Shown here: positions 1 to 64,000 of the stretch, piece after piece
How positions within the stretch are numbered: position 1 is the stretch's first letter
Layout of the letters: every line of letters starts with the position of its first letter
Assembly (NCBI RefSeq): GCF_030695525.1
Contig: NZ_JAUYSS010000008.1
Span: forward strand, 62,001-126,000
DNA: 64,000 bases
Reading direction: 5' to 3'
DNA from: Daejeonella sp.
GTDB taxonomy: Bacteria > Bacteroidota > Bacteroidia > Sphingobacteriales > Sphingobacteriaceae
Position numbers and translations under genes: made by a program
The notes under the pieces: model-generated
What the model was told of the DNA's origin: nothing
The model's input: only the letters and a program-made list of their open reading frames with translations
Database searches by the model: none

Positions 1-1
1 T

Positions 2-76
2 TATAAAGCCATTGTTGAAGGAATTAATATCAATGGATCAATAGGAAGAAAAATTTTCAGATATAACGTCAAATAA
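2..76 (+). CDS. C-terminal tail of an unidentified protein (partial)
   Basis: An open frame enters from the left edge and ends at TAA 74-76, giving 24 residues that end in RKIFRYNVK. It stops 4 bases before the next ATG, so it is probably the preceding gene of the fatty-acid operon. Too little is visible to name the product. Confidence 0.5.
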   Translation, partial: YKAIVEGININGSIGRKIFRYNVK

Positions 77-80
77 AAAG

Positions 81-848
81 ATGAATACGATAAAAGTCCA
101 GATAAAAGATAAAATTGCCGTGCTTTCATTGGATCGCGGTCGTTCAAATGCTATCAATTCAGAAATGGTAGCTGAACTGCATCAAATGATACGTAATATT
201 GAAAATGATGATTCAATTGCCGGACTTATCCTTACCGGAAAAGATGGTTTTTTTTCGGCAGGACTGGATCTTATTGAACTATATGAATATGATGAAGTTC
301 AGATCAGAGAGTTTTGGGTAGAATTTTTAAGTCTGGTTAGCTCTATGGTCTCTTTTAAAAAGCCGATGATCGCAGCTATCAGTGGACACAGTCCGGCAGG
401 TGGATGTGTTTTGGCAATTTGTTGTGACTACAGGATAATGGCAGAAGGAAAATTTATTATAGGACTAAATGAAGTACCAGTAGGTATCATTGTCCCGGCA
501 AGCATATTCCATCTGTACGCATTCTGGCTTGGCAATGCTCCGGCTTATCGTGCATTGCTTGAAGGCAAGCTAATGAATACCCAGGAAGCATTAAGTGCAG
601 GCCTGGTTGACGAGGTAGTAAGCCCTGAAAGCATCTTGCATGCCGCCGAACGTAAAATGCTGACCTACATACAGCTTGAACGAAAAACCTGGCAACAAAG
701 CAAAATGAATATACGCGAAGAACTGCTCAAAAAGGTGAATGCTGATCAGACTGAAATGCTTGGGCATATGCTTGAACAATGGTGGTCAACCTCAACACGT
801 TCCATATTAAAAACAATTATCCAAAACCTTAAACAAAAATCTTCCTGA
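81..848 (+). CDS. Enoyl-CoA hydratase/isomerase family protein, likely delta3,delta2-enoyl-CoA isomerase
   Basis: This is a 255-residue crotonase-fold protein. The two oxyanion-hole loops are visible near residues 57-64 (FFSAGLDL) and 105-108 (PAGG), followed by the CDYRI stretch. Of the two catalytic glutamates of true enoyl-CoA hydratases, only the first is present (Glu131 in GLNEVPVGII). The second falls where this protein has an Arg (in YRALLEGK). One Glu plus the NEVPVGII pattern resembles mitochondrial ECI-type isomerases, which move cis-3 or trans-3 double bonds to trans-2. The next gene, one base downstream, is a 2,4-dienoyl-CoA reductase, its usual partner in beta-oxidation of unsaturated fatty acids. 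The family assignment is firm; isomerase rather than hydratase activity is inferred. Confidence 0.85.
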   Translation: MNTIKVQIKDKIAVLSLDRGRSNAINSEMVAELHQMIRNIENDDSIAGLILTGKDGFFSAGLDLIELYEYDEVQIREFWVEFLSLVSSMVSFKKPMIAAISGHSPAGGCVLAICCDYRIMAEGKFIIGLNEVPVGIIVPASIFHLYAFWLGNAPAYRALLEGKLMNTQEALSAGLVDEVVSPESILHAAERKMLTYIQLERKTWQQSKMNIREELLKKVNADQTEMLGHMLEQWWSTSTRSILKTIIQNLKQKSS

Positions 849-849
849 T

Positions 850-1746
850 ATGTATAATGAACCCATGTTACGGGATGATGCCCTGAGTGGAAAAACAATC
901 ATTGTTACCGGTGGCGGAACCGGTTTAGGCAGGGCAATGAGCACTTATTTTTTAAAACTCGGTGCCAATGTGGTTATCACAAGTCGCAAAATGGATGTTC
1001 TTGAGCAAACTGCGGCCGAGATGCAGGAGGAAGCATCTGCCGATGGCAGGGAACTGAAGGCAAAAGTACTTCCGGTTCAATGTGATGTACGTAAACCTGA
1101 GGAGGTTGATGAGGTATTAAAGAAAACACTCGAAACTTTTGGCCAGGTGAACGGCTTACTGAATAATGCAGCCGGAAACTTTATTTCTCCAACAGAAAGA
1201 CTATCTCCAAATGCATTTTCCACGATCATTGATATCGTTTTAAAAGGTACGGCCAATTGCACAATGGCTGTTGGAAAACACTGGATTAAAGAGAAACAAG
1301 CCGGAACCATATTGAATATAGTAACAACTTATGCATTTACAGGTTCAGGATATGTAGTTCCATCGGCCTGCGCAAAAGGCGGAGTTTTGGCCATGACCCG
1401 GTCTCTGGCGGCAGAGTGGGGCAAATATGGTATCCGAAACAATGCAATCGCACCCGGTCCTTTCCCAACGAAAGGCGCATGGGACCGACTGCTTCCAGGC
1501 GATATGGCCAAAAAATTCGACTTTAAAAACCGGGTGCCTCTCAAAAGGGTTGGAGATCATCAGGAACTGGCAAACCTTGCTGCCTTTATGATGTCTGATT
1601 TTTCGGGATATATCAATGGTGAAGTAATCACTATTGATGGTGGCGAATGGTTGCAGGGAGCAGGGCAATTCAACGGTCTTGAAGCCATTACACCAGAAAT
1701 GTGGGATATGCTTGAGATGATGACCCGGTCGGCCAAAGGAAGTTAA
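850..1746 (+). CDS. SDR-family 2,4-dienoyl-CoA reductase (DECR type)
   Basis: This 298-residue short-chain dehydrogenase has the TGGGTGLG cofactor motif at residues 20-27 and NNAAGNF at 105-111. The usual YxxxK catalytic pair is SxxxK here (Ser172, Lys176 in PSACAKGG), and it is followed by LAAEWGKYGIR and APGP. Replacement of Tyr by Ser with Lys kept is the hallmark of animal DECR-type NADPH-dependent 2,4-dienoyl-CoA reductases, which use a different mechanism from ordinary SDRs. The enzyme would reduce 2,4-dienoyl-CoA made from polyunsaturated acyl chains. ATG 850 lies one base after the isomerase stop, so the two are almost certainly co-transcribed. The fold is certain; the substrate rests on the active-site signature and the neighbour. 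Confidence 0.88.
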   Translation: MYNEPMLRDDALSGKTIIVTGGGTGLGRAMSTYFLKLGANVVITSRKMDVLEQTAAEMQEEASADGRELKAKVLPVQCDVRKPEEVDEVLKKTLETFGQVNGLLNNAAGNFISPTERLSPNAFSTIIDIVLKGTANCTMAVGKHWIKEKQAGTILNIVTTYAFTGSGYVVPSACAKGGVLAMTRSLAAEWGKYGIRNNAIAPGPFPTKGAWDRLLPGDMAKKFDFKNRVPLKRVGDHQELANLAAFMMSDFSGYINGEVITIDGGEWLQGAGQFNGLEAITPEMWDMLEMMTRSAKGS

Positions 1747-1762
1747 TTTCAATCGGTTCGGG

Positions 1763-2161
1763 ATGCAAAAACGTATTAATATTTCTTCAGGAGCCGTTTG
1801 GGAAGATCAAGTTGGTTATTGCAGAGCTGTACGTATCGGAAACATCATTGAAGTATCAGGAACCACTTCTGTTGATGGAGATATTCTGATCGGGAAAAAT
1901 GACCTGTACGCCCAGACAAAATTCATCCTCCATAAAATAGAAAAAGCATTGCAGGAGGCCGGAGCTCAAATGACCGATGTGGTTCGAACACGAATGTACG
2001 TTACCGATATCAGTAAATGGGAGGAAGCCGGGAAAGCACATGCTGAATTTTTCAGAATCATAAAACCGGCTACAACTATGGTGGAAGTAAGCAACCTTAT
2101 CCATCCTGATTTGCTTATAGAAATTGAGGTATCGGCAGTAATTCAACAACATACTTATTAA
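1763..2161 (+). CDS. RidA/YjgF/YER057c/UK114 family protein
   Basis: A 132-residue member of the Rid family, small trimeric proteins whose archetype hydrolyses reactive enamine/imine intermediates. Recognisable elements are GNIIEVSGTTSVDG near the start, VVRTRMYVTDISKW in the middle and LLIEIEVSAV at the end. The Arg that archetypal RidA uses to bind the substrate carboxylate (in a PAR context) is replaced here, where the sequence reads PATTMVEVSN. This suggests a Rid subfamily without classical enamine deaminase activity. The gene follows the dienoyl-CoA reductase by 16 bases and probably belongs to the same transcript. Its actual role is unknown. Confidence 0.85.
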   Translation: MQKRINISSGAVWEDQVGYCRAVRIGNIIEVSGTTSVDGDILIGKNDLYAQTKFILHKIEKALQEAGAQMTDVVRTRMYVTDISKWEEAGKAHAEFFRIIKPATTMVEVSNLIHPDLLIEIEVSAVIQQHTY

Positions 2162-2192
2162 AATATTCATTCTGTAATCGATATCCATTCTG

Positions 2193-2200
2193 TATTTTTG
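2193..2200 (+). promoter_or_regulatory. Bacteroidota -7 element upstream of clpS
   Basis: The octamer TATTTTTG matches the Bacteroidota consensus TAnnTTTG. It ends only 4 bases before the clpS ATG at 2205, so transcription would begin at or very near the start codon. Confidence 0.5.
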
Positions 2201-2204
2201 TAAG

Positions 2205-2486
2205 ATGGGAACAGAGGTACAGGAAGAAACACTAACACTTGAAGAAGTTTTAGCAGCGTTAAAAGTTAACCATCGCCTGATTCTTTGGAATGATGATACC
2301 AATACATTTGAGCATGTTATCCACTGTCTCATAAAATACCTCGACTATACCGAAAAACAAGCCGAAAGAATCGCCTGGACAGTCCATAATGACGGGAAAT
2401 GTACTATTCTTGAAGGTTCATTTACCGAAGTTGAGGTTTACCGTAAAATTCTCCAACAGGAAGGCTTAACAGTCAGCATAGAATAG
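2205..2486 (+). CDS. clpS: ATP-dependent Clp protease adaptor ClpS
   Basis: This 93-residue protein matches ClpS across its core: LILWNDDTNTFEHVI (residues about 25-39) with the Asn-Asp-Asp segment that reads N-degron amino groups, then a helical region and the closing LTVSIE strand. ClpS binds the N-domain of ClpA/ClpC and delivers proteins with destabilising N-terminal residues to ClpP. The length is normal for a Bacteroidota ClpS. A promoter element sits immediately upstream, so it may be transcribed alone. It is convergent with the PorP/SprF gene. Confidence 0.93.
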   Translation: MGTEVQEETLTLEEVLAALKVNHRLILWNDDTNTFEHVIHCLIKYLDYTEKQAERIAWTVHNDGKCTILEGSFTEVEVYRKILQQEGLTVSIE

Positions 2487-2538
2487 GATGCATAAAATCT
2501 GTAATTAAAACAAATAAGTTCCCATTATATCAGGCAAG

Positions 2539-3477
2539 TCAAAAATAACATTTTGGTGTTGAACTTGAATTCCCTCTGGTAGAAATTCTGAAATTCAGTA
2601 CAATTTCATGTGATCCCCTTTCCACTGCCGCTAATCTGGTGGTTGTAAAATCATAGGAATAACCTAGCTGCACATTTGGACTTAATTGTATCTCGGCAAG
2701 CAGATCCACTGAATCCATAGAACGTAATGAAGCCCCAAGCCAAAGCGTTTCTTTAAACAGGAAATTGGCGTTCAAATCAATCTGAACAGGGGAACCGTTA
2801 ACATATTTCAATAGCACATTGGGTTTAAACTTAATATCTTCTCCTAAATCGGCCAGGTATCCGCCCTGTAATATGTAATGTGGCTTGTATGCTGTAACTG
2901 TATAGGTGCTGGCCCCCATATCTCTGTAATAAAAAAACGGTGATGAAAAGCCGGCATAAAATTTCTGAGAGAATAACATTAAGCCAAATCCAAGATTGGC
3001 CCTCAGGGAATTCTGATCCGCAAAAACTGGATCCAGAGCTGCTGAAGGACTGCCTGACTGGCTGTACTGACCAACATATTTCCCTATTCCGGCATTCAGG
3101 CCAAGGGCAAAATAGGTATCATCTCCTATCGCAACTTTATGGGCTGCAGTCCCCAAAACCCCATTTTCGCTAATTACCTCACCTATCTGATCTCTCATAA
3201 GAATTAATCCAAGGGAAGTTCGTGATTGCTTTATCGGGCTGTGTACCGATACTGTTTGGGTATTGGGAGCCCCTTTAAATCCTACCCATTGCTGCCTGAC
3301 AAGGGCAGTGACATTAAGAGCTTCATCCATGGATGAATATGACGGATTGATTATCAAACCGTTAAACATATATTGTGTAAACATAGCCTTTTGCTGAGCC
3401 AATACAGAAATTGTACCCCCAATAAAAAGTAGTAATACTAGTAATACAGCTATAAACTCCTTAGTCTGGAATTTCAT
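2539..3477 (-). CDS. Type IX secretion system membrane protein, PorP/SprF family
   Basis: The protein begins with a hydrophobic signal peptide ending near VLAQQ, followed by the family's typical MFTQYMFNGLIINPSYS start of the mature chain. The rest is beta-rich, as expected for an outer-membrane barrel of the PorP/SprF family, which partners with type IX secretion or gliding adhesins. I chose ATG 3477 because the longer frame to 3495 starts with TTG and adds six residues before the signal peptide. The gene stands alone; PorP/SprF paralogues often sit next to a large secreted substrate, but none is seen here. The barrel family call is good; the cargo is unknown. Confidence 0.85.
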   Translation of the reverse strand: MKFQTKEFIAVLLVLLLFIGGTISVLAQQKAMFTQYMFNGLIINPSYSSMDEALNVTALVRQQWVGFKGAPNTQTVSVHSPIKQSRTSLGLILMRDQIGEVISENGVLGTAAHKVAIGDDTYFALGLNAGIGKYVGQYSQSGSPSAALDPVFADQNSLRANLGFGLMLFSQKFYAGFSSPFFYYRDMGASTYTVTAYKPHYILQGGYLADLGEDIKFKPNVLLKYVNGSPVQIDLNANFLFKETLWLGASLRSMDSVDLLAEIQLSPNVQLGYSYDFTTTRLAAVERGSHEIVLNFRISTRGNSSSTPKCYF

Positions 3478-3697
3478 TGACTCAACTATTGACAATTGTT
3501 AGTGTTCTGGCCCCGACATTAACTACCCCTATTAGCAATTTGATGAGAAAAAGAATTGCTTTGAGTTCAAGCTAATTTAATTCCAGGGTTGAAATATGTA
3601 TTTTTATACGTTAAACAGGGTAAATGGTTTCGGATTAAGGATATTATAGATACTCTGATTCTGATTTTAACCTTGAGATAAATCCTTATATTTTTTC

Positions 3698-3705
3698 TTA
3701 ATTTG
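3698..3705 (+). promoter_or_regulatory. Probable -7 element for the YdcF-family gene
   Basis: TTAATTTG differs from TAnnTTTG at one position. Transcription would start around 3710, which favours ATG 3753 over the in-frame TTG at 3711 as start codon. Confidence 0.35.
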
Positions 3706-3752
3706 TCTGCTTGATAGGAGAATTTTACCTACTATATTTTAATTTAAAAGAC

Positions 3753-4508
3753 ATGTTTTTTTATTTATCCAAGATCCTTACCTTCCTTATCTCTCCAACA
3801 GTCTTGATTCTTTGTGTCATGATTCTGGCATTAATCGTAAAGAAGACTGACCAAAGAAGAAAATTGTTCATCCTTTCTTTGGGCATGCTACTTTTTTTCA
3901 GTAATCCTTTAATTATTAATCAATTGCTTAATTACTGGGAATCCAAAAGCAATATGAATACACTGAAAGTTTATGATGCAGGGATAATCCTCAGCGGGTT
4001 TATGAGCCGGAATAAAGAAGATGGAAGCCTGAGTTTTGGGGAAAGTGCAGACAGGCTGACAGAGGGTTTGATACAATATAGAAAAGGCAGAATAAAAAAA
4101 ATAATAATTAGTGGTGGAAGTGGCAGTCTGTTAAATGATACGCGCGAATCAAGGCTTGCAAAAGCCTTTTTAATAGAAAATTGCGGTGTACCCGATTCAG
4201 TTGTCCTTATTGACACCGTTTCGAGAAACACCTATGAAAATGCTGTAGAATCAAAAAAAATTATGATTGCAGGAGGCCTGAAATCCGCAATTATGATCAC
4301 TTCTGCCTGGCATATGAGAAGGGCGGAAGGCTGCTTTAAGAAAGTAGGGCTGGATGTTGATATTCATCCTACTGATGGGATGTACCATAGCCAGGAGTTT
4401 TCACCATCTGATCTCATTATCCCTAATACCAGAAATATTGTTCGATGGGAGAATCTAATGCATGAAGTAGCAGGAACAATTATCTATAAATTGCAGGGAT
4501 ATAATTAA
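3753..4508 (+). CDS. YdcF/SanA/ElyC-type DUF218 membrane protein
   Basis: The protein starts with two membrane segments (about residues 4-25 and 37-55) and continues into a DUF218 domain. Visible DUF218 features are DAGIILSGF, IIISGGSGS, then SRNTYENAVESKKI and the MITSAWHMRRA stretch near the end. ElyC and SanA homologues in enterobacteria affect envelope integrity and lipid-carrier or peptidoglycan metabolism, but the reaction is not settled. ATG 3753 is preferred to TTG 3711 because the likely -7 element ends at 3705. The gene is divergent from the PorP/SprF gene. The domain call is solid; the function is not defined. Confidence 0.82.
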   Translation: MFFYLSKILTFLISPTVLILCVMILALIVKKTDQRRKLFILSLGMLLFFSNPLIINQLLNYWESKSNMNTLKVYDAGIILSGFMSRNKEDGSLSFGESADRLTEGLIQYRKGRIKKIIISGGSGSLLNDTRESRLAKAFLIENCGVPDSVVLIDTVSRNTYENAVESKKIMIAGGLKSAIMITSAWHMRRAEGCFKKVGLDVDIHPTDGMYHSQEFSPSDLIIPNTRNIVRWENLMHEVAGTIIYKLQGYN

Positions 4509-4528
4509 TTTGAAGGGATAGGAAGTTG

Positions 4529-5668
4529 TTATTTAGACGTCCGATTCCTCAGTTGTACCAGTCCCTCGTTATTTACACTGTAAACAAGATCATCACTACT
4601 GATAAATACCATAAACTGATGAGTACCTGCCTCCATCCATAATTTGTTTTCCTTTCCCCCGACCAGAAATATAGGTTCACTGATTCCCAATTTACCCAAG
4701 TCAGAAGCATATACCTTATGTTTCTGATAATAATCCTGCTGCAGATAATATACATACCAAAGATATTTTTTTTGCTCTTCACTATATGGGATAGTAAATG
4801 AATTTTTAGAACTACCGGATGGCTTATTACTAAATTGAAGATAAGCCCAGCGCTCAGGGAAATGCATATTGATCACACCTTGTGGCGACCAGACCCAATT
4901 GTATTCTGGTAAATTCCTGCCATCTGCTCCTTTCAATTTGACATATTTTCCATCTACCACTTCAGTCTTCCATTGTACTCTGGAAAAATTGATCCGCCAA
5001 AAATCACCGTCAGCAGGTATTTTTGGAGAATTGCCCATAGTCACTGCCCCAAAAGGGATAAACATCTCTACAGTCCAGCCTTTATCAATATCTGATGGAT
5101 TATTTAATGTTCCCTGAATTTCTACTGCCCATTGCATTCCGGGAGCGTTATAAGCAATCAAAGCTCCACTTCCATTCCGATATGGCTTAGGCATAAACAA
5201 ATCGAACATAGTATTCAAGGCATTAACTTCAAATTCATAATAGCGATGTGTATCATTATCGGGATCAATGAATACTTCAAAATCATTGTCATAAAAAACG
5301 ATATCGTCATAGTTCTTTAAATATGCCCATACATGAGGCTCCAGAAGTTCGGCTGCAATGTATAATCCTTTACTATCCCAGGTCATCTTTGCGCGGGTAT
5401 TCCAGATTGGCCGGGGTTTTCGGTCAGCTTCGATGTCCTGAAAATTATCTGTCCACTCCACATTTCTCCAGGCCTCATCATCCAGTTTACCATCAATTTT
5501 TGGAGACTCCGCATTAAAGAACACGGTATATTTTTTTGGAGTAGAAAGCAAATCTGCTTTACCTGTAAATTTCGGCTGTGCACTCCCGGGGGAAATAATT
5601 AAGAAAGTGAGAAGGAATGTAAACAGTAAATAAAAAACCTTTTGAGGATAAAAAATTTTGATGGGCAT
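4529..5668 (-). CDS. Secreted carbohydrate-binding family 9-like protein
   Basis: A signal peptide (residues 1 to about 31, ending SPGSAQ) is followed by a CBM9-like domain. Its opening, PKIDGKLDDEAWRNVEWTDNF, and later DNDFEVFIDPDNDTHRYYEFEVNA and GWTVEMFIPF are typical of the family seen in xylanase-associated CBM9 modules and DOMON-like proteins. No catalytic domain is attached; the C-terminal 100 residues look like a small extension of unknown role. It would bind a glycan outside the inner membrane. The gene is divergent from the M28 peptidase gene and separated from it by 229 bases. The ligand is not predictable. Confidence 0.8.
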   Translation of the reverse strand: MPIKIFYPQKVFYLLFTFLLTFLIISPGSAQPKFTGKADLLSTPKKYTVFFNAESPKIDGKLDDEAWRNVEWTDNFQDIEADRKPRPIWNTRAKMTWDSKGLYIAAELLEPHVWAYLKNYDDIVFYDNDFEVFIDPDNDTHRYYEFEVNALNTMFDLFMPKPYRNGSGALIAYNAPGMQWAVEIQGTLNNPSDIDKGWTVEMFIPFGAVTMGNSPKIPADGDFWRINFSRVQWKTEVVDGKYVKLKGADGRNLPEYNWVWSPQGVINMHFPERWAYLQFSNKPSGSSKNSFTIPYSEEQKKYLWYVYYLQQDYYQKHKVYASDLGKLGISEPIFLVGGKENKLWMEAGTHQFMVFISSDDLVYSVNNEGLVQLRNRTSK

Positions 5669-5897
5669 TGTAGTAATTCTATAAATTTCAAAAACAGCGA
5701 AGTTTATTCTTCATAATTAAGATGTATGACGTAAGATATGAATCATTCTAAATATTTAAAGGAATTCTATAAATAAGAAAAAAAGACATGAATTATCGGG
5801 CTGCCAAAAAACTGATGTTCAAGCCCGTATAATTTTCATTCTTCTTGCTTTTTAATATCTTCGCAGTCCAGAACCAATTTTAAAACATCTTAAATTC

Positions 5898-7451
5898 ATG
5901 AGAAAATCAATTAAGCTCTTAGCTATAGTTCTTTTATTTTCAAGTGGCATAACTTATGCCCAGAATAATGATCCGGTTGTGCAAAGGATTATTAAAGAAG
6001 CGTATGAAAACTCACAATTGAAAAAGCTTGCCCATGAGCTGACTGATGGAATCGGCCCAAGGTTAGTTGGAACCCCGCAAATGAAACAGGCCCACGACTG
6101 GGCTATAGCAAAATATGAGAGCTGGGGTATTCCTGCAAGAAATGAAAAATGGGGAGAATGGCGTGGATGGGAAAGAGGCATAACCCATATTGATATGATT
6201 CACCCGCGTACAGAGTCGCTTGAGGGAATGCAACTTGCATGGAGTGCTTCAACGCACGGTAAAACGGTTACTGCAGAAACGATTATACTGGCCGATCTTT
6301 CCGACTCGATTGCATTTCAAAACTGGTTACCTAATGTCAAGGGTAAATTCGTTATGATCTCAATGCAGCAGCCTACAGGAAGGGATGACAGAAACTGGGA
6401 AGAATTTGCTACCAAAGAATCTCTTGAAAAAATGAAGACCGAACGTACTGATGCTACAAATGCATGGCGTAACCGACTTGCTAAAACCGGTCTAAATCCA
6501 AAAGCATTGGCAATAGCGCTTGAAAATGCGGGAGCCGCAGGTATTTTTTCCTCCAACTGGTCTGCCGGATTTGGTGTTAATAAAATATTTGGTGCTCAGA
6601 GCACAAAAATCCCAACAATTGATCTTTCTCTTGAAGATTACGGAATGCTCTTTCGTCTAACTGAATCAGGAGTTAAACCTAAAATTAATTTGCGAGCCGA
6701 TTCAAAACAATTGGGAATGGTACCCGTATTCAATACCATAGCTGAAATCAAAGGCACTGAAAAACCAGATGAGTATGTTGTTCTATCTGCGCATTTCGAT
6801 TCATGGGATGGAGGAACTGGAGCTACAGATAATGCAACCGGAACAGTAACCATGCTCGAAGCGATGAGAATCCTTAAAAAAGTTTATCCAAATCCAAGGA
6901 GAACTATTCTTGTTGGCCATTGGGGTAGCGAGGAACAGGGCTTGAATGGTTCCAGAGCATTCGTTGAAGACCACCCGGAAATTGTCAGAAATATTCAGGC
7001 ACTTTTCAATCAGGATAACGGAACCGGAAGGGTTGTTGATCTCTCGGGTCAGGGATTTTTACATGCTTACAGTTATTTGGGCAAATGGTTACAGGCAGTA
7101 CCAGATGATATCAGATCAGAAATTAAAACCAACTTCCCAGGTAGTCCCGGAGCTGGCGGGTCTGATTATGCATCCTTTGTAGCTGCAGGTGTTCCTGCTT
7201 TTTCATTAAGTTCATTAAGCTGGGCATATGGTACTTATACCTGGCATACCAACCGTGATACCTATGATAAGATAGTATTTGATGATGTTCAAAAAAATGC
7301 AATTCTGACAGCGATCATGGCTTACAAAGCAAGTGAAGATCCAACACCGGCATCACGCGAAAAAAGCATTCTGCCGATAAGTCCGCGTACCGGCCAGCCA
7401 ATGTCATGGCCTGCCCAACGTAGCCCGATTCGTAAGGGTGGTGTGAATTAA
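5898..7451 (+). CDS. Secreted M28-family zinc peptidase with PA-type insert
   Basis: This 517-residue protein has a signal peptide (residues 1-21, ending TYAQ) and the co-catalytic zinc set of M28 aminopeptidases in order: His in SAHFDSWD, bridging Asp in TDNATG, the Glu-Glu pair in GSEEQG, Asp in NQDNGTG and the last His in TWHTNRDT. Between the N-terminal part and the catalytic domain lies a segment of about 130 residues with a VKGKFVMIS element that fits a PA (protease-associated) insert. It should cleave N-terminal residues or dipeptides from peptides in the periplasm or outside the cell. The C-terminus is Pro/Arg-rich and shows no type IX sorting domain. Confidence 0.9.
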   Translation: MRKSIKLLAIVLLFSSGITYAQNNDPVVQRIIKEAYENSQLKKLAHELTDGIGPRLVGTPQMKQAHDWAIAKYESWGIPARNEKWGEWRGWERGITHIDMIHPRTESLEGMQLAWSASTHGKTVTAETIILADLSDSIAFQNWLPNVKGKFVMISMQQPTGRDDRNWEEFATKESLEKMKTERTDATNAWRNRLAKTGLNPKALAIALENAGAAGIFSSNWSAGFGVNKIFGAQSTKIPTIDLSLEDYGMLFRLTESGVKPKINLRADSKQLGMVPVFNTIAEIKGTEKPDEYVVLSAHFDSWDGGTGATDNATGTVTMLEAMRILKKVYPNPRRTILVGHWGSEEQGLNGSRAFVEDHPEIVRNIQALFNQDNGTGRVVDLSGQGFLHAYSYLGKWLQAVPDDIRSEIKTNFPGSPGAGGSDYASFVAAGVPAFSLSSLSWAYGTYTWHTNRDTYDKIVFDDVQKNAILTAIMAYKASEDPTPASREKSILPISPRTGQPMSWPAQRSPIRKGGVN

Positions 7452-7461
7452 AAACCAATTC

Positions 7462-7497
7462 GCTGTTCGACATGTTCCGCAGGGCATGTCGAGCAGC
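7462..7497. repeat. REP-like hairpin, copy 1 (also a likely terminator)
   Basis: Arms 7462-7474 and 7485-7497 pair over 13 bases with one G-T mismatch, around a 10-base loop. The core 7468-7491 recurs in inverted orientation at 9652-9675 with 23 of 24 bases matching. It lies just after the M28 peptidase stop and could end that transcript, although no T-run follows. Confidence 0.6.
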
Positions 7498-7522
7498 AAA
7501 ATGAAGATATTATTTCAAATAA

Positions 7523-7542
7523 TGTTCGTATATTTACGAACA
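7523..7542. promoter_or_regulatory. ArsR-family operator 1 (autoregulation)
   Basis: A perfect inverted repeat with 8-base arms, TGTTCGTA and TACGAACA, separated by TATT. It lies 16 bases before the ATG of the ArsR-family gene, as expected for an autoregulated repressor. The same TTCGTA-n4-TACGAA pattern occurs twice before the next gene. Confidence 0.7.
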
Positions 7543-7558
7543 ATAAATTATCGAAAGA

Positions 7559-7864
7559 ATGTCAGGCAGTATCAAAACCGATTATTTTACCTCTGAGCAA
7601 GAACTAGCAGCAAGATTTGCTAAAGCCATGGGTCATCCTGTTCGGATAGCCATTTTAGAATTGCTTAATTCTCAGGCCTGCTGTTATCATGGGGATATGG
7701 CAGACGAACTTCCCGTAGCAAAGTCAACCCTTTCTCAGCATTTAAATGAACTTAAAGAAGCGGGGCTCATACAAGGCGAAATTACACCTCCATCAACAAA
7801 GTATTGCATCAACCGGGAGAACTTCAATCTCGCTAAGACCCTGCTCAACAAGGTTTTAAACTAA
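7559..7864 (+). CDS. ArsR/SmtB-family transcriptional repressor
   Basis: A 101-residue winged-helix regulator. The order is typical: RFAKAMGHPVRIAILELL (helix before the HTH), a Cys-Cys pair in SQACCYHGDM, the recognition helix VAKSTLSQHLNELKEAGL and a short wing ending TKYCINRENF. The adjacent cysteines lie just before the DNA-binding helix, the area where As(III)-sensing ArsR proteins place thiol ligands, so a thiophilic inducer is likely. The exact CxCxxC ligand set is not present. The gene carries its own operator upstream and two more copies downstream, before the thioredoxin-rhodanese-permease operon. The inducer is inferred. Confidence 0.9.
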   Translation: MSGSIKTDYFTSEQELAARFAKAMGHPVRIAILELLNSQACCYHGDMADELPVAKSTLSQHLNELKEAGLIQGEITPPSTKYCINRENFNLAKTLLNKVLN

Positions 7865-7880
7865 TTTTTTTTAAAATTAG

Positions 7881-7896
7881 TTCGTAGATTAACGAA
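7881..7896. promoter_or_regulatory. ArsR-family operator 2 (imperfect)
   Basis: TTCGTA-GATT-AACGAA carries the operator pattern with one mismatch between the arms. It lies just upstream of the likely -7 element AATATTTG (7902-7909) of the thioredoxin-rhodanese-permease operon, in its -33/-7 spacer. Confidence 0.55.
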
Positions 7897-7909
7897 TATG
7901 AAATATTTG

Positions 7910-7925
7910 TTCGTAAATTTACGAA
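7910..7925. promoter_or_regulatory. ArsR-family operator 3
   Basis: TTCGTAAATTTACGAA is a perfect 16-base palindrome that directly follows the likely -7 element at 7902-7909. With operator 2 it brackets the promoter of the downstream operon. Confidence 0.65.
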
Positions 7926-7947
7926 TTGAATCCTTAAACCAGACCAA

Positions 7948-8184
7948 ATGAAAGAGATAAAAGTATTAGGGCCGGGTTGCCCAAAATGCAAAACCACCTA
8001 CAGCAATGTGCTTGAAGCACTGAAACAAACCAACATTGAAGCCAATGTGGAGAAAGTGGAAGATATTGAAGAAATGATGAAATACAATATTCTGATGACT
8101 CCGGTTTTGATGATTGATGAAGAAATTAAAATCAAAGGCAGAATAGCCCAGGTAAATGAAATTATTGAACTCCTGAAAAAGTAA
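7948..8184 (+). CDS. Small thioredoxin-fold redox protein (TM0996/MTH895 type)
   Basis: This 78-residue protein has a CPKC redox motif (residues 11-14 in GPGCPKCKTT) and the cis-Pro segment MTPVLMIDEE, giving a minimal thioredoxin/glutaredoxin-like fold. It lacks a signal peptide and should be cytoplasmic. Proteins of this type are commonly encoded beside permeases of the DUF318/ArsP family, where they may pass thiols, sulfur or metalloid species. It is the first gene after operators 2 and 3 and is followed 4 bases later by the rhodanese gene. The fold is secure; its partner is inferred from context. Confidence 0.85.
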   Translation: MKEIKVLGPGCPKCKTTYSNVLEALKQTNIEANVEKVEDIEEMMKYNILMTPVLMIDEEIKIKGRIAQVNEIIELLKK

Positions 8185-8188
8185 ATTA

Positions 8189-8572
8189 ATGGAAAATCAA
8201 ACTTTAGTCAAAGAAATATGCCCCACAACTACCCAGGAGTGGATAAAAAACGGAGCATTATTAGTTGATGTTCGTGAAAAAGAAGAAATAGATCAGCTAG
8301 CGTATGAAGTACCTAATATCATCAATATACCTTTAAGTGATTTTGAAAATCGGTTTTCTGAAATACCTAAGGATAAAGAGGTAATTATGGTTTGCAAAAG
8401 TGGTATTAAGAGTTTAAGAGCAGCAGGCTTTTTGGTAAACAAAGGTTACACGAACGTAGTAAATATGCAACACGGTATTATTCGTTGGGTACAAAAAGGA
8501 TTTCCGACAAAAGGGGATATTTCTGCTGTAACAGGTAACGACTCTTGTTGTTCCACTTCAGGTTGTTGTTAA
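8189..8572 (+). CDS. Rhodanese-domain protein with Cys-rich C-terminal tail
   Basis: This 127-residue single-domain rhodanese has the LLVDVREKEE entry and the active-site loop VMVCKSGIKS with its nucleophilic Cys, so it can carry a persulfide. The C-terminus adds a short tail, DSCCSTSGCC, with four cysteines in two pairs. That tail is not part of the rhodanese fold and looks like a soft-metal or metalloid binding site. The gene sits between the thioredoxin-like gene and the ArsP-type permease gene under ArsR-type operators. A role in delivering or trapping thiol-reactive metalloids for the permease is plausible but inferred. Confidence 0.88.
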   Translation: MENQTLVKEICPTTTQEWIKNGALLVDVREKEEIDQLAYEVPNIINIPLSDFENRFSEIPKDKEVIMVCKSGIKSLRAAGFLVNKGYTNVVNMQHGIIRWVQKGFPTKGDISAVTGNDSCCSTSGCC

Positions 8573-8581
8573 AAATTTTTT

Positions 8582-9556
8582 ATGTTCGATTGGATTCAAC
8601 ATTTTGCCGACTGGCTGATATATTCAGTCTTTGGAATTGCAGCAGATAGCCACCTCGGTACTGCCCTGAATTTCTTTGTTTACGATACATTGAAAATTCT
8701 AATTCTTCTGTTTTTGATTGTTTTCCTGATGGGCATTGTGAATGCGTATTTGCCCATTGAAAAGTTAAAAAATTTCCTGAACAGAAAAAAGCTTTACGGT
8801 TTAGAATACTTTTTTGCTTCTGTTTTCGGGGCAATTACACCATTCTGTTCCTGCTCTTCCGTCCCCTTATTTATTGGCTTCGTGCAGGGTGGCATTCCAT
8901 TAGGGGTAACCTTTGCTTTTCTTATAACCTCGCCATTAGTCAACGAAGTGGCCATTGCGATGTTTATTGGAATGTTTGGTCTGCAAGCAACTTTAATTTA
9001 TGCTGCCTCAGGTATCTTACTGGGTACAATTGGCGGTTGGTTATTAGGAAAATTCAATCTTGAACCCCTTCTATCGGATTGGGTAAAGAAAATTTTGGAA
9101 AACAAAATGCAGCAAAGCGAATATGAAGAAGCAAAATTGACTTTTCGCCAACGCTTACCTGAAATAACCCGGGGAGCCTGGGAAATAGTAAAAGGTGTTG
9201 TTTTATACGTAATCATTGGTATTGCCATTGGTGCAGCCATGCATGGATATGTGCCTGAAAATTTCTTCGGTCAATACTTAGGAGGTGGTCAATGGTGGAC
9301 AGTTCCGCTTGCCGTATTAGTTGGAATACCCATGTATGCTAATGCGGCAGGGGTAATACCTGTTATTCAGGTATTTGTGGCCAAAGGTGTTCCGCTTGGA
9401 ACTGCCCTTGCATTTATGATGGCAACAGTTGGCTTATCCATTCCGGAGGCGACATTACTTAAAAAAGTAATGTCATTGAAACTGATAGCTATATATTTTG
9501 GGATTGTTGCATTCTTTATCATTTTTTCAGGATTCTTGTTTAATCTTATTTTATAA
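8582..9556 (+). CDS. ArsP/DUF318-type permease
   Basis: This 324-residue polytopic membrane protein carries the family signature PFCSCSSVPLFIGF, two repeats with conserved small-residue helices and a cytoplasmic loop near residues 150-200. The family includes ArsP, which exports trivalent organoarsenicals, and many uncharacterised permeases. Control by an ArsR-family repressor and linkage with a CxxC redox protein and a Cys-tailed rhodanese support export of a thiol-reactive compound. Sulfur transport is the main alternative. A terminator-like hairpin follows at 9622-9638. Confidence 0.85.
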   Translation: MFDWIQHFADWLIYSVFGIAADSHLGTALNFFVYDTLKILILLFLIVFLMGIVNAYLPIEKLKNFLNRKKLYGLEYFFASVFGAITPFCSCSSVPLFIGFVQGGIPLGVTFAFLITSPLVNEVAIAMFIGMFGLQATLIYAASGILLGTIGGWLLGKFNLEPLLSDWVKKILENKMQQSEYEEAKLTFRQRLPEITRGAWEIVKGVVLYVIIGIAIGAAMHGYVPENFFGQYLGGGQWWTVPLAVLVGIPMYANAAGVIPVIQVFVAKGVPLGTALAFMMATVGLSIPEATLLKKVMSLKLIAIYFGIVAFFIIFSGFLFNLIL

Positions 9557-9621
9557 ATTTTAAAAACTGAAAACAAGACATATCCCTTCGATGATTAATT
9601 GAAAGTATTGGACTAATATAA

Positions 9622-9638
9622 GCGGGTTTCAAACCCGC
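9622..9638 (+). terminator. Hairpin after the ArsP-type permease operon
   Basis: GCGGGTTT and AAACCCGC form an 8-base perfect inverted repeat around one central base (in practice a loop of about five). It lies 65 bases after the permease stop. Only a mixed AT-rich stretch follows, so intrinsic termination is likely but not textbook. Confidence 0.5.
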
Positions 9639-9650
9639 ATCATCTATTAT

Positions 9651-9676
9651 TCGACATGCGCTGCGGAACATGTCGG
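9651..9676. repeat. REP-like hairpin, copy 2 (inverted)
   Basis: CGACATG (9652-9658) and CATGTCG (9669-9675) are the stem. Bases 9652-9675 are the reverse complement of 7468-7491 with one mismatch. The copy overlaps the first codons of the small open frame at 9656. Confidence 0.6.
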
Positions 9677-9934
9677 ACAGCCGATCCGGGTGATGGAAGT
9701 GGAAAATGGGTATCCGTAAAAAATAGTGATTCATACATCCAAATAAATGCAGATGGATCCCTCTCTGGTAATAATTTTACTAATTATAAGCAGTACAGGG
9801 TAATCGATGATCAAAAGATTGAATTCGTTCATCAGAATGGCACAGCAACAATTCTTAATTATAAACTCAATGGAAATTCACTTGAAATAAATGGAGCTTG
9901 TATCGAAGCATGCGGCTCGCGCTTCAAAAAGTGA
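9656..9934 (+). pseudogene. Probable C-terminal remnant of a lipocalin-like protein
   Basis: The frame gives 92 residues from ATG 9656. Its body (GKWVSVKNSDSYIQINADGS through NGACIEACGSRFKK) looks like the last beta-strands and closing Cys pair of a small lipocalin-like secreted protein. No signal peptide or first half is present: the start codon lies inside REP-like hairpin 2, and an in-frame stop occurs at 9614. The most economical reading is a gene truncated at its 5' end when the repeat arrived or the region was rearranged. Expression as a short protein cannot be excluded. The lipocalin resemblance is from pattern only. Confidence 0.4.
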
Positions 9935-9938
9935 AAAT

Positions 9939-12158
9939 TTAGAGTATCAACAGGTCGCCATGCCTGAGAGTATTAATTGCTTTTCCGTACCAAAAAGGTT
10001 CGAAATCTATTTTTAGGCAATTTTCAAAATCGGCTTTTGCCTTTTTAAATGTCATAAGTTCTTTATTTTCAGGACCTGCATTAGTTAAAAAATCCATCAG
10101 CCAATCAGCCTGAGCTTTTTCGATCTGAAGGTTAAAGCTCCCTTTCTTATCAAAGAACTTTAGCTCGGCCATTTCCCATTGCCTGCCCTTTTTACTTTTG
10201 CTGAAATAATCCACTACAGGCTTGGTTCCGAGCCAAACTACTTTTGCATCGGGTTTTATCAGCAATGATTCTTCTTTCGACAGGGACTTTAGAATAAATT
10301 CAGGATCAACCTTAGTTTCAGGTACTTTATGTTCAAACCATTCCTGCAAAGGGTAATCAAAACAAATTCCATGCATATAATTAAACAAGGATTTTTTTAA
10401 GCCATAACTAAACAATTCATGATCAGTTCCACTTTTATCAAGATGAACAATGTCATTATTTGCGAAGGTGCCACCAGTGCTGCAGGCTTTTTCAACTTTG
10501 AATTTTTCAGGGTACATTCCCACCGGACTATGAGCTGTCATCGCAAACTGATGCCAGAATGCCGACTGAAGCACACCTGCCTCAAACATTTGTCTTACCA
10601 TTTCCAGTGAATCGATGGTCTCCTGAGCAGTTTGGCTTGGGAAACCATACATCAGATAAGCATGAACCATAATCCCTGCTTCAGTAAAATTATGACAGAC
10701 CCTGGCTACCTGTTCAACCGTAACCCCTTTTTGGATTAACTCCAGCAGACGATCAGATGCTACTTCGAGTCCGCCCGAAATGGCAATACAGCCTGAAGCT
10801 TTTAACAGTAAACAAAGATCCCTTGTAAAACTCTTCTCAAAGCGAATGTTTGTCCACCAGCTTACAGTTAATTTTCTCCTGATAATCTCCAAAGCAAGTG
10901 AGCGCATCAGGGCCGGTGGTGCCGCTTCATCGACGAAATGAAAACCCCGCTCACCAGTCTGCTGAATCATTTCCTCCATCCTGTCGCAAAGCAGTGCGGC
11001 AGCAACAGGCTCATAAACCTTAATGTAATCCAATGAAATATCACAAAAGGTACATTTTCCCCAATAGCAGCCATGAGCCATAGTCAGTTTGTTCCACCTC
11101 CCATCGCTCCACATCCGGTGCATGGGGTTGGCTACCTCAATAACTGAAATATATTTATCAAGCAGCAGATCACTATAATCAGGTGTACCTACCTCAAATT
11201 GCTTGTAGTCGGGAGAAATACTGCTATTGCAATACTTCAGCTTTGAATCGACAATTGCAAAGGTCCGTTTCAGCTCATCCAGACCACGCTTCCCGTCAAC
11301 ATATTCACATAGATGCTCGATAGGAGCTTCCCCATCATCCAGACAGATAAAATCGAAGAATTCAAATACTCTTACATCCGAAACTGATCGCAATTCGGTA
11401 TTTGGGAAGCCCCCACCCATTGCGATCTTAACTTCAGGATAATGCAACTTGATCCATTGGGCAATCCGAAAAGCGGAATAAAGATTTCCGGGAAATGGTA
11501 CTGATAATGACACAAGTTCAGGATTCAAATTTTTCATTTTCTCATCCAGAATAAGCATAAGCATATTGTCAATAAATGTCTTATCAAGGTGTAAGGCTTC
11601 GTATAATTCATCAAAACTGGATGCAGAACGTCCCAAACGCTCAGCATATCTGCTGAATCCAAAATGGGGATCTATACATTCTACAATCAGATCAGAGATG
11701 TCTTCCAGATATAGGGTGGCCAGGTGTTTAGCCTTATCCTGGGTACCCATGGTACCGAATGCCCAGTCTAGCTCGTCCAACTGCTTAAATCGTGAGGCTT
11801 CGGGCAGAAAATCTTCCTGACAAATCAGGTGTGAAAGTGTTGGATTATGTCCCTGCAAGAAAGATATCACTGCATCAATAGTATTAATATAATGTGATTT
11901 GAGGGCAATGATTCGCTTTGAATTTTCTGAAATAGTATTGGTGTGAATGATTTGATTGAACATGTCATCCAATCCGACGCTTGAAAACAGTTTCAAAATA
12001 ACTTCAATTCCAAGATCAGCCTGATGTGAAGAAATGCTTTTTGTATTAAGGAAACCCTTCAGATATGCCGTAGCAGGGTATGGCGTATTTAACTGAGTGA
12101 AGGGTGGAGTTATTAAAAATACTTTAGTTGCCAAATCCTGAAATGTTAAACCGTGCAA
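9939..12158 (-). CDS. B12-binding-domain radical SAM protein
   Basis: This 739-residue protein begins VFLITPPFTQLNTPYPATAYLK, typical of cobalamin-domain radical SAM enzymes, and has a long N-terminal part before the FeS cluster motif. The cluster cysteines lie in HGCYWGKCTFCDIS near residue 370, with spacing CX4CX2C rather than the usual CX3CX2C. SAM-binding features follow (FHFVDEAAPP, then SGGLEVASDRLL). The enzyme should catalyse a methyl transfer or rearrangement on an unknown substrate. The only in-frame start before an upstream stop is TTG 12158. The gene stands alone and no peptide precursor is visible beside it. Confidence 0.8.
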   Translation of the reverse strand: MHGLTFQDLATKVFLITPPFTQLNTPYPATAYLKGFLNTKSISSHQADLGIEVILKLFSSVGLDDMFNQIIHTNTISENSKRIIALKSHYINTIDAVISFLQGHNPTLSHLICQEDFLPEASRFKQLDELDWAFGTMGTQDKAKHLATLYLEDISDLIVECIDPHFGFSRYAERLGRSASSFDELYEALHLDKTFIDNMLMLILDEKMKNLNPELVSLSVPFPGNLYSAFRIAQWIKLHYPEVKIAMGGGFPNTELRSVSDVRVFEFFDFICLDDGEAPIEHLCEYVDGKRGLDELKRTFAIVDSKLKYCNSSISPDYKQFEVGTPDYSDLLLDKYISVIEVANPMHRMWSDGRWNKLTMAHGCYWGKCTFCDISLDYIKVYEPVAAALLCDRMEEMIQQTGERGFHFVDEAAPPALMRSLALEIIRRKLTVSWWTNIRFEKSFTRDLCLLLKASGCIAISGGLEVASDRLLELIQKGVTVEQVARVCHNFTEAGIMVHAYLMYGFPSQTAQETIDSLEMVRQMFEAGVLQSAFWHQFAMTAHSPVGMYPEKFKVEKACSTGGTFANNDIVHLDKSGTDHELFSYGLKKSLFNYMHGICFDYPLQEWFEHKVPETKVDPEFILKSLSKEESLLIKPDAKVVWLGTKPVVDYFSKSKKGRQWEMAELKFFDKKGSFNLQIEKAQADWLMDFLTNAGPENKELMTFKKAKADFENCLKIDFEPFWYGKAINTLRHGDLLIL

Positions 12159-12293
12159 TTTGCTCCAAAAGCAATGATGATTTATATTTTGTGTTTAATC
12201 CTTAAACATGCAAAATTACGATTAAATACCCGGCTCAGGAATTAGGTTTATGATTGCAGTTTGCATAGATCATTTCAATCGTTAACAGTTTAG

Positions 12294-12301
12294 TATCTTT
12301 G
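12294..12301 (+). promoter_or_regulatory. -7 element upstream of the cvfB-like gene
   Basis: TATCTTTG is a perfect match to TAnnTTTG and lies 20 bases before the ATG at 12322. No convincing -33 box is seen at the expected distance. Confidence 0.5.
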
Positions 12302-12321
12302 AAAAATATTAAATTACAACC

Positions 12322-13164
12322 ATGATAGAGATCGGCAAATTCAATGAACTAAGGTTTATAAAAAAGACTGAAAATGGTCTCATTTTGACTGAAGGAGAGA
12401 AAGAAGTTCTGCTGCCCTACCTCTATGCTCCGGAAGGGGCAGAGATTGGTGATAACCTTCATGTTTTTGTTTATATCCATAGCGATGGCCGTTTAATGGC
12501 TACAACAGAAACTCCAATTGCCCAGGTTGATGAATTTGCTTTTCTTGAAGTTGTTGACGAAAATGAAAACGGTGCTTTCATGGATATGGGCATAGGTAAA
12601 GATGTATTTGTTCCGAGCAAAGAGCAAAGGCGCCCAATGAAGATTGGCCAGAAATACGTTGTTTTCCTTTATAATGATGAAAAAACTGAACGCATTACGG
12701 CATCGTCGTACCTTAATGATTTCATTAATCAGGATGAACATGATTTTGAAGAGGGGGATGAGGTCAGACTACTGATCACGGATGAAAGTGACCTCGGGTT
12801 CAGTGCCGTCATTAATCAACGGTTCATGGGACTTATTTACAGGAATGAGGTTTTTGAAGACCTTAAACCCGGAGATCAGAAACGGGGATTTATAAAGAAG
12901 ATTCGTGAAGGTAATAAAATTGATCTCAGTCTGCAGGTGATTGGATTCAAACATATACTTGACCTGAAAGACAGCCTGATGATCGATCTTCAGGAAAACA
13001 ATGGATCAATTCTCCTGGGAGACAAGAGCTCACCTGAAGATATTTACAATCGGTTAAAAATTAGTAAAAAAGCCTTCAAAAAAGCCATTGGAAGCCTCTA
13101 TAAAGAACGTCTCATTAGCATAGCCGATCATGAGATAAAACTAGTCCCGCAAGAAAAAGGCTGA
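12322..13164 (+). CDS. CvfB-like S1-domain RNA-binding protein
   Basis: This 280-residue protein has the CvfB/YitL layout: repeated S1-type OB domains (for example GAFMDMGIGKDVFVPSKEQ near residue 85 and MGLIYRNEVFEDLKPGD near 170) and a C-terminal winged helix (LKISKKAFKKAIGSLYKERL). CvfB in Staphylococcus binds RNA and influences virulence and RNA turnover. In Bacteroidota it is a common but unstudied protein. It is divergent from the radical SAM gene, and a -7 element lies just upstream. Confidence 0.87.
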   Translation: MIEIGKFNELRFIKKTENGLILTEGEKEVLLPYLYAPEGAEIGDNLHVFVYIHSDGRLMATTETPIAQVDEFAFLEVVDENENGAFMDMGIGKDVFVPSKEQRRPMKIGQKYVVFLYNDEKTERITASSYLNDFINQDEHDFEEGDEVRLLITDESDLGFSAVINQRFMGLIYRNEVFEDLKPGDQKRGFIKKIREGNKIDLSLQVIGFKHILDLKDSLMIDLQENNGSILLGDKSSPEDIYNRLKISKKAFKKAIGSLYKERLISIADHEIKLVPQEKG

Positions 13165-13249
13165 ACCATGGAGCTATAATTGCTTGTTTTTCTCAATAAA
13201 AAGCATTATTATTATATTCAGGTAAACTCAACATCTATTCAAAACTGAA

Positions 13250-13843
13250 ATGAAAAGAACGATTTTTGTCATTGCTCTTATAAGTCTGGGACTTACACTA
13301 AAAGCTCAAAATGCAATTCCATCTGCCGCAATACAAATAAAAACTGCTGAATTAGCCGCTCCTGCCGACAAGCGCGGGGCTTCAAGTGTTTATGGCTATT
13401 CTGAAAAGGGAGAATTTATTCTGCTCAGAAAAGGGACTAATGAAATGATCTGTCTGGCAGATGATCCCAAAACTCCGGGCTTAAATGTGGCCTGTTATCA
13501 TCAGGATCTTGAACCCTTTATGAAAAGGGGACGTGAATTAAAGAGTCAGGGTAAGACTCCTAAGGAAGTGACTGATATCCGTGATCATGAGGCAAAGAGC
13601 GGGTGGTTTCCTATGCCCAAACAACCTGCAAGCTTATTTGTTTATACCGCCAAAGCTGAAAATTTTGATCCAATGACCGGAACTGTTAAGGATGGATATC
13701 TGAGATATGTGGTTTACATCCCTTATGCTACTGCAGAAAGCACAGGACTTCCACTAAAACCTGATGTACCGGGTATGCCCTGGCTTATGGATCCGGGAAC
13801 ACACAGGGCGCATATCATGATCAGTCCGCCGCAGAAAAACTAA
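13250..13843 (+). CDS. Secreted protein of unknown function
   Basis: A 197-residue protein with a clear signal peptide (residues 1-20, ending LKAQ). The mature part has one notable central Cys pair (MICLADDP and NVACYHQ) and a conserved-looking C-terminal stretch with LPLKPDVPGMPWLMDPGTHRAHIMI. I do not recognise the family; the His/Asp-rich ending could bind a ligand or metal. It stands alone between the cvfB-like gene and a convergent transporter gene. Confidence 0.7.
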   Translation: MKRTIFVIALISLGLTLKAQNAIPSAAIQIKTAELAAPADKRGASSVYGYSEKGEFILLRKGTNEMICLADDPKTPGLNVACYHQDLEPFMKRGRELKSQGKTPKEVTDIRDHEAKSGWFPMPKQPASLFVYTAKAENFDPMTGTVKDGYLRYVVYIPYATAESTGLPLKPDVPGMPWLMDPGTHRAHIMISPPQKN

Positions 13844-13863
13844 GCGGTCCTTGTGTTAAATAG

Positions 13864-15126
13864 TTAATGAGCCGGGCTTATTGGTTCTTCGTTATGGATA
13901 GTTTTTCTGTTCAAAAAGGCCTCCTTTTTCATGCTTCTCGCTGCAACAACAGCACTGATAAGCATTAATATTGCTCCGGCAAAAAATGGAGCACCCGCAA
14001 ATTTAACATCCCCTTCGGGCCTTGTAAACCAGGCAAATAAATTGGTCATGAGTAAAGGCCCTACAATAGAAGTCGCACTCATTAAACTGGTTAATGCTCC
14101 CTGCAGCTCACCCTGTTCATTTTTAGGAACATTGCCTGAAATAATAGATTGCAGAGCAGGGCCAGCGATACCACCCAGACAGTAGGGAATTAAAAAGACA
14201 AACATCATCCAGCCTTCTGTAGCGAAAGAAAACAGGAACAGACCCAGGGAATATAGCCCTAAACCGACATAGATACTTTTCTCATCACCCAGTTTTGGAT
14301 TAATATACCGGATTAAGCCACCCTGTACTATCGCAATAAGCAAACCAATAACAGTTAATGAAATCCCCATTAGGGTATTGCTCCATTGAAATTTCTCTAT
14401 GTTGAAAAAGGTCCAGGTACTTTGAACAGCATGGCCTGCGATATAGACAAATATCAGGGAAACAATCAAGCCACCCACACCTTTGTACTTCTTTAGCTGG
14501 ATCAGAGAACCGAGTGGATTAGCTCGCTTCCATTCAAAAGGTCTCCGGTGTTCTTTTGCAAGGGATTCAGGAAGTACAAAATAGCCATAGATCAAATTCA
14601 GGAATGTCAGTCCTGCTGCTGCCATGAATGGAACCCTTGGTCCAAACTCCCCTAAAAGTCCGCCCAAACCTGGACCAATAATAAATCCCAATCCGAATGC
14701 AGCCCCAATCATTCCGAAATTTTTGGCCCGGTTTTCAGGAGTACTGATATCGGCAATATAAGCCGTAGCTGTGGTAAAACTTGCACCAAATAGCCCGGCA
14801 ATTAACCTTCCGACAAAAAGCCACCATATCGTAGGAGCCATTGAAAGAAATATATAATCAATTCCGAAACCTAAGAGGGATAATAATAAAACAGGTCTTC
14901 GTCCATACTTGTCGCTCAGATTACCAATTATCGGGGCGCACACAAACTGCATAACAGCATAAGCAAAAGTTAGCAAACCAGCCCATTGGGAAGCCTCGCT
15001 AATACTCCCCTGAATCAATTCTTCTATTAATTGTGGGAAAACTGGGATAATTAAACCCAGCCCAATAACATCCAGCAATAGGGTAATAAAAATAAAACTG
15101 ACAGCAGCTTTACGGGATTTGGGCAT
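13864..15126 (-). CDS. Tet-family (DHA1) MFS efflux transporter
   Basis: This 420-residue membrane protein has about 12 transmembrane segments. MFS motif A reads [14 protein letters not shown] between segments 2 and 3, and the motif C region [15 protein letters not shown] is typical of drug:proton antiporters. The [16 protein letters not shown] loop places it in the TCR/Tet group. Members export tetracycline or unrelated amphiphiles; the substrate here cannot be read from sequence. No TetR-type repressor gene is adjacent. The gene is convergent with the secreted protein gene. Confidence 0.85.
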
Positions 15127-15202
15127 AATTTCCTGTTCAGATTGTTAGGCGGCGAACTTAGTCATAATTCAGGGAAAATATTTATCCTCATGCAAATAGA
15201 CA

Positions 15203-15664
15203 TTAGTCAATAAAATGGTATAGGAATACTAGTTCTCCTTTAAAAGCAGGTTTAATTTGACCCTGAATCTCGAGTTCAACACCTAGGACAGCCTTGGTTA
15301 CACCTCTTAGGTTTGCAATTGAAACCAATTTCGCTTTCAGCCTTACCTGAGAATTCACAACAACAGCTTGCGCAAATTTGAGATTCTCAATACCATAGTT
15401 GATCTCCATTTTCAGGTTTCTAATATCAGCAATCTGTTTCCACAGATATGGAGTGAGGGAGATGGTAAGATAACCATGAGCAATCGTTGCCTTAAAAGGC
15501 CCCTCAGTAGCCGCCCGCTCCGTATCAATATGTATCCATTGATGATCAAGAGTGGCATCAGCGAATTTTCCAATCTGATCCTGAGTAATTTTATGCCAGG
15601 CAGAAACACCCAGTTCCTGTCCCAGATAAGATTCAAATTCAGTATAGTTATTAATTATAAGCAT
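15203..15664 (-). CDS. MaoC-family (R)-specific enoyl-CoA hydratase
   Basis: This 153-residue hot-dog-fold protein has the hydratase-2 motif: the Asp and His of ATLDHQWIHIDTERA (about residues 37-51) and the GPFKATIAHGYLT segment that follows. The family hydrates 2-enoyl-CoA to (R)-3-hydroxyacyl-CoA. The length is normal for single-domain bacterial enzymes. It stands alone between a transporter and a DUF3810 protein. Confidence 0.87.
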   Translation of the reverse strand: MLIINNYTEFESYLGQELGVSAWHKITQDQIGKFADATLDHQWIHIDTERAATEGPFKATIAHGYLTISLTPYLWKQIADIRNLKMEINYGIENLKFAQAVVVNSQVRLKAKLVSIANLRGVTKAVLGVELEIQGQIKPAFKGELVFLYHFID

Positions 15665-15798
15665 ATTTAGAAGGCATTTATCGGTAAATCGGCTCTTTAT
15701 TTAAGCAATTATTCCAAAGTTAATATTTATTAAGCGATGATTACTCCCCTGTCTGAAACAGGAAAATTGCTTCGGGATATAAATTGCATATTTATAGC

Positions 15799-16905
15799 AT
15801 GATTCAGAAAGACTCAGATAGGAATCCGAAGCTAAAATTAATCAGCAGCTTACTTCTGCTGTCATTAATCATACTCATTTTCCAGCAAAAATCTCAACCT
15901 GAGCTGGTTGAAAAATACTATTCTAACTGGATCTATCCACAAATTCGCAGCGGACTTCAATTCATTTTCAATCCTATCCCTTTCAGTCTGGGAGATCTGC
16001 TCTATTTGCTACTGAGCATCGCAATAATAATATCCATTTTTAAGTTTTTAAAACTATTTTTCTTTCAGAAAAGACGCTTAGACGGAGCAATAATTGGTCT
16101 TAATATGATTATTTCCCTGGAATTACTCATACTTGTTTTCTATTTATTCTGGGGGCTAAATTATTTCCGTCTGTCAGCAGTAGAAAGACTGAAACTGACC
16201 GGCCCGGAATATTCAAATGAGGAGCTTTACAAAGTTACCACCATTCTTATTGATTCTGCTAATTCCATCCGCTCGAAAATAAATCCGGAACAATGGCCGC
16301 AAACTGAACATGAGCTTTACAATGCATCTGCCATAGCAATAAAAAACCTTCCTCCACCATATAATGCAGCTGTATACCCGATTCCCAAAACAAAGAATTC
16401 CCTTCTTAGCCCGCTTCTGGATTATTTCGGGACTGCCGGATACTTTAATCCATTCACCGGCGAAGCTCAGATCAATTCAGGAATGCCAATATATTTAAAA
16501 CCCTTTGTTGCCTGCCATGAAGCGGCACATTCTATGGGCTATGGTGCCGAGGATGAGGCTAATTTTATTGGCTTTATAAGTGCAAGTGGGTCGGATAATC
16601 CAATGCTCAGATATTCGGCTTACTACCTGGCTGCACAGGAATTTATGTTTGAAACTGGCAGATTGGATACCCTGGTATTTCAAACTCTGAAAAGCCGGAT
16701 TTCAGAATCTTTTTTGGCTGATCTGAACAATGAAAGAGCCTATTGGGAGGAATACAGGGGTATGACCAGGAAATTCAGTAATATCTTTTACGATAATTAC
16801 CTCAAGGCCAATAAACAACCCGATGGAATGAAAAGTTATAACCGGATGATCATACTGACTATGGCCTATTATAAAAAAAAGGGAATGTTAAAGCCCCTAA
16901 ATTAA
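15799..16905 (+). CDS. DUF3810 membrane protein with a HEAAH metalloprotease-like motif
   Basis: Three or four hydrophobic segments (about residues 12-28, 60-84, 97-122) are followed by a soluble domain containing CHEAAHSMG and, shortly after, EDEANFIG. HExxH plus a downstream Glu is the arrangement of gluzincin-like zinc peptidases, so proteolysis is possible although DUF3810 has no assigned activity that I know of. I chose ATG 15799; a longer frame starts at TTG 15784 and adds only five residues. The gene is divergent from the MaoC gene. Confidence 0.78.
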   Translation: MIQKDSDRNPKLKLISSLLLLSLIILIFQQKSQPELVEKYYSNWIYPQIRSGLQFIFNPIPFSLGDLLYLLLSIAIIISIFKFLKLFFFQKRRLDGAIIGLNMIISLELLILVFYLFWGLNYFRLSAVERLKLTGPEYSNEELYKVTTILIDSANSIRSKINPEQWPQTEHELYNASAIAIKNLPPPYNAAVYPIPKTKNSLLSPLLDYFGTAGYFNPFTGEAQINSGMPIYLKPFVACHEAAHSMGYGAEDEANFIGFISASGSDNPMLRYSAYYLAAQEFMFETGRLDTLVFQTLKSRISESFLADLNNERAYWEEYRGMTRKFSNIFYDNYLKANKQPDGMKSYNRMIILTMAYYKKKGMLKPLN

Positions 16906-16921
16906 CATGAGTTCGATTTCT

Positions 16922-16956
16922 GGAAGGGGCAGCAGCAGTGCCGGGCTGCCCCTTCC
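16922..16956 (+). terminator. GC-rich hairpin after the DUF3810 gene
   Basis: Perfect 11-base arms GGAAGGGGCAG (16922-16932) and CTGCCCCTTCC (16946-16956) enclose a 13-base loop. It lies 17 bases after the stop codon. A shorter hairpin of GCCGGA/TCCGGC follows near 16988-17009. A related hairpin design recurs at 49854-49887, so it may also be a dispersed repeat. Confidence 0.5.
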
Positions 16957-17191
16957 GATGAAAAACAGCCCCAGGTAAAATAAACCTTGCCGGAGGAAGT
17001 ATCTTCCGGCTATTTAGTAATTTGAAATAAAACGCGATTTCTTGCCGGAAATACTCCTTAGGAAAGGGCTGAAATAGCCAATAACACACAGGTATTGGTT
17101 TCAAAAATCAATTATTGCGGGTCCAGAGCCGCATCAAATCATTTATAAACGTATTTTTACCCTTCCTTAGATCGAAATCAGGTCAAATTCA

Positions 17192-18583
17192 TTATTTTCC
17201 TAAAGCTACTTCCCTTGCCTTAGTTGTTGTATAATATTTAGCGAGCATATTCGGTACTTCCCATGCCGGTAACTTTCCATCTCTCAAATACTGAAAGTAT
17301 GCTTTGGCTACCTGAGCAAAATGATCTTCGTGTCCAACTTTATACTTTTCAGGTATAATTACTTCCCAGCCTGTTGAATTTTTCTTTAATTCAACTCCAG
17401 GATATTTGTCGTTGATCTTTTTAAGATCATCCATGATGGCAATTTCAAATGCTTTCATATCGGAACCTGCAGCAGGCTCAATGTACAATACCGGCTTAAA
17501 ATTCTGCTCCTTACCCTGTTTTATAATAACGCTGGCCTTAGTGCCACGCATTACTGAGAAATGAGTATCTCCGGTTCCTTCAGGTGCCTGGAAATCCCAT
17601 GTTACAGAAACTTTTGCATGTATTCCTTTCAGGCGGTAGTTTATTTCACCGTTTGAGTAAGGATACAATACGCCATCTTTGACATCAGCTTTCAGATATT
17701 CCGGAAACTCTTTCTTCAAGGTAACCTTTTCAAATTGCGGGGCTGTTAATTTAGTACTCCATCTTTTGGCTGAAACAATCTCGATATCCTTTTTATAGTC
17801 CAATACCTGATCAGGAAAACATTCCCATTGTACCAGATCAACCAGATGGGTCGTAATATCAGTGATTCCTTCTCCCTGTTGCTTAACATCAAAAAACCAG
17901 GCTGGTCTTACAAGCGGTTTTCCGGAAACATTCTTAAAGAAATAATGAACACTAATTTTCGTAACCGATGGGTTTTCAGGACTGCCCTTTTCCAGCTCTC
18001 CAAATGCCGGAAGATGCGCAAACTCCTTTTGAAGGATGCTATTGATCTCAAAGCGCTCGGTCATAATATCATAAAGCAGCACTTTATTTTTCTCGGCTGA
18101 TTCAAAAGCCTGAACCAGCGTATTAAAACCTTCGGTATCGATGGCCATCGGTTTATCGGCCAGTACGTTTAAACCCGAATCAATCGACTGCTTGATATAA
18201 TTGGTCTTAAACTTATTGTTTCCGGCAATAACTACGACATTACCAGCCTTTTCCTGAAACATCTTTTCAAGGTAATCATCACCGGTATATACCTTTTGTT
18301 TCCAGTTTGTAGGATCTTCTTTTCTTTTGTTATAAGAGCTGATCAGATTCAGATGAGCCTTGACTTCATCCCCATAAGGGGCATATACATGCACTAATGA
18401 GTCAATTTCCGGAAACTTTGACTTCTGTAAAAGAGCGGAATGAAAATGTCCGGGATCCAGTGTAATCAGGCGAATTTCAGGTTCCTGAATTTTTTCAGGT
18501 TTGTTTACACAGGATGTACCAAACAGGATCATACAATTAATTAACAGCAGCTTTTTTAAATTATTGAAATCAGTTTTTATCAT
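17192..18583 (-). CDS. Lipoprotein Gfo/Idh/MocA-family oxidoreductase with its own C-terminal domain type
   Basis: This 463-residue protein starts with a lipoprotein signal (lipobox FGTSC, Cys near residue 25), so it should be membrane-anchored in the envelope. The Rossmann part begins IRLITLDPGHFHSALLQ and has the family's lysine in VLADKPMAID. The LDPGHFH opening and long C-terminal part match the subgroup with a putative oxidoreductase C-terminal domain common in Bacteroidota. The substrate is probably a sugar or sugar acid, judged from its place at the end of a hexuronate operon. How an exported dehydrogenase obtains its nucleotide is unresolved. Confidence 0.82.
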   Translation of the reverse strand: MIKTDFNNLKKLLLINCMILFGTSCVNKPEKIQEPEIRLITLDPGHFHSALLQKSKFPEIDSLVHVYAPYGDEVKAHLNLISSYNKRKEDPTNWKQKVYTGDDYLEKMFQEKAGNVVVIAGNNKFKTNYIKQSIDSGLNVLADKPMAIDTEGFNTLVQAFESAEKNKVLLYDIMTERFEINSILQKEFAHLPAFGELEKGSPENPSVTKISVHYFFKNVSGKPLVRPAWFFDVKQQGEGITDITTHLVDLVQWECFPDQVLDYKKDIEIVSAKRWSTKLTAPQFEKVTLKKEFPEYLKADVKDGVLYPYSNGEINYRLKGIHAKVSVTWDFQAPEGTGDTHFSVMRGTKASVIIKQGKEQNFKPVLYIEPAAGSDMKAFEIAIMDDLKKINDKYPGVELKKNSTGWEVIIPEKYKVGHEDHFAQVAKAYFQYLRDGKLPAWEVPNMLAKYYTTTKAREVALGK

Positions 18584-18656
18584 TTGTATAGCTTTAAATT
18601 AAATTTATTCAATTTTTTGATTGTAAGTCAGATTAGCCTAAAATTTCTCTTACCTA

Positions 18657-19931
18657 TTATATAATTTTCTCTAAGCTTATTGATTTTAATTTAGGCGAAA
18701 GTAATTGTATTCCTGTAAAGGCAATCAGGTAGGCACACCCTGCGAAAATGAATAAGGAAACATAGCTTCCGGTCGTTTGTAACAGAAAGCCGCCTATAGT
18801 AGCACCGAACATCCCGCCAACTGCACCCAGCATACTGCCTATGCCCACAACAGAACCCACTACCTGTTTGGGAAACATATCGGTAGTAAGTGTAAACAGG
18901 TTTGCAGACCAGGCAGAATGTGCTGCCAGAGCCAGCCCTATGAGGCCTACAGCAAGCCACATTTCCGAAGTCTGTGCTGCAAAGTAAACCGGAATAACAC
19001 ATAATGCTGATGCAAACATGGTAGTTTTACGACTTTTATTGACAGACCATCCACGCTTAATTAAAGCAGAGGAGGCCCATCCGCCAATTATGCTGCCAAA
19101 ATCAGACATCAGATAGATTATGATCAGGATAGGGCCAATTTTCTCAATACCAATTCCGTAGTTACTAAAAAAAAACTTTGGCAAAAAGAAAAGGAAAAAG
19201 GAAAAAATAGGGTGAGTCATGAATGCACCAAAGGCAAAAGCCCAGGTCTGCCTGTACCTCAATAAGTGCAGCCAGGGAATCTTTATCTGAGGTTCCACAG
19301 GATCACTTGTTATGTATTCCAGTTCTGCCTTTCCAAGTGTTGGATGATCCTGTGGTAAGTGGTACATCATCATCCAGAAGATTATCCAGACAAAACCTAT
19401 TGCTCCGGTAATGACAAAAGTCATCTGCCATCCGTAATTAATAGCGATAAATGGAACGACCAGAGGGGCAACAATTGCACCAACACTCGCTCCGGAAACA
19501 AAAATACCTGTTGCCAAAGCCCGTTCCTTCCTTGGAAACCATTCAGAAACGGCCTTTAAAGCTGAAGGAAAATTTCCGGCCTCACCTAAGCCAAGGAGAA
19601 AACGAACTGCTGCAAATCCAAAAAGGGAAGCAACAAGCGCATGCATCATTGTGGCGATGCTCCAGAATCCTATCGCAATTGTAGCTCCCATACGGGTTCC
19701 GATTTTATCGAGCAGGTGTCCCATAAGAAGGAAACCTATTGCATAGGCCGCCTGAAAGGAGGAAACAATAAAACCATATTCTGAATCAGACCAGGCGAAT
19801 TCCTTTTGAAGCTGCGGTGCCAGAATACCCAGAACCTGTCGGTCTACAAAATTAATTGTGGTAGCCAGGAACAGCATTGCGCAGATCTTCCAGCGGTAAA
19901 TTCCAATTCCTGGCTTTGAAATTATAGTCAT
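18657..19931 (-). CDS. ACS-family MFS transporter, probable hexuronate transporter 1
   Basis: This 424-residue protein has about 12 transmembrane segments. The first part, TINFVDRQVLGILAPQLQKEF, and the DKIGTRMG loop are typical of the anion:cation symporter family that includes ExuT. Linkage with uxaC and a second, related transporter (23859-25178) suggests uptake of glucuronate, galacturonate or a derivative. Segments RFLLGLGEAGNFPSALKAVSEWFPRKERA are nearly identical in layout in the two paralogues. Confidence 0.85.
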   Translation of the reverse strand: MTIISKPGIGIYRWKICAMLFLATTINFVDRQVLGILAPQLQKEFAWSDSEYGFIVSSFQAAYAIGFLLMGHLLDKIGTRMGATIAIGFWSIATMMHALVASLFGFAAVRFLLGLGEAGNFPSALKAVSEWFPRKERALATGIFVSGASVGAIVAPLVVPFIAINYGWQMTFVITGAIGFVWIIFWMMMYHLPQDHPTLGKAELEYITSDPVEPQIKIPWLHLLRYRQTWAFAFGAFMTHPIFSFFLFFLPKFFFSNYGIGIEKIGPILIIIYLMSDFGSIIGGWASSALIKRGWSVNKSRKTTMFASALCVIPVYFAAQTSEMWLAVGLIGLALAAHSAWSANLFTLTTDMFPKQVVGSVVGIGSMLGAVGGMFGATIGGFLLQTTGSYVSLFIFAGCAYLIAFTGIQLLSPKLKSISLEKII

Positions 19932-20057
19932 TATTTCCTAATTTTTAATACCAAATCATTTCAATGAAATGAAGCTGAAATGTAAAATCATGATTTACCA
20001 CTATCAAAAATTGAGAAAATAAGGCTTAGATCTTTAATTCGGCTCTGGGGCTTCAGT

Positions 20058-21407
20058 TTATACTTTCGGTTCCCAGCCCTTCTGATACTCTCTTTTCCAA
20101 AGTTTCATCGCACCCCTATCATTTAAAATATGACCATTTTTAGGATCAATATTTAATGTCCTGCCGGTGCGCTGAGCAATATTACCAAGCTGACATAACA
20201 GAGTACTTTGGTGTCCACCATAAATATCTGCTGCCAGCGGGGTTCCGCTCTTTATACCGCTAAAGAAATTTTGAATATGAAAAGCGTCCAATTGCTGCGA
20301 AGGACTGGTCAGACTGCTGGTATCAACTTTTATTTCGTTCTTGGCTTCCTTAATAAGATTGTTTTTCAAATCAAAAGCTTTATATGCATTACCACCCCCT
20401 ATCACTAAGGTGCCATTCTCACCATAAAATATAACACCTACAGTATTGCCTTCAATTGGAAATGGATTACAACTTCTGCCTTCCCATGTTATGGTTGACT
20501 TATTCCCAAACTCTATATTAATATTCTGAGTATCAGGAGCTTCCCAATCATCCTGGTAACGATATCTTCCACCGGCAGAACTTACTTTCGTTGGATATTC
20601 AACCTGAAGGCCCCAACGGGCAAGATCGATCATATGTGTCCCATTATTCAGGGCTTCTCCGGTACCCCAGTGCCAGAACCAATGCCAGTTATAATGGATA
20701 AGATTATCCTTAAACTCACGTCGTGGTGCAGGGCCCTGCCAAAGATCATAATTCAGCCATTCAGGAACAGCGGTAATTTTACCCACTCCTATGGATGGCC
20801 GGTTATTAGTATACCAGGTTTTTGCAAAATAAGGTCGACCAATAATTCCTCCGTGCAATTCAGCGATACCGGCAGCAACATTCGGCCATGAACGGCGCTG
20901 ATTACCCATCTGAATCACATTTTTATATTTATTGGCAGCTGCCACAAGAAGTTCCCCTTCGTGCGGATTATGGCTGCAAGGCTTTTCAAGGTAAACATGT
21001 TTTCCGGCTGCCGAGGCAAGCAGAGCTGCCGGCGCATGCCAGTGGTCAGGTGCAGCAATCACAAGGGCATCAAGCTGTTTATCTTCAAGAGCCTTTCTAA
21101 AGTCAGGCTGATCCATCGGCTGCGAGTTCTGTATCTTCGTTACAGTGCTGATACATTTTTCGCTTGCACGTTTATCTACGTCACAGACATAACGAATTTC
21201 ACAATTCTTTTGAGCAGCAAAGTTTGACGAGAGTGCAAGTCCACGACTATTCACACCCATCATTGCAACCTGAATACGCTCATTTGCGCCCATAATTTTT
21301 GAATAGCTGCTTGCACTAAATCCGGGCAAAACACCTCCAAAAGATATTGCGGCAGCACCGGTGACTGTCTTTTTAATAAAATCCCGGCGGGAATCTGAAT
21401 TTTTCAT
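20058..21407 (-). CDS. Tat-exported Gfo/Idh/MocA-family oxidoreductase 1
   Basis: This 449-residue protein has a twin-arginine signal (SRRDFIKKTV near residue 6, hydrophobic stretch to about 30). The Rossmann domain contains VAMMGVNSRG and the EKP motif in HVYLEKPCSHNPHEG, where the Lys is the usual catalytic base or substrate contact. The C-terminal domain includes HYNWHWFWHWGTGEALNNGTH. Proteins of this group oxidise or epimerise sugars using tightly held NAD(P). It lies in the hexuronate operon between a transporter and a second Tat-exported relative. Confidence 0.83.
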   Translation of the reverse strand: MKNSDSRRDFIKKTVTGAAAISFGGVLPGFSASSYSKIMGANERIQVAMMGVNSRGLALSSNFAAQKNCEIRYVCDVDKRASEKCISTVTKIQNSQPMDQPDFRKALEDKQLDALVIAAPDHWHAPAALLASAAGKHVYLEKPCSHNPHEGELLVAAANKYKNVIQMGNQRRSWPNVAAGIAELHGGIIGRPYFAKTWYTNNRPSIGVGKITAVPEWLNYDLWQGPAPRREFKDNLIHYNWHWFWHWGTGEALNNGTHMIDLARWGLQVEYPTKVSSAGGRYRYQDDWEAPDTQNINIEFGNKSTITWEGRSCNPFPIEGNTVGVIFYGENGTLVIGGGNAYKAFDLKNNLIKEAKNEIKVDTSSLTSPSQQLDAFHIQNFFSGIKSGTPLAADIYGGHQSTLLCQLGNIAQRTGRTLNIDPKNGHILNDRGAMKLWKREYQKGWEPKV

Positions 21408-21465
21408 GTTTATTAATTAATGGCGATCAAACCTATGTTTAATATTTTTTTATTTCTATTGGAAG

Positions 21466-22680
21466 CTAAATATCATATTCAGTTTTCCAGTACTGTGTTG
21501 TTTCGGTTTCAGCAGCTTTATTTCCCATATGTACAGCAATAGCTACATCCTTGCCGGTTCTGACATTAGAGGCTGGCTTCTTACCTGTTAAAATACATTC
21601 AGCAAAATCACGAAGGGCATAAACTGTTGGATCCAGCACCAGACTATCTTTATGAAAAACAACAGGCTGTCCTGTACCTCCCGGTGAAACTTCAACAGTT
21701 GCCCCTGTTACCCCATCAACTGTTCCGATGGTTTTAGTTTTTGCTTCAGGATAAATGAATGCCCTGTCCCTTAATATCTCAATCGTGCCTTTAGTTCCAA
21801 GAATACGAATGGAATAACCTTTGTATTCATTTGTAAGTATTGATGTAACACTGGATTTTACACCGCCCGGATACTCATAAACCAATCGGATATTATCAAA
21901 ATTATCCCGGCCGTCTTTCCAGAAATCAATTCCCCCGAATCCGGTAACTTTAACAGGATGACTATCCTCAATCATATTAACCATGTCGATTTCATGTGCA
22001 CTAAGCTCAGAAAGAAGTCCCCCGCAATATTCCTTATACATCTTCCAGTTAATAGCACGCTCCATTTTGGGGTCACTGACAGGTTTACGCCAGCTATCAT
22101 TCCGGTTATACTGGCACTCATAATGAAATACCTTTCCTATCCATCCTTCCTTAATGATCTCTTTAACCCTATGATACAAGGAATAATACCTGTATTGATG
22201 CCCAACCTGAAATACCAGCTTTGATTGATCTACCAATTTTACCAGATGAAGAGTCTGAGGTATATCATAAGCCATCGTTTTCTCTACATAAACATGCTTC
22301 CCAGCATTTAAAGCAGCTACAGCCATTGGAAAATGTAAATGAAGTGGTGTTGCAATGATCACCGCACGAACGTTTGGATCATCTATCAGTTTCTGATAAT
22401 CAAAATATCCTTTGGCATCTTTATCTGCAAGCCTCAAGCCCGCTTTTAGATGTGCTTCGACAATATCGCAGCAAGCTACAAGCTCAATATTACGAACGTT
22501 TGCCAGAGTCTGGGCAAGTCCCAAACCTCGACTACCGGAGCCAATCAGTCCGACACGTACCTTATCAGTTTGAGCCGGCTGATTGAAATCAAATCCCTCA
22601 GATCCAAAGGCCGTAAGGCCTGTCAATGCCAAAGCACCAGTAGCGATAAACTTTCTTCGCGATTGATCTTTATTCTCCAT
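21466..22680 (-). CDS. Tat-exported Gfo/Idh/MocA-family oxidoreductase 2
   Basis: This 404-residue protein has a Tat signal (SRRKFIATGALALTG at the start), then VRVGLIGSGSRGLGLAQ and the lysine motif HVYVEKTMAYDIPQ, in which the usual Pro is Thr. The C-terminal domain carries GGLLSELSAHEIDMVNM, whose His is the typical acid/base of the family. The stop is 58 bases before the start of oxidoreductase 1. It is likely a periplasmic sugar-acid dehydrogenase or isomerase; the substrate is inferred only from the operon. Confidence 0.83.
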   Translation of the reverse strand: MENKDQSRRKFIATGALALTGLTAFGSEGFDFNQPAQTDKVRVGLIGSGSRGLGLAQTLANVRNIELVACCDIVEAHLKAGLRLADKDAKGYFDYQKLIDDPNVRAVIIATPLHLHFPMAVAALNAGKHVYVEKTMAYDIPQTLHLVKLVDQSKLVFQVGHQYRYYSLYHRVKEIIKEGWIGKVFHYECQYNRNDSWRKPVSDPKMERAINWKMYKEYCGGLLSELSAHEIDMVNMIEDSHPVKVTGFGGIDFWKDGRDNFDNIRLVYEYPGGVKSSVTSILTNEYKGYSIRILGTKGTIEILRDRAFIYPEAKTKTIGTVDGVTGATVEVSPGGTGQPVVFHKDSLVLDPTVYALRDFAECILTGKKPASNVRTGKDVAIAVHMGNKAAETETTQYWKTEYDI

Positions 22681-22694
22681 TTTTCTGTTGTGAA

Positions 22695-23738
22695 TTATCT
22701 GCTTTTCTTTGGCACTCTGGCATACATCGCAGCCAGACTTACAGGCTTTCCACCTTTACGTTTACTTTCATCTGCAGCTTCCATGAAAGCACACATATCA
22801 AGAGTATCCACTGAACTTACTGGAACTATCCCGGTTTTGAAAAAATCTGTTATCTGTTTTAATAACGGGTTATACCCTCCATATTCACCAATCTGAACAG
22901 TTGCTTTTTCTGTGAATACAGTACCACCATAACCAAGTTTCCCTGAACGTAGTCCACGGAAAGTACCAACCCTTCCATCATTCCAGGTTCCAACAACAAC
23001 ATCCACGTCAGGTGAACTTGCTCTGACCACTTGCTTACATCCTGGTCCCATTACGGTGAACAGTGTTTCCACCCCATGGATACCATACCAAAAAAGATCA
23101 GGATGTGTACTCTCCAAATGACACGGACTAAAAGTTTCAGCACCCAGTACTTTTCCGTACTTTCCGCCGGCAATCTCTTGTGCCCCAACAGAATATCTTA
23201 ATGAAGAAGCAGAGAATACGCCTACATTAGCCTTTTTAGCCGCAGAAAATATTGCAGAAGCATCTGCAAGTGAAGCTGCTATCGGTTTATCAATAAAGAA
23301 GCGCTTACCAGCAGCGATCACCTGTAATGCCTGTTCAAGATGTAAACGTCCATCATTGGTTTCAAGAAGTACAAAATCCACTTTATCTAAGAGACTCGCA
23401 ATTGAATCGGTAATTTCAACGCCCATTTTTTTTACATCTTCAATGTAACCGGGTATGCGTTCATAACTACTTTTTATATCCTTGCTGCCATACGGATATG
23501 CCGCTACGACTTTAAATCCACTATACTCCGGACCAGGATTTGGGCTATTCAGGGCTTTAGTGAAAGCGATTACATGGGAAGTATCTAAGCCAATGATCCC
23601 AACCCGGCTACCAACTGCAGCTCCATACCTTGATGAGGTGTAAAGACTTTCTGCAAAGCTATTAGCACCAATTCCAATTCCTGCAGCAGCAAGTGCTGTT
23701 GTTCTGATGAACGTTCTACGGTTCTGATCTGTTTTCAT
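22695..23738 (-). CDS. Tat-exported Gfo/Idh/MocA-family oxidoreductase 3
   Basis: This 347-residue protein has a Tat signal (NRRTFIRTTALAAAG), a Rossmann region opening SRVGIIGLDTSHVIAF and the lysine motif FFIDKPIAASLADAS. GLDTSHV is unlike the GxGxxG of relatives 1 and 2, so nucleotide binding may differ. It lies 14 bases upstream of oxidoreductase 2 and is co-directional with it. The family is clear; the substrate is unknown. Confidence 0.8.
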   Translation of the reverse strand: MKTDQNRRTFIRTTALAAAGIGIGANSFAESLYTSSRYGAAVGSRVGIIGLDTSHVIAFTKALNSPNPGPEYSGFKVVAAYPYGSKDIKSSYERIPGYIEDVKKMGVEITDSIASLLDKVDFVLLETNDGRLHLEQALQVIAAGKRFFIDKPIAASLADASAIFSAAKKANVGVFSASSLRYSVGAQEIAGGKYGKVLGAETFSPCHLESTHPDLFWYGIHGVETLFTVMGPGCKQVVRASSPDVDVVVGTWNDGRVGTFRGLRSGKLGYGGTVFTEKATVQIGEYGGYNPLLKQITDFFKTGIVPVSSVDTLDMCAFMEAADESKRKGGKPVSLAAMYARVPKKSR

Positions 23739-23858
23739 ATTAATAAATAATGTTCTTTATGATTTATACCCTTCCGAGATGTTTAACACGGTCGGCATAT
23801 CGAAAAGTAAAATAAATAGCTCAATAATACAAATAATGTAATGAGGTGTGGAATAATG

Positions 23859-25178
23859 TTACTCTATCTTCTTCATATGAGGCTTTATTGGAGTCATTTT
23901 AGGAACCAAAACCCTGAACATTAGAAACCAGGCGATCAGATAGGCAGTTCCACAAAAGAGAAACAACATATAATAGCCAGTTTGAATATCTCCGGCAGCC
24001 TTATAATAATCAAGCAAATAACCTGCACTCTTTGCAACCATAATATTTCCAAAACCTCCGAACATACCACCAATTCCTATAACTGCACCAATGGAAGTTT
24101 TGGGGAACATATCCGAAACCGTAGTCATAATGTTAGCCGACCATGCCTGATGTGCTGACATTCCGATTCCAATAATGATTACTGCATACCACATATTAAA
24201 TGAACCTGCCCATTGCGAGAACATGACCATTAAAGGGATGGTAGCATAGATAAGCATAGAGGTTTTACGTGATCTGACCATAGACCAACCCTTATTTTTA
24301 CTGAACCACATTGGCAACCATCCTCCAGCTATACTCCCGATTCCCGCAATCAAATAGACCACAGCAACAGGAATACTCACCTCAAGCCCTACCAATCCAT
24401 ACTCTGAAATCAAAAATGCCGGAAGCCAAAACAGAAAAAACCACCATACTCCATCTGAAAGAAATTTTCCAACAGCGTAAGCCCATGTTTGTTTATACGT
24501 TAAAAGTTGTTTCCAGGGAATTACTGCTTCGGCTTCACCTTCATTGGGGATTGCAGATTCCTCATCGCTATTTATATGCGCAAGTTCTGAAGCTGAGATA
24601 CCTTTATGCCTTTCCGGTGTTTCATAAAGAAGGAACCAGAAAATCAACCATAGAAAACCAACCGCTCCTGTAATAATGAAGGCCATTTGCCAGCTGTAAG
24701 TTACAGCCAACCAGGGAACAATAAGAGGTGCAATGACAGCCCCAATGTTCGTACCGCTATTAAATATACCTGTTGCAAATGCTCTTTCGCGTTTTGGGAA
24801 CCATTCTGCGACAACTTTAATAGCTGCCGGAAAGTTACCAGCTTCGGTGACCCCTAAAAATGCGCGTACCATCACAAATCCGAAAGTGGTCTTTACAAAT
24901 GCATGCATAATTGCGGCTATACTCCATAATATAAGTGATACCGCATAACCCATTTTACTCCCAATCCTGTCGATGATACTTCCAACCCCCAGCATTCCAA
25001 GAGCATAGGCCAGTTGAAAAGCAGCTACAACATTTGAATAATCAGTTTCAGACCAATTAAATTCCTTTTCAAGGTATGGTTTTAACAGACTGATTACCTG
25101 ACGATCAAGATAGTTGATAGTAGTAGCGAAGAACACCAATGAGCATATCGTCCAGCGATAGTTAGTCATTTTTTGCAT
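23859..25178 (-). CDS. ACS-family MFS transporter, probable hexuronate transporter 2
   Basis: This 439-residue protein is a paralogue of the transporter at 18657-19931. It shares TINYLDRQVISLLKPYLEKEF and AFLGVTEAGNFPAAIKVVAEWFPKRERA and has about 12 membrane segments. ACS-family members import hexuronates with protons. It sits directly downstream of uxaC with a 43-base gap, making it the better candidate of the two for glucuronate or galacturonate uptake. ATG 25178 was kept; ATG at codon 4 is an alternative. Confidence 0.86.
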   Translation of the reverse strand: MQKMTNYRWTICSLVFFATTINYLDRQVISLLKPYLEKEFNWSETDYSNVVAAFQLAYALGMLGVGSIIDRIGSKMGYAVSLILWSIAAIMHAFVKTTFGFVMVRAFLGVTEAGNFPAAIKVVAEWFPKRERAFATGIFNSGTNIGAVIAPLIVPWLAVTYSWQMAFIITGAVGFLWLIFWFLLYETPERHKGISASELAHINSDEESAIPNEGEAEAVIPWKQLLTYKQTWAYAVGKFLSDGVWWFFLFWLPAFLISEYGLVGLEVSIPVAVVYLIAGIGSIAGGWLPMWFSKNKGWSMVRSRKTSMLIYATIPLMVMFSQWAGSFNMWYAVIIIGIGMSAHQAWSANIMTTVSDMFPKTSIGAVIGIGGMFGGFGNIMVAKSAGYLLDYYKAAGDIQTGYYMLFLFCGTAYLIAWFLMFRVLVPKMTPIKPHMKKIE

Positions 25179-25221
25179 ACAGATCGATAATTAAGCTCGT
25201 TAAAATGGGGTATCCAATCCC

Positions 25222-26622
25222 CTATGATTTAAAGTAATTCTTAGCGTTAAAGTAACAAATATTCTGAACCATTTTCCCCAACCATTGAATATCGTTGGGC
25301 AATTCCCCGTTCTCAACATCATTCCCAATCAGATTACACAAAATTCTTCTGAAATATTCATGCCTTGGATAGGACATAAAGCTTCTGGAATCAGTAATCA
25401 TTCCAACAAAACGACTTAACAAACCCATACTTGAGAGTGAATTAATCTGATCAACCATCCCGAATTTCTGATCCAGAAACCACCAGGCTGAACCGAACTG
25501 GATTTTACCCGGCACAGTTCCATCATTGAAATTGCCCGCCATTGTAGCAAACATCTCATTATCAGCAGGATTGAGATTGTAAATTATGGTTTTTGCAAGT
25601 CTGTTGGTTGAATCAAGTTTATTTAAAAATCTGGACATGCCTCGCGACTGTGAGAAATCGCCCATGGAATCAAAGCCGGTATCGGGGCCTAGCTCGGAAA
25701 GTAATCTTGAATTATTATTCCGTATAGCCCCAAGGTGATATTGCTGAACCCAGCCTTTTTCATGATCCCAATGAGCCAGATTGAGAAGCATACATGACTT
25801 AAACTTAAGTATCTCGATGGGGCTGAGAGCCCCCCGGTTAAGGATTTTAATAAATATTTGGTCTATTTCTGAATCTGTATAATCTTCATAACAGAGTTGT
25901 TCCAGACCATGATCTGAAACAACACAATCATTCTCTGCAAAATGATCGTGTCTACTTTTTAATGCAAGCAAATACTGACTGAAAGTATTTATTTCAAAAC
26001 CAGAAACAGCTGCCAACTTTAGGATGTATGCCTGAAGCTCGCCCAAATTATCTGCATTCATAGCTTTATCAGGCCTGAAAGAGGGCCGAACTTTCACAGA
26101 AAAGCCATCGGCTTTGATTTTCTGATGGAAAACCAGGTCATCCAGCGGATCGTCGGTGGTTCCTATACTTTCTACATTCATTCTTTCAATCATCCGTTGA
26201 ATTGAATATTCGGGTGTTTTAAGTTTTGCACTGCATTCATCATAAATCTGTCTTGCAGTTGCAGGCGAAAGAATTTCGTAAATATCAAAATAACGCTGTA
26301 ATTCCAGATGGGTCCAGTGATAGAGAGGGTTTCTGAAAGTAAAAGGTACAGTTTCTGCCCATTTTTCAAATTTCTCCCAGTCGCTGGCATCACCAGTGAT
26401 ATACTTTTCAGGGATGCCATTGGCCCTCATGGCACGCCACTTATAATGATCCCCATATAGCCAGATTTGGGTAAGGTTTTCAAAATTTGAATTTGCAGCA
26501 ATCTGATCAGGGGGGAGATGGCAATGATAATCTATAATTGGTAAAGCAGCGGCATATTCCTGAAATAATATCTGGGCAGTACTGGTCTCCAGTAAAAAAT
26601 TCTGATCTAAAAAATTCTTCAT
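25222..26622 (-). CDS. uxaC: Glucuronate/galacturonate isomerase UxaC
   Basis: This 466-residue enzyme matches UxaC over its length: metal-ligand His residues in IIDYHCHLPPDQIA near residue 32, then LYGDHYKWRAMRANG, ESIGTTDDPLDDL and LGPDTGFDSMGDF. UxaC interconverts D-glucuronate with D-fructuronate and D-galacturonate with D-tagaturonate, the first cytoplasmic step of hexuronate breakdown. It heads a run of seven co-directional genes. UxaB, KdgK and KdgA are not in the window; a UxuA-like dehydratase lies elsewhere (51293-52417). Confidence 0.95.
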   Translation of the reverse strand: MKNFLDQNFLLETSTAQILFQEYAAALPIIDYHCHLPPDQIAANSNFENLTQIWLYGDHYKWRAMRANGIPEKYITGDASDWEKFEKWAETVPFTFRNPLYHWTHLELQRYFDIYEILSPATARQIYDECSAKLKTPEYSIQRMIERMNVESIGTTDDPLDDLVFHQKIKADGFSVKVRPSFRPDKAMNADNLGELQAYILKLAAVSGFEINTFSQYLLALKSRHDHFAENDCVVSDHGLEQLCYEDYTDSEIDQIFIKILNRGALSPIEILKFKSCMLLNLAHWDHEKGWVQQYHLGAIRNNNSRLLSELGPDTGFDSMGDFSQSRGMSRFLNKLDSTNRLAKTIIYNLNPADNEMFATMAGNFNDGTVPGKIQFGSAWWFLDQKFGMVDQINSLSSMGLLSRFVGMITDSRSFMSYPRHEYFRRILCNLIGNDVENGELPNDIQWLGKMVQNICYFNAKNYFKS

Positions 26623-26758
26623 TTATAATTATTCCTTTTATCCTTTCAATAGCGAATAGCAATATCTGAAATTATATTCTTAAAGTATAGGTCAAATAAA
26701 TAGAATATCTTAATTTGGAAAGAATTCTTAAATTTTACCGCTTAATATAAAATTTAAA

Positions 26759-27772
26759 TTGGACTCAATTATTCTAAGCTTTGCTGGCTTTCTTTCCTGC
26801 GCACTATTAATTGTTTTTTCAGGGGTAAGACTTTCAAAATATGGAGATCTAATTGCTGATTTAAGTGGACTTGGAAAAGCCTGGATTGGATTAATTCTAA
26901 TGTCGGCAGTTACAACCCTGCCTGAATTATTTTCTGGATTCAGTTCTATACTTATTCTAGAAAAGCCTGATATTGCTGTGGGAGCTGTGTTTGGAAGTTG
27001 TGCATTAAATCTCGCTATTCTTGCCTTTCTGGATTATTTTGTTCCTGGGAAACCTATCTCTTCAGTAGTTACTAAAAGTCATATTCTGGCTGGATTCTTA
27101 GGAATGATCCTGATTACATTATCAGTAATTGAAATCAATTTTGGTAAATTATTACCAGAGAACGAATGGTTCGGGATTTTTCCAGTAATCATAATCATCA
27201 TTTATCTAATTTCTATACGTATCATTTTTGAAAATGATAAGAATCAAAAAAGAGCAGTTGATAGCTCCTCAAACGCAACTCGAACACAAGAGACAAAAAT
27301 CTTATTAAAAAAGGCAATACTTCAATTTCTGATTTATGCAGTACTTATCGTAGCTGCTGCTCTGGCTCTGCCATATTTTGCTGAAAAATTAGCACAGGAA
27401 ACAGGAATTTCCGAGTCATTTATTGGGACATTGCTCGTTGCCGGCTCTACTTCATTACCAGAATTGGTGGTTTGTATTGCCGCTGTCAGAATGGGAAGTA
27501 TTGATCTGGCGGTAGGGAATTTGCTGGGTGCCAATATATTCAATATGTTCATTCTGGCTATTGACGATTTGATTTATACTGATGGACCGATATTGTTGGC
27601 AACAAATCCTAACCATGCACTAAGTGCTTTGGTGGCATTATTGATGACTTGTGTTATTAGTATCAGTATATTATTTGGATCACCAAAAAAACGATTTGCT
27701 TTAGGGATAGATGCGATAATAATGATACTTCTCTATGCAGGCTTATTGAGCGCACTTCATTATTTGGGATAA
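26759..27772 (+). CDS. Sodium/calcium exchanger-family (CaCA) membrane protein
   Basis: This 337-residue protein shows the two inverted alpha-repeats of cation/Ca2+ exchangers: SAVTTLPELFSGFSSI with FGSCALNLAILAF in the first half, and AGSTSLPELVVCIAAV with LGANIFNMFILAI in the second. The acidic residues in the two TLPE/SLPE motifs are the ion-binding ones. About ten membrane segments are expected. No in-frame ATG exists between an upstream stop at 26729 and the first motif, so the start is TTG 26759 or another non-ATG codon. It ends 2 bases from the convergent Crp/Fnr gene. The exchanged ion cannot be told. Confidence 0.87.
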   Translation: MDSIILSFAGFLSCALLIVFSGVRLSKYGDLIADLSGLGKAWIGLILMSAVTTLPELFSGFSSILILEKPDIAVGAVFGSCALNLAILAFLDYFVPGKPISSVVTKSHILAGFLGMILITLSVIEINFGKLLPENEWFGIFPVIIIIIYLISIRIIFENDKNQKRAVDSSSNATRTQETKILLKKAILQFLIYAVLIVAAALALPYFAEKLAQETGISESFIGTLLVAGSTSLPELVVCIAAVRMGSIDLAVGNLLGANIFNMFILAIDDLIYTDGPILLATNPNHALSALVALLMTCVISISILFGSPKKRFALGIDAIIMILLYAGLLSALHYLG

Positions 27773-27774
27773 TA

Positions 27775-28410
27775 TCAGCTAAACGAAGCGAGCAATTTAA
27801 TTTCGTTGCGATAAAGAATAATTTTTTTATCGTTTTCAAGTTGTTTTAATAAACGTGATATCACCACACGACTAGTCGCCAGCTCATCTGCAATTAGTCC
27901 GTGGGATGTCTTAATCACACTTGAACCGCTCAAACGCTGCTTCTCTTTCAGGTATCCAATCAGACGTTCGTCAAGCTTATGAAAAGCAATACTCTCGATC
28001 GATTTTAATAACTCTATAAAACGTTCATTAAAACTACGCATGATATAGTTCTTCCAGCTTGGATAGGTACAAAGCCAGTCATCCAGCTTAATATGCGGGA
28101 TCGCAATCAGCTCAACATTATCCTCGGCAACAGCTTTTACCTCACTTTTTTTTGCTTCCAGACAGCAGCTATATGCCATAGAGCAACTGTCATTACTTGA
28201 GAGATAATAAAGCAGGATTTCATTTTGTTTCTCATCCAAACGATAAACTTTCACTGTCCCTTTCAGTACAATAGGCATCATCCGGACATATTTACCATAG
28301 TCCATGATTAAATCCCCTTCTTTAAAGGTTTGAAGGATTCCGAACTGTTGTATTTCCTGTATTAACTGAGGTTCGAAAATACTCTTGAATATATCCAGAT
28401 TTGCTAACAT
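27775..28410 (-). CDS. Crp/Fnr-family regulator with a cysteine cluster (candidate sulfur-island activator)
   Basis: This 211-residue regulator has an N-terminal cNMP-type barrel (GDLIMDYGKYVRMMPIVLKG), a long dimer helix and a C-terminal HTH with LIADELATSRVVISRLLKQLE as the DNA-reading part. Three cysteines lie close together in SSNDSCSMAYSCCLE (Cys76, Cys82, Cys83), a plausible site for persulfide or oxidant sensing. The start is ATG 28410, which shares its A with the TGA stop of the porin gene (TGATG), suggesting translational coupling. As last gene of the long sulfur operon it is the natural candidate to bind the four GTAAC-n4-GTTAC sites in this region. That link is inferred. Confidence 0.86.
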   Translation of the reverse strand: MLANLDIFKSIFEPQLIQEIQQFGILQTFKEGDLIMDYGKYVRMMPIVLKGTVKVYRLDEKQNEILLYYLSSNDSCSMAYSCCLEAKKSEVKAVAEDNVELIAIPHIKLDDWLCTYPSWKNYIMRSFNERFIELLKSIESIAFHKLDERLIGYLKEKQRLSGSSVIKTSHGLIADELATSRVVISRLLKQLENDKKIILYRNEIKLLASFS

Positions 28411-29840
28411 CAAAAATGAAAGTTTAATACAAAATTAGACTGTACCATATTTACTTTATTGATAATTAATCGCTTGTTACCATAAGTTTCACCATTGTTT
28501 AATTTGGCAACGAGCAGAAGCTGAGCTTCTAACCCCTTTAAGGTATTTGTAAAGGTATATCTAATATCGGTATTTATCTGAGTATATGAGGGCATCCCAT
28601 ACTTATTCAAGTTATAATTCTTTGTATCAGGCAAATGATAATATCCTGCTGCAACAGAAGTTTTGAATCCAGATTTTGGGAAGCTGTAATTCACTTTAGC
28701 CATTACAGCATCCAGGTCTCCGAATCCTTCATTTCGCTCGCGTGGTAGAAAAGTAAAAAATGGATCCCTTCCCCATTCCCTTGGGACTAAATAACGTCCC
28801 TGAGCTGTGATACGATTATAGTTGAGAGAAGTCTCTAATCCATTGTTTTTCCAGGCTAACTTTGCTCCGAAACTCAATGATTTTGCTCCTTTTAAAAAAT
28901 AGGTTTCTGACTGATTTGAATTACCTCCATTATTTATAGCATCCTGTCTAATAACCTGTGCCGAAGCCATCAGAGTTGAATTATCTTTAAGAGGTAATGA
29001 GATGTCAGTCTGCAACATAGCCGTGTTAAACACGTTCTCAGCGAACATATTCCAGCCCAGCAGTTTAATCTGTTTGTTAATCGTTGTAGTTACACCTACC
29101 AAAGCCACTCCATTGCTATGTATTTGTCCGCTATATAGTGATGGGGTACCATCTGGATTCACACCGGTAGAATAGATCCCTATAGTTTCACCCACGCTAT
29201 ACCATTTAGTAGTACTTCTCGGAGAAATACCATATAACCAGCCTGCTTCAATTTTGGTTCCTTTTATTTCATTTATCTCTGCCCATAAGCCCTCCACACC
29301 GGTTGGTCGCATCCTTCCATCCTGAAGATTAATAAATGGTGTATTCAGCAACTGCCGGCCAAAGATCAGAGAAGACTTTTTGTAATTATATTTCAGGTAA
29401 AATTCTTCTAAACGATCTATATCTTTCTTGTTTGAAGCATCCTCAAGATCAAAAAGACCTATTTCATAACGATTATACTGTCCACTCTGTGGATCAGGAA
29501 TCGTCAGGTCTGAAGATCCAATATTGAAAATATAAAAACCGCTGATCCCGAACTGGAAATTATGATACTTTGCCGTTTCGAACCGCAGGCCCCCACCGGC
29601 TGCATTCGCATAATAATCAGTTAAATCCTTTTCATTCAGGGTTATCATATTGAAATACCTGAAATGACCCTGCACATTTCCATTTTTGAAAGCACCTAAT
29701 ACAGACTTGCTGTCTGCCGAATCCATCCCCTTGCCTTTGTACATTTCAGGACGCTCAGAAACTTCCTGATGCTGGGCTAATACAATAGTTGGAATCAGGA
29801 AAAATATTAGCAAAAGGATTCTATATATGAAATTTTTCAT
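28410..29840 (-). CDS. Outer-membrane porin (OprD-like) of the sulfur operon
   Basis: This protein has a signal peptide ending near VLAQ, then a beta-rich chain of about 450 residues that ends in NFHF, a typical outer-membrane barrel C-terminus. Stretches such as LEEFYLKYNYKKSSLIFGRQ with INLQDGRMRPTGVEGLWAE resemble OprD-type and related substrate-specific porins. I start at ATG 29840 because the longer frame begins with TTG. It lies between the DsrE gene and the Crp/Fnr gene and may admit thiosulfate, tetrathionate or another small sulfur anion; this role is inferred from context only. Confidence 0.78.
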   Translation of the reverse strand: MKNFIYRILLLIFFLIPTIVLAQHQEVSERPEMYKGKGMDSADSKSVLGAFKNGNVQGHFRYFNMITLNEKDLTDYYANAAGGGLRFETAKYHNFQFGISGFYIFNIGSSDLTIPDPQSGQYNRYEIGLFDLEDASNKKDIDRLEEFYLKYNYKKSSLIFGRQLLNTPFINLQDGRMRPTGVEGLWAEINEIKGTKIEAGWLYGISPRSTTKWYSVGETIGIYSTGVNPDGTPSLYSGQIHSNGVALVGVTTTINKQIKLLGWNMFAENVFNTAMLQTDISLPLKDNSTLMASAQVIRQDAINNGGNSNQSETYFLKGAKSLSFGAKLAWKNNGLETSLNYNRITAQGRYLVPREWGRDPFFTFLPRERNEGFGDLDAVMAKVNYSFPKSGFKTSVAAGYYHLPDTKNYNLNKYGMPSYTQINTDIRYTFTNTLKGLEAQLLLVAKLNNGETYGNKRLIINKVNMVQSNFVLNFHF

Positions 29841-29877
29841 ATTCAAAATGTTTAAAATAAGATGATTTAAAAGGGTT

Positions 29878-30312
29878 TTAGAGTTTGATGTAGCTCCAGC
29901 CTTCCTGCTGCTTTTTAGCTATTTCCAGTACCCCTGAAATAACAGTCCCTGCCCCGGCAACTAACTGGTCTGGTGTAATTTTTCTTTTTTTCATTGCAAA
30001 CTCACAGGCAACAAAACTTACTCCCTTATCTGCATAAGCTTTGATCTCCTGCTGCACAACGGAAGTACTTTTCACCAGCATTCCTAATCCCCCACCATGA
30101 CAAACTACCTCTACCTGCATATCAGGAGCTACTCCAAAATAGTTATTCAATTGACTCATGAGTGTTTGATGAATAAGCGTGTCAGCTGAAGTAAGCTGGA
30201 ATACAATCTTAAGTCCTTTATAAGCATCGGCCCGGGGATCTTTAGAAACACTCTGAGCGTTGATACTATTTGAGAATACAAACAATACAAGGATAAAAAG
30301 GAGTTTTTTCAT
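29878..30312 (-). CDS. Secreted DsrE/DsrF-family protein
   Basis: A signal peptide ending INAQ is followed by a compact DsrE-like domain of about 120 residues (YKGLKIVFQLTSADTLIHQTL, EVVCHGGGLGMLV, FVACEFAMKKRKI, GAGTVISGVLEIAKKQQEGW). The two Cys residues are about residues 71 and 103 of this start; the second is in the position where sulfur-carrying DsrE-fold proteins hold persulfide. Unlike cytoplasmic DsrEFH and TusBCD it is exported. It lies between the SoxB-like gene and the porin gene, so it may be the periplasmic sulfur carrier of the system. ATG 30312 is preferred to TTG 30321. Confidence 0.8.
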   Translation of the reverse strand: MKKLLFILVLFVFSNSINAQSVSKDPRADAYKGLKIVFQLTSADTLIHQTLMSQLNNYFGVAPDMQVEVVCHGGGLGMLVKSTSVVQQEIKAYADKGVSFVACEFAMKKRKITPDQLVAGAGTVISGVLEIAKKQQEGWSYIKL

Positions 30313-30365
30313 TTGTATCAAATTAATTTTAATTAAGATTAAAATTTTTTTATGTATTAAATTCG

Positions 30366-32054
30366 TTAACGAAATTGATAATCCACACCAGTTACCTGAG
30401 TCAAAAGGGTTTGAGGGGCATCTAAAACCTTGGCAGACAATGGAGGGCTAGGAGTTACCGGTGAATTTACACTTAAATATTCTTTTAATACAGAGTGTAA
30501 TGTAAATTTGGTATTTATCGGGTTGGCCACCCCTCTCATACGGCAGAGCATATCTTCAGGATCCCCTTCACGTTCACATGCACAGATTCTATAGGTCTTA
30601 GCCAGATCCAATGGCATACCGTTAACTTCCACATCTTTAACTCTACGTCCATATTCCTCAAAAGCCATAAAACTAATTTTCATGCCTTTAAACTTGATTA
30701 CCCAGCCTCCAAGCCGCTGTGAAGCATCTTTGGCGAAAACATTATTCAGTTCTTTTTCAAGCCAATCGAATATTTGCTTCCCGCTAACTGAGCCGGTTCG
30801 AACCACACTGTCCACAGGGAGCATATCAAAAATATAACCGTTTGTAATCGGGATATTTCCTGTTTTATCAGGACTCGCATTCGGCGGACAGAATCGAAAA
30901 CCATTGGATAAAACAATATCAGCTTCTTTAATTTTCCATTTTAAGGCATCAAGTATCAGGGTATCTATTGTATTTTCAATTACAAAATAACGATATAGCG
31001 GCAATGTGCTATAGCCAGCAATATGATTGATATCATCTTCAAATGGCTCTTCATGAATATCTATTAATTTAGAAATCCCCTTATCAGCTTTATATTTTTG
31101 TGAATCAATTTCAACGAGTGAATAGGTATCCCCAATCACCTTTCCATCTTTTATCCGGAGATCAAGTTTTCCAACAAAAGAACCAAAAGCTCCCGGTTCA
31201 ACTACCTTTGAATAGCGACACTGAATTGGCTTTCTTACCCTTTCATGCGTATCGCCACCTAAGATATAATCAACACCCTCACATTCGGGCAGATTAGCCA
31301 AATGAATCTGTTGTGATAAGCCAAGGTGGGAAAGTAATAATACATAGGCACATTGCTCCTGATTACGCAAAACATCGACAAAATGAGCCAGGTTTTCTTC
31401 AGGCTTTGTATAAATAATTCCTTTACTATAACTTGGCGACTGACGTACAGGAACCAATGGATCTGTATATCCAAGAAAACCAATTTTAACACCTCCAACA
31501 TTCCAGATATGGTAGGGTTGAAAAATTAATTCCCCTTTTTTTCCATTTCCAAGATCATGATACATATTGGCACAAACTTTCGGAGCATTTAATGCCCCCA
31601 ATAAAGTCTGCATGACTTTTTTGTAATAAACCACCTCCCAGTTACCCGGTAAATAAAGGTCGTAACCAAGTTCATTTAAGACCGGAACCATTGCTTTACC
31701 GGAGGTTTTTACAGCTAGTTCACTACCCTGAAACATATCCCCGGTATCAATGATAAAGGTATTTGGATTCTTTTTTTTCTCTTTTCTAAGATAAGTTGCC
31801 AGATGAGCATAGCCTCCTGTCTTACGAAAAACAGCCTGATCATTTTCCCAAAAAAGTTCATCATGTGGATGAATCTGACAATGCACATCCGTAGTTTGCA
31901 ATATCGAAAGGGTAAATTCCCCATGATTTTCTGCTACTGCAAGACTCTCTGACGCCTCGTTTGCAATCGCAAAAAGCGGATTTGCAGAAACCAGAGCAGC
32001 ACCGGCACTCATGGCACCCATTTTTCTTAAAAAGCCCCTCCTGTTATTTTCCAT
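30366..32054 (-). CDS. SoxB-like Tat-exported metallophosphatase-fold hydrolase
   Basis: This 562-residue protein has a Tat signal (NNRRGFLRKMGA), a metallophosphatase domain and a C-terminal 5'-nucleotidase-type domain. Metal ligands appear in order: Asp56 and His58 (TTDVHCQ), Asp106 region (IDTGDMF), Asn138 in PGNWEVVY, then LLLSHLG and GGDTHERV. In nucleotidases the third motif is GNHE; here His is replaced by Trp, which to my knowledge is a feature of SoxB thiosulfohydrolases (GHWE-like). QRLGGWVIKF in the C-terminal domain also looks SoxB-like. SoxB cleaves sulfate from SoxY-bound cysteine S-sulfonates, but no SoxYZ lies in the window. It adjoins a TsdA-type cytochrome and a secreted DsrE. 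Confidence 0.78.
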   Translation of the reverse strand: MENNRRGFLRKMGAMSAGAALVSANPLFAIANEASESLAVAENHGEFTLSILQTTDVHCQIHPHDELFWENDQAVFRKTGGYAHLATYLRKEKKKNPNTFIIDTGDMFQGSELAVKTSGKAMVPVLNELGYDLYLPGNWEVVYYKKVMQTLLGALNAPKVCANMYHDLGNGKKGELIFQPYHIWNVGGVKIGFLGYTDPLVPVRQSPSYSKGIIYTKPEENLAHFVDVLRNQEQCAYVLLLSHLGLSQQIHLANLPECEGVDYILGGDTHERVRKPIQCRYSKVVEPGAFGSFVGKLDLRIKDGKVIGDTYSLVEIDSQKYKADKGISKLIDIHEEPFEDDINHIAGYSTLPLYRYFVIENTIDTLILDALKWKIKEADIVLSNGFRFCPPNASPDKTGNIPITNGYIFDMLPVDSVVRTGSVSGKQIFDWLEKELNNVFAKDASQRLGGWVIKFKGMKISFMAFEEYGRRVKDVEVNGMPLDLAKTYRICACEREGDPEDMLCRMRGVANPINTKFTLHSVLKEYLSVNSPVTPSPPLSAKVLDAPQTLLTQVTGVDYQFR

Positions 32055-32085
32055 ATTGCCTGGTTTGGGAATTCAATTAATATTG

Positions 32086-33174
32086 TTAATTCTTTACGGC
32101 TAAATTCTTTTTTAAAAATTCTGCACTCTTCTTTTGTTCTTCCACTATGGGTTTGAATGGTCCGAATTTATGCTGCTCTTCTGTAAACTTATCTGAATAA
32201 GGTCCAAAAGGATGATCGATTGGTTTTTTGGATTTATCGGGCCAGTCAGTTGGAACATTTACGTGCGGGCGGGCTTGCGAATTAATATAGGCAGCAACAT
32301 CCCAGGCCTCTTCATCACTCAGTATCGGGTTTTCATAAGTAGCACCTTGCGGCATATTATCTCTCACATATTTAGCAAAGTTTGATATGCGGTATAAACC
32401 TGCACCATCATTATAACTGTTCTTTCCCCAGAGTGGAGGGAAAGCGTACTCTGTTTTATCAGAGTTCAAAAAACCTTCCCCATCTGACTGGTGGCAGCTC
32501 TCACATTTTAAAGTATAAACCGCCTTGCCCTTAGCCGGATCAGCAGCCCTGTCAAGATAGGCAAGATCCCTGAAGCCCGAACCGGCAGCCTTTTCACCCT
32601 TCTTTACATTGCTACCGAGAAAATTAATGTAGGCAACAATAGCCTTCATTTCTTTACTTTCTGTATCCAATGCCGAACCGTTTAAACTCCTCTCAAAGCA
32701 ATCATTCACCCGCTTTTCAATACTTTCCTCCGTTCCACTCCTTGCCCTGAATTTTGGATATAATGAAGCTACTGAACCATAATTATTTGCAAATACTGCT
32801 GTTCCAGCCTTCAAATGACAGTTCTGGCAATTCATCCCGTTACTGATCTGCATAACAGACCCATTTGGACCAAGGTATTGAGATGTATGGGCGATAAGTT
32901 GCTTTCCATACTCAACCTCTGCTTTTTGATCCGCATCAGTGATAGTATTGACCTCAGGTGCAATCCAAAATTCCTGAACAACAGATTTAACTTCAGCTAT
33001 TACAGCCTGGGTATCCTCTAGCTTGACTTTAGGTCTTTTTGGCAGATTGATCAGATAAGAGCCCAATGGAAGAGCAATAATAATTACAATCAATATTACC
33101 AATAAGTTAATGAGCTTTCTTATAACAGAAAACAGATCCTTAGTTAAATCGCCATCATCATGCTTCTGAGACAT
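32086..33174 (-). CDS. TsdA-type membrane-anchored diheme cytochrome c
   Basis: This 362-residue protein has one N-terminal membrane anchor (about residues 20-43) and two heme c motifs: NCQNCH (Cys116, Cys119, His120) and KCESCH (Cys224, Cys227, His228). Between them RVNDCFERSLNG (Cys159) matches the TsdA/SoxA arrangement in which a Cys is the distal ligand of heme 1; Met274 in RDNMPQGA may ligate heme 2. TsdA joins two thiosulfates to tetrathionate or does the reverse, passing electrons to other carriers. Adjacent YeeE/YedE, SoxB-like and DsrE genes fit sulfur chemistry. Membrane anchoring suggests direct electron delivery to the respiratory chain. Confidence 0.83.
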   Translation of the reverse strand: MSQKHDDGDLTKDLFSVIRKLINLLVILIVIIIALPLGSYLINLPKRPKVKLEDTQAVIAEVKSVVQEFWIAPEVNTITDADQKAEVEYGKQLIAHTSQYLGPNGSVMQISNGMNCQNCHLKAGTAVFANNYGSVASLYPKFRARSGTEESIEKRVNDCFERSLNGSALDTESKEMKAIVAYINFLGSNVKKGEKAAGSGFRDLAYLDRAADPAKGKAVYTLKCESCHQSDGEGFLNSDKTEYAFPPLWGKNSYNDGAGLYRISNFAKYVRDNMPQGATYENPILSDEEAWDVAAYINSQARPHVNVPTDWPDKSKKPIDHPFGPYSDKFTEEQHKFGPFKPIVEEQKKSAEFLKKNLAVKN

Positions 33175-33185
33175 TTCCTAAAATA

Positions 33186-33599
33186 TTAGTGAGGTAATTT
33201 ATTCTTGATTAGTCCGTACAGGTAGGTTCCAACTATTGCAAAGAAAAACACAATAGCCATCGCCCAGTAACCATAGCCGATATTCACTACCATAGGTCCC
33301 GGACAAGCACCGCTCAAAGCCCAGCCGAGTCCGAAGATCGATCCGCCAATAAGGTATCGTGAAACGGATTTTTCTTTCGGATTGAACATAATTGGGTTAC
33401 CATGATAATCTCTCATACGAAACCTTTTGATTAAGGCTACTCCTGCCACTCCAAGGGTAACTGCAGTTCCAATGATTCCGTACATATGAAAAGCCTGAAA
33501 TCGGAACATTTCCTGTATCCTATACCAGGAAACTGCTTCAGATTTTGTCATTACGATACCGAAAACTATACCCAGCAATAAAAATTTTACAAACTTCAT
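33186..33599 (-). CDS. YeeE/YedE-type half-transporter B (DUF6691-like)
   Basis: A 137-residue membrane protein with about four helices and the motif LSGACPGP near residue 95, whose Cys is characteristic of YeeE/YedE sulfur-compound channels. It lies 3 bases from the second half-transporter gene (33603-34157). Full-length YeeE brings in thiosulfate; in paired forms two half-size proteins assemble. The role here, thiosulfate or sulfane-sulfur transfer, is inferred from family and neighbours. Confidence 0.85.
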   Translation of the reverse strand: MKFVKFLLLGIVFGIVMTKSEAVSWYRIQEMFRFQAFHMYGIIGTAVTLGVAGVALIKRFRMRDYHGNPIMFNPKEKSVSRYLIGGSIFGLGWALSGACPGPMVVNIGYGYWAMAIVFFFAIVGTYLYGLIKNKLPH

Positions 33600-33602
33600 A
33601 TC

Positions 33603-34157
33603 TTAAAATATTAAAGGAAGAAATAAATAGGTCATTAGCAAACCCCCGATAAAAAAACCCATTACGGCTATCAATGATGGAACCTGAAGATCCGATAAAC
33701 CACTGATTGCGTGGCCGGAAGTACATCCCCCGGCATAACGTGATCCAAAGCCAACCATTAATCCTCCGAAAGCCAGGAGAAGAAACCCTTTGATGGATAA
33801 AACCGCATCAAGTCCGAAAAGTTCAACAGGTTGCAAGGATACAGGAGCAGCAATACCCAATTTGGATAAATCCTGAATAGTTGCCTCAGAAATCAGAACC
33901 GGAGCATCCGTTGAAAGGAATTCCCTTGTAATAAAACCACCCAGAATTGCACCTACAAGAAAAACCAGATTCCAGGTTTGTGCTTTCCAGTTGAAATCAA
34001 AAAATTTAGCTGATTTGCCCAGACCTGCAGCTGCACAGATCGTCCTTAAATTTGAAGAAAATCCAAATGATTGACCGAAATACAATAAAAAGAACATGAT
34101 AGCTGCTATCATTATCCCCGAGAACCACCAGGACCATGGTTGTAATATAAATTCCAT
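33603..34157 (-). CDS. YeeE/YedE-type half-transporter A
   Basis: This 184-residue protein has about five membrane segments and the motif GGCTSGHAISG near residue 142, the Cys signature of the first half of YeeE/YedE. It is encoded 3 bases upstream of the B half and forms with it a two-protein version of the thiosulfate transporter. It follows the UspA-type gene by 10 bases in the operon that starts at 36196. Confidence 0.87.
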   Translation of the reverse strand: MEFILQPWSWWFSGIMIAAIMFFLLYFGQSFGFSSNLRTICAAAGLGKSAKFFDFNWKAQTWNLVFLVGAILGGFITREFLSTDAPVLISEATIQDLSKLGIAAPVSLQPVELFGLDAVLSIKGFLLLAFGGLMVGFGSRYAGGCTSGHAISGLSDLQVPSLIAVMGFFIGGLLMTYLFLPLIF

Positions 34158-34167
34158 TATCTTTTTT

Positions 34168-35004
34168 TTAGTTGTTTAAGTGAAAAGAAATAATCGGCTT
34201 GAAGAGATGATTGATCAATTTCTCTGTGGCGCTTTGATGGAAAAGACCACCTTTGCCATGAGTACCAATACAAACAATATCCATATTAATCATCTGATTG
34301 AAATGGATAACACCTTTCTCCACATCTTTATCATTGATCAGATGACATTGGTAGTTTGAAATACCATTTAATTCAGCAAATTGAACCATTTCAAACTCAA
34401 CTTTTGCCTTTTCTGCATCAACATTTCCCGAAGTGATCTGCAGGAGGTGTATTTTGGTATCAAATGCTTTTATTAGTTTATGCATTAAATCCATATTTTC
34501 TTTAGCCGGCTGACTAAAGTTATGGACCAGCAGAATATTCCGGATCTGAAGATCAGAGCGATCACACATCAGAGAAAGTAATGGTGTCTTAGATTTACGG
34601 GATATGATCTGAGTTTCGGAACCCGAAAGTTTTTCTTTTAACCCAGTGGCACCTTTGGTCCCCATTACAATCAGATCGAAGTGATTCGACTCTGTAAATC
34701 TTAAAATCGCATCAGTTGTTTTTCCAAGTACCAGGTGGGTGTTTATATGATCCCCATACAATACTTTCAGATTTGCAAGTTTTCTTTCTGCAATATCCTT
34801 CTGCTTTGTTACATAGTTAATATCAATCTCACCACAAGTTTGAATAGTTCCTGATGAATCTAATGTAACGGTATCGGGTACGTTCAAGACATGCAAAAAA
34901 TGAATATCTATTGTGGTTTTTTCTTCAAGCCTTTGCACCATCAGGTAAGCAAATTCTGCCTGAACAGAAAAATCTGTTGGAATTATAATTTTTAGTGTCT
35001 CCAT
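34168..35004 (-). CDS. Tandem universal stress protein (UspA family)
   Basis: About 278 residues forming two Usp domains. The first starts LKIIIPTDFSVQAEFAYLMV and contains DLIVMGTKGATGLKEKLSGSETQ, a near-canonical ATP-binding signature. The second starts IRNILLVHNFSQPA and ends DIVCIGTHGKGGLFHQSATEKLIN, with a similar glycine-rich loop. The start is ATG 35004 because the longer frame to 35013 begins with TTG. It lies inside the sulfur operon between a rhodanese and the YeeE pair. Its stress role is generic. Confidence 0.87.
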   Translation of the reverse strand: METLKIIIPTDFSVQAEFAYLMVQRLEEKTTIDIHFLHVLNVPDTVTLDSSGTIQTCGEIDINYVTKQKDIAERKLANLKVLYGDHINTHLVLGKTTDAILRFTESNHFDLIVMGTKGATGLKEKLSGSETQIISRKSKTPLLSLMCDRSDLQIRNILLVHNFSQPAKENMDLMHKLIKAFDTKIHLLQITSGNVDAEKAKVEFEMVQFAELNGISNYQCHLINDKDVEKGVIHFNQMINMDIVCIGTHGKGGLFHQSATEKLINHLFKPIISFHLNN

Positions 35005-35021
35005 TGTGATCAAATATTAAA

Positions 35022-35267
35022 TTAATTCAGTGAAACATTCTGCCAGGCTCCCTGATTCTCAATATTGGAAATACCCGATTGTAAAAGGATACTTCTTGCA
35101 ATATTGGCTCTGTTACCACTTCTGCATACCAAAATTACTTTATCAAACTCACGCAAACTATCTACATAGGTTTCAATTTTATCAAGAGGATAATTTACAC
35201 TACCTTCTGCATGTCCATCCAGATTAAACTCATCTGCTGTTCTTACATCAACTATTACTGTTTTCAT
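35022..35267 (-). CDS. Small rhodanese-domain protein 1
   Basis: This 81-residue protein is a minimal rhodanese with VIVDVRTADEF and the active-site loop LVCRSGNRAN (Cys about 49). It should accept sulfane sulfur as a cysteine persulfide. The chain is shorter than usual and lacks the last helix of typical GlpE-like proteins. It is cytoplasmic, 68 bases downstream of rhodanese 2 and upstream of the Usp gene. Confidence 0.88.
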   Translation of the reverse strand: MKTVIVDVRTADEFNLDGHAEGSVNYPLDKIETYVDSLREFDKVILVCRSGNRANIARSILLQSGISNIENQGAWQNVSLN

Positions 35268-35335
35268 TATAATTTTTTTATTTTTTTTAAAATTCTTTCA
35301 GTCTGGTGTTTAAACCTGTACACTGATACTCAGAA

Positions 35336-35647
35336 TTAACTTACAAACTGATTAACAATTTCTACAGTCCCACCGTTCACAACATTAGTAAAACCATTTT
35401 GCTCTAAATATGATTTTGCCTGAGAACTTCTGTTCCCGCTGCGGCAAAAGACTATGATGTGCTTCTTGTTTTTGAATTTTGCCAACTGTGATGGTATGCT
35501 GTCAAGAGGAATATTTACGGAACCTTTTACATGATTCTGAGAAAATTCACGGGGAGATCTGACATCAACCAAAAATGCCCCTTCATTTATTATTCCGGTA
35601 AGATCCTGCTTTGCAGATCTTCCAAATAGCCAACTAAATATACCCAT
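35336..35647 (-). CDS. Small rhodanese-domain protein 2
   Basis: A 103-residue single-domain rhodanese with FLVDVRSPREF and the active loop VFCRSGNRSS (Cys about 69). A short hydrophobic N-terminus (MGIFSWLFGRS) might attach it to the membrane, but it is not a signal peptide. It directly follows the thioredoxin gene by 9 bases. Together with rhodanese 1 it could relay persulfide sulfur to downstream acceptors such as the CstB-like enzymes. Confidence 0.88.
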   Translation of the reverse strand: MGIFSWLFGRSAKQDLTGIINEGAFLVDVRSPREFSQNHVKGSVNIPLDSIPSQLAKFKNKKHIIVFCRSGNRSSQAKSYLEQNGFTNVVNGGTVEIVNQFVS

Positions 35648-35656
35648 TATCTTATT

Positions 35657-35953
35657 TTAAACTGTAAATTTTTTAATCACTCCAACTAATCCGTTCTTCT
35701 GAACGACTCCACTTTGTCGCCATAAAACCTTTCCCTGCTTAAATAATATCAAAGTTGGAACTCCCTGTACCTGATATGCAGCAGCTGCCTGGGGATTTTT
35801 ATCGACGTCAACTTTCAGGATGCTTACGGCATCCCCTATTTCCTGTTTTACATCTTTCAAGATTGGTGCCATAACCTTACATGGTCCGCACCACTCTGCA
35901 AAAAAATCAACAAGCACCGGCTTGTCTGATTGTATTAATTCGTTGAATGTCAT
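35657..35953 (-). CDS. Thioredoxin
   Basis: This 98-residue thioredoxin has the classical WCGPC site at about residues 21-25 (FFAEWCGPCKVMAP) and cis-Pro in VQGVPTLILF. It lacks a signal peptide. In a sulfur-oxidation operon it may release sulfane sulfur from rhodanese persulfides or reduce thiosulfate-derived intermediates. The spacing to the DUF2892-like gene upstream is 6 bases. Confidence 0.93.
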   Translation of the reverse strand: MTFNELIQSDKPVLVDFFAEWCGPCKVMAPILKDVKQEIGDAVSILKVDVDKNPQAAAAYQVQGVPTLILFKQGKVLWRQSGVVQKNGLVGVIKKFTV

Positions 35954-35959
35954 AGCTGT

Positions 35960-36196
35960 TTATTTAACTTCTTCATAGCTAATGTCTTGTGATCCATTAT
36001 CCTTCTTTACAGGTGGAGCAGCACAGGCACCTGCACCGCAACAAGAGGCATTAAAAACGGCCATTCCTGTAAAAAGTAAACCTATCAGACCAAACAATAT
36101 ATCCGCAGCCATCACGGCCTGAACCAGGATCACCAGTCCAATTCCCAAACGTAGAAATCTGATGATGTTCCAGTTACTAAAAATTATCTCTTTCAT
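35960..36196 (-). CDS. DUF2892-like small membrane protein, first gene of the sulfur operon
   Basis: A 78-residue protein with two hydrophobic segments (about residues 12-30 and 33-48), followed by a Cys-rich stretch SCCGAGACAAP. Proteins like this (YgaP/DUF2892 type) accompany rhodaneses in many genomes. The cysteines could bind sulfur or a metal at the membrane face. It is the promoter-proximal gene of a run of thirteen co-directional genes ending with the Crp/Fnr regulator. Confidence 0.75.
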   Translation of the reverse strand: MKEIIFSNWNIIRFLRLGIGLVILVQAVMAADILFGLIGLLFTGMAVFNASCCGAGACAAPPVKKDNGSQDISYEEVK

Positions 36197-36226
36197 GTGA
36201 ATATGTTGTTATGCTAAATTATATAA

Positions 36227-36234
36227 CAAAAGTA
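36227..36234 (-). promoter_or_regulatory. -7 element of the main sulfur operon
   Basis: On the minus strand this reads TACTTTTG, a perfect match to TAnnTTTG. It lies 22 bases downstream of the operator at 36257-36270 and 30 bases before the start codon at 36196. Confidence 0.65.
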
Positions 36235-36256
36235 AGGACTGCTTGCGGCGATTTGG

Positions 36257-36270
36257 GTAACAAAGGTTAC
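36257..36270 (-). promoter_or_regulatory. Crp/Fnr-type operator of the main sulfur operon
   Basis: GTAAC-AAAG-GTTAC is a perfect 5-base inverted repeat with FNR-like 4-base spacing. It is 22 bases from the -7 element, placing its centre near -41.5, typical of class II activation. Three related sites lie at 39403, 40967 and 42487. Confidence 0.72.
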
Positions 36271-36286
36271 AAATGAAATTTCAGAT

Positions 36287-36592
36287 TTAGCTTTTGTCTT
36301 CCGGGATATAATTCCCAATATGCTTTCGACTATCTCTGAGTTTTCGTTTTTGATGATAAAACCTGTATAGTCCGATAAAAAATATCAGCAAAGCGATTAT
36401 CCAGAAAGCGATTTCCAGATACCATCCGTAGCTAAGATTTAGCAGGCTATTGAGCGTCATACCTGCGATAGCAAAATATAAGGAAGTTCTCACAAAAGCC
36501 AAAAGGGTTCTGTCAATGGCCATATCAGTCCTTTCAATCGCCAGATTTTCACGAAGGATAAGATCCCTGTTTAAAATTTCATTCGGTTTCAT
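36287..36592 (-). CDS. DUF202-family (YidH-like) membrane protein
   Basis: A 101-residue protein with the DUF202 start LAIERTDMAIDRTLLAFVRTSLYF and two to three membrane helices, ending in a basic tail. No activity is established for the family. It lies 10 bases downstream of an MFS transporter gene and is probably co-transcribed with it, in a separate unit from the DUF2892 operon. Confidence 0.82.
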   Translation of the reverse strand: MKPNEILNRDLILRENLAIERTDMAIDRTLLAFVRTSLYFAIAGMTLNSLLNLSYGWYLEIAFWIIALLIFFIGLYRFYHQKRKLRDSRKHIGNYIPEDKS

Positions 36593-36602
36593 ATCTCTTT
36601 AA

Positions 36603-37835
36603 TTAATAAACCGGCACACAATAATCACTCTTCCAGAATAACTTATTTGTGCAGCACATCCGCCGGTTCGCTATCGTTCCTGCTGTAGCTGTTATAACCG
36701 CCACAATGAAAAGGGCATTGACAATTCCAAAGGCATCTGCTAATATCCCACTTAAAATGGCACCAAAAACATAACCACTATCCCTCCATAATCTGAAGAT
36801 ACTCAGGCTTTCGGCGCGCTGTGATGGATGGGTCCCTTCGGCTACAACCGATAGAAAGTTAGGATAGACCAGTGCCGTACCGAATCCAAGCAAAACCGAT
36901 GCGAAAATTAAAAAGGGTAAGGAAGTTGCCAGTGCCATGATGATGATGGCAAGAGCCTGCAAAAACATACCTGAAGTGATAATCTGTTTTTTACAATGAC
37001 TGTCCCCAAGTTTTCCGGTAAATAATTGCGAAATCCCCCATACTGCAGGATAAATTCCTGCAATAATTCCAATCTGGCCTATTCCAAAACCTTTTTGCAT
37101 GAGCAGCACTGGCAATAAACCCCAGACAACCCCGTCATTAAGATTATTTACTAAACCATTTAATGTTACTGAACCCAAATTTTGATGTTTCCAGCTTGTT
37201 TCCTTCCAAACATTCTCCAGCAGCGGTACTTTACTAGTCAGACTTTCTGCATTTACGAAATGGGTAGTATCCTTAACAAGGAAAATTGTGGTTAATAATC
37301 CTGCTATTGAAAATATAACTCCGGGGATAAATGGGAAAAATGCATAGCCATAATCCAGTGCAATTGAACTTGCCAGCCAGGCAGCAAGGCCTACCGAGAG
37401 ATAACCTGCAAATTCATTGATCCCCATCGCCAGACCGCGGTTCTTTGATCCGACAAGATCAATTTTCATAATTACAGTTGCACTCCAGGCCAGACCCTGG
37501 TTTATCCCTAATAAAATATTAGCAGCGATAACCCAGTTCCAGTCTGGAGCATACATTAATAAAAATGGTACCGGAAGTGCGGCAATCCAGCCAATGATCA
37601 GGATAGTTTTACGGCTTAGCTTTTTGGAAAGCTGTGCTACAGCATAATTACTCAGGGATTTACTGATACCGAATGCAACAATGAAAGACATTAAGGCAGT
37701 GTTGGCATTGATACCGAATTCCAGTTTCCCGAAATTGGGCATGATTGATCTTTCCAGGCCAATCATTGCACCAACAAATGCATTCACTAACACCAGTAAA
37801 GCAAATTGATACCTGTTTTTATGTAAACCCTGCAT
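36603..37835 (-). CDS. MFS transporter in the sulfur island
   Basis: This 410-residue protein has about 12 transmembrane segments. Features include ANTALMSFIVAFGISKSLSNYAVAQLSKKLSRKT, a motif-A-like loop, and LGINQGLAWSATVIMKIDLVG. The substrate group is not obvious. It lies between a CstB-like gene and DUF202, in the same direction as its neighbours, but no GTAAC-type operator is seen before it. It could export a sulfur product such as sulfite or thiosulfate, or be unrelated. Confidence 0.8.
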   Translation of the reverse strand: MQGLHKNRYQFALLVLVNAFVGAMIGLERSIMPNFGKLEFGINANTALMSFIVAFGISKSLSNYAVAQLSKKLSRKTILIIGWIAALPVPFLLMYAPDWNWVIAANILLGINQGLAWSATVIMKIDLVGSKNRGLAMGINEFAGYLSVGLAAWLASSIALDYGYAFFPFIPGVIFSIAGLLTTIFLVKDTTHFVNAESLTSKVPLLENVWKETSWKHQNLGSVTLNGLVNNLNDGVVWGLLPVLLMQKGFGIGQIGIIAGIYPAVWGISQLFTGKLGDSHCKKQIITSGMFLQALAIIIMALATSLPFLIFASVLLGFGTALVYPNFLSVVAEGTHPSQRAESLSIFRLWRDSGYVFGAILSGILADAFGIVNALFIVAVITATAGTIANRRMCCTNKLFWKSDYCVPVY

Positions 37836-37881
37836 AATTCAATTTAAGGATAAATTCAAAAACTCAGATGTATTATTAACA

Positions 37882-37911
37882 AAAAGGAGGTATTTAAAAA
37901 CACCTCCCTTT
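37882..37911 (-). terminator. Terminator after CstB-like gene 1
   Basis: On the minus strand, GGAGGT (from 37907 down) pairs with ACCTCC across a ten-base loop, flanked by A/T-rich extensions with one mismatch, and is followed by a run of five T. It lies 27 bases after the stop at 37938. Confidence 0.65.
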
Positions 37912-37937
37912 AAAAATTTTAGAATTTATACAACAGA

Positions 37938-39353
37938 TCAGGCAGGCATCACCTTAGTCTGGCAAACGAAATCTGTTCTTGGAATATTGGTATTGGTGAT
38001 TGCTCCAAATCCACCGGCTATTTCTGTGAAGTTTCTGTAACCTCTTGCCTGAAGTATTGATGCCGCCATCATACTGCGGTAACCACCTGCACAATGTAAA
38101 AAGAAATGCTGCTTAGGATTTACGTCCTTAATCCAATCATTTATATAAGCTAAAGGCCTGTTGTAGGCATTTTCAATATGTTCTGCAGCATATTCGCTTT
38201 CTCTGCGTATATCAAGTACCATATCCTTACCAGGTCGGAATTCATTTTCAAACTGTTCAGCAGTAATACGATCAACTACATCAGCTTCCTTACCTGAATC
38301 TAACCAGGCTTTGAATCCGCCTTTTAAATGTCCAAGAATATTATCAAAACCTACACGGCTCAAACGGGTCACTGCTTCTTCCTCATTTCCTTCATCAGTA
38401 ACCAATAAAATTGCTTGTTTTACATCGACAATCAGTGCTCCAACCCATGGTGCAAAATCGCCACCAAGGCCAATATTTACTGATTGCGGGATAAATCCTT
38501 TGTAAAAAATTGTATTATCCCTGGTATCAAGGATTAAAGCATCCGTATTTTCGGCTGCTGCCTCAAACTCATCAGAGCTCAGTGCTCTCATGCCATTATT
38601 CAAAACGGTATCAAAGCTTTCGTATCCTTTCTTATTCATGGCAACGTTCAGACCAAAATAAGCCGGAGGTGGAAGCAGACCCTCCGTAACAGCTTTCACA
38701 AAAGATTCTTTATCCGGCTGATTCAATGCGTAATTGACCTTCTTTTGGTTACCCAAAGTATCTACGGTTTCTTTCATCATATTTTTGCCGCAGGCACTAC
38801 CGGCACCATGGGCAGGGTAGACTATCACATCATCTGCCAAAGGCATTATTTTGTTATTCAGACTATCGTAAAGTAAACCTGCAAGTTCATCCTGTGTCAT
38901 ATGTGCTGCCTTCTGTGCAAGATCCGGACGACCTACATCACCCAGAAACAGTGTATCACCGCTGAAAATACAATGATCTTTTCCAGTCTCATCTTTCAAC
39001 AGAAAAGTTGTGCTTTCCATCGTATGCCCCGGAGTATGCAAAACTTTGATCGTAATATCACCTATTTTAAATTCCTGTCCGTCGCTTGCAGAAATACATT
39101 CAAATTCGCAGGTTGCGTTAGGACCATAAACAATCGGAGCTCCGGTTTTGCGGCTCAGATCAACGTGGCCACTGACAAAATCGGCATGAAAATGAGTTTC
39201 AAAAATGTATTTTAGTTTAACCCCATCCTTGCTAAGTCTGCTAAGATAAGGTTCCACCTCACGCAGTGGATCTATAATGGCAGCTTCGCCATTGCTGGTG
39301 ATGTAATACGCACCTTGTGCCAAACATCCGGTGTAAATTTGCTCTACATTCAT
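37938..39353 (-). CDS. CstB-like persulfide dioxygenase-rhodanese fusion 1
   Basis: About 471 residues in three parts. The N-terminal metallo-beta-lactamase part is ETHE1-like: ETHFHAD (His54, His56, Asp58), HTPGHT (His110), and Asp133 in FSGDTLF. It is followed by a pseudo-rhodanese lacking the Cys (LLVTDEGNEEE) and a C-terminal rhodanese with Cys in LHCAGGYRS. This is the layout of Staphylococcus aureus CstB, which oxidises persulfide and makes thiosulfate. ATG 39353 is used because the -7 element at 39373-39380 lies inside the longer frame. It has its own operator at 39403-39416. Confidence 0.87.
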   Translation of the reverse strand: MNVEQIYTGCLAQGAYYITSNGEAAIIDPLREVEPYLSRLSKDGVKLKYIFETHFHADFVSGHVDLSRKTGAPIVYGPNATCEFECISASDGQEFKIGDITIKVLHTPGHTMESTTFLLKDETGKDHCIFSGDTLFLGDVGRPDLAQKAAHMTQDELAGLLYDSLNNKIMPLADDVIVYPAHGAGSACGKNMMKETVDTLGNQKKVNYALNQPDKESFVKAVTEGLLPPPAYFGLNVAMNKKGYESFDTVLNNGMRALSSDEFEAAAENTDALILDTRDNTIFYKGFIPQSVNIGLGGDFAPWVGALIVDVKQAILLVTDEGNEEEAVTRLSRVGFDNILGHLKGGFKAWLDSGKEADVVDRITAEQFENEFRPGKDMVLDIRRESEYAAEHIENAYNRPLAYINDWIKDVNPKQHFFLHCAGGYRSMMAASILQARGYRNFTEIAGGFGAITNTNIPRTDFVCQTKVMPA

Positions 39354-39372
39354 TTTGTTAATTTTGATACTA

Positions 39373-39380
39373 CAAAAATC
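39373..39380 (-). promoter_or_regulatory. -7 element of CstB-like gene 1
   Basis: The minus strand reads GATTTTTG, close to TAnnTTTG with the first base different and the second (A) kept. It lies 22 bases downstream of the operator at 39403-39416. Confidence 0.45.
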
Positions 39381-39402
39381 GTGAATATTAGCAGTCATAA
39401 CG

Positions 39403-39416
39403 GTAACATTTGTTGC
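39403..39416 (-). promoter_or_regulatory. Crp/Fnr-type operator of CstB-like gene 1
   Basis: Plus-strand GTAAC-ATTT-GTTGC is one mismatch from a perfect palindrome and 22 bases from the -7 element. It also lies upstream of the ATG at 39353 by 50 bases. Confidence 0.6.
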
Positions 39417-39424
39417 AAATAAAA

Positions 39425-39452
39425 AATTCGCCGGAAATGAATCCGGCGAATT
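39425..39452 (-). terminator. Rho-independent terminator after CstB-like gene 2
   Basis: Perfect 11-base arms AATTCGCCGGA and TCCGGCGAATT around a six-base loop. Read on the minus strand the second arm runs into TTTTTT. It lies 28 bases after the stop at 39480, separating the two CstB-like genes. Confidence 0.85.
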
Positions 39453-39479
39453 CTAACACTCACCTTAAAGAACCCCCGA

Positions 39480-40877
39480 TTATGAAACTAATGGTTCCCC
39501 TCTATTCACCCACTCATTAATACCACCTGAATAATTGGCGATATTAGTAAAGCCATTTTTGACGAGAATTGAGTAGCCAATTGCGGCTCTGTCTCCACTC
39601 TGACAGTGAATCACTACCTTTTTATCTTTACTTATCTTATCCAGATTCTGTGGTAATGTTCCCACAAATACATTGTCAGCATTTGCAATATGACCCGAAT
39701 TAAATTCGGTAGCACCCCTTAGATCTACAATCTGTACATCCTCCTTCATCAGCTTTTTAGCTTCTTCAATCGAGATCACATTTGCTTTTTCAAGTTTCCC
39801 GCCAGACTCTGTCCATACTGAAGTTGATGGAACATATCCGTAGATATTGTCCAGGCCAATACGCATCAGTTTTCTGGTCAGATCATCCAGATTTGATTCA
39901 TCAGCCAGAATAATAAATTGCTCATCATACTTCAGGAACCAACCTGCCCAGGTAGCAAAAGAGTTGTTGCCCTGAATATTCATACTTCCCGGAATAAATC
40001 CTGCAGCAAAATCAACTTTATCCCTGGCATCCAGAACTTTCATACCTTGATTCATCGCTTCTTTCAATTCTGAGGATGATAGTTTTTTCAAAGCAGGTAC
40101 TTCTGTCAATAATGGACGATCAACTTTATTAAGTTTCTTCATCATTGCAAAATACTTTGGAGGCTCAGGCTGATCTTCTAATAGGTACTGAACGAATCCC
40201 TGCTCATCATTATCATATTGAAATGCCCAGTTTCTTACCTTTTCATACCCAACAGTTGTACTTGGAACAGCTCCCAAAGCTTTTCCACAAGCTGATCCTG
40301 CACCATGACCCGGCCATACCTGAATATAATCAGGCAATGCTGAGAACTTACTGATCGACTTGTACATTTCTATGGCTCCGGCATTCATTGTACCTACCAT
40401 ACCTGCAGCTTTTTCAAGCAAATCAGGACGGCCGATATCGCCTACAAATACAAAATCTCCGGTAAATAACATCACAGGTTCCTTTGAAGCAGGAGTATCC
40501 GTTAAAAGAAAACTGATACTTTCAGGAGTATGCCCAGGAGTATGCATCACCTCGAATATCAGATTACCCATCTTTACAATCTGCCCATCTTTTAAACCGA
40601 TATGATCAAACTCATACTCCCAACCTTCACCACCTTCATCCGAAAGGTACATATCAGCCCCGGTCAATTTGGCCAGCTCACGTGAACCTGAAAGAAAATC
40701 AGCATGGATATGCGTTTCGAAGACATGAGTGATCTTCATGTTATTTGCCTGGGCAATTTCCAGGTAAGTATCCACATCACGCTTTGGATCAATAACTGCA
40801 GCTATTCCGGCTTTCTGACAGCCGATGAAATAACTTGCCTGCGCAAGGCTCTTGTCATAAATGTGTTGAAAAAACAT
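39480..40877 (-). CDS. CstB-like persulfide dioxygenase-rhodanese fusion 2
   Basis: This 465-residue paralogue of the protein at 37938-39353 has the same order of domains: dioxygenase with ETHIHADFLSG (His56, His58, Asp60), HTPGHT and FTGDFVF, pseudo-rhodanese (IILADESNLDD, no Cys) and rhodanese with Cys in IHCQSGDRA. ETHE1/CstB enzymes oxidise persulfides with O2 to sulfite or, in CstB, on to thiosulfate. Separate terminator and operator signals suggest two independently controlled copies, perhaps with different affinities or acceptors. Confidence 0.88.
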   Translation of the reverse strand: MFFQHIYDKSLAQASYFIGCQKAGIAAVIDPKRDVDTYLEIAQANNMKITHVFETHIHADFLSGSRELAKLTGADMYLSDEGGEGWEYEFDHIGLKDGQIVKMGNLIFEVMHTPGHTPESISFLLTDTPASKEPVMLFTGDFVFVGDIGRPDLLEKAAGMVGTMNAGAIEMYKSISKFSALPDYIQVWPGHGAGSACGKALGAVPSTTVGYEKVRNWAFQYDNDEQGFVQYLLEDQPEPPKYFAMMKKLNKVDRPLLTEVPALKKLSSSELKEAMNQGMKVLDARDKVDFAAGFIPGSMNIQGNNSFATWAGWFLKYDEQFIILADESNLDDLTRKLMRIGLDNIYGYVPSTSVWTESGGKLEKANVISIEEAKKLMKEDVQIVDLRGATEFNSGHIANADNVFVGTLPQNLDKISKDKKVVIHCQSGDRAAIGYSILVKNGFTNIANYSGGINEWVNRGEPLVS

Positions 40878-40936
40878 ATGTTCTATTTTTTAATTTAATT
40901 AATTAGTTAGTTTCTATCTTCTTTGAATTTCTTATA

Positions 40937-40944
40937 CAAAGGTC
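40937..40944 (-). promoter_or_regulatory. -7 element of CstB-like gene 2
   Basis: GACCTTTG on the minus strand resembles TAnnTTTG with G in place of T at position 1. The spacing to the operator at 40967-40980 is exactly 22 bases. Confidence 0.5.
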
Positions 40945-40966
40945 GGGACTAATCTAAAAACAGTTG

Positions 40967-40980
40967 GTAACATTGGTTAC
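40967..40980 (-). promoter_or_regulatory. Crp/Fnr-type operator of CstB-like gene 2
   Basis: GTAAC-ATTG-GTTAC is a perfect palindrome in its 5-base arms. It lies 22 bases from the -7 element and is one of four such sites. Confidence 0.7.
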
Positions 40981-40996
40981 AATCAACCAAATTTGA

Positions 40997-41595
40997 TTAG
41001 ATTAATTTATTCTCCAGAATTACAAACAACTCTGAACAAGCACGTTTGGAGAAAGAATTATAGCATGACTCAAAAGTTTTGAAATTAAAGGCATCCCGAA
41101 ATAATGTCAGATACTCAGTATCTCTTCCTCCAAATGGAGGGCCCTGCATTTCAAACTCCTTATTAAAAAAACTCCGGCAAGTTTTCCCCCTTCAGTAAGA
41201 AGGCCTTTCATGGTCTCAACATAATTTTTACGAAGTTTTGGGTCGAGGGCACAAAAAAAGGTGTGCTCTAATATCAGATCATACTCAGCTTTGTGAGTAA
41301 AGAAATCTCCCAAAACTATTTTGATATTCTGATTTAATTGAAATTTAGATTTTAATCTTTTTACCAGATCAGGTGCAATATCAAGGATAGTGATGTTCTT
41401 AAAACCCTTCTCCAATAGGTATTCTGCCTCATACGAGTTGCCGCATCCCGGAATGAGAATCTTTAAATTTTTATTAGTTAACTGATCTATGTAGGCTTTT
41501 AAAGGGGGAGAAACCTGACCCAAATCCCAACCAGTGTCATTTAAACAATAACGTTCATTCCAGAAATTTTCGTCAAGATTAAGGTCTTTGTTCAT
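40997..41595 (-). pseudogene. TPMT-family methyltransferase interrupted by a one-base frameshift
   Basis: The open frame from ATG 41595 runs to a stop at 41107 and gives 162 residues. It has the SAM-binding motif ILIPGCGNSYEAEYL and DIAPDLVKRL and EHTFFCALDP of thiopurine-type methyltransferases, then ends in an unrelated tail. If one T is added to the seven-base homopolymer (A-run at 41165-41171 on the plus strand), the frame continues with FNKEFEMQGPPFGG, EYLTLF and CYNSFSKRACSELFVILEN to TAA at 40997-40999, matching the family C-terminus. The whole would be about 199 residues, the normal length. This is either a sequencing error, a recent mutation or slippage. It follows TauE/SafE in the same operon. 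Sulfide or thiol methylation is a possible role. Confidence 0.82.
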
Positions 41596-41617
41596 CTAAG
41601 CTGAATTTTTAAATATC

Positions 41618-42436
41618 CTAATGACCTCCTCCTGCTGATGGGAAGAATAATTCTTTCACAAAAATGTAAATACCCATAACCAGCACGAACCAACCAAAAG
41701 ATTTTTTTAGTTTTTCTCCGCTGATTTTCTTAGCCAGATATATACCAATGAATATCCCTATTACCGCCAACCCTGTAAATGTTCCAAGCAGCTTCCAGTC
41801 AATCATCTGGCCGCCCTGAAGATCTCCAATAAAACCAATCAATGATTTTGCAGCAATGATAAACAGTGAAGTTCCCACTGCAAGTTTCATTGGCATATGA
41901 GCCAGAAGTACCAATGCCGGAATGATCAAAAATCCACCACCAGCACCTACCAAACCGGTAAGTAAACCTACCAAAGTTCCCTCAAGCAATATCATAGGAT
42001 AATTATATTTCAAGGGTGCATCGTCTTCTTTATCACAATCAATACAAGGCCTGATCATACTTACAGAAGCCAGAATCATGACAATGGCGAACAGAACCAT
42101 AATACCGATGGATTTGGTAATAACCAATGATCCGATTGTGAAGAGCTCAGATGGAATTAAAGGAAGGAGCCACATCCTGGTCAGATAAACTGCTATAATG
42201 GATGGAATTCCAAAGATCAGAACAGTTTTAAAATCTGCTCTTTTCTGAATTGCACTTTGAATACCTCCGATAAAAGCGGTTGAACCGACTATAAACAAAG
42301 AATAGGCTGTAGCCAATATAGGATTAACGCCCATTACATAAACCAGAATCGGTACTGTAAGTATAGAACCACCGCTTCCAATCAAGCCTAGTGAAACCCC
42401 AACGAGTACTGCCAATATATAACCTAAAATTTCCAT
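41618..42436 (-). CDS. TauE/SafE-family sulfite/organosulfur exporter-like protein
   Basis: This 272-residue membrane protein has about eight helices and the family's repeated glycine motif: LGLIGSGGSILTVPILVYVM in the first half and GLVGAGGGFLIIPALVLLA in the second. TauE/SafE members move sulfite or sulfonates. In the S. aureus cst locus a TauE protein accompanies CstB, so this is a match in content. It has its own operator at 42487-42500 and carries the TPMT-like gene as second gene. Confidence 0.9.
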   Translation of the reverse strand: MEILGYILAVLVGVSLGLIGSGGSILTVPILVYVMGVNPILATAYSLFIVGSTAFIGGIQSAIQKRADFKTVLIFGIPSIIAVYLTRMWLLPLIPSELFTIGSLVITKSIGIMVLFAIVMILASVSMIRPCIDCDKEDDAPLKYNYPMILLEGTLVGLLTGLVGAGGGFLIIPALVLLAHMPMKLAVGTSLFIIAAKSLIGFIGDLQGGQMIDWKLLGTFTGLAVIGIFIGIYLAKKISGEKLKKSFGWFVLVMGIYIFVKELFFPSAGGGH

Positions 42437-42456
42437 AATGTCTTTTTATTTGAACA

Positions 42457-42464
42457 CAAAGGTC
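42457..42464 (-). promoter_or_regulatory. -7 element of the TauE/SafE operon
   Basis: GACCTTTG on the minus strand, identical to the element before CstB-like gene 2, and again 22 bases from the operator. Confidence 0.5.
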
Positions 42465-42486
42465 TCAATAGCAAACCCGATTTATG

Positions 42487-42500
42487 GTTACAAAAGTTAC
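42487..42500 (-). promoter_or_regulatory. Crp/Fnr-type operator of the TauE/SafE operon
   Basis: Plus-strand GTTAC-AAAA-GTTAC has one mismatch between the arms. It is 22 bases from the -7 element and completes the set of four. Confidence 0.6.
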
Positions 42501-42566
42501 ATTTAGCAATAACAGTAAAATTAAATACGCAGGCTGAATTGATCATAATCAGAAGCAAAATCCAGC

Positions 42567-43664
42567 TTAGCCAAGAGATACACCAATGATTGTACCAATT
42601 CCATAGGTTATTGCAGCTGCAGCAAGGCCAAAAAATACTTGTCTGAATCCTGAAAACCAGATACTTTTTCCTGTAAATAAAGTAATAGCCGAACCAATTA
42701 GGAACAGACCCAGTGCACTTAAACCGGCACTAAGCAATACAGCATTGAGTCCGCTAAGAAAGAAAAAAGGAATGACTGGAATGATCGCACCAATAGCAAA
42801 TAAAATGAAGGAAGTAATTGCGGCCTCCATGGCTGAACCCTGCAAATCTTCTGCATTAATGCCTAACTCTTCCTGTACCAGCATTTCATGAGCCCGGTCC
42901 TTATCAGAGATGATGGCCTTGGCCATAGACCTTGCCTGCGGTTCCGGAATTCCTTTTGAAATATAAATCAAAGCCAGTTCTTTTTCTTCACCCTCAGGAT
43001 TTGCTTCCAGTTCTTCCATCTCCAGCTGCATTTGATTTTCATAGAGTTCCTGAGAACTTTTTACCGAAATCCATTCCCCCAGGGCCATTGAAAGTGCACC
43101 CGCCATCAGTCCGGCAATACCTGTTAACAAGACCTCACTTTGACCGCTTGTTGCACCAGCGATACCCATCACCAGACTGAAATTTGAAACCAGTCCGTCA
43201 TTCCCTCCAAGAACTGCTGCCCTGAGCGCATTGCCACCTACAGACCTATGCCTCTTTTCGAACCTGGCGAGATTTGAACCGGAAATATCCTGATAATTAT
43301 TTAAGATATTTTTAAGAATTGTTACATGCGAGGTATCGGATATTGAAGGGGCTGCATTACTTTTCCCTTTAACCTTGACAATTGAAGATGAAATGCTCTT
43401 TTCGGTATCCAGCAATACCCCAAGTATATAATCATACCCGAATACTTTACCTATAAAACTCAAAACCTTTGCCCGGCCTGAAGGCGGGGGTAAATGAGAA
43501 CTATCCAGCTTGTGTTTCTTCAGAAAGGCCAGTGCATGACTGTACTCAATTTCACTCATTTCATTGAAAACGCTGGCCACATTAGGATCCTTTTCGTTTT
43601 CTGCGAGGATCTTATACAGAAAGCATGTATCTACCTCTGTCTGGATATTTTTCAAGTTAATCAT
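42567..43664 (-). CDS. Ferritin-like/VIT1 fusion protein (MbfA-type iron exporter)
   Basis: This 365-residue protein has an N-terminal ferritin-like part with paired carboxylate-His helices (DTCFLYKILAENEKD and EMSEIEYSHALAFLKKH) and a C-terminal VIT1/CCC1 transporter domain (ALRAAVLGGNDGLVSNFSLVMGI, MAGALSMALGEWISVKSS) with about five membrane helices. MbfA in other bacteria exports iron, sensing or oxidising it at the ferritin part. It stands between the TauE operon and a TetR regulator. No operator was recognised upstream. Confidence 0.88.
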   Translation of the reverse strand: MINLKNIQTEVDTCFLYKILAENEKDPNVASVFNEMSEIEYSHALAFLKKHKLDSSHLPPPSGRAKVLSFIGKVFGYDYILGVLLDTEKSISSSIVKVKGKSNAAPSISDTSHVTILKNILNNYQDISGSNLARFEKRHRSVGGNALRAAVLGGNDGLVSNFSLVMGIAGATSGQSEVLLTGIAGLMAGALSMALGEWISVKSSQELYENQMQLEMEELEANPEGEEKELALIYISKGIPEPQARSMAKAIISDKDRAHEMLVQEELGINAEDLQGSAMEAAITSFILFAIGAIIPVIPFFFLSGLNAVLLSAGLSALGLFLIGSAITLFTGKSIWFSGFRQVFFGLAAAAITYGIGTIIGVSLG

Positions 43665-43780
43665 AGTGAAATGCGGATTTTCAGGCTTATGAACAACATA
43701 TAAGATGTGTTTATCGCAAAAAACTGATATTTATTAATAAGGAATCTCAAATATTGAGCCGGGAAATTAAATTGGATTAT

Positions 43781-44386
43781 TTATCGGGATCCTCCATTTC
43801 GGTTCCCGATACCATCTACAAGTATATCAACAAGTACATCAAAATATTCTTCCGACTTGAAGTCGCATAGAGTAACGCTGAGAGGTAAGCTCAATCCTCT
43901 GAAAGCTGCAATAGAAGCAAAAGAACACTTTTCTATCATTTCTGGCGACAATTCCCTGAATTCACCGGATTGCACGCCACCAATAATAATTTCCTTCATC
44001 ATATCAACCTGAGTCTGATCATACCTTTGCTTGAGCTCATGAAGTTTCTTCATACCATCAAAGATTTCCTCTTTGACAATCTTGCTAAGATTCTGATAAC
44101 CAATAATTGAAGAAAGATTGGTCCCGAGAAATGCTTTCAACTTCTCCTTAGCTGTTGTAGCACTATTTATGGCTTTTCTAACTTTCTGTATATGACTCTT
44201 CATTTCATCATCGACAACCGCCTCAAAAATCTCATTTTTGCCAGGGAAATAATAATAGAGCGTGCTTTTACCCTTACCGGCTGCCTCGGCAATATCCTCC
44301 ATCGTGGTTTTTTTTAATCCATGATGTGAAAACAGACGTTTTGCGCCCTCCAGTATATCTCGTATGATTAATTCGTCTTTCAACAT
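43781..44386 (-). CDS. TetR/AcrR-family transcriptional regulator
   Basis: This 201-residue regulator has a TetR HTH at the N-terminus (GLKKTTMEDIAEAAGKGKSTLYYYFPGKNEIFEAV) and an all-helical ligand domain. It is divergent from an outer-membrane protein gene at 44840. A CTTTTAGACTA element lies 35 bases before its start and related elements lie before the outer-membrane protein, which may be its operators. The ligand is unknown. Confidence 0.88.
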   Translation of the reverse strand: MLKDELIIRDILEGAKRLFSHHGLKKTTMEDIAEAAGKGKSTLYYYFPGKNEIFEAVVDDEMKSHIQKVRKAINSATTAKEKLKAFLGTNLSSIIGYQNLSKIVKEEIFDGMKKLHELKQRYDQTQVDMMKEIIIGGVQSGEFRELSPEMIEKCSFASIAAFRGLSLPLSVTLCDFKSEEYFDVLVDILVDGIGNRNGGSR

Positions 44387-44839
44387 TTATCACAAAAACA
44401 TATCGACCATTGTTTAAATATAGTCTAAAAGCTAATCAATTAAAAATATGGGGCTATAAAAATTTTTATGAAACTCCTTAAATAAGAAGTCTTTACAAAA
44501 CCACCGGTGTAATCATGGACTTCAATCAACTGAACTTTGTTCACCATAATCCTTGCTCTCGATCTTAATATCAATTAAAAAGGACATTTCATAAACTATT
44601 TTTAACTTTTAGTCTAATTTATTAACTGAATACTATAGCCGGCTGTCTGCCTTACACTCTAAAAATCATCTGATTGTCAAGATATAAATATCAATAAAAT
44701 CCTCTCGATTGATAATCAGTGACTTGCAAATGAGAAGCTGAATTATAAATTAGCAAGAACTTGGCAAATGAAACTTTTAGACTAATTTTGTATTATAGTC
44801 GAAAGACAAGTAATTATAAAAACTAAAATTCTAAAGAAA
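44387..44839. other. Gene-free 453-bp intergenic region between tetR-like and outer-membrane protein genes
   Basis: No credible gene is seen. The region holds three copies of a CTTTTAGWCTAATTT-type element: 44606-44620, 44774-44788 (14 of 15 bases shared) and a shorter inverted copy at 44421-44431. The last two overlap or adjoin TAnnTTTG-like -7 sequences. The copies could be TetR operators or shared promoter parts. Confidence 0.55.
44783..44790 (+). promoter_or_regulatory. -7 element of the outer-membrane protein gene
   Basis: TAATTTTG is a perfect TAnnTTTG match, with a TTGG -33 candidate at 44761-44764 (18-base spacing). The start codon follows at 44840. Confidence 0.6.
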
Positions 44840-45457
44840 ATGAAAAAATTAATTCTATCAATTGTTGCATTAAGCAGTCTTTCATTAGCAAGCTATGCAC
44901 AAACAGAAAAAGGTAAGTACATTTTAGGTGGGACTGCTTCATATGAAACTTCAAAAACTGATGCGGTAAATGCAAAATCAACAGAGAACCTTAACATTGT
45001 GCCAAATCTGGGTTACTTTGTTTCTGATGATTTCGCAATAGGTACCGGCATTGGGTATAGCTTTTCAAAGACTGCTGTTGCAAGTCCTACAGGAATCAAC
45101 AATGCAGTAATTGTAAGTCCGTTTGGACGCTATTATGCCGGATTAAGTGATCAGTTTAAATTTTTCGGACAGGCATCTGTTCCAATGGCTTTCGGTAATG
45201 TAAAAGCTGTTGATGCAAATGGTGATGCGGGTGCTAAGGCAGGAACATCAACATCTATAGGTGTTGCTTTATCTCCGGGATTCGCTTACTTTCCAACTAA
45301 AAAGCTTGGAATTGAGTTTGCTTTAAAAGGCATTTCGTACAATAGCTACAAAGTAAAAGATGCCAATGATAATGATGTAATTGGTGCAGGAAGAGAAGAT
45401 TTCTCATTCGGAACAAATTTCTTCGCTCCACAAATCGGTGTACAGTTCCACTTTTAA
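44840..45457 (+). CDS. Outer-membrane beta-barrel protein
   Basis: A 205-residue protein with a signal peptide (residues 1-20, ending SYAQ), then alternating strands such as IVPNLGYFVSDDFAIGTGIGYSF and an FAPQIGVQFHF ending with a C-terminal aromatic residue, typical of an eight-stranded barrel. The role is unknown. It is the target expected for the divergent TetR-type regulator. A terminator follows at 45480. Confidence 0.83.
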   Translation: MKKLILSIVALSSLSLASYAQTEKGKYILGGTASYETSKTDAVNAKSTENLNIVPNLGYFVSDDFAIGTGIGYSFSKTAVASPTGINNAVIVSPFGRYYAGLSDQFKFFGQASVPMAFGNVKAVDANGDAGAKAGTSTSIGVALSPGFAYFPTKKLGIEFALKGISYNSYKVKDANDNDVIGAGREDFSFGTNFFAPQIGVQFHF

Positions 45458-45479
45458 GAATAATTAGTTTAGGGTTGAG

Positions 45480-45497
45480 GGCGCAATTTATTGCGCC
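45480..45497 (+). terminator. Terminator after the outer-membrane protein gene
   Basis: GGCGCAA and TTGCGCC form a perfect 7-base stem around TTTA, followed by TTCTTTGTTTCTG. It lies 22 bases after the stop codon. Confidence 0.7.
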
Positions 45498-45510
45498 TTC
45501 TTTGTTTCTG

Positions 45511-46479
45511 TTAAATCTCTTTTAGATACTTCTTGGGAACCTCAGCACCGGCAACATAATTAAGCTTGCCAATTTTACACATCTGATAAACATTAATTCT
45601 GAAATCAGGGCATGTACTCACAAAACAATATGCCTCAACCTGGGTAAAACCATAAGTACTAACCAACCAATCCATCATATAAACCGTTGCCTGATGGACT
45701 GCATCCTCAAGCGGTCTGAAAGCATGAATCGCAATAATGGAATCCGGAGTTTCTATTCGGATTCCGGGAGAACGCTTTCCCTTAATCACCTCAAATGAAA
45801 GCCTGACAGTTGCCTGGGTTTCTGCTGCAGTTCCGGTGAATTCGGTATCTCCCTGACTAGCGTGTACATCGCCCAGATAAAAAAGCCCACCGGGATGGTA
45901 TACCGGAAGGAAAATTTTATTCCCGGGTTTGAAATCACGAATATCCAGGTTTCCACCCCAGTCACCTTGCCCATCCAGGCTGTTTGCCACATCCCTGTCG
46001 GGGGCTACACCCAAAGTACCGATAAACGGGGTAATTGGCCAGGAGATCTTATCATTAAAATGGAGTGTTCCATCAACTGTAGTCCCGCTTGGACCCGGAC
46101 TATGTTCAAAAACCATCGTGCTATATTCACCAGAAATTTCATTCCAGCGGGAAGATTCGCCCAATGGCCCACGATTTGGCCCCACAGCAATCCAGGAAGT
46201 CTTTTCAACCTCAATCTGAAGAATATTAACAACAAGTGTATCACCACGGTCGAGCCCTTCAATAAAAATCGGACCTGCAATTGGGTTTACTAAAGGTGGT
46301 GTACGGTCGAACCCCGGTCGATTGGCAGGAATAGCCTTGTCTGCTGAACTTTTAAAAAACCCAATTCCTGCATCCCAGGTTTCGATTTCAAATTCTTCGC
46401 CCGGTTTAATATGAATTAATGGGGTATCCTGGTAATTGAAAGCAAACTTTTTAGCCTGTTCACGGAGAATCTTTTTCAT
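45511..46479 (-). CDS. Acetamidase/formamidase-family protein
   Basis: This 322-residue enzyme has the family pattern: NPIAGPIFIEGLDRGDTLVVNI near the start, GTLGVAPDRDV in the middle and GDVHASQGDTEFTGTAAE, which carries the zinc ligands of FmdA/AmdA-type amidases. It should hydrolyse short amides such as formamide or acetamide to ammonia and the acid. It has no signal peptide. It lies between the outer-membrane protein gene and a PQQ dehydrogenase gene and shares direction with the latter. Confidence 0.87.
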   Translation of the reverse strand: MKKILREQAKKFAFNYQDTPLIHIKPGEEFEIETWDAGIGFFKSSADKAIPANRPGFDRTPPLVNPIAGPIFIEGLDRGDTLVVNILQIEVEKTSWIAVGPNRGPLGESSRWNEISGEYSTMVFEHSPGPSGTTVDGTLHFNDKISWPITPFIGTLGVAPDRDVANSLDGQGDWGGNLDIRDFKPGNKIFLPVYHPGGLFYLGDVHASQGDTEFTGTAAETQATVRLSFEVIKGKRSPGIRIETPDSIIAIHAFRPLEDAVHQATVYMMDWLVSTYGFTQVEAYCFVSTCPDFRINVYQMCKIGKLNYVAGAEVPKKYLKEI

Positions 46480-46566
46480 AGCATTAGGTATAAATTTCTT
46501 TTAAATTAAGAGAAATTTCAGTCAAATTAAATCCTTGAATTCAAATGTTAACAAATTATATTCAAA

Positions 46567-48777
46567 TTATTGGCTATCAGGTAATGCAAAAACCATGACA
46601 TATCCTCCGGGATTCTCAGCATCACCTGCAACCGATACAGCAATGTATTGCTTCCTACCACTCTTATAGGTTGATGCATTCGAAGTTGTACTGCCCGGGA
46701 TTGGGGTATCCCATATTAATTTTCCGGAATCTTTATCATATGCCCTGAACCTGAAATCAGAACCGCCCATATTGGCTCCGATAAACAGCAATCCACCTGC
46801 AGTTACAATTGGACCGGTATTCCCTTCGGAACCCGTTTCCGGTTCACCTTTTTGCTGTAAATGAGGATAATTGCCTAAAGGAATTGACCATACATAGTCA
46901 CCTGTGTTGAGGTTAATTGCATTTAAGGTTGCCCATGGGGGTTTAATTCCAAAACGCCCTTCCGAATCACGGAACTTACCATTGGATAAAATATCCAGGT
47001 ACCTGACGGGAGCTTCCAGTTTGAATTTATCCGCATCCTTATTTGCTGATTCACTTTTTGCTATTTCTTTCAAAAAATTGATCTCCCTGGCAGGCCTTGT
47101 ATCTATATCAAACAAAAAGGAAATAATCGCTTCTTCTTTACCGGCAATGATACTGGCAAATGAGGGCATCTTACCGGATCCAACTCTGATTTTACCCAGC
47201 ACTTCTTCCTCATTCATTCTGCCCTGAAGGCCAATTAATGATGGATAATCAGTATCCCCCTTCTTATCTGCACCATGACAAGCCTGGCAATAAGTAGCAT
47301 AAAGTGCTTTCCCCTGACTAAATGGTGTGCCTGAGTCATTTTCAGGTTCCATTTTTTTCATGAGACTCACTCCGGGGGTGTTTGTAGCCCTGACATAAAT
47401 TATCCCACTTGCAGGGTCAAAAGCACCCCCTCCCCAACTTGAGCCACCACTTGTTCCGGGAAGATTGACATTGCCCTTTATAGAAGGTGGAGTGAAAAGT
47501 CCTTCATATCTTATGGACTTAAATCTTTTCAATAGTTCATCATTTGACTCCTTTGAAAAATTGCTAAGATCATCCAATGAAATATGCTGGCGGGCATAAG
47601 GCTTTGGTTTTAATGGAAATGGCTGAGTAGGCCATGCCTCTTCACCAGGCACATCCGAAGCAGGTACAGGGCGCTCCTCAATTGGAAATAATGGTTCACC
47701 CGTATCCCGGTTAAGCAGATAAAGGAAACCTATTTTGGATGTTTGGGCTACTGCATCAATTCTTTTTCCATCATGCACAACACTAACCAGATTGGGAGGT
47801 GCCGGCAGGTCATAGTCCCACAGGTCATGATGGATGGTTTGATAATGCCAGATATATTTACCGGTTTGAGCATCAAGGGCCACCACACTGTTACCAAATA
47901 AATTCTGGCCCTTTCGGTCTCCACCGTAGAAATCGTACGAAGGTGATCCCAATGCAAGAAATACCATTCCCCTTTTCTCATCGAGACTCATTCCAGCCCA
48001 GTTATTTACGCCACCGGCATATTTCCAGGCTTCTTTTGGCCAGGTTTCATAACCAAACTCACCCGGATGAGGGATTGTATGGAAAGTCCATACCAGTTTT
48101 CCTGTTCTGATATTATAAGCCCTTTGATAGCCCGGTTCTGCTCCATATAACTCTGAAACTGCAGTGCCAAGGATATACAGATCTTTATAAACAATCCCTG
48201 GTGAGGAAGGAACAACGGATATTTTATCAGGATCACCACGCATACCTGTGTTCAGATTCACTCTGCCGTCCTTTCCAAAATCGGAAATTAATTTCCCGCT
48301 CAGCGCATCCAATGCAAAAAGATTACTCCCAGCTGTAAACAGGATTCTTTTATCCTTTCCATCCTCCCAATAAGTTACACCGCGGCTAACACCTCCACCC
48401 TGAGCTCCAAAAAAAGGGTCAAATGACCATATTTGTTCACCTGTTATCGCATTGATTGCATAAATTCTGTTCCTGCTGGATGGAATATACATGATCCCTT
48501 CAACTATTACAGGATTTGCCTGGATTCTGGATGTTCGCGCACCCGGCAATGCATCCTTAAAACGAAAGGTCCATGCAAGTTCCAATTGATTAACATTCGC
48601 TTTATTGACTTGCTTTAAGGCTGAGTAACTGCTGCTTTTTGAGTCTGATTTATATGTGCTCCAGTTAGTGGGTTTCTGATTTGTTGTCTGGCAGGCTGAA
48701 CTAATAAACAGGAATAAAATAAGCCACAAACCAGATTTTGTGCTTATTTTTTGAAAGATCAAGGTATCACTACGCAT
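46567..48777 (-). CDS. PQQ-dependent dehydrogenase with inserted cytochrome c domain
   Basis: This 736-residue protein starts with a lipoprotein signal (SSACQTT). Eight-bladed propeller repeats follow, with the GEQIWSFDP, GKLVWTFHT, GKYIWHYQT and GDYVWSIPL strands typical of quinoproteins. A heme c motif TYCQACHGADKKG lies near residue 495 inside the second half. The pairing of pyrroloquinoline quinone propeller with heme c resembles type II or membrane-bound sugar/alcohol dehydrogenases that pass electrons to the respiratory chain. The substrate cannot be told. PQQ biosynthesis genes are not in the window. Confidence 0.85.
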   Translation of the reverse strand: MRSDTLIFQKISTKSGLWLILFLFISSACQTTNQKPTNWSTYKSDSKSSSYSALKQVNKANVNQLELAWTFRFKDALPGARTSRIQANPVIVEGIMYIPSSRNRIYAINAITGEQIWSFDPFFGAQGGGVSRGVTYWEDGKDKRILFTAGSNLFALDALSGKLISDFGKDGRVNLNTGMRGDPDKISVVPSSPGIVYKDLYILGTAVSELYGAEPGYQRAYNIRTGKLVWTFHTIPHPGEFGYETWPKEAWKYAGGVNNWAGMSLDEKRGMVFLALGSPSYDFYGGDRKGQNLFGNSVVALDAQTGKYIWHYQTIHHDLWDYDLPAPPNLVSVVHDGKRIDAVAQTSKIGFLYLLNRDTGEPLFPIEERPVPASDVPGEEAWPTQPFPLKPKPYARQHISLDDLSNFSKESNDELLKRFKSIRYEGLFTPPSIKGNVNLPGTSGGSSWGGGAFDPASGIIYVRATNTPGVSLMKKMEPENDSGTPFSQGKALYATYCQACHGADKKGDTDYPSLIGLQGRMNEEEVLGKIRVGSGKMPSFASIIAGKEEAIISFLFDIDTRPAREINFLKEIAKSESANKDADKFKLEAPVRYLDILSNGKFRDSEGRFGIKPPWATLNAINLNTGDYVWSIPLGNYPHLQQKGEPETGSEGNTGPIVTAGGLLFIGANMGGSDFRFRAYDKDSGKLIWDTPIPGSTTSNASTYKSGRKQYIAVSVAGDAENPGGYVMVFALPDSQ

Positions 48778-49147
48778 ACTTTTCCGAACTCAAATATTAA
48801 TAAACTCCATTACCTGGAAATTCATTTCAATTTAAGTTTAAAAATTTATTGGATGAGGGGAATTTGAAAAAATATTCAGGAATGAATTAATTTAATTCAA
48901 GTTAGTAGTGTCAGGTAAAAATTGAGATAATAGGAATAATGATCTTATTACTAACTCATAATTATTCTCTTTTATCGCTTTTTTTTGTTTTTCTGTTGTG
49001 CTCAAGCTTTCCTTCGGGAGATTCCTGCATTCCGACCACTGTCATTATTTAAGAGTTGATTTCATACTAAATCCAAAATAGCAAGTCACGAATTAGTTTA
49101 TTCCTTTTTGGGTTTTAATGAACAATTCAATTTATGGGAAATATTTT

Positions 49148-49738
49148 CCGCTCATGGCCGCGGGGCCTAGTCCTTTTCCTGCAGCAGGAAAGGATTAAAA
49201 TGCCGCCGCTGCGTCTGATGCTTTGAAGGTTTCTGCCTAGGCCCGGCTAGTAGTTGCCGCACCAGCCAATGCGGAAGAAAGCTTATTAATGGGGGCTGCT
49301 AGCGTGGCGTTTAAAAAAAATATTGAGATTAATTATCAGGATCCTAGGCGTATCGCCTTGCAATGACATTCATATACTTTTTTTGCGGCATTGGACAGGG
49401 CGGGCAATTCAAAATTGCCATCGCACTGACTTTCACAGCCCTGTACGCAGCCGTTGATGGATGAACATTCCTAAACTTTTAACGTTAATCTTAGTAACCT
49501 TTAAATCTCGATAATGAGAAATTCATTTAAAATGAACCAAGATTTTCCGAGCGGGGGGAGGACAAAACGGCGGGCCGGGTGTATGGCCTCTAGTAGTGGG
49601 AGCTTCGTTTTGTCTTGATTTTACTCAGTTTTTATTATTGTTTTTTATAGGTCTTCGTGGTCTCACCGCAAGGGCGGTTCGGCATTGGTTACTTTTTCAT
49701 CAAGGAAAAAGTAAATAGGCCTCCGCGGCTATGAGCGG
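49148..49738. mobile_element. Degenerate GC-rich element with imperfect inverted ends
   Basis: CCGCTCATGGCCGCGG (49148-49163) and CCGCGGCTATGAGCGG (49723-49738) are inverted with 15 of 16 bases matching, bounding 591 bp. Inside are a near-perfect hairpin (49171-49195) and an ACTTTTTC/GAAAAAGT hairpin (49691-49712). No transposase frame is visible. It looks like a non-autonomous or decayed mobile or repeat element; the type is unknown. Confidence 0.45.
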
Positions 49739-49853
49739 TATAAATTTGAAATCACACGGAATAATTATAACCCTGAATAGATATAACATACTGTATATTA
49801 GATATTTAAGATACTAAATAATTACATTGGCAGTCCGCTAGGATGAACCCATT

Positions 49854-49887
49854 CGGACGGGCAGCAGGGAAAAGGATTGCCCTTCCG
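49854..49887. repeat. GC-rich hairpin repeat
   Basis: CGGAcGGGCA and TGCCCtTCCG pair with a single C-T mismatch around a loop that contains GCAGGGAAAAGGAT. A similar GCAGGAAAGGAT sequence occurs at 49184-49195, and a similarly built hairpin lies at 16922-16956. Confidence 0.45.
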
Positions 49888-49968
49888 CCGCAAAGGCTGA
49901 CTAATTTTATTATTAATTATAAATTTTATTTTTACCTGACATTGTGATTAAACGCTGACTATATTAAT

Positions 49969-51273
49969 TCACCATCTGGTGGCTTGAAATTTCCAACCCG
50001 GGACTTTCTTCTGCATTTCAATCTCATCATTTCTCTTTTTGAGGCCACAATTAATATAGTTTTGATGCAATCTTGCCAGTGCAATTTTATCCAGTTCAAC
50101 GCCTAAGCCCGGCTCATCCGGAACCTGAACCGAACCATCGGTGAATTTAATCCGGCCACCCAGTATAACTTCATCCGATTGCCATGGATAGTGTGTATCC
50201 AGAGCATAGGGCATCTTGGGAAGTGCAGCGCCCAAATGTACCATGGCAGCTAATGAAATACCTAAATGGCTATTAGAATGCATGGATAAATCCCGGCCAA
50301 AGGTTTCGCAAATTCCCGAAAGGGTCATCGATGCCTTCAAACCGCCCCAAAAGTGATGATCACTCAAAATTATATCCTCCGAACCAATTTTTATACTGGC
50401 AGGTATCTCCTCGAATGAGGTTGTACACATATTGGTTGCGAGCGGGGTTTTTAAAACCTTACGGACAGCAGCCATATTTTCTTGTCCACGAACAGGATCC
50501 TCCAGGTATTCCAATACCCCTTCAAGTTCTTTTCCATATTGAATCGCTGTATTCAGAGCCCAAATGGCATTGGGATCAAAACGCAAGGGAACAGATGGAC
50601 CAAATTCTTTATAAAGTGCCAGTATTGTATCCACTTCAATTCTGGGTTCAAATACACCTCCTTTTAGTTTGATGGATTTAAAACCAAACTCCTTGCACAT
50701 CGCTTTGGCCTGAAATACGATTTCTTCAGGATTTATAGCCTGTTTTTGTTTGGCTGCCTCCCATCCAATTGCAGTTGGGTCTAGATTGAACCCATATTCT
50801 CCTCCTGCACCTTCGTATTTATAAAAGAGGTATGCGGAAAAGGGTACACTTTCCCGCATTTTACCTCCAAGCAAATCAACTATCGGCCGTCCCAGCACTT
50901 TGCCCATAATATCCATACAGGCAACTTCAACTGAACTGAAAATATGTACCAATTTCCTTTGATCCCATGGTGCTTCCCCTCTTGCCAGAGGAGATTCGGA
51001 ACCAAATCGTTCAGACAATACCGCCCTGATCTGATTCAGCTGGAATACGTCTTGTCCGATCAGAAGCTCTTTTGCTTCATAAAGTGCCTGCTCAATGTCA
51101 GAGGTTCCGGGTATCTCGCTGATACCTGAAATCTGATCATCGGTAATAATTTCCAATATAATTCTCAGGGCATAGGGGGCATGCAGACCTGCCGCATTTA
51201 ATAATGGCGGGTCAACAATCGCTATGGGTGTGATAACGATATCCTTTATTCTTGGACCTCTTTGTCTGAGCAT
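49969..51273 (-). CDS. Glucarate dehydratase-like enolase-superfamily enzyme
   Basis: This 434-residue protein matches GudD over its length. The catalytic Lys pair is in FKSIKLKGGVFEP, metal ligands are in LRFDPNAIW, YLEDPVRGQE and TNMCTT, and the catalytic His lies in LSMHSNSHLG. The end, KFTDGSVQVPDEPGLGVELD, is typical too. GudD dehydrates D-glucarate (or L-idarate) to 5-keto-4-deoxyglucarate. The following steps, GarL- and GarR-type enzymes, are encoded upstream in the same operon. An altaric or galactaric preference cannot be excluded. Confidence 0.9.
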   Translation of the reverse strand: MLRQRGPRIKDIVITPIAIVDPPLLNAAGLHAPYALRIILEIITDDQISGISEIPGTSDIEQALYEAKELLIGQDVFQLNQIRAVLSERFGSESPLARGEAPWDQRKLVHIFSSVEVACMDIMGKVLGRPIVDLLGGKMRESVPFSAYLFYKYEGAGGEYGFNLDPTAIGWEAAKQKQAINPEEIVFQAKAMCKEFGFKSIKLKGGVFEPRIEVDTILALYKEFGPSVPLRFDPNAIWALNTAIQYGKELEGVLEYLEDPVRGQENMAAVRKVLKTPLATNMCTTSFEEIPASIKIGSEDIILSDHHFWGGLKASMTLSGICETFGRDLSMHSNSHLGISLAAMVHLGAALPKMPYALDTHYPWQSDEVILGGRIKFTDGSVQVPDEPGLGVELDKIALARLHQNYINCGLKKRNDEIEMQKKVPGWKFQATRW

Positions 51274-51292
51274 ATTGTTGTGTTAGATAATA

Positions 51293-52417
51293 TTAGCTCG
51301 CCGCTTCGGCCTCCTCAGTTACAGCCTGAATTAAGCCCTTAATATATCCATAACAGAATGCAAAGGACTGCCAGCTGGCAACAGGATCTTTGTGATAAGG
51401 TACGTGATCAGGCATAACCATACCATCAAAACCTACTTCACGCAATTCCCTAACAACCTGAAGGAAATTCATGTCCCCATTATCAGGATAAACCTCCTGG
51501 AAATTTCCCCATCCACCTTTGATGTTTCTCAGGTGAATGTTAAATATCTGATTCCGTTCTCCGGCCCATCTGATGATTGGAATGATATCATTTTTGGGAT
51601 CCTTTAAACCTTCAGCAATAGAACCGATACAGAAGTTAAAGCCATGATATTTGCTGTCATAAAGTTGAGCGAAGCGCTTAATTCCTTCAAATACATCCGG
51701 ACTGTTCCAACGGGTGATTCCCCTGTAGCCAACAGGAGCAGGTGGATCAGCAATATGGTTAGCCAGTTTTACATTATATTCTTTAGCAACCGGCAGAGTT
51801 CTGTCTAATAAATAGGTGATCCGTTCAAACATATCATCGATGCTTACATCCCCGGCAATGGTTTTTGGGTCATTCCTTCTCAATGCTTCAGGCAGATCCC
51901 AGGTACTGTATTCTGCATTGCCCCGTTTCGGATCAATTGTTCTTCCGGTTCTAAGTACTGGCAGGATGGTAGTATTATAATTAATTACTTTAATTCCTGT
52001 TTTCCCTGAAACCATGATCATTTGATTGAGCATTTCGATTTCGCGGTCTCTTTCCGGACTTTTACCAAGCATTACGTTAGGGAAAATCACTTTGTCAATA
52101 CCGGCAGAAGTCAATGGCCAGTGGTAGGCATCCAGGCTTATTCCATACTTTTCACAAGCCTCTCTTTTCCGGAGTGAATCTTCGAGATCCCATCCCACTC
52201 CAGGAATAACTTTAGGAGCTCCCCCATCAATATTATAAACCCCGCAGCGCCCTTTCAATTGGAGGTTCTCTTCGGTAGTTCCACCAGACTGGCATCCAAC
52301 TTTCATCAATACCTTTCTCGGTTTTGGTTTTACTTCTGCCATTGACTCGATTGGAGACAAAACGGATGCACCTATGGATCCGGCAGCAATTGTTTTAACA
52401 AAATTTCTACGTTGCAT
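51293..52417 (-). CDS. Tat-exported UxuA-like (mannonate dehydratase-type) TIM-barrel protein
   Basis: A 374-residue protein with a Tat signal (MQRRNFVKTIAAGSIGASVLSP) and a TIM barrel. UxuA features include NFCIGSIAEGL, FNIHLRNIKGG and MVMPDHVPY with metal-binding His and Asp/Cys residues. UxuA turns D-mannonate into 2-keto-3-deoxygluconate and is normally cytoplasmic, so a Tat signal is unusual. ATG 52417 is chosen because the signal starts there; a longer frame to 52513 overlaps the next gene by 59 bases and is unlikely. Confidence 0.8.
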   Translation of the reverse strand: MQRRNFVKTIAAGSIGASVLSPIESMAEVKPKPRKVLMKVGCQSGGTTEENLQLKGRCGVYNIDGGAPKVIPGVGWDLEDSLRKREACEKYGISLDAYHWPLTSAGIDKVIFPNVMLGKSPERDREIEMLNQMIMVSGKTGIKVINYNTTILPVLRTGRTIDPKRGNAEYSTWDLPEALRRNDPKTIAGDVSIDDMFERITYLLDRTLPVAKEYNVKLANHIADPPAPVGYRGITRWNSPDVFEGIKRFAQLYDSKYHGFNFCIGSIAEGLKDPKNDIIPIIRWAGERNQIFNIHLRNIKGGWGNFQEVYPDNGDMNFLQVVRELREVGFDGMVMPDHVPYHKDPVASWQSFAFCYGYIKGLIQAVTEEAEAAS

Positions 52418-52454
52418 AATTTTAATTTTATTAAGTTCGGTTAAACAAAATGAT

Positions 52455-53309
52455 TTACTTTTTTTCTTGTAGCAGAAAAAGGGAACTATGATCCAACTCC
52501 CCATGACCCTCATTAAGCAGCTGCTCCATTAATCCGGCTACTAATTCAGTGGCTTTTAAAGAAACCTGATGATTAGCTCCGGTTTGCAGGGCTATTCCCA
52601 TATCTTTCTTATGTAATTTTACTTTAAATCCGGGAACAAAATTCCCGTCTATCATGCGTTTGCCGTGTAAGTCTAAAATGCGGCTTTGTGCAAATCCTCC
52701 TAAAAGCACTTCTCTCATTTTCTCGAGATTAACCCCTGCTTTTTTGGCCATTGAAAAGGCCTCCGCCACTGCCTGTATCGTAATCCCAACAATCATTTGA
52801 TTACATGCCTTCGTCACCTGACCAGCACCGGCATCTCCAATAAGCACAATATTTTTGCCCATTGCCTGCAAAACCGAAAGGGCTCTGTTAAAAGATTCCT
52901 CAGTTCCTCCTGCCATAATCGATAAAGTACCAGCTTCGGCACCTACCTGTCCACCAGAAACAGGGGCATCCAACGCGGAAACTCCCTTTTCCTTGAGACT
53001 ATTATAAATTTCGATGCTCACACCCGGCGAAATGGTAGACATGTCTATAAAAAGAGAGCCCTTTTTGATTCCCGGAAGAATTTCTGAAACAACCTGTTTT
53101 ACTTCTGGTGAATCAGGTAACATCGTGATAATGACATCTGAATTTGCAGAAAGATCTGCAATACTTTCACATACCTTTGCCCCGGCAGACTGAACAGTCC
53201 CGGAAGAACTGCTTTTACTCAAAACATTAACCTCAAAACCGGCTTTTAATAAATTCAATACCATCGGTTTTCCCATGATACCCAAACCGATAAATCCTAT
53301 TTTTTCCAT
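52455..53309 (-). CDS. GarR-type 2-hydroxy-3-oxopropionate reductase
   Basis: This 284-residue beta-hydroxyacid dehydrogenase starts IGFIGLGIMGKPMVLNLLKAG (cofactor binding), then DAPVSGGQVGAEAGTLSIM, and the catalytic Lys is in VTKACNQMIVG. It fits tartronate semialdehyde reductase, which makes D-glycerate from the GarL product with NADH. It lies between GntP and the UxuA-like gene, consistent with an aldarate route. Other 3-hydroxyacid reductases of this fold remain possible. Confidence 0.88.
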   Translation of the reverse strand: MEKIGFIGLGIMGKPMVLNLLKAGFEVNVLSKSSSSGTVQSAGAKVCESIADLSANSDVIITMLPDSPEVKQVVSEILPGIKKGSLFIDMSTISPGVSIEIYNSLKEKGVSALDAPVSGGQVGAEAGTLSIMAGGTEESFNRALSVLQAMGKNIVLIGDAGAGQVTKACNQMIVGITIQAVAEAFSMAKKAGVNLEKMREVLLGGFAQSRILDLHGKRMIDGNFVPGFKVKLHKKDMGIALQTGANHQVSLKATELVAGLMEQLLNEGHGELDHSSLFLLQEKK

Positions 53310-53335
53310 TACCTATTAATTACAATTTAAAATTC

Positions 53336-54784
53336 TTAAACCAGTGGAAATAATTTTGCCCCTATCATAATGACGATAAGACCTGTAAAACCCATAACGA
53401 CTAACAAAGGCGAAATGGTCTTAAGTGCTTCTTTTTCTGTCAGGTTACTCAATTTACAAATAATCCAGAATCCGGAATCATTCATCCATGGAACTATCTT
53501 AGATCCACAACCGATTGCTAATCCTAAATACACAGGATGAAATGCCAAATCAGAATTCAAAGCCATCCCGGATAAAATTCCAGATGCAGTAATCAGCGCA
53601 ACAGTGGCTGATCCTTGTGCAGTACGAACAATAGCGGCAATCATGAAAGCCAGAGGGATTAATGCCATTTGATAACCTTTGGTCATATCTGCAATTTCAG
53701 AACTAATACCGGTTTGCTGCAACATGCCTCCAAATGCACCACCTGCAGCAGTAATCAGTATAATCCCCCCGCCACTATTTAAAGCAGCCTGGATTTGAGA
53801 TGAAATTCCCTCTTTCGAATCCTTTTTACGACTGGCCAGAATCAATAAAGCCGCAATTCCGCCAATTACCAGGGCAGTGTTCTTATTTCCAAAGAATCCA
53901 ACGATACTAATTAAAGTCTGGGACATTGGTGAAAGGCTACTGATATCAGCAGGTTTAAATGCATTTACAATTGTATCTATACAAATAAAGACCAGAGGAA
54001 TCAGGATCGGTAATAAGGAAATTCCTAAACCTGGAAGATGCTTAGTGTCAATGATTGAAGCAGCCCGGATATCTTCCAGTTTGGCATCTGCTGAATCCCG
54101 CATTTCAATTGGGCCTCTCTTATTCGACCATACCGAGAAAAAATATCCAGCGGTAATGGTAAAAAGACCTACAATTGTACCCGCAACCATCATCAAACCA
54201 ATTGGAATATTCATTTCACCAATCAAAAAAAGTGGGCCGGGTGCCGGAGGAACCAAAGAATTAGCCATAGCAGCTCCCGCCATAACACACATCACAAGTA
54301 AAAGGTAACTGTTTTTAATCCTTAATGCCATAGATTTAACTAATGGCATCATTAAGAAAATAACAGTATCAAAAAATACCGGAATACCTATAAAAAAGCT
54401 ACTCACCAAAAATGCGACAGGAGCTTTATCCATGCCCGTTAAATACAGGATAGACCTGATTATTCTCTCGGCGGCTCCGCTTTCCAGTAAACATTTGCCA
54501 ATAATGGCAGCCATGGCAATCAAAATTCCGATTTTAGCACAGGTGTTTCCAAACTCTGTAGCAATCCGTTCTCCAACATTTCTTTTCGAAAAAGACAATG
54601 CCGCATCCGCAGACATCCCTTTTGATACAGCATAATTTTGAAGAAAGTCAGGAGGGGTAAGCATTGAAACAATAAATGCTGCGAATAATAAGGCTAGGAA
54701 TGGATGAAGCTTGAAGCCAATAATCCCACCGACAACGATGACTACACCAATAAATAACAATAAGAATGGATCGGATAAATACAT
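53336..54784 (-). CDS. GntP-family gluconate/sugar-acid permease
   Basis: This 482-residue membrane protein has about 12-14 helices and GntP-family stretches such as GFKLHPFLALLFAAFIV near the start, FFIGIPVFFDTVIFLMMPLV and NSLVPPAPGPLFLIGEMNIP. Members import gluconate, idonate or other acids with protons. Here glucarate or a related acid is the likely cargo given the enzymes around it. Confidence 0.9.
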   Translation of the reverse strand: MYLSDPFLLLFIGVVIVVGGIIGFKLHPFLALLFAAFIVSMLTPPDFLQNYAVSKGMSADAALSFSKRNVGERIATEFGNTCAKIGILIAMAAIIGKCLLESGAAERIIRSILYLTGMDKAPVAFLVSSFFIGIPVFFDTVIFLMMPLVKSMALRIKNSYLLLVMCVMAGAAMANSLVPPAPGPLFLIGEMNIPIGLMMVAGTIVGLFTITAGYFFSVWSNKRGPIEMRDSADAKLEDIRAASIIDTKHLPGLGISLLPILIPLVFICIDTIVNAFKPADISSLSPMSQTLISIVGFFGNKNTALVIGGIAALLILASRKKDSKEGISSQIQAALNSGGGIILITAAGGAFGGMLQQTGISSEIADMTKGYQMALIPLAFMIAAIVRTAQGSATVALITASGILSGMALNSDLAFHPVYLGLAIGCGSKIVPWMNDSGFWIICKLSNLTEKEALKTISPLLVVMGFTGLIVIMIGAKLFPLV

Positions 54785-54797
54785 AAGATTAATCGGA

Positions 54798-55571
54798 TTA
54801 AATTTGTGGTTTTCTAAAATCTGCTAGTTTATTGGCCATATTACGTGCACCGTCAGCTACGAAAGTTGCGTCGGCACCACAAGCCAGGAATCGGATTCCC
54901 ATTTTATGGTATTTTTGATAATCATCGGGATTGAAGAAAAGTATTCCTACGGCTTTATTAGCCTTTTTTGCGGCTCCAATTATTCTTTGAACTGCATCCA
55001 GAAAATCTGGATGATCAAATTGTCCGAAAATGCCTAATTCCATAGTCAGATCTGCGGGCCCGATAAATAGGACATCCACTCCTTCAATGGCTGCTACTTC
55101 ATCCAGATGATTTAATACTTCCCTGGTTTCAATTTGTACCACCCCAAGAATCTGATCTTTGGACTTCTGGTAATAGTCATTAAAATTCAATCCGAATTGG
55201 GTAGCCCGAACCATTTTTGCAACCCCTCTGTTTCCAAAAGGTGGATAATGCAGACCCTTAACAACCTTCAAAGCCTCTTCAGCATTCCGAACCTTTGGGC
55301 ACATCACCCCTTCAGCACCCATATCCAGAACCCGGTGAATTCGTTGTGGCTCAGTACTTTCGGCACGAACTATCACTCCGGCAGAAGTATGTTCCAAAGC
55401 CTGTATCTGTGATAGTGTAGTACTTTCAGAGCCTGCACCATGTTCCAGATCAATCAAAACCCAATCAAAACCGGATAGCCCAACTATTTCGGCAGTGACA
55501 GCACTGCCTAGATTTAACCAACAACCATTCAGGGTTTCCCCGTTTAATAATCTCTGTTTTAAGTTTTTCAT
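54798..55571 (-). CDS. HpcH/HpaI-family aldolase, GarL-like
   Basis: This 257-residue class II aldolase has the family signature WVLIDLEHGAGSE, then VIVRAEST, GVMCPKVRNAEE, VVQIETREVLNHLDEV and VLFIGPADLTMELG. The Glu and Asp of QIET and PADL bind the divalent metal. GarL splits 5-keto-4-deoxyglucarate into pyruvate and tartronate semialdehyde. It is encoded directly after SusD (71-base gap) and before GntP, placing it at the start of the catabolic part of the operon. Confidence 0.87.
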   Translation of the reverse strand: MKNLKQRLLNGETLNGCWLNLGSAVTAEIVGLSGFDWVLIDLEHGAGSESTTLSQIQALEHTSAGVIVRAESTEPQRIHRVLDMGAEGVMCPKVRNAEEALKVVKGLHYPPFGNRGVAKMVRATQFGLNFNDYYQKSKDQILGVVQIETREVLNHLDEVAAIEGVDVLFIGPADLTMELGIFGQFDHPDFLDAVQRIIGAAKKANKAVGILFFNPDDYQKYHKMGIRFLACGADATFVADGARNMANKLADFRKPQI

Positions 55572-55642
55572 GTTAAATCTGACAGTGCTGTTTGTATTTA
55601 AAATTTAGTGTCGTTGTTCTCTGGTAAGTAAATGAAATATAA

Positions 55643-57169
55643 CTACTTTTTATCCCACCAGATGCGGGTATCCATAATATCAGCACCCTGCCTTGCAATT
55701 GCTGCCTGTACATTCGTTTTATTTACATTCAGTTCAGCGTCAGTATAAGTCAATCTCCGGATAAATGGTTCTGTCTTAAGATCCTTACCGGGATAAGGAT
55801 TCGGTGTCAGATTTGGGAAACCACTTCTTCTGAAATTAGCCCATGCTTCTGGTCCAATCAGAAAATTTGCCACCCAATATTGCGTGTTAATTTGTTCCAA
55901 CTCCTTTCCGGCTGCAATTGGATTTGCAGACACAAATGTGTTAATTGCTGCATCTGTAATGGCTGAACTTGCTCCATAACTTGCAAATTGCTGCATATGA
56001 GCGCGAATTCCATTGCTATAAAAAGTTCCCATAGTACCTGTTGTCCAATTCCTGAACGATGCTTCAGCCAATAACAATTGGGTTTGTGCGTATGTAACCA
56101 GGAAGCTGGGAGCATTCAATCCGGCCATCCGGGTACGGTCGAGCTGACTGTAATCCCATAAACTTGCCAAATTGCTTGCTTTGACTGCTGTGGTAATGGT
56201 GGTATTATCATAACCCAGAGGCGCCCCAATCTGAACAGCCGGGGTTCTGTTAGCCCTTGATTCAACCTGCTGGGCGCCACTTGCAGCACCGACATAACGC
56301 ACAGCAATTGCTGCTAAACGTGGATCATTCGCATTTTTAAGATGAGTTACAAAATCTTCGGCAAGATAAAAGAATGCAGACTGCCCTCCGTTTAATTGTG
56401 AACCAACCGGGTTTGCAAAAGATGCATTATGTCTGATGATCGCGTTGTCGGCGTTTGATTGCATCAGACCACCGGTAACTGCCTTTCCTACAGCTTCTGC
56501 GGCTTTGGTGGGATTTATTTTTGATAAACGCATACCGGCACGTAGCAGTAAAGAGTATCCAAATCTTTTCCATTTAGTTATATCTCCATCGTATAATACA
56601 TCGGTTGTAACCCTTGTTTTGGCAGCATCCAATCCTGCGGAGGCAGTTTCCAGCTCAGTTAAAATAGATGTATAAATTGATTCCTGAGAATCATAGGCCG
56701 GAGTTGAAATACCCTCCAGGTAATTTTTACCAGCCTGATTGTAAGGAACATCTCCATAGGTATCAGTCAAAAGCATAAATGTGTATGCTTTCCATATTCG
56801 GGCCATATTATACAGGTTGGAACGAGCCGGGAGATCTTTGGTTTTTGCAATTACATCAGTTAATTCTTTAACATTAGTTTGATAAAGATTATTCCAATTT
56901 CCTGCAGCAACACCACGGTTATCCTGATTAAAGTTAGCTGCTGAACCCTGACCACTAAAAGGTGTGATCATTTGCTTTACTATTGTAGTCTCATAACTCA
57001 GATTTCCATATCCGGGTGCAGTATTAATTATGGCTGAATTTAATTGATAAGAAGGCTCTACTGAGGTTAAGGCAATGGGGTTGACGTTCATTTCATCAAA
57101 ACCTTTATCACAGCTCAGCAGTCCGAAAAGGACCAGAAAAATAGCTGAAATTCTTAGTTTATTTTTCAT
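55643..57169 (-). CDS. SusD/RagB-family outer-membrane lipoprotein (SusD-like-2)
   Basis: A 508-residue lipoprotein (lipobox LLSCDKG) with SusD-like-2 features: NQDNRGVAAGNWNNLYQTNV, KAYTFMLLTDTYGDVPYNQAG and YDGDITKWKRFGYSLLLRAGMRLS. It would cap the SusC barrel and bind the ligand on the cell surface. The gene is 60 bases downstream of SusC. The presence of a SusCD pair in front of aldarate genes suggests uptake of a larger glycan or glucuronic/aldaric conjugate, not free small acids. Confidence 0.9.
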   Translation of the reverse strand: MKNKLRISAIFLVLFGLLSCDKGFDEMNVNPIALTSVEPSYQLNSAIINTAPGYGNLSYETTIVKQMITPFSGQGSAANFNQDNRGVAAGNWNNLYQTNVKELTDVIAKTKDLPARSNLYNMARIWKAYTFMLLTDTYGDVPYNQAGKNYLEGISTPAYDSQESIYTSILTELETASAGLDAAKTRVTTDVLYDGDITKWKRFGYSLLLRAGMRLSKINPTKAAEAVGKAVTGGLMQSNADNAIIRHNASFANPVGSQLNGGQSAFFYLAEDFVTHLKNANDPRLAAIAVRYVGAASGAQQVESRANRTPAVQIGAPLGYDNTTITTAVKASNLASLWDYSQLDRTRMAGLNAPSFLVTYAQTQLLLAEASFRNWTTGTMGTFYSNGIRAHMQQFASYGASSAITDAAINTFVSANPIAAGKELEQINTQYWVANFLIGPEAWANFRRSGFPNLTPNPYPGKDLKTEPFIRRLTYTDAELNVNKTNVQAAIARQGADIMDTRIWWDKK

Positions 57170-57229
57170 CTTAATATTTTTTAGTATTCAATTTATCTAA
57201 AATATTCTCGTGTTGAATGTTTGGATTTA

Positions 57230-60200
57230 TTAGAACTTAACGTTCAGATTGAATCCTATACTTCTCGTAATAGGCAGCCCGGTTGCTTCCAATCCAACCA
57301 AATTGTCGGATGGCAAACCGGATTGTTCAGGGTGAATGTTATCAACCCATTTCTTTATTGCCCAAACATTGTTAGCAACACCATTCAAACGCAATCCCTT
57401 GATAAATGAAAGTCTGGAAGGTATAAAACGTGTAAAATCATAGCCAAGCGTAATTTGACGCAATTGCCAGAGTCCGGCATTATAGACAAATTGTTCTGCA
57501 ATATTTTGGGAACGTACTGTTTCATAATATGCCTGAAGACCTGATTTGGTTGCATTTACCTGGCCATTCGGATTAACACCTTCACCAAGAACTAAGTTAT
57601 CCGCACGTCCAACTAAAGTTGCTTTGTGTAAGCCATGGCGCCATGCATTATGATTGGTTCCCGAAATTAGTTTATGCCCTAATTTGAAGTCGACAAGGAA
57701 AGACATCTCCACGCCTTTTACTGATAAACTATTGGAGAGGCCACCAACCCAAACCGGTATTGCCGATCCAAAGGAAATTTGAGTTGGAGTACGGAGCGGG
57801 CGACCATTTCCGGCATCAAATACTTGTCTGCCTTGTGCATCTCTTAAATACCCAAAGCCAAATAACTGTCCCATCGCCTGACCAACTACCTGGCGAAGCT
57901 CTCCGGTAAAATCAGCAGTACCCACAGTGATCATATTATCACTAACACCACTTCCCAGATTCAATACTTCTGTTTTATTGTAGGAAGTATTGAAAGCAAG
58001 ATTCCAGTAAACACTTTGAGTCCTGATTGGATTAACAGTAAGCAACATTTCCACCCCCTGATTCCTGCTTTGTCCAACATTGATCAACTGGTTTAAATAA
58101 CCACCTGCATTGGAAGTTTGTGCTCTTAATATCTGATCTGATGATAGCTTATTGTAATACGTGAAATCTAAACCTATCAGATTGTCCAATACTTTCAATT
58201 CCAAACCAAATTCCTTTTCAGAAACCCTCATTGGGCGCAGATCTGCATTGGGAACTGTAGATCCGCTTATGCTTCCTAAAGGTTGAGCTGCACCGCTTGG
58301 AGAAGGAAACTGCTGTGCACCTATTCCATAAAATAAATTATTGGCATACGGGCTAATATCAGTATCACTACCTACCTCGGCGTAAGCGGCCCTGATTTTA
58401 CCAAAGTTTAACCATTTGGGCAAAGATGAACCAAGTGCTTGGGAGAATACAAAACTACCTGTGACTGATGGATATAAGATACTCCTGTTAGCCGGCGAAA
58501 GGGTTGAAAACCAATCGTTACGTAATGTACCATTTAGGAACAAAAAGTCCTTGTAAGAAAGTTCAGCCGAACCATAAAATGAATTTACCTCGCGCTCTGA
58601 ATAATCATAAATTGCATCTCTCTGGCGACTATTGCCAATTGTATAGAGATCCCGTGTATAAAAGTCCTGCACAAAAACATTATGCCGGCTAATCTTCCGA
58701 TTCATTTGATTTCCACCAACATTCAGACTTGCACCAAAATCGCCAAAGGTTTTATTTGCACCAACTAAGAAATCAGCGTTCAACTCCCTGACTGAACGGG
58801 CGTCCTGGACGAACTGTCCATTCACGAAACCTGCCGGAGCGGCTGCCTGTCTTTGGGTACCTGTTGGCAGATTGTAATCCTGTTCCCTGGAATAGAAATC
58901 CTGTCCAATTCTACCTTGTACGAATAACCAATCATTGATATTGTATTTTGCAGTAACATTGCCGAAAACACGGTCATTATTAATGTTATCAAAACGTTTC
59001 AGCGCAAAATATGGATTCGTCCTGTTGGTAAATCTGGACCATACATTTTCATTCCCATTAGCATCTTCAGCATATTGTTCCAATATGGATAAAGGCATAG
59101 AAGTAGCCAGGGTGAATATAGTAACCGGGCTAAAATCCTGCTCGGCAATGTTAGGCGGATTCTTACGATACTCCTTAGAGTAGTTTATATTACCTGTTAC
59201 TGTTAATTTTTTACCTAAATTTTGAGTAAATCCTAAGTTTATTGTATTCCGGTCATAACCTGAATTTGGTAGGATTGTGTTGTTTTTAAGGTTTGAAACC
59301 GAGAGGTTTAATCCACCATTTGCACCACCAGAGGCTAAGCTGATTGTATTTGACAGATTACTTCCTGTTCTATAATATTTGTCGATAACACTACCTTGGT
59401 ACTCATAAGGTACTATTATATTATTAAAAAGGGTATGCGTCATGCCCGGTTGAAACTTCTCTCCAAAGCTCCAAACACCCGAAGTAGGAAAAGCGGTTGT
59501 TGGTCTTACCCCATTCTCTCCCTGACCATATTCGCTCTGATAGTCGGTATAATCCAAAGGATCATCAGTTGTATAATTTGAATTATAAGTTAGTGTAACC
59601 CCATCAGATCCTTTATTTTTTGTTGTAATCATAATTACACCATCCTTAGCTCTTGAACCATATAATGCTGAAGCAGCTGCACCTTTCAAAACCGTCATGC
59701 TTTCTATATCATCAGGATTGATACTCCCTAAACCATCACCTCCATCCGAAGTACGGTTACTTCCTCTTTGGGATACATCTCCTCTTGCAGCATAATTGGT
59801 ATTATCTATCGGGACACCATTTACTACAATCAATGGTGAATTATTACCACCAAATGAAGACTGCCCCCTGATTCTGATTTTACTTGTTCCGGCAGGGCCA
59901 GATCCCATAGGCGTAATATTTACTCCGGCAACTTTTCCCTGAAGTGCATTCATGAAATTGGTTGTCCGGTTAACAGTCAGCTCTTCTGCAGAGACATTAG
60001 TTGTTGCATAACCTAAACTTTTCGATTGTCTTTTAATACCTAATGCAGTAACAACAACCTCATTCAGGGCAGTATTGGCTGTTTCGAGTTTTACATTTAT
60101 TGATGTCCGTTGATTTACAGCAACTTCCTGTGTTGTAAAACCAATAAAAGAAAACACGAGAACACCACTTCCATCTGGAATGGTGATCGAAAATTTTCCA

Positions 60201-60805
60201 TCCAGATCTGTGGTTGCACCGATATTTGTACCCTTGAGCTTGATACTTACACCAGGAAGTGTCTCGCCTCTGGAATCAGAAACAAGACCCCTGACAACTA
60301 TATCCTTTTGCAAATTAACTTCTTCGGGAGCAGCAGAAAAATTCTGTAATTGTCTCAGGTCAGTGATAGGAATAGTCTTTTTAGAAACCAGTATTGTTTT
60401 ATTCTTAATACTAAAATCAAGAGGCTGATCCTTAAAAACATTGATCAAAACCTTTGAAAGATCTTCATTTGAAGCATTAATTGTAACCGGCTTCGCTAAA
60501 GCGAATAATTCCTCCTGAAAAAAGAAGCCATAACCAGTTTGCTTTTTTATTACCGTAAATACAGTTTCAAGGGAGACATTTTCACCGCTGTAGGTAATCT
60601 TTTGAGAAAATCCTTCGGCACTTGCGTTTAAGATTAAAACAACAAGAAGTATGAATGTCAGTTTCATAACACGGAGTATTTTATTGAAAATAACCCATTG
60701 TGAACTAGCATATGTTAAGAATTGAATTCCACTCTTTATCTCTGGCTTTGAGTCTAAACTATGGTTAAAACCCACATAGCCTTCATTTTTAGAAAATAAA
60801 TTCAT
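57230..60805 (-). CDS. SusC/RagA-type TonB-dependent receptor with STN domain
   Basis: About 1190 residues. After a short N-terminal stretch comes a hydrophobic segment (MKLTFILLVVLILNASA), then an STN domain (VFTVIKKQTGYGFFFQEELF), a carboxypeptidase-like insert (VVRGLVSDSRGETLPGVSIK and following), the plug (NFMNALQGKVAGVNITPMG, IRIRGQSSF) and the barrel that ends in NLNVKF. The STN domain fits signalling to the FecR protein encoded just upstream. The frame continues to TTG 60841; ATG 60805 is preferred, and ATG 60667 directly before the hydrophobic part is a second option. Confidence 0.93.
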   Translation of the reverse strand: MNLFSKNEGYVGFNHSLDSKPEIKSGIQFLTYASSQWVIFNKILRVMKLTFILLVVLILNASAEGFSQKITYSGENVSLETVFTVIKKQTGYGFFFQEELFALAKPVTINASNEDLSKVLINVFKDQPLDFSIKNKTILVSKKTIPITDLRQLQNFSAAPEEVNLQKDIVVRGLVSDSRGETLPGVSIKLKGTNIGATTDLDGKFSITIPDGSGVLVFSFIGFTTQEVAVNQRTSINVKLETANTALNEVVVTALGIKRQSKSLGYATTNVSAEELTVNRTTNFMNALQGKVAGVNITPMGSGPAGTSKIRIRGQSSFGGNNSPLIVVNGVPIDNTNYAARGDVSQRGSNRTSDGGDGLGSINPDDIESMTVLKGAAASALYGSRAKDGVIMITTKNKGSDGVTLTYNSNYTTDDPLDYTDYQSEYGQGENGVRPTTAFPTSGVWSFGEKFQPGMTHTLFNNIIVPYEYQGSVIDKYYRTGSNLSNTISLASGGANGGLNLSVSNLKNNTILPNSGYDRNTINLGFTQNLGKKLTVTGNINYSKEYRKNPPNIAEQDFSPVTIFTLATSMPLSILEQYAEDANGNENVWSRFTNRTNPYFALKRFDNINNDRVFGNVTAKYNINDWLFVQGRIGQDFYSREQDYNLPTGTQRQAAAPAGFVNGQFVQDARSVRELNADFLVGANKTFGDFGASLNVGGNQMNRKISRHNVFVQDFYTRDLYTIGNSRQRDAIYDYSEREVNSFYGSAELSYKDFLFLNGTLRNDWFSTLSPANRSILYPSVTGSFVFSQALGSSLPKWLNFGKIRAAYAEVGSDTDISPYANNLFYGIGAQQFPSPSGAAQPLGSISGSTVPNADLRPMRVSEKEFGLELKVLDNLIGLDFTYYNKLSSDQILRAQTSNAGGYLNQLINVGQSRNQGVEMLLTVNPIRTQSVYWNLAFNTSYNKTEVLNLGSGVSDNMITVGTADFTGELRQVVGQAMGQLFGFGYLRDAQGRQVFDAGNGRPLRTPTQISFGSAIPVWVGGLSNSLSVKGVEMSFLVDFKLGHKLISGTNHNAWRHGLHKATLVGRADNLVLGEGVNPNGQVNATKSGLQAYYETVRSQNIAEQFVYNAGLWQLRQITLGYDFTRFIPSRLSFIKGLRLNGVANNVWAIKKWVDNIHPEQSGLPSDNLVGLEATGLPITRSIGFNLNVKF

Positions 60806-60923
60806 AAATTTGATTGGTTTGGTGATCAGAAATTGAAGCAATTAAATTATTTGAAGTCCAAACTTTGACCAGGAGCGGGCCAACGCTTCTGGTTTTTTGT
60901 TTAGCCTTATTTTAGGTAAGAAA

Positions 60924-62096
60924 TTAAGGCATAACAACAACCTCCTTTCCTTCTAAACTAAAATGGATATCACTTTTTTCAAGAATCTCTAATACTTCCA
61001 AAAGAGTCAAACTATTTGAAATAGCGCCTGAAAAGTGGTGTTCCGGTAAATTACCCTCATATCTTGCTGTTACGCCATACCACCGTCCAAGCTGTCGCAT
61101 AACAGTCTCTATATCTGCCTTTTTAAAATGGAAATAACCCTCTTTCCAAGCTATTTCAGTCTGGGTATCAATTCTCCTGACCTGAATACTCTGATCAACA
61201 TTTGATTGCTCACCTGGCTTTAGAAGCTTGGAATCATTAGTTTTTAAATCAATTACTCGGATCTCACCCTCAAATAAGGTTGTTTTAATTGACTTCTCAT
61301 CGGAGTAAGCATTGATGTTAAATTGAGTTCCAAGTACCTCCACAGTTTGAATTCCGGAACGGACTGAAAACTTTCTATTATAATCTTTTGATACTTCAAA
61401 ATAAGCTTCACCTTTTAATTCAACCTCGCGATTATTTTCAGAGAAAAAGATTGGGAATCGTATAGAAGATGAAGAATTCAACCAGACTTTACTGCCGTCG
61501 GCAAGATTCAATTGATATTTACCCCCAACTGGAGTCTCAATGGTATTGTAAACAGGATCTGCTTCATCCGAACCGATATTCTTATTTTTTTCTTGTTTTG
61601 AAAATGTATATTCAATGATACCATCCGAATTCTTCTGCACTTTTATCCCTCCCTGATTAACCAATATCCCATTTTCGGATTCATCCAGTTCGATCTTCCT
61701 TCCATCCGCCAATGTGAGAATTGCTTTGCTTCCCCCGGGCAGAATATCATTCGCTTTCACATTAACCTGAATTTTATCGGTACTTCCCTTTTGATTCTCT
61801 TTTGTATAAAAATAAGAACCCAAAATGAAGATTGCCAGAAACATTAGAGGAACACCTAATTTGCTAAAATTGCTTTTAAATTTAAAAAGCTTGTCACTTT
61901 CAATTTCATCATGCTTAATTATTTTGGCATAAATCATCGACTTCAATTCATTTTCTGATTGGCTATTATTTAATTCCCATTCAGCTTCAAGACTACTTTC
62001 TCTCCAATACCATTGCAGTAATCTTTCCTCTTCCTCTTTGGAGGCATTATCATGCAGGTATTTTTCGACTAGTTCCTGGATTTCCTCCTTGTGCAT
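60924..62096 (-). CDS. FecR-family anti-sigma/sigma-regulator protein
   Basis: This 390-residue protein has a cytoplasmic N-terminus of about 75 residues, one membrane helix (MFLAIFILGSYFY), and the periplasmic FecR domain (TPVGGKYQLNLADGSKVWLNSSSSIRFP, VELKGEAYFEVSKD, VLGTQFNINAYSDE), then a C-terminal domain that contacts the receptor (YFHFKKADIETVMRQLGRWYG). It relays substrate occupancy of SusC to the ECF sigma factor encoded upstream. Confidence 0.92.
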   Translation of the reverse strand: MHKEEIQELVEKYLHDNASKEEEERLLQWYWRESSLEAEWELNNSQSENELKSMIYAKIIKHDEIESDKLFKFKSNFSKLGVPLMFLAIFILGSYFYTKENQKGSTDKIQVNVKANDILPGGSKAILTLADGRKIELDESENGILVNQGGIKVQKNSDGIIEYTFSKQEKNKNIGSDEADPVYNTIETPVGGKYQLNLADGSKVWLNSSSSIRFPIFFSENNREVELKGEAYFEVSKDYNRKFSVRSGIQTVEVLGTQFNINAYSDEKSIKTTLFEGEIRVIDLKTNDSKLLKPGEQSNVDQSIQVRRIDTQTEIAWKEGYFHFKKADIETVMRQLGRWYGVTARYEGNLPEHHFSGAISNSLTLLEVLEILEKSDIHFSLEGKEVVVMP

Positions 62097-62193
62097 AGCT
62101 TAAAATTTAGGCATATTAATTATAGAGTACCACAATGTACCTGTATACCCTTGCTCATATCAAAAATATTTTGAGGAACTGATATTGATAAAC

Positions 62194-62754
62194 CTAGAAT
62201 AGGTTAAGTGAATTCTTCAGGCTGAGTCTCAGAGCCTTTAATCCTTTTGTTAAATGACCTTCAACCGTTTTTTCAGAAATTCCTAATTCCATTGAGATCT
62301 CTGAAATACTAAGGCCGGCATTTCTACTGAACCTGAAAACCAGTTTGCACTTTTCAGGAAGCTTTTCAATAAGCTTGTTGATGTAATCTTGTGTAAATCT
62401 GGCATCAATCAGTTCTTCACTCAGCGTAGAGGACTCTTCCAGGCAATTAGAAGATTCAATCTCCAATCTTCTCTTTTGTCTATAGATAAACTTAAACATG
62501 GACAATCTAACGGAACTGGCGAGATAACTATTCAGACATGCAATATCAAGATCTAATCTTCTGGACCATATCCCGATAAAAATATCCTGCACAATCTCCT
62601 GAGAAACAGATTTATCCTTGCTAATATTATAGGCAATTGAAAGCAACCTCTTCCAGTATCTGTTATAGATCTCTGAAAAAGCCTCCTCATTTCCTAACCT
62701 CAGTAAGGCTAGTAATTCGCTATCCGATTTAGCGTGATAATTCAATCCTTTCAA
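62194..62754 (-). CDS. ECF RNA polymerase sigma factor
   Basis: A 186-residue sigma-70 family protein with region 2 (EEAFSEIYNRYWKRLLSIAYNISKDKSVSQEIVQDIFIGIW) and region 4 (KLPEKCKLVFRFSRNAGLSISEISMELGISEKTVEGHLTKGLKAL). It is encoded before fecR and SusC, the standard arrangement for substrate-triggered expression of a TonB receptor operon. The start is TTG 62754; no in-frame ATG lies nearby. Confidence 0.92.
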   Translation of the reverse strand: MKGLNYHAKSDSELLALLRLGNEEAFSEIYNRYWKRLLSIAYNISKDKSVSQEIVQDIFIGIWSRRLDLDIACLNSYLASSVRLSMFKFIYRQKRRLEIESSNCLEESSTLSEELIDARFTQDYINKLIEKLPEKCKLVFRFSRNAGLSISEISMELGISEKTVEGHLTKGLKALRLSLKNSLNLF

Positions 62755-62865
62755 ACATTTGTAAACCTAATATATGAATATTTCAATTAATCAAATTTGA
62801 ATCGAATATTTTTACAGGGTCTTAGCTCAGCTTTTTACTCTCTGTTATTTTATTAAAACAATGAG

Positions 62866-63759
62866 CTATTTATTCAAAACCCCTTTAACAGGCCTTCCGA
62901 TCCAAACCTGTGGTGTCTTCAGTTTCAAAAGATTGGCAATAGTTGCCGCAGTATCGAATGTCATAATGCTTTCTGATAATTTATTATTTCTTTGAATCCC
63001 GGGGCCTCTGATGATCCATGGAATCTGCATTTCAAGCATAGAGATCAGGCCGTGCCCTTTATTCACTCCTCCATGATCTGCAGTAAACAGTACCACCGTG
63101 TTTTTTTCTATTCCCGCCTCTTTTATACTTTTTAAAATAGTTCCAATATGGGTATCGGTTCGTTCAATAGCTGCATAATATTCAGGGGTACCATGTCCAA
63201 CCTTATGTCCGACACTATCGACATCATGGAGATGAACAAATAGAAAATTGGGCTTTTTTTCTTTAATATACTTTGATGCAGCATTGGCAATGGCTATATC
63301 TCCATCTGCATTCTGGTCATGATTGACTGCTGCTTTGGGAAAGAGAAAGCCTATGCCATCCCATTCATAGATTACACCAATCTCACTGTCTGGTTTTTCT
63401 TTACGCAAGAGTGCATATAAACTGGGGAACATTCCATACTCATCCAGCACCCTGGCAGGCATATCAGGCTTTTTACTGCCCCAGGTAGTATAACCATGTA
63501 GCTCAGGCCCCGCACCCATCACCATCGATGCCCAGTTTGCAGCACTTGAAGAAGGCAGCACAGTTCTCGCCTCTAAGCTCCATGAACCTTCCCTCATCAT
63601 GGCCCTGAGGTTAGGCACCTTTGCATTTTCAAAGGCATAAGCCCCAAATCCATCAGAGCCAATTAATATGACATGCTTAATTTTCTGTGAAAAAACCGCT
63701 GGCGGAGTAATACCAAACAAAAACAATAATATTATGAACTTACCTAATTCAATCTTCAT
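62866..63759 (-). CDS. Secreted alkaline phosphatase-superfamily (nucleotide pyrophosphatase/PDE type) protein
   Basis: A 297-residue protein with a signal peptide ending VFSQ and the metal-binding pattern of type I phosphodiesterase/nucleotide pyrophosphatase: VILIGSDGFGAYAFENAKVPNLRAM, LPSSSAANWASMVMG with the putative Ser/Thr nucleophile, FVHLHDVDSVGHKVGHG and VVLFTADHGGVNKGHG. The length is shorter than that of many NPPs. It should hydrolyse phosphodiesters or phosphomonoesters in the periplasm. It is unlinked in direction to the sigma gene except by co-orientation. Confidence 0.85.
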   Translation of the reverse strand: MKIELGKFIILLFLFGITPPAVFSQKIKHVILIGSDGFGAYAFENAKVPNLRAMMREGSWSLEARTVLPSSSAANWASMVMGAGPELHGYTTWGSKKPDMPARVLDEYGMFPSLYALLRKEKPDSEIGVIYEWDGIGFLFPKAAVNHDQNADGDIAIANAASKYIKEKKPNFLFVHLHDVDSVGHKVGHGTPEYYAAIERTDTHIGTILKSIKEAGIEKNTVVLFTADHGGVNKGHGLISMLEMQIPWIIRGPGIQRNNKLSESIMTFDTAATIANLLKLKTPQVWIGRPVKGVLNK

Positions 63760-63879
63760 ATTCGACCAATTTTGTATAACACAATCACAAATTAGTCTTA
63801 AAGTACAAAATCAAATTTTACAATCGGCGAAAACGATTATATTTAATTACAAAACAAGATTCCAGAAAAATCAAACGCT

Positions 63880-64000
63880 ATGATTCATACCTCATTTATG
63901 ACAAAACGAATTCAATTATTGGTATTGATTTGTTTTACTTCGCTATCTCTTCTGGCAAATATCCGATTACCAAATATTATCGGATCTCATATGGTTTTGC
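63880..64000 (+). CDS. N-terminus of a sialate O-acetylesterase-like protein (partial)
   Basis: The frame runs off the right edge after 40 codons. A signal peptide (best from ATG 63898, MTKRIQLLVLICFTSLSLLA) is followed by NIRLPNIIGSHMVL, the typical N-terminal strand of sialate O-acetylesterase/SGNH-type proteins (LPxLFSDxMVLQ). ATG 63880 is the longest start. The rest of the gene is outside the window. Confidence 0.6.
   Translation, partial: MIHTSFMTKRIQLLVLICFTSLSLLANIRLPNIIGSHMVL

Follow-up and report, generated by a model that had tools for sequence, protein, structure and literature searches.

A nine-gene operon in the genome of a freshwater, Daejeonella-like member of the Sphingobacteriaceae (assembly of 4.2 Mb) was found to combine genes of a glucarate-type pathway with a SusCD pair and an exported UxuA-like protein, designated UxuA-T, and the point of novelty is this SusCD and UxuA-T module within a glucarate operon. 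In the reading that we prefer, which we hold to be moderately probable, the operon would carry out TonB-powered uptake and catabolism of aldarate-group sugar acids, with UxuA-T acting in the periplasm on the cargo of SusCD. SusCD pairs are generally interpreted as importers of glycans, and a SusCD locus that lacks a hydrolase is usually assigned no substrate. In the open-licence literature, judged mostly from titles and abstracts, no SusCD or TonB uptake locus for sugar acids was found to be described, and for glucarate a microbial-mat reconstruction proposes TTT transporters instead of SusCD (PMC5507952).

Layout of the operon

The operon occupies positions 49969-62754, on the minus strand, of the 64,000-nucleotide stretch of DNA that was analysed (the window), and the nine genes that a first-pass annotation had reported on one strand with short gaps were all confirmed in their places, the intergenic gaps being 13-97 bp. 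The first gene encodes an ECF sigma factor (62194-62754; TIGR02985, 129 bits against a cut-off of 126) and is followed by genes for a FecR anti-sigma factor/transducer (60924-62096; PF04773 and PF16344, both above cut-off), a SusC TonB-dependent transporter with an STN signalling domain (57230-60841; TIGR04056, 600 against 368; TIGR04057, 57 against 46; PF07660), and a SusD surface lipoprotein (55643-57169; PF12771, 272 bits against 27; lipobox LLSC). Next come an HpcH/HpaI-family aldolase, proposed to be a GarL-type 5-keto-4-deoxyglucarate aldolase (54798-55571; PF03328, 144 bits), a GntP-family inner-membrane sugar-acid permease (53336-54784; PF02447, 288 bits), a GarR-type tartronate semialdehyde reductase (52455-53309), UxuA-T, an exported UxuA-like TIM barrel assigned by PF03786 (116 bits), alignments and predicted fold (51293-52417), and a GudD-like aldarate (glucarate) dehydratase without a signal peptide (49969-51273). 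The TTG at 60841 probably lies upstream of the true start of SusC. The start of UxuA-T, previously placed at 52513, was corrected to 52417 (the ATG of MQRRNFVK), and its gene therefore does not overlap that of GarR. The gene order recurs in tens of further genomes, which excludes a chance grouping.

A gene for a PQQ dehydrogenase lipoprotein with a cytochrome c domain (46567-48777, minus strand; PF01011, 619 bits; PF13442) lies downstream. By synteny it is kept beside the operon in relatives from the Sphingobacteriaceae, and it is probably a linked but separate transcription unit. A profile search of the host genome found no PqqE above cut-off, so an active dehydrogenase would depend on PQQ obtained from outside. 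The 1.19 kb non-coding stretch between this gene and that of GudD (48778-49968) is likely an insertion or degraded sequence, since the corresponding gap in a close relative (L009) is only about 0.1 kb. An acetamidase/formamidase-family gene (45511-46479) follows the PQQ dehydrogenase gene and is found in the same place in L011 and L012, and a phosphodiesterase-like gene (62866-63759) lies upstream of the operon.

The uptake and signalling genes

SusC passes the cut-off of a curated subfamily of TonB-linked outer membrane proteins (TIGR04056) and is adjoined by a SusD-family lipoprotein, as is characteristic of a SusCD pair, and the FecIRA-type signalling set (ECF sigma factor, FecR and the STN domain of the receptor) is complete, with every member above cut-off. 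SusCD polysaccharide utilisation loci with ECF/FecR regulation likewise hold a SusC with STN, a SusD, an ECF sigma/anti-sigma pair and degradative genes in one operon; here, in contrast, the degradative genes encode sugar-acid enzymes and the exported UxuA-like protein. No carbohydrate-active hydrolase or lyase was found among the nine operon genes, the upstream neighbour, or the PQQ dehydrogenase and amidase genes that follow the operon, in agreement with the earlier statement that the operon holds no glycoside hydrolase, and the locus thus lacks the hydrolase or lyase by which a polysaccharide utilisation locus is defined.

The cytosolic aldarate route

The best NCBIfam match of the GudD-like protein is TIGR03247 (312 bits, well below the cut-off of 829), and its closest solved relatives are 3vdg, 3va8 and 3vc5, each described as a "probable glucarate dehydratase" (400-420 bits), which, so far as is known, come from actinobacteria or other sources and have no SusCD pair as partner. 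The GudD-like protein is 35% identical to E. coli GudD and, in the alignment, retains K205, K207, D235, N237, E260, N289, D313, H339, N341, H32, Y150 and R422; the E266-bearing loop is missing and T103 is replaced by Pro. The GarL-type aldolase scores 219 against an equivalog cut-off of 407 (TIGR03239) and is scored alike by the HpaI model TIGR02311 (225, also below cut-off), and the best-scoring family of the GarR-type reductase is TIGR01505 (314, just short of 341). That GudD, GarL and GarR are all beneath their NCBIfam equivalog cut-offs counts against our preferred explanation, as does the loss of the E266 loop.

The strongest evidence for aldarate catabolism is gene context. We compared 80 related loci from named genomes, gathered through GudD, and the partner of GudD in them was either GarL with GarR or GarD with KdgD. 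In the GntP-GarD-GudD-KdgD operons of relatives, the galactarate dehydratase GarD (831 bits against 731) and the 5-keto-4-deoxyglucarate dehydratase KdgD (379 against 374) were both identified by NCBIfam above cut-off. Because the two pairings share one intermediate, the predicted product of the GudD-like enzyme is very probably 5-keto-4-deoxyglucarate. Judged from sequence, aldarate (glucarate-type) catabolism by the operon is well supported, and the original assignment to glucarate is borne out by both the conserved GudD active site and the exchange of GarD and KdgD in relatives. A glycerate kinase is encoded on a separate contig of the host genome (412 bits), so the GarL/GarR route can be finished.

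The operon shares three cytosolic steps with the gud/gar system of E. coli (GudD, GarL, GarR, GarK) but differs from it in having a GntP-family permease instead of GudP, in having its glycerate kinase elsewhere, and in the addition of SusCD and UxuA-T. The host genome also differs in that no GarD above cut-off was found in it, and galactarate use by the host is therefore not supported.

UxuA-T, an exported UxuA-like protein

The N-terminus of UxuA-T is signal-like, a feature conserved among its orthologues. A Tat signal had been proposed for it, and a clear twin arginine is indeed present in the host lineage and in L067; most orthologues from the Spirosomaceae, however, keep a single arginine, so the family is better called "exported" than "Tat". 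The residues H221, C263, H295 and D337 (the putative metal site) and H338 do not vary among 24 aligned sequences, and this His/Cys/His/Asp site and the Asp-His pair line up with their counterparts in standard UxuA. The C-terminal PGYSAIGR-type motif, present in most standard UxuA proteins aligned, is absent. This residue reading is confined to the aligned metal site and the missing motif; because that motif is missing, the reaction of UxuA-T is not readable from its family. UxuA-T also scores far below the UxuA cut-offs (TIGR00695, 53 against 200; another UxuA model, 88 against 191).

An AlphaFold model of middling confidence (mean pLDDT 69), used for the fold only, places UxuA-T nearest the mannonate dehydratase 3ban (Z 25.4; 3.5 A over 303 residues). 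Compared with the mannonate dehydratases of the UxuA family (3ban, 1tz9 and 4eac), UxuA-T would share the TIM-barrel fold (Z 24-25), the metal site and the His that follows it, but it is exported and has a shorter C-terminus. Close orthologues were found in 3 of 395 sampled genomes of the class, each with a matching SusD nearby. The absent motif, the low UxuA scores and the tie of the orthologues to a matching SusD indicate, on the sequence evidence, that UxuA-T is a separate, context-bound subfamily with its putative metal site intact. A direct conversion by UxuA-T to 5-keto-4-deoxyglucarate was considered and not adopted, since GudD is kept beside UxuA-T, a retention that sampling through GudD biases and for which only the three loci from the UxuA search are free of that bias.

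SusCD and UxuA-T as one module

Among the 63 of the 80 loci with enough upstream sequence to be evaluated, 31 have both SusD and UxuA-T, 30 have neither, two have UxuA-T only, and none has SusD only. On the GudD tree each of the two traits switches 12-13 times, and six of seven independent pairs are concordant with none opposite (p = 0.031); the joint gain or loss of SusCD and UxuA-T therefore holds on the tree. The two are not neighbours: SusCD heads the operon, and in most loci UxuA-T lies between GarR and GudD. One small deletion could therefore not produce the joint pattern, whereas replacement of the whole operon could. In loci without UxuA-T, GarR and GudD are 26-109 bp apart, and no significant remnant of UxuA-T was detected between them. 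The exceptions are L013 and L014, which combine UxuA-T with an MFS gene that occupies the position of SusCD and whose genomes hold no SusD orthologue, and L057, which has UxuA-T without SusCD; these three loci count against our preferred explanation.

In Larkinella rosea and in Persicitalea the operon includes an amidohydrolase with a Tat signal, from a family that contains lactonases; the oxidative uronate pathway is known to include a galactarolactone isomerase from the amidohydrolase superfamily (PMC6353982). This amidohydrolase and the PQQ dehydrogenase, both lineage-specific, fit a periplasmic lactone or oxidation stage.

Sister loci of the SusD clade

A tree built from 57 SusD proteins puts the host SusD in a 16-member clade (SH-aLRT 99), and the next closest SusD proteins are 42-58% identical to it. 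In L160 and L161, SusD is accompanied by six exported MR/MLE dehydratases, a UxuA with a Tat signal, and a secreted RraA-like protein; this SusCD locus lies at 3872-16631 of L160, and like pieces were seen on contigs C36 and C46 of the host itself (L165 and L166). SusD is found with exported galactonate- and mannonate-type dehydratases and a PQQ dehydrogenase in L164, L167 and L170, and the Tat-exported galactonate-type dehydratase of a sister locus scores 447 bits against a cut-off of 311. L167 and L170 also hold a KDPG-type aldolase, an MFS transporter resembling D-galactonate transporters, and a DgoK-like gene that was labelled by reading and has no NCBIfam match. In L162, SusD occurs with a decarboxylating 6-phosphogluconate dehydrogenase and, beyond an AraC gene, a gluconokinase-like FGGY kinase, while L166, L171, L177 and L178 pair SusD with RraA-like, MR/MLE or PQQ genes.

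Sugar-acid genes lay within 7 kb of SusD in 10 of 14 clade members, whereas only 4 of the 41 SusD proteins outside the clade had them (p = 2e-5 by Fisher's test), a comparison that omits two members fetched for their dehydratase and gives too small a p value because its rows include orthologues; by ortholog groups the count is 7 of 9. We tentatively raise the possibility, short of an expectation, of a distinct sugar-acid SusCD clade in the Sphingobacteriaceae and Spirosomaceae, in which PQQ dehydrogenases and exported enolase- and UxuA-family dehydratases may replace glycoside hydrolases and oxidise and dehydrate sugars to 2-keto-3-deoxy acids in the periplasm, before uptake through the inner membrane. 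A SusCD clade tied to sugar-acid enzymes would offer a rule by which the cargo could be predicted across many genomes, and the strict pairing of SusCD with UxuA-T points to a periplasmic stage, so far undescribed, in the use of sugar acids by Bacteroidota of fresh water and soil.

Proposed working of the operon and its alternatives

SusD and SusC, with roles assigned by family, would capture and import a ligand whose nature we infer. By analogy with FecIRA-type systems, ligand binding would be signalled from the STN domain of SusC through FecR to the ECF sigma factor, which would turn the operon on. In the periplasm, UxuA-T would convert the cargo of SusCD to an acid that GntP carries, a conversion suggested by the joint gain and loss with SusCD, the intact metal site and the signal peptide, and GntP would then move the product across the inner membrane. 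In the cytosol, GudD would dehydrate glucarate to 5-keto-4-deoxyglucarate, the GarL-type aldolase would split this into pyruvate and tartronate semialdehyde, and GarR would reduce the latter to glycerate for the kinase encoded elsewhere. UxuA-T would thus stand in for the glycoside hydrolase of an ordinary SusCD locus, and exported sugar-acid enzymes, here and in the sister loci, offer a plausible answer to the puzzle of the missing hydrolase. For the cargo itself, a sugar acid, its lactone or a small derivative is most likely, in preference to an oligosaccharide, given that most of the other SusD genes of the clade adjoin those for exported galactonate/mannonate-type dehydratases, PQQ dehydrogenases, RraA-like proteins or 6-phosphogluconate dehydrogenase.

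Alternatively, SusCD could import a larger ligand, such as an aldarate or uronate conjugate or an oxidised oligosaccharide, from which a hydrolase encoded elsewhere would free the aldarate. SusCD usually serves oligomers, the nearest solved relatives of SusD include glucan-binding proteins, and about half of the relatives (30 of 63 loci) manage the same cytosolic pathway without SusCD, which is therefore not required for plain aldarate. This last count supports the original suggestion that SusCD implies more than free glucarate; the oxidised oligosaccharides and glucuronic or aldaric conjugates then named have no direct support. We nevertheless consider a larger ligand unlikely, because, within the window, neither the operon nor the genes beside it encode a hydrolase, the annotated neighbours in other loci also lack one except for a GH1 in a separate downstream cluster of L013 and L015, and SusCD is tracked by an exported UxuA-like enzyme and not by a hydrolase. 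The exported sugar-acid dehydratases of the sister SusCD loci likewise favour simple sugar acids, or small derivatives of them, over the oligosaccharide-type ligand first envisaged.

About equally doubtful is that SusCD is a high-affinity importer of scarce free aldarate or aldonate, with UxuA-T serving a side substrate and dispensable for the main cargo. Sister loci with enzymes for free sugar acids, as where the 6-phosphogluconate dehydrogenase lies by the gluconokinase-like gene, and the retention of GudD in SusCD-bearing loci would fit such an importer, but the near-perfect joint presence of SusD and UxuA-T argues against it. It is very improbable that UxuA-T is an ordinary mannonate dehydratase in an operon for glucuronate and mannonate, as the predicted fold and a UxaC gene about 25 kb away in the window might suggest, given the scores far under the UxuA cut-offs, the missing PGYSAIGR motif, a second, separate UxuA-like gene on contig C34 of the same genome, and an operon without KDG kinase or KDPG aldolase.

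Other clusters in the window

A second sugar-acid cluster, without SusCD, was observed at 17192-26622; it encodes the UxaC glucuronate isomerase (682 bits), two MFS transporters and several GFO/IDH/MocA oxidoreductases, three of which have twin-arginine signals. An OprD-family porin gene (28410-29846; PF03573, 44 bits) offers a possible route for free sugar acids. At 33606-42436 are genes for two metallo-beta-lactamase/rhodanese proteins, a TauE-type exporter, a thiopurine-methyltransferase-like protein and a fragment of a sulphur-transport-family protein, a cluster that looks like one for sulphur or persulphide handling.
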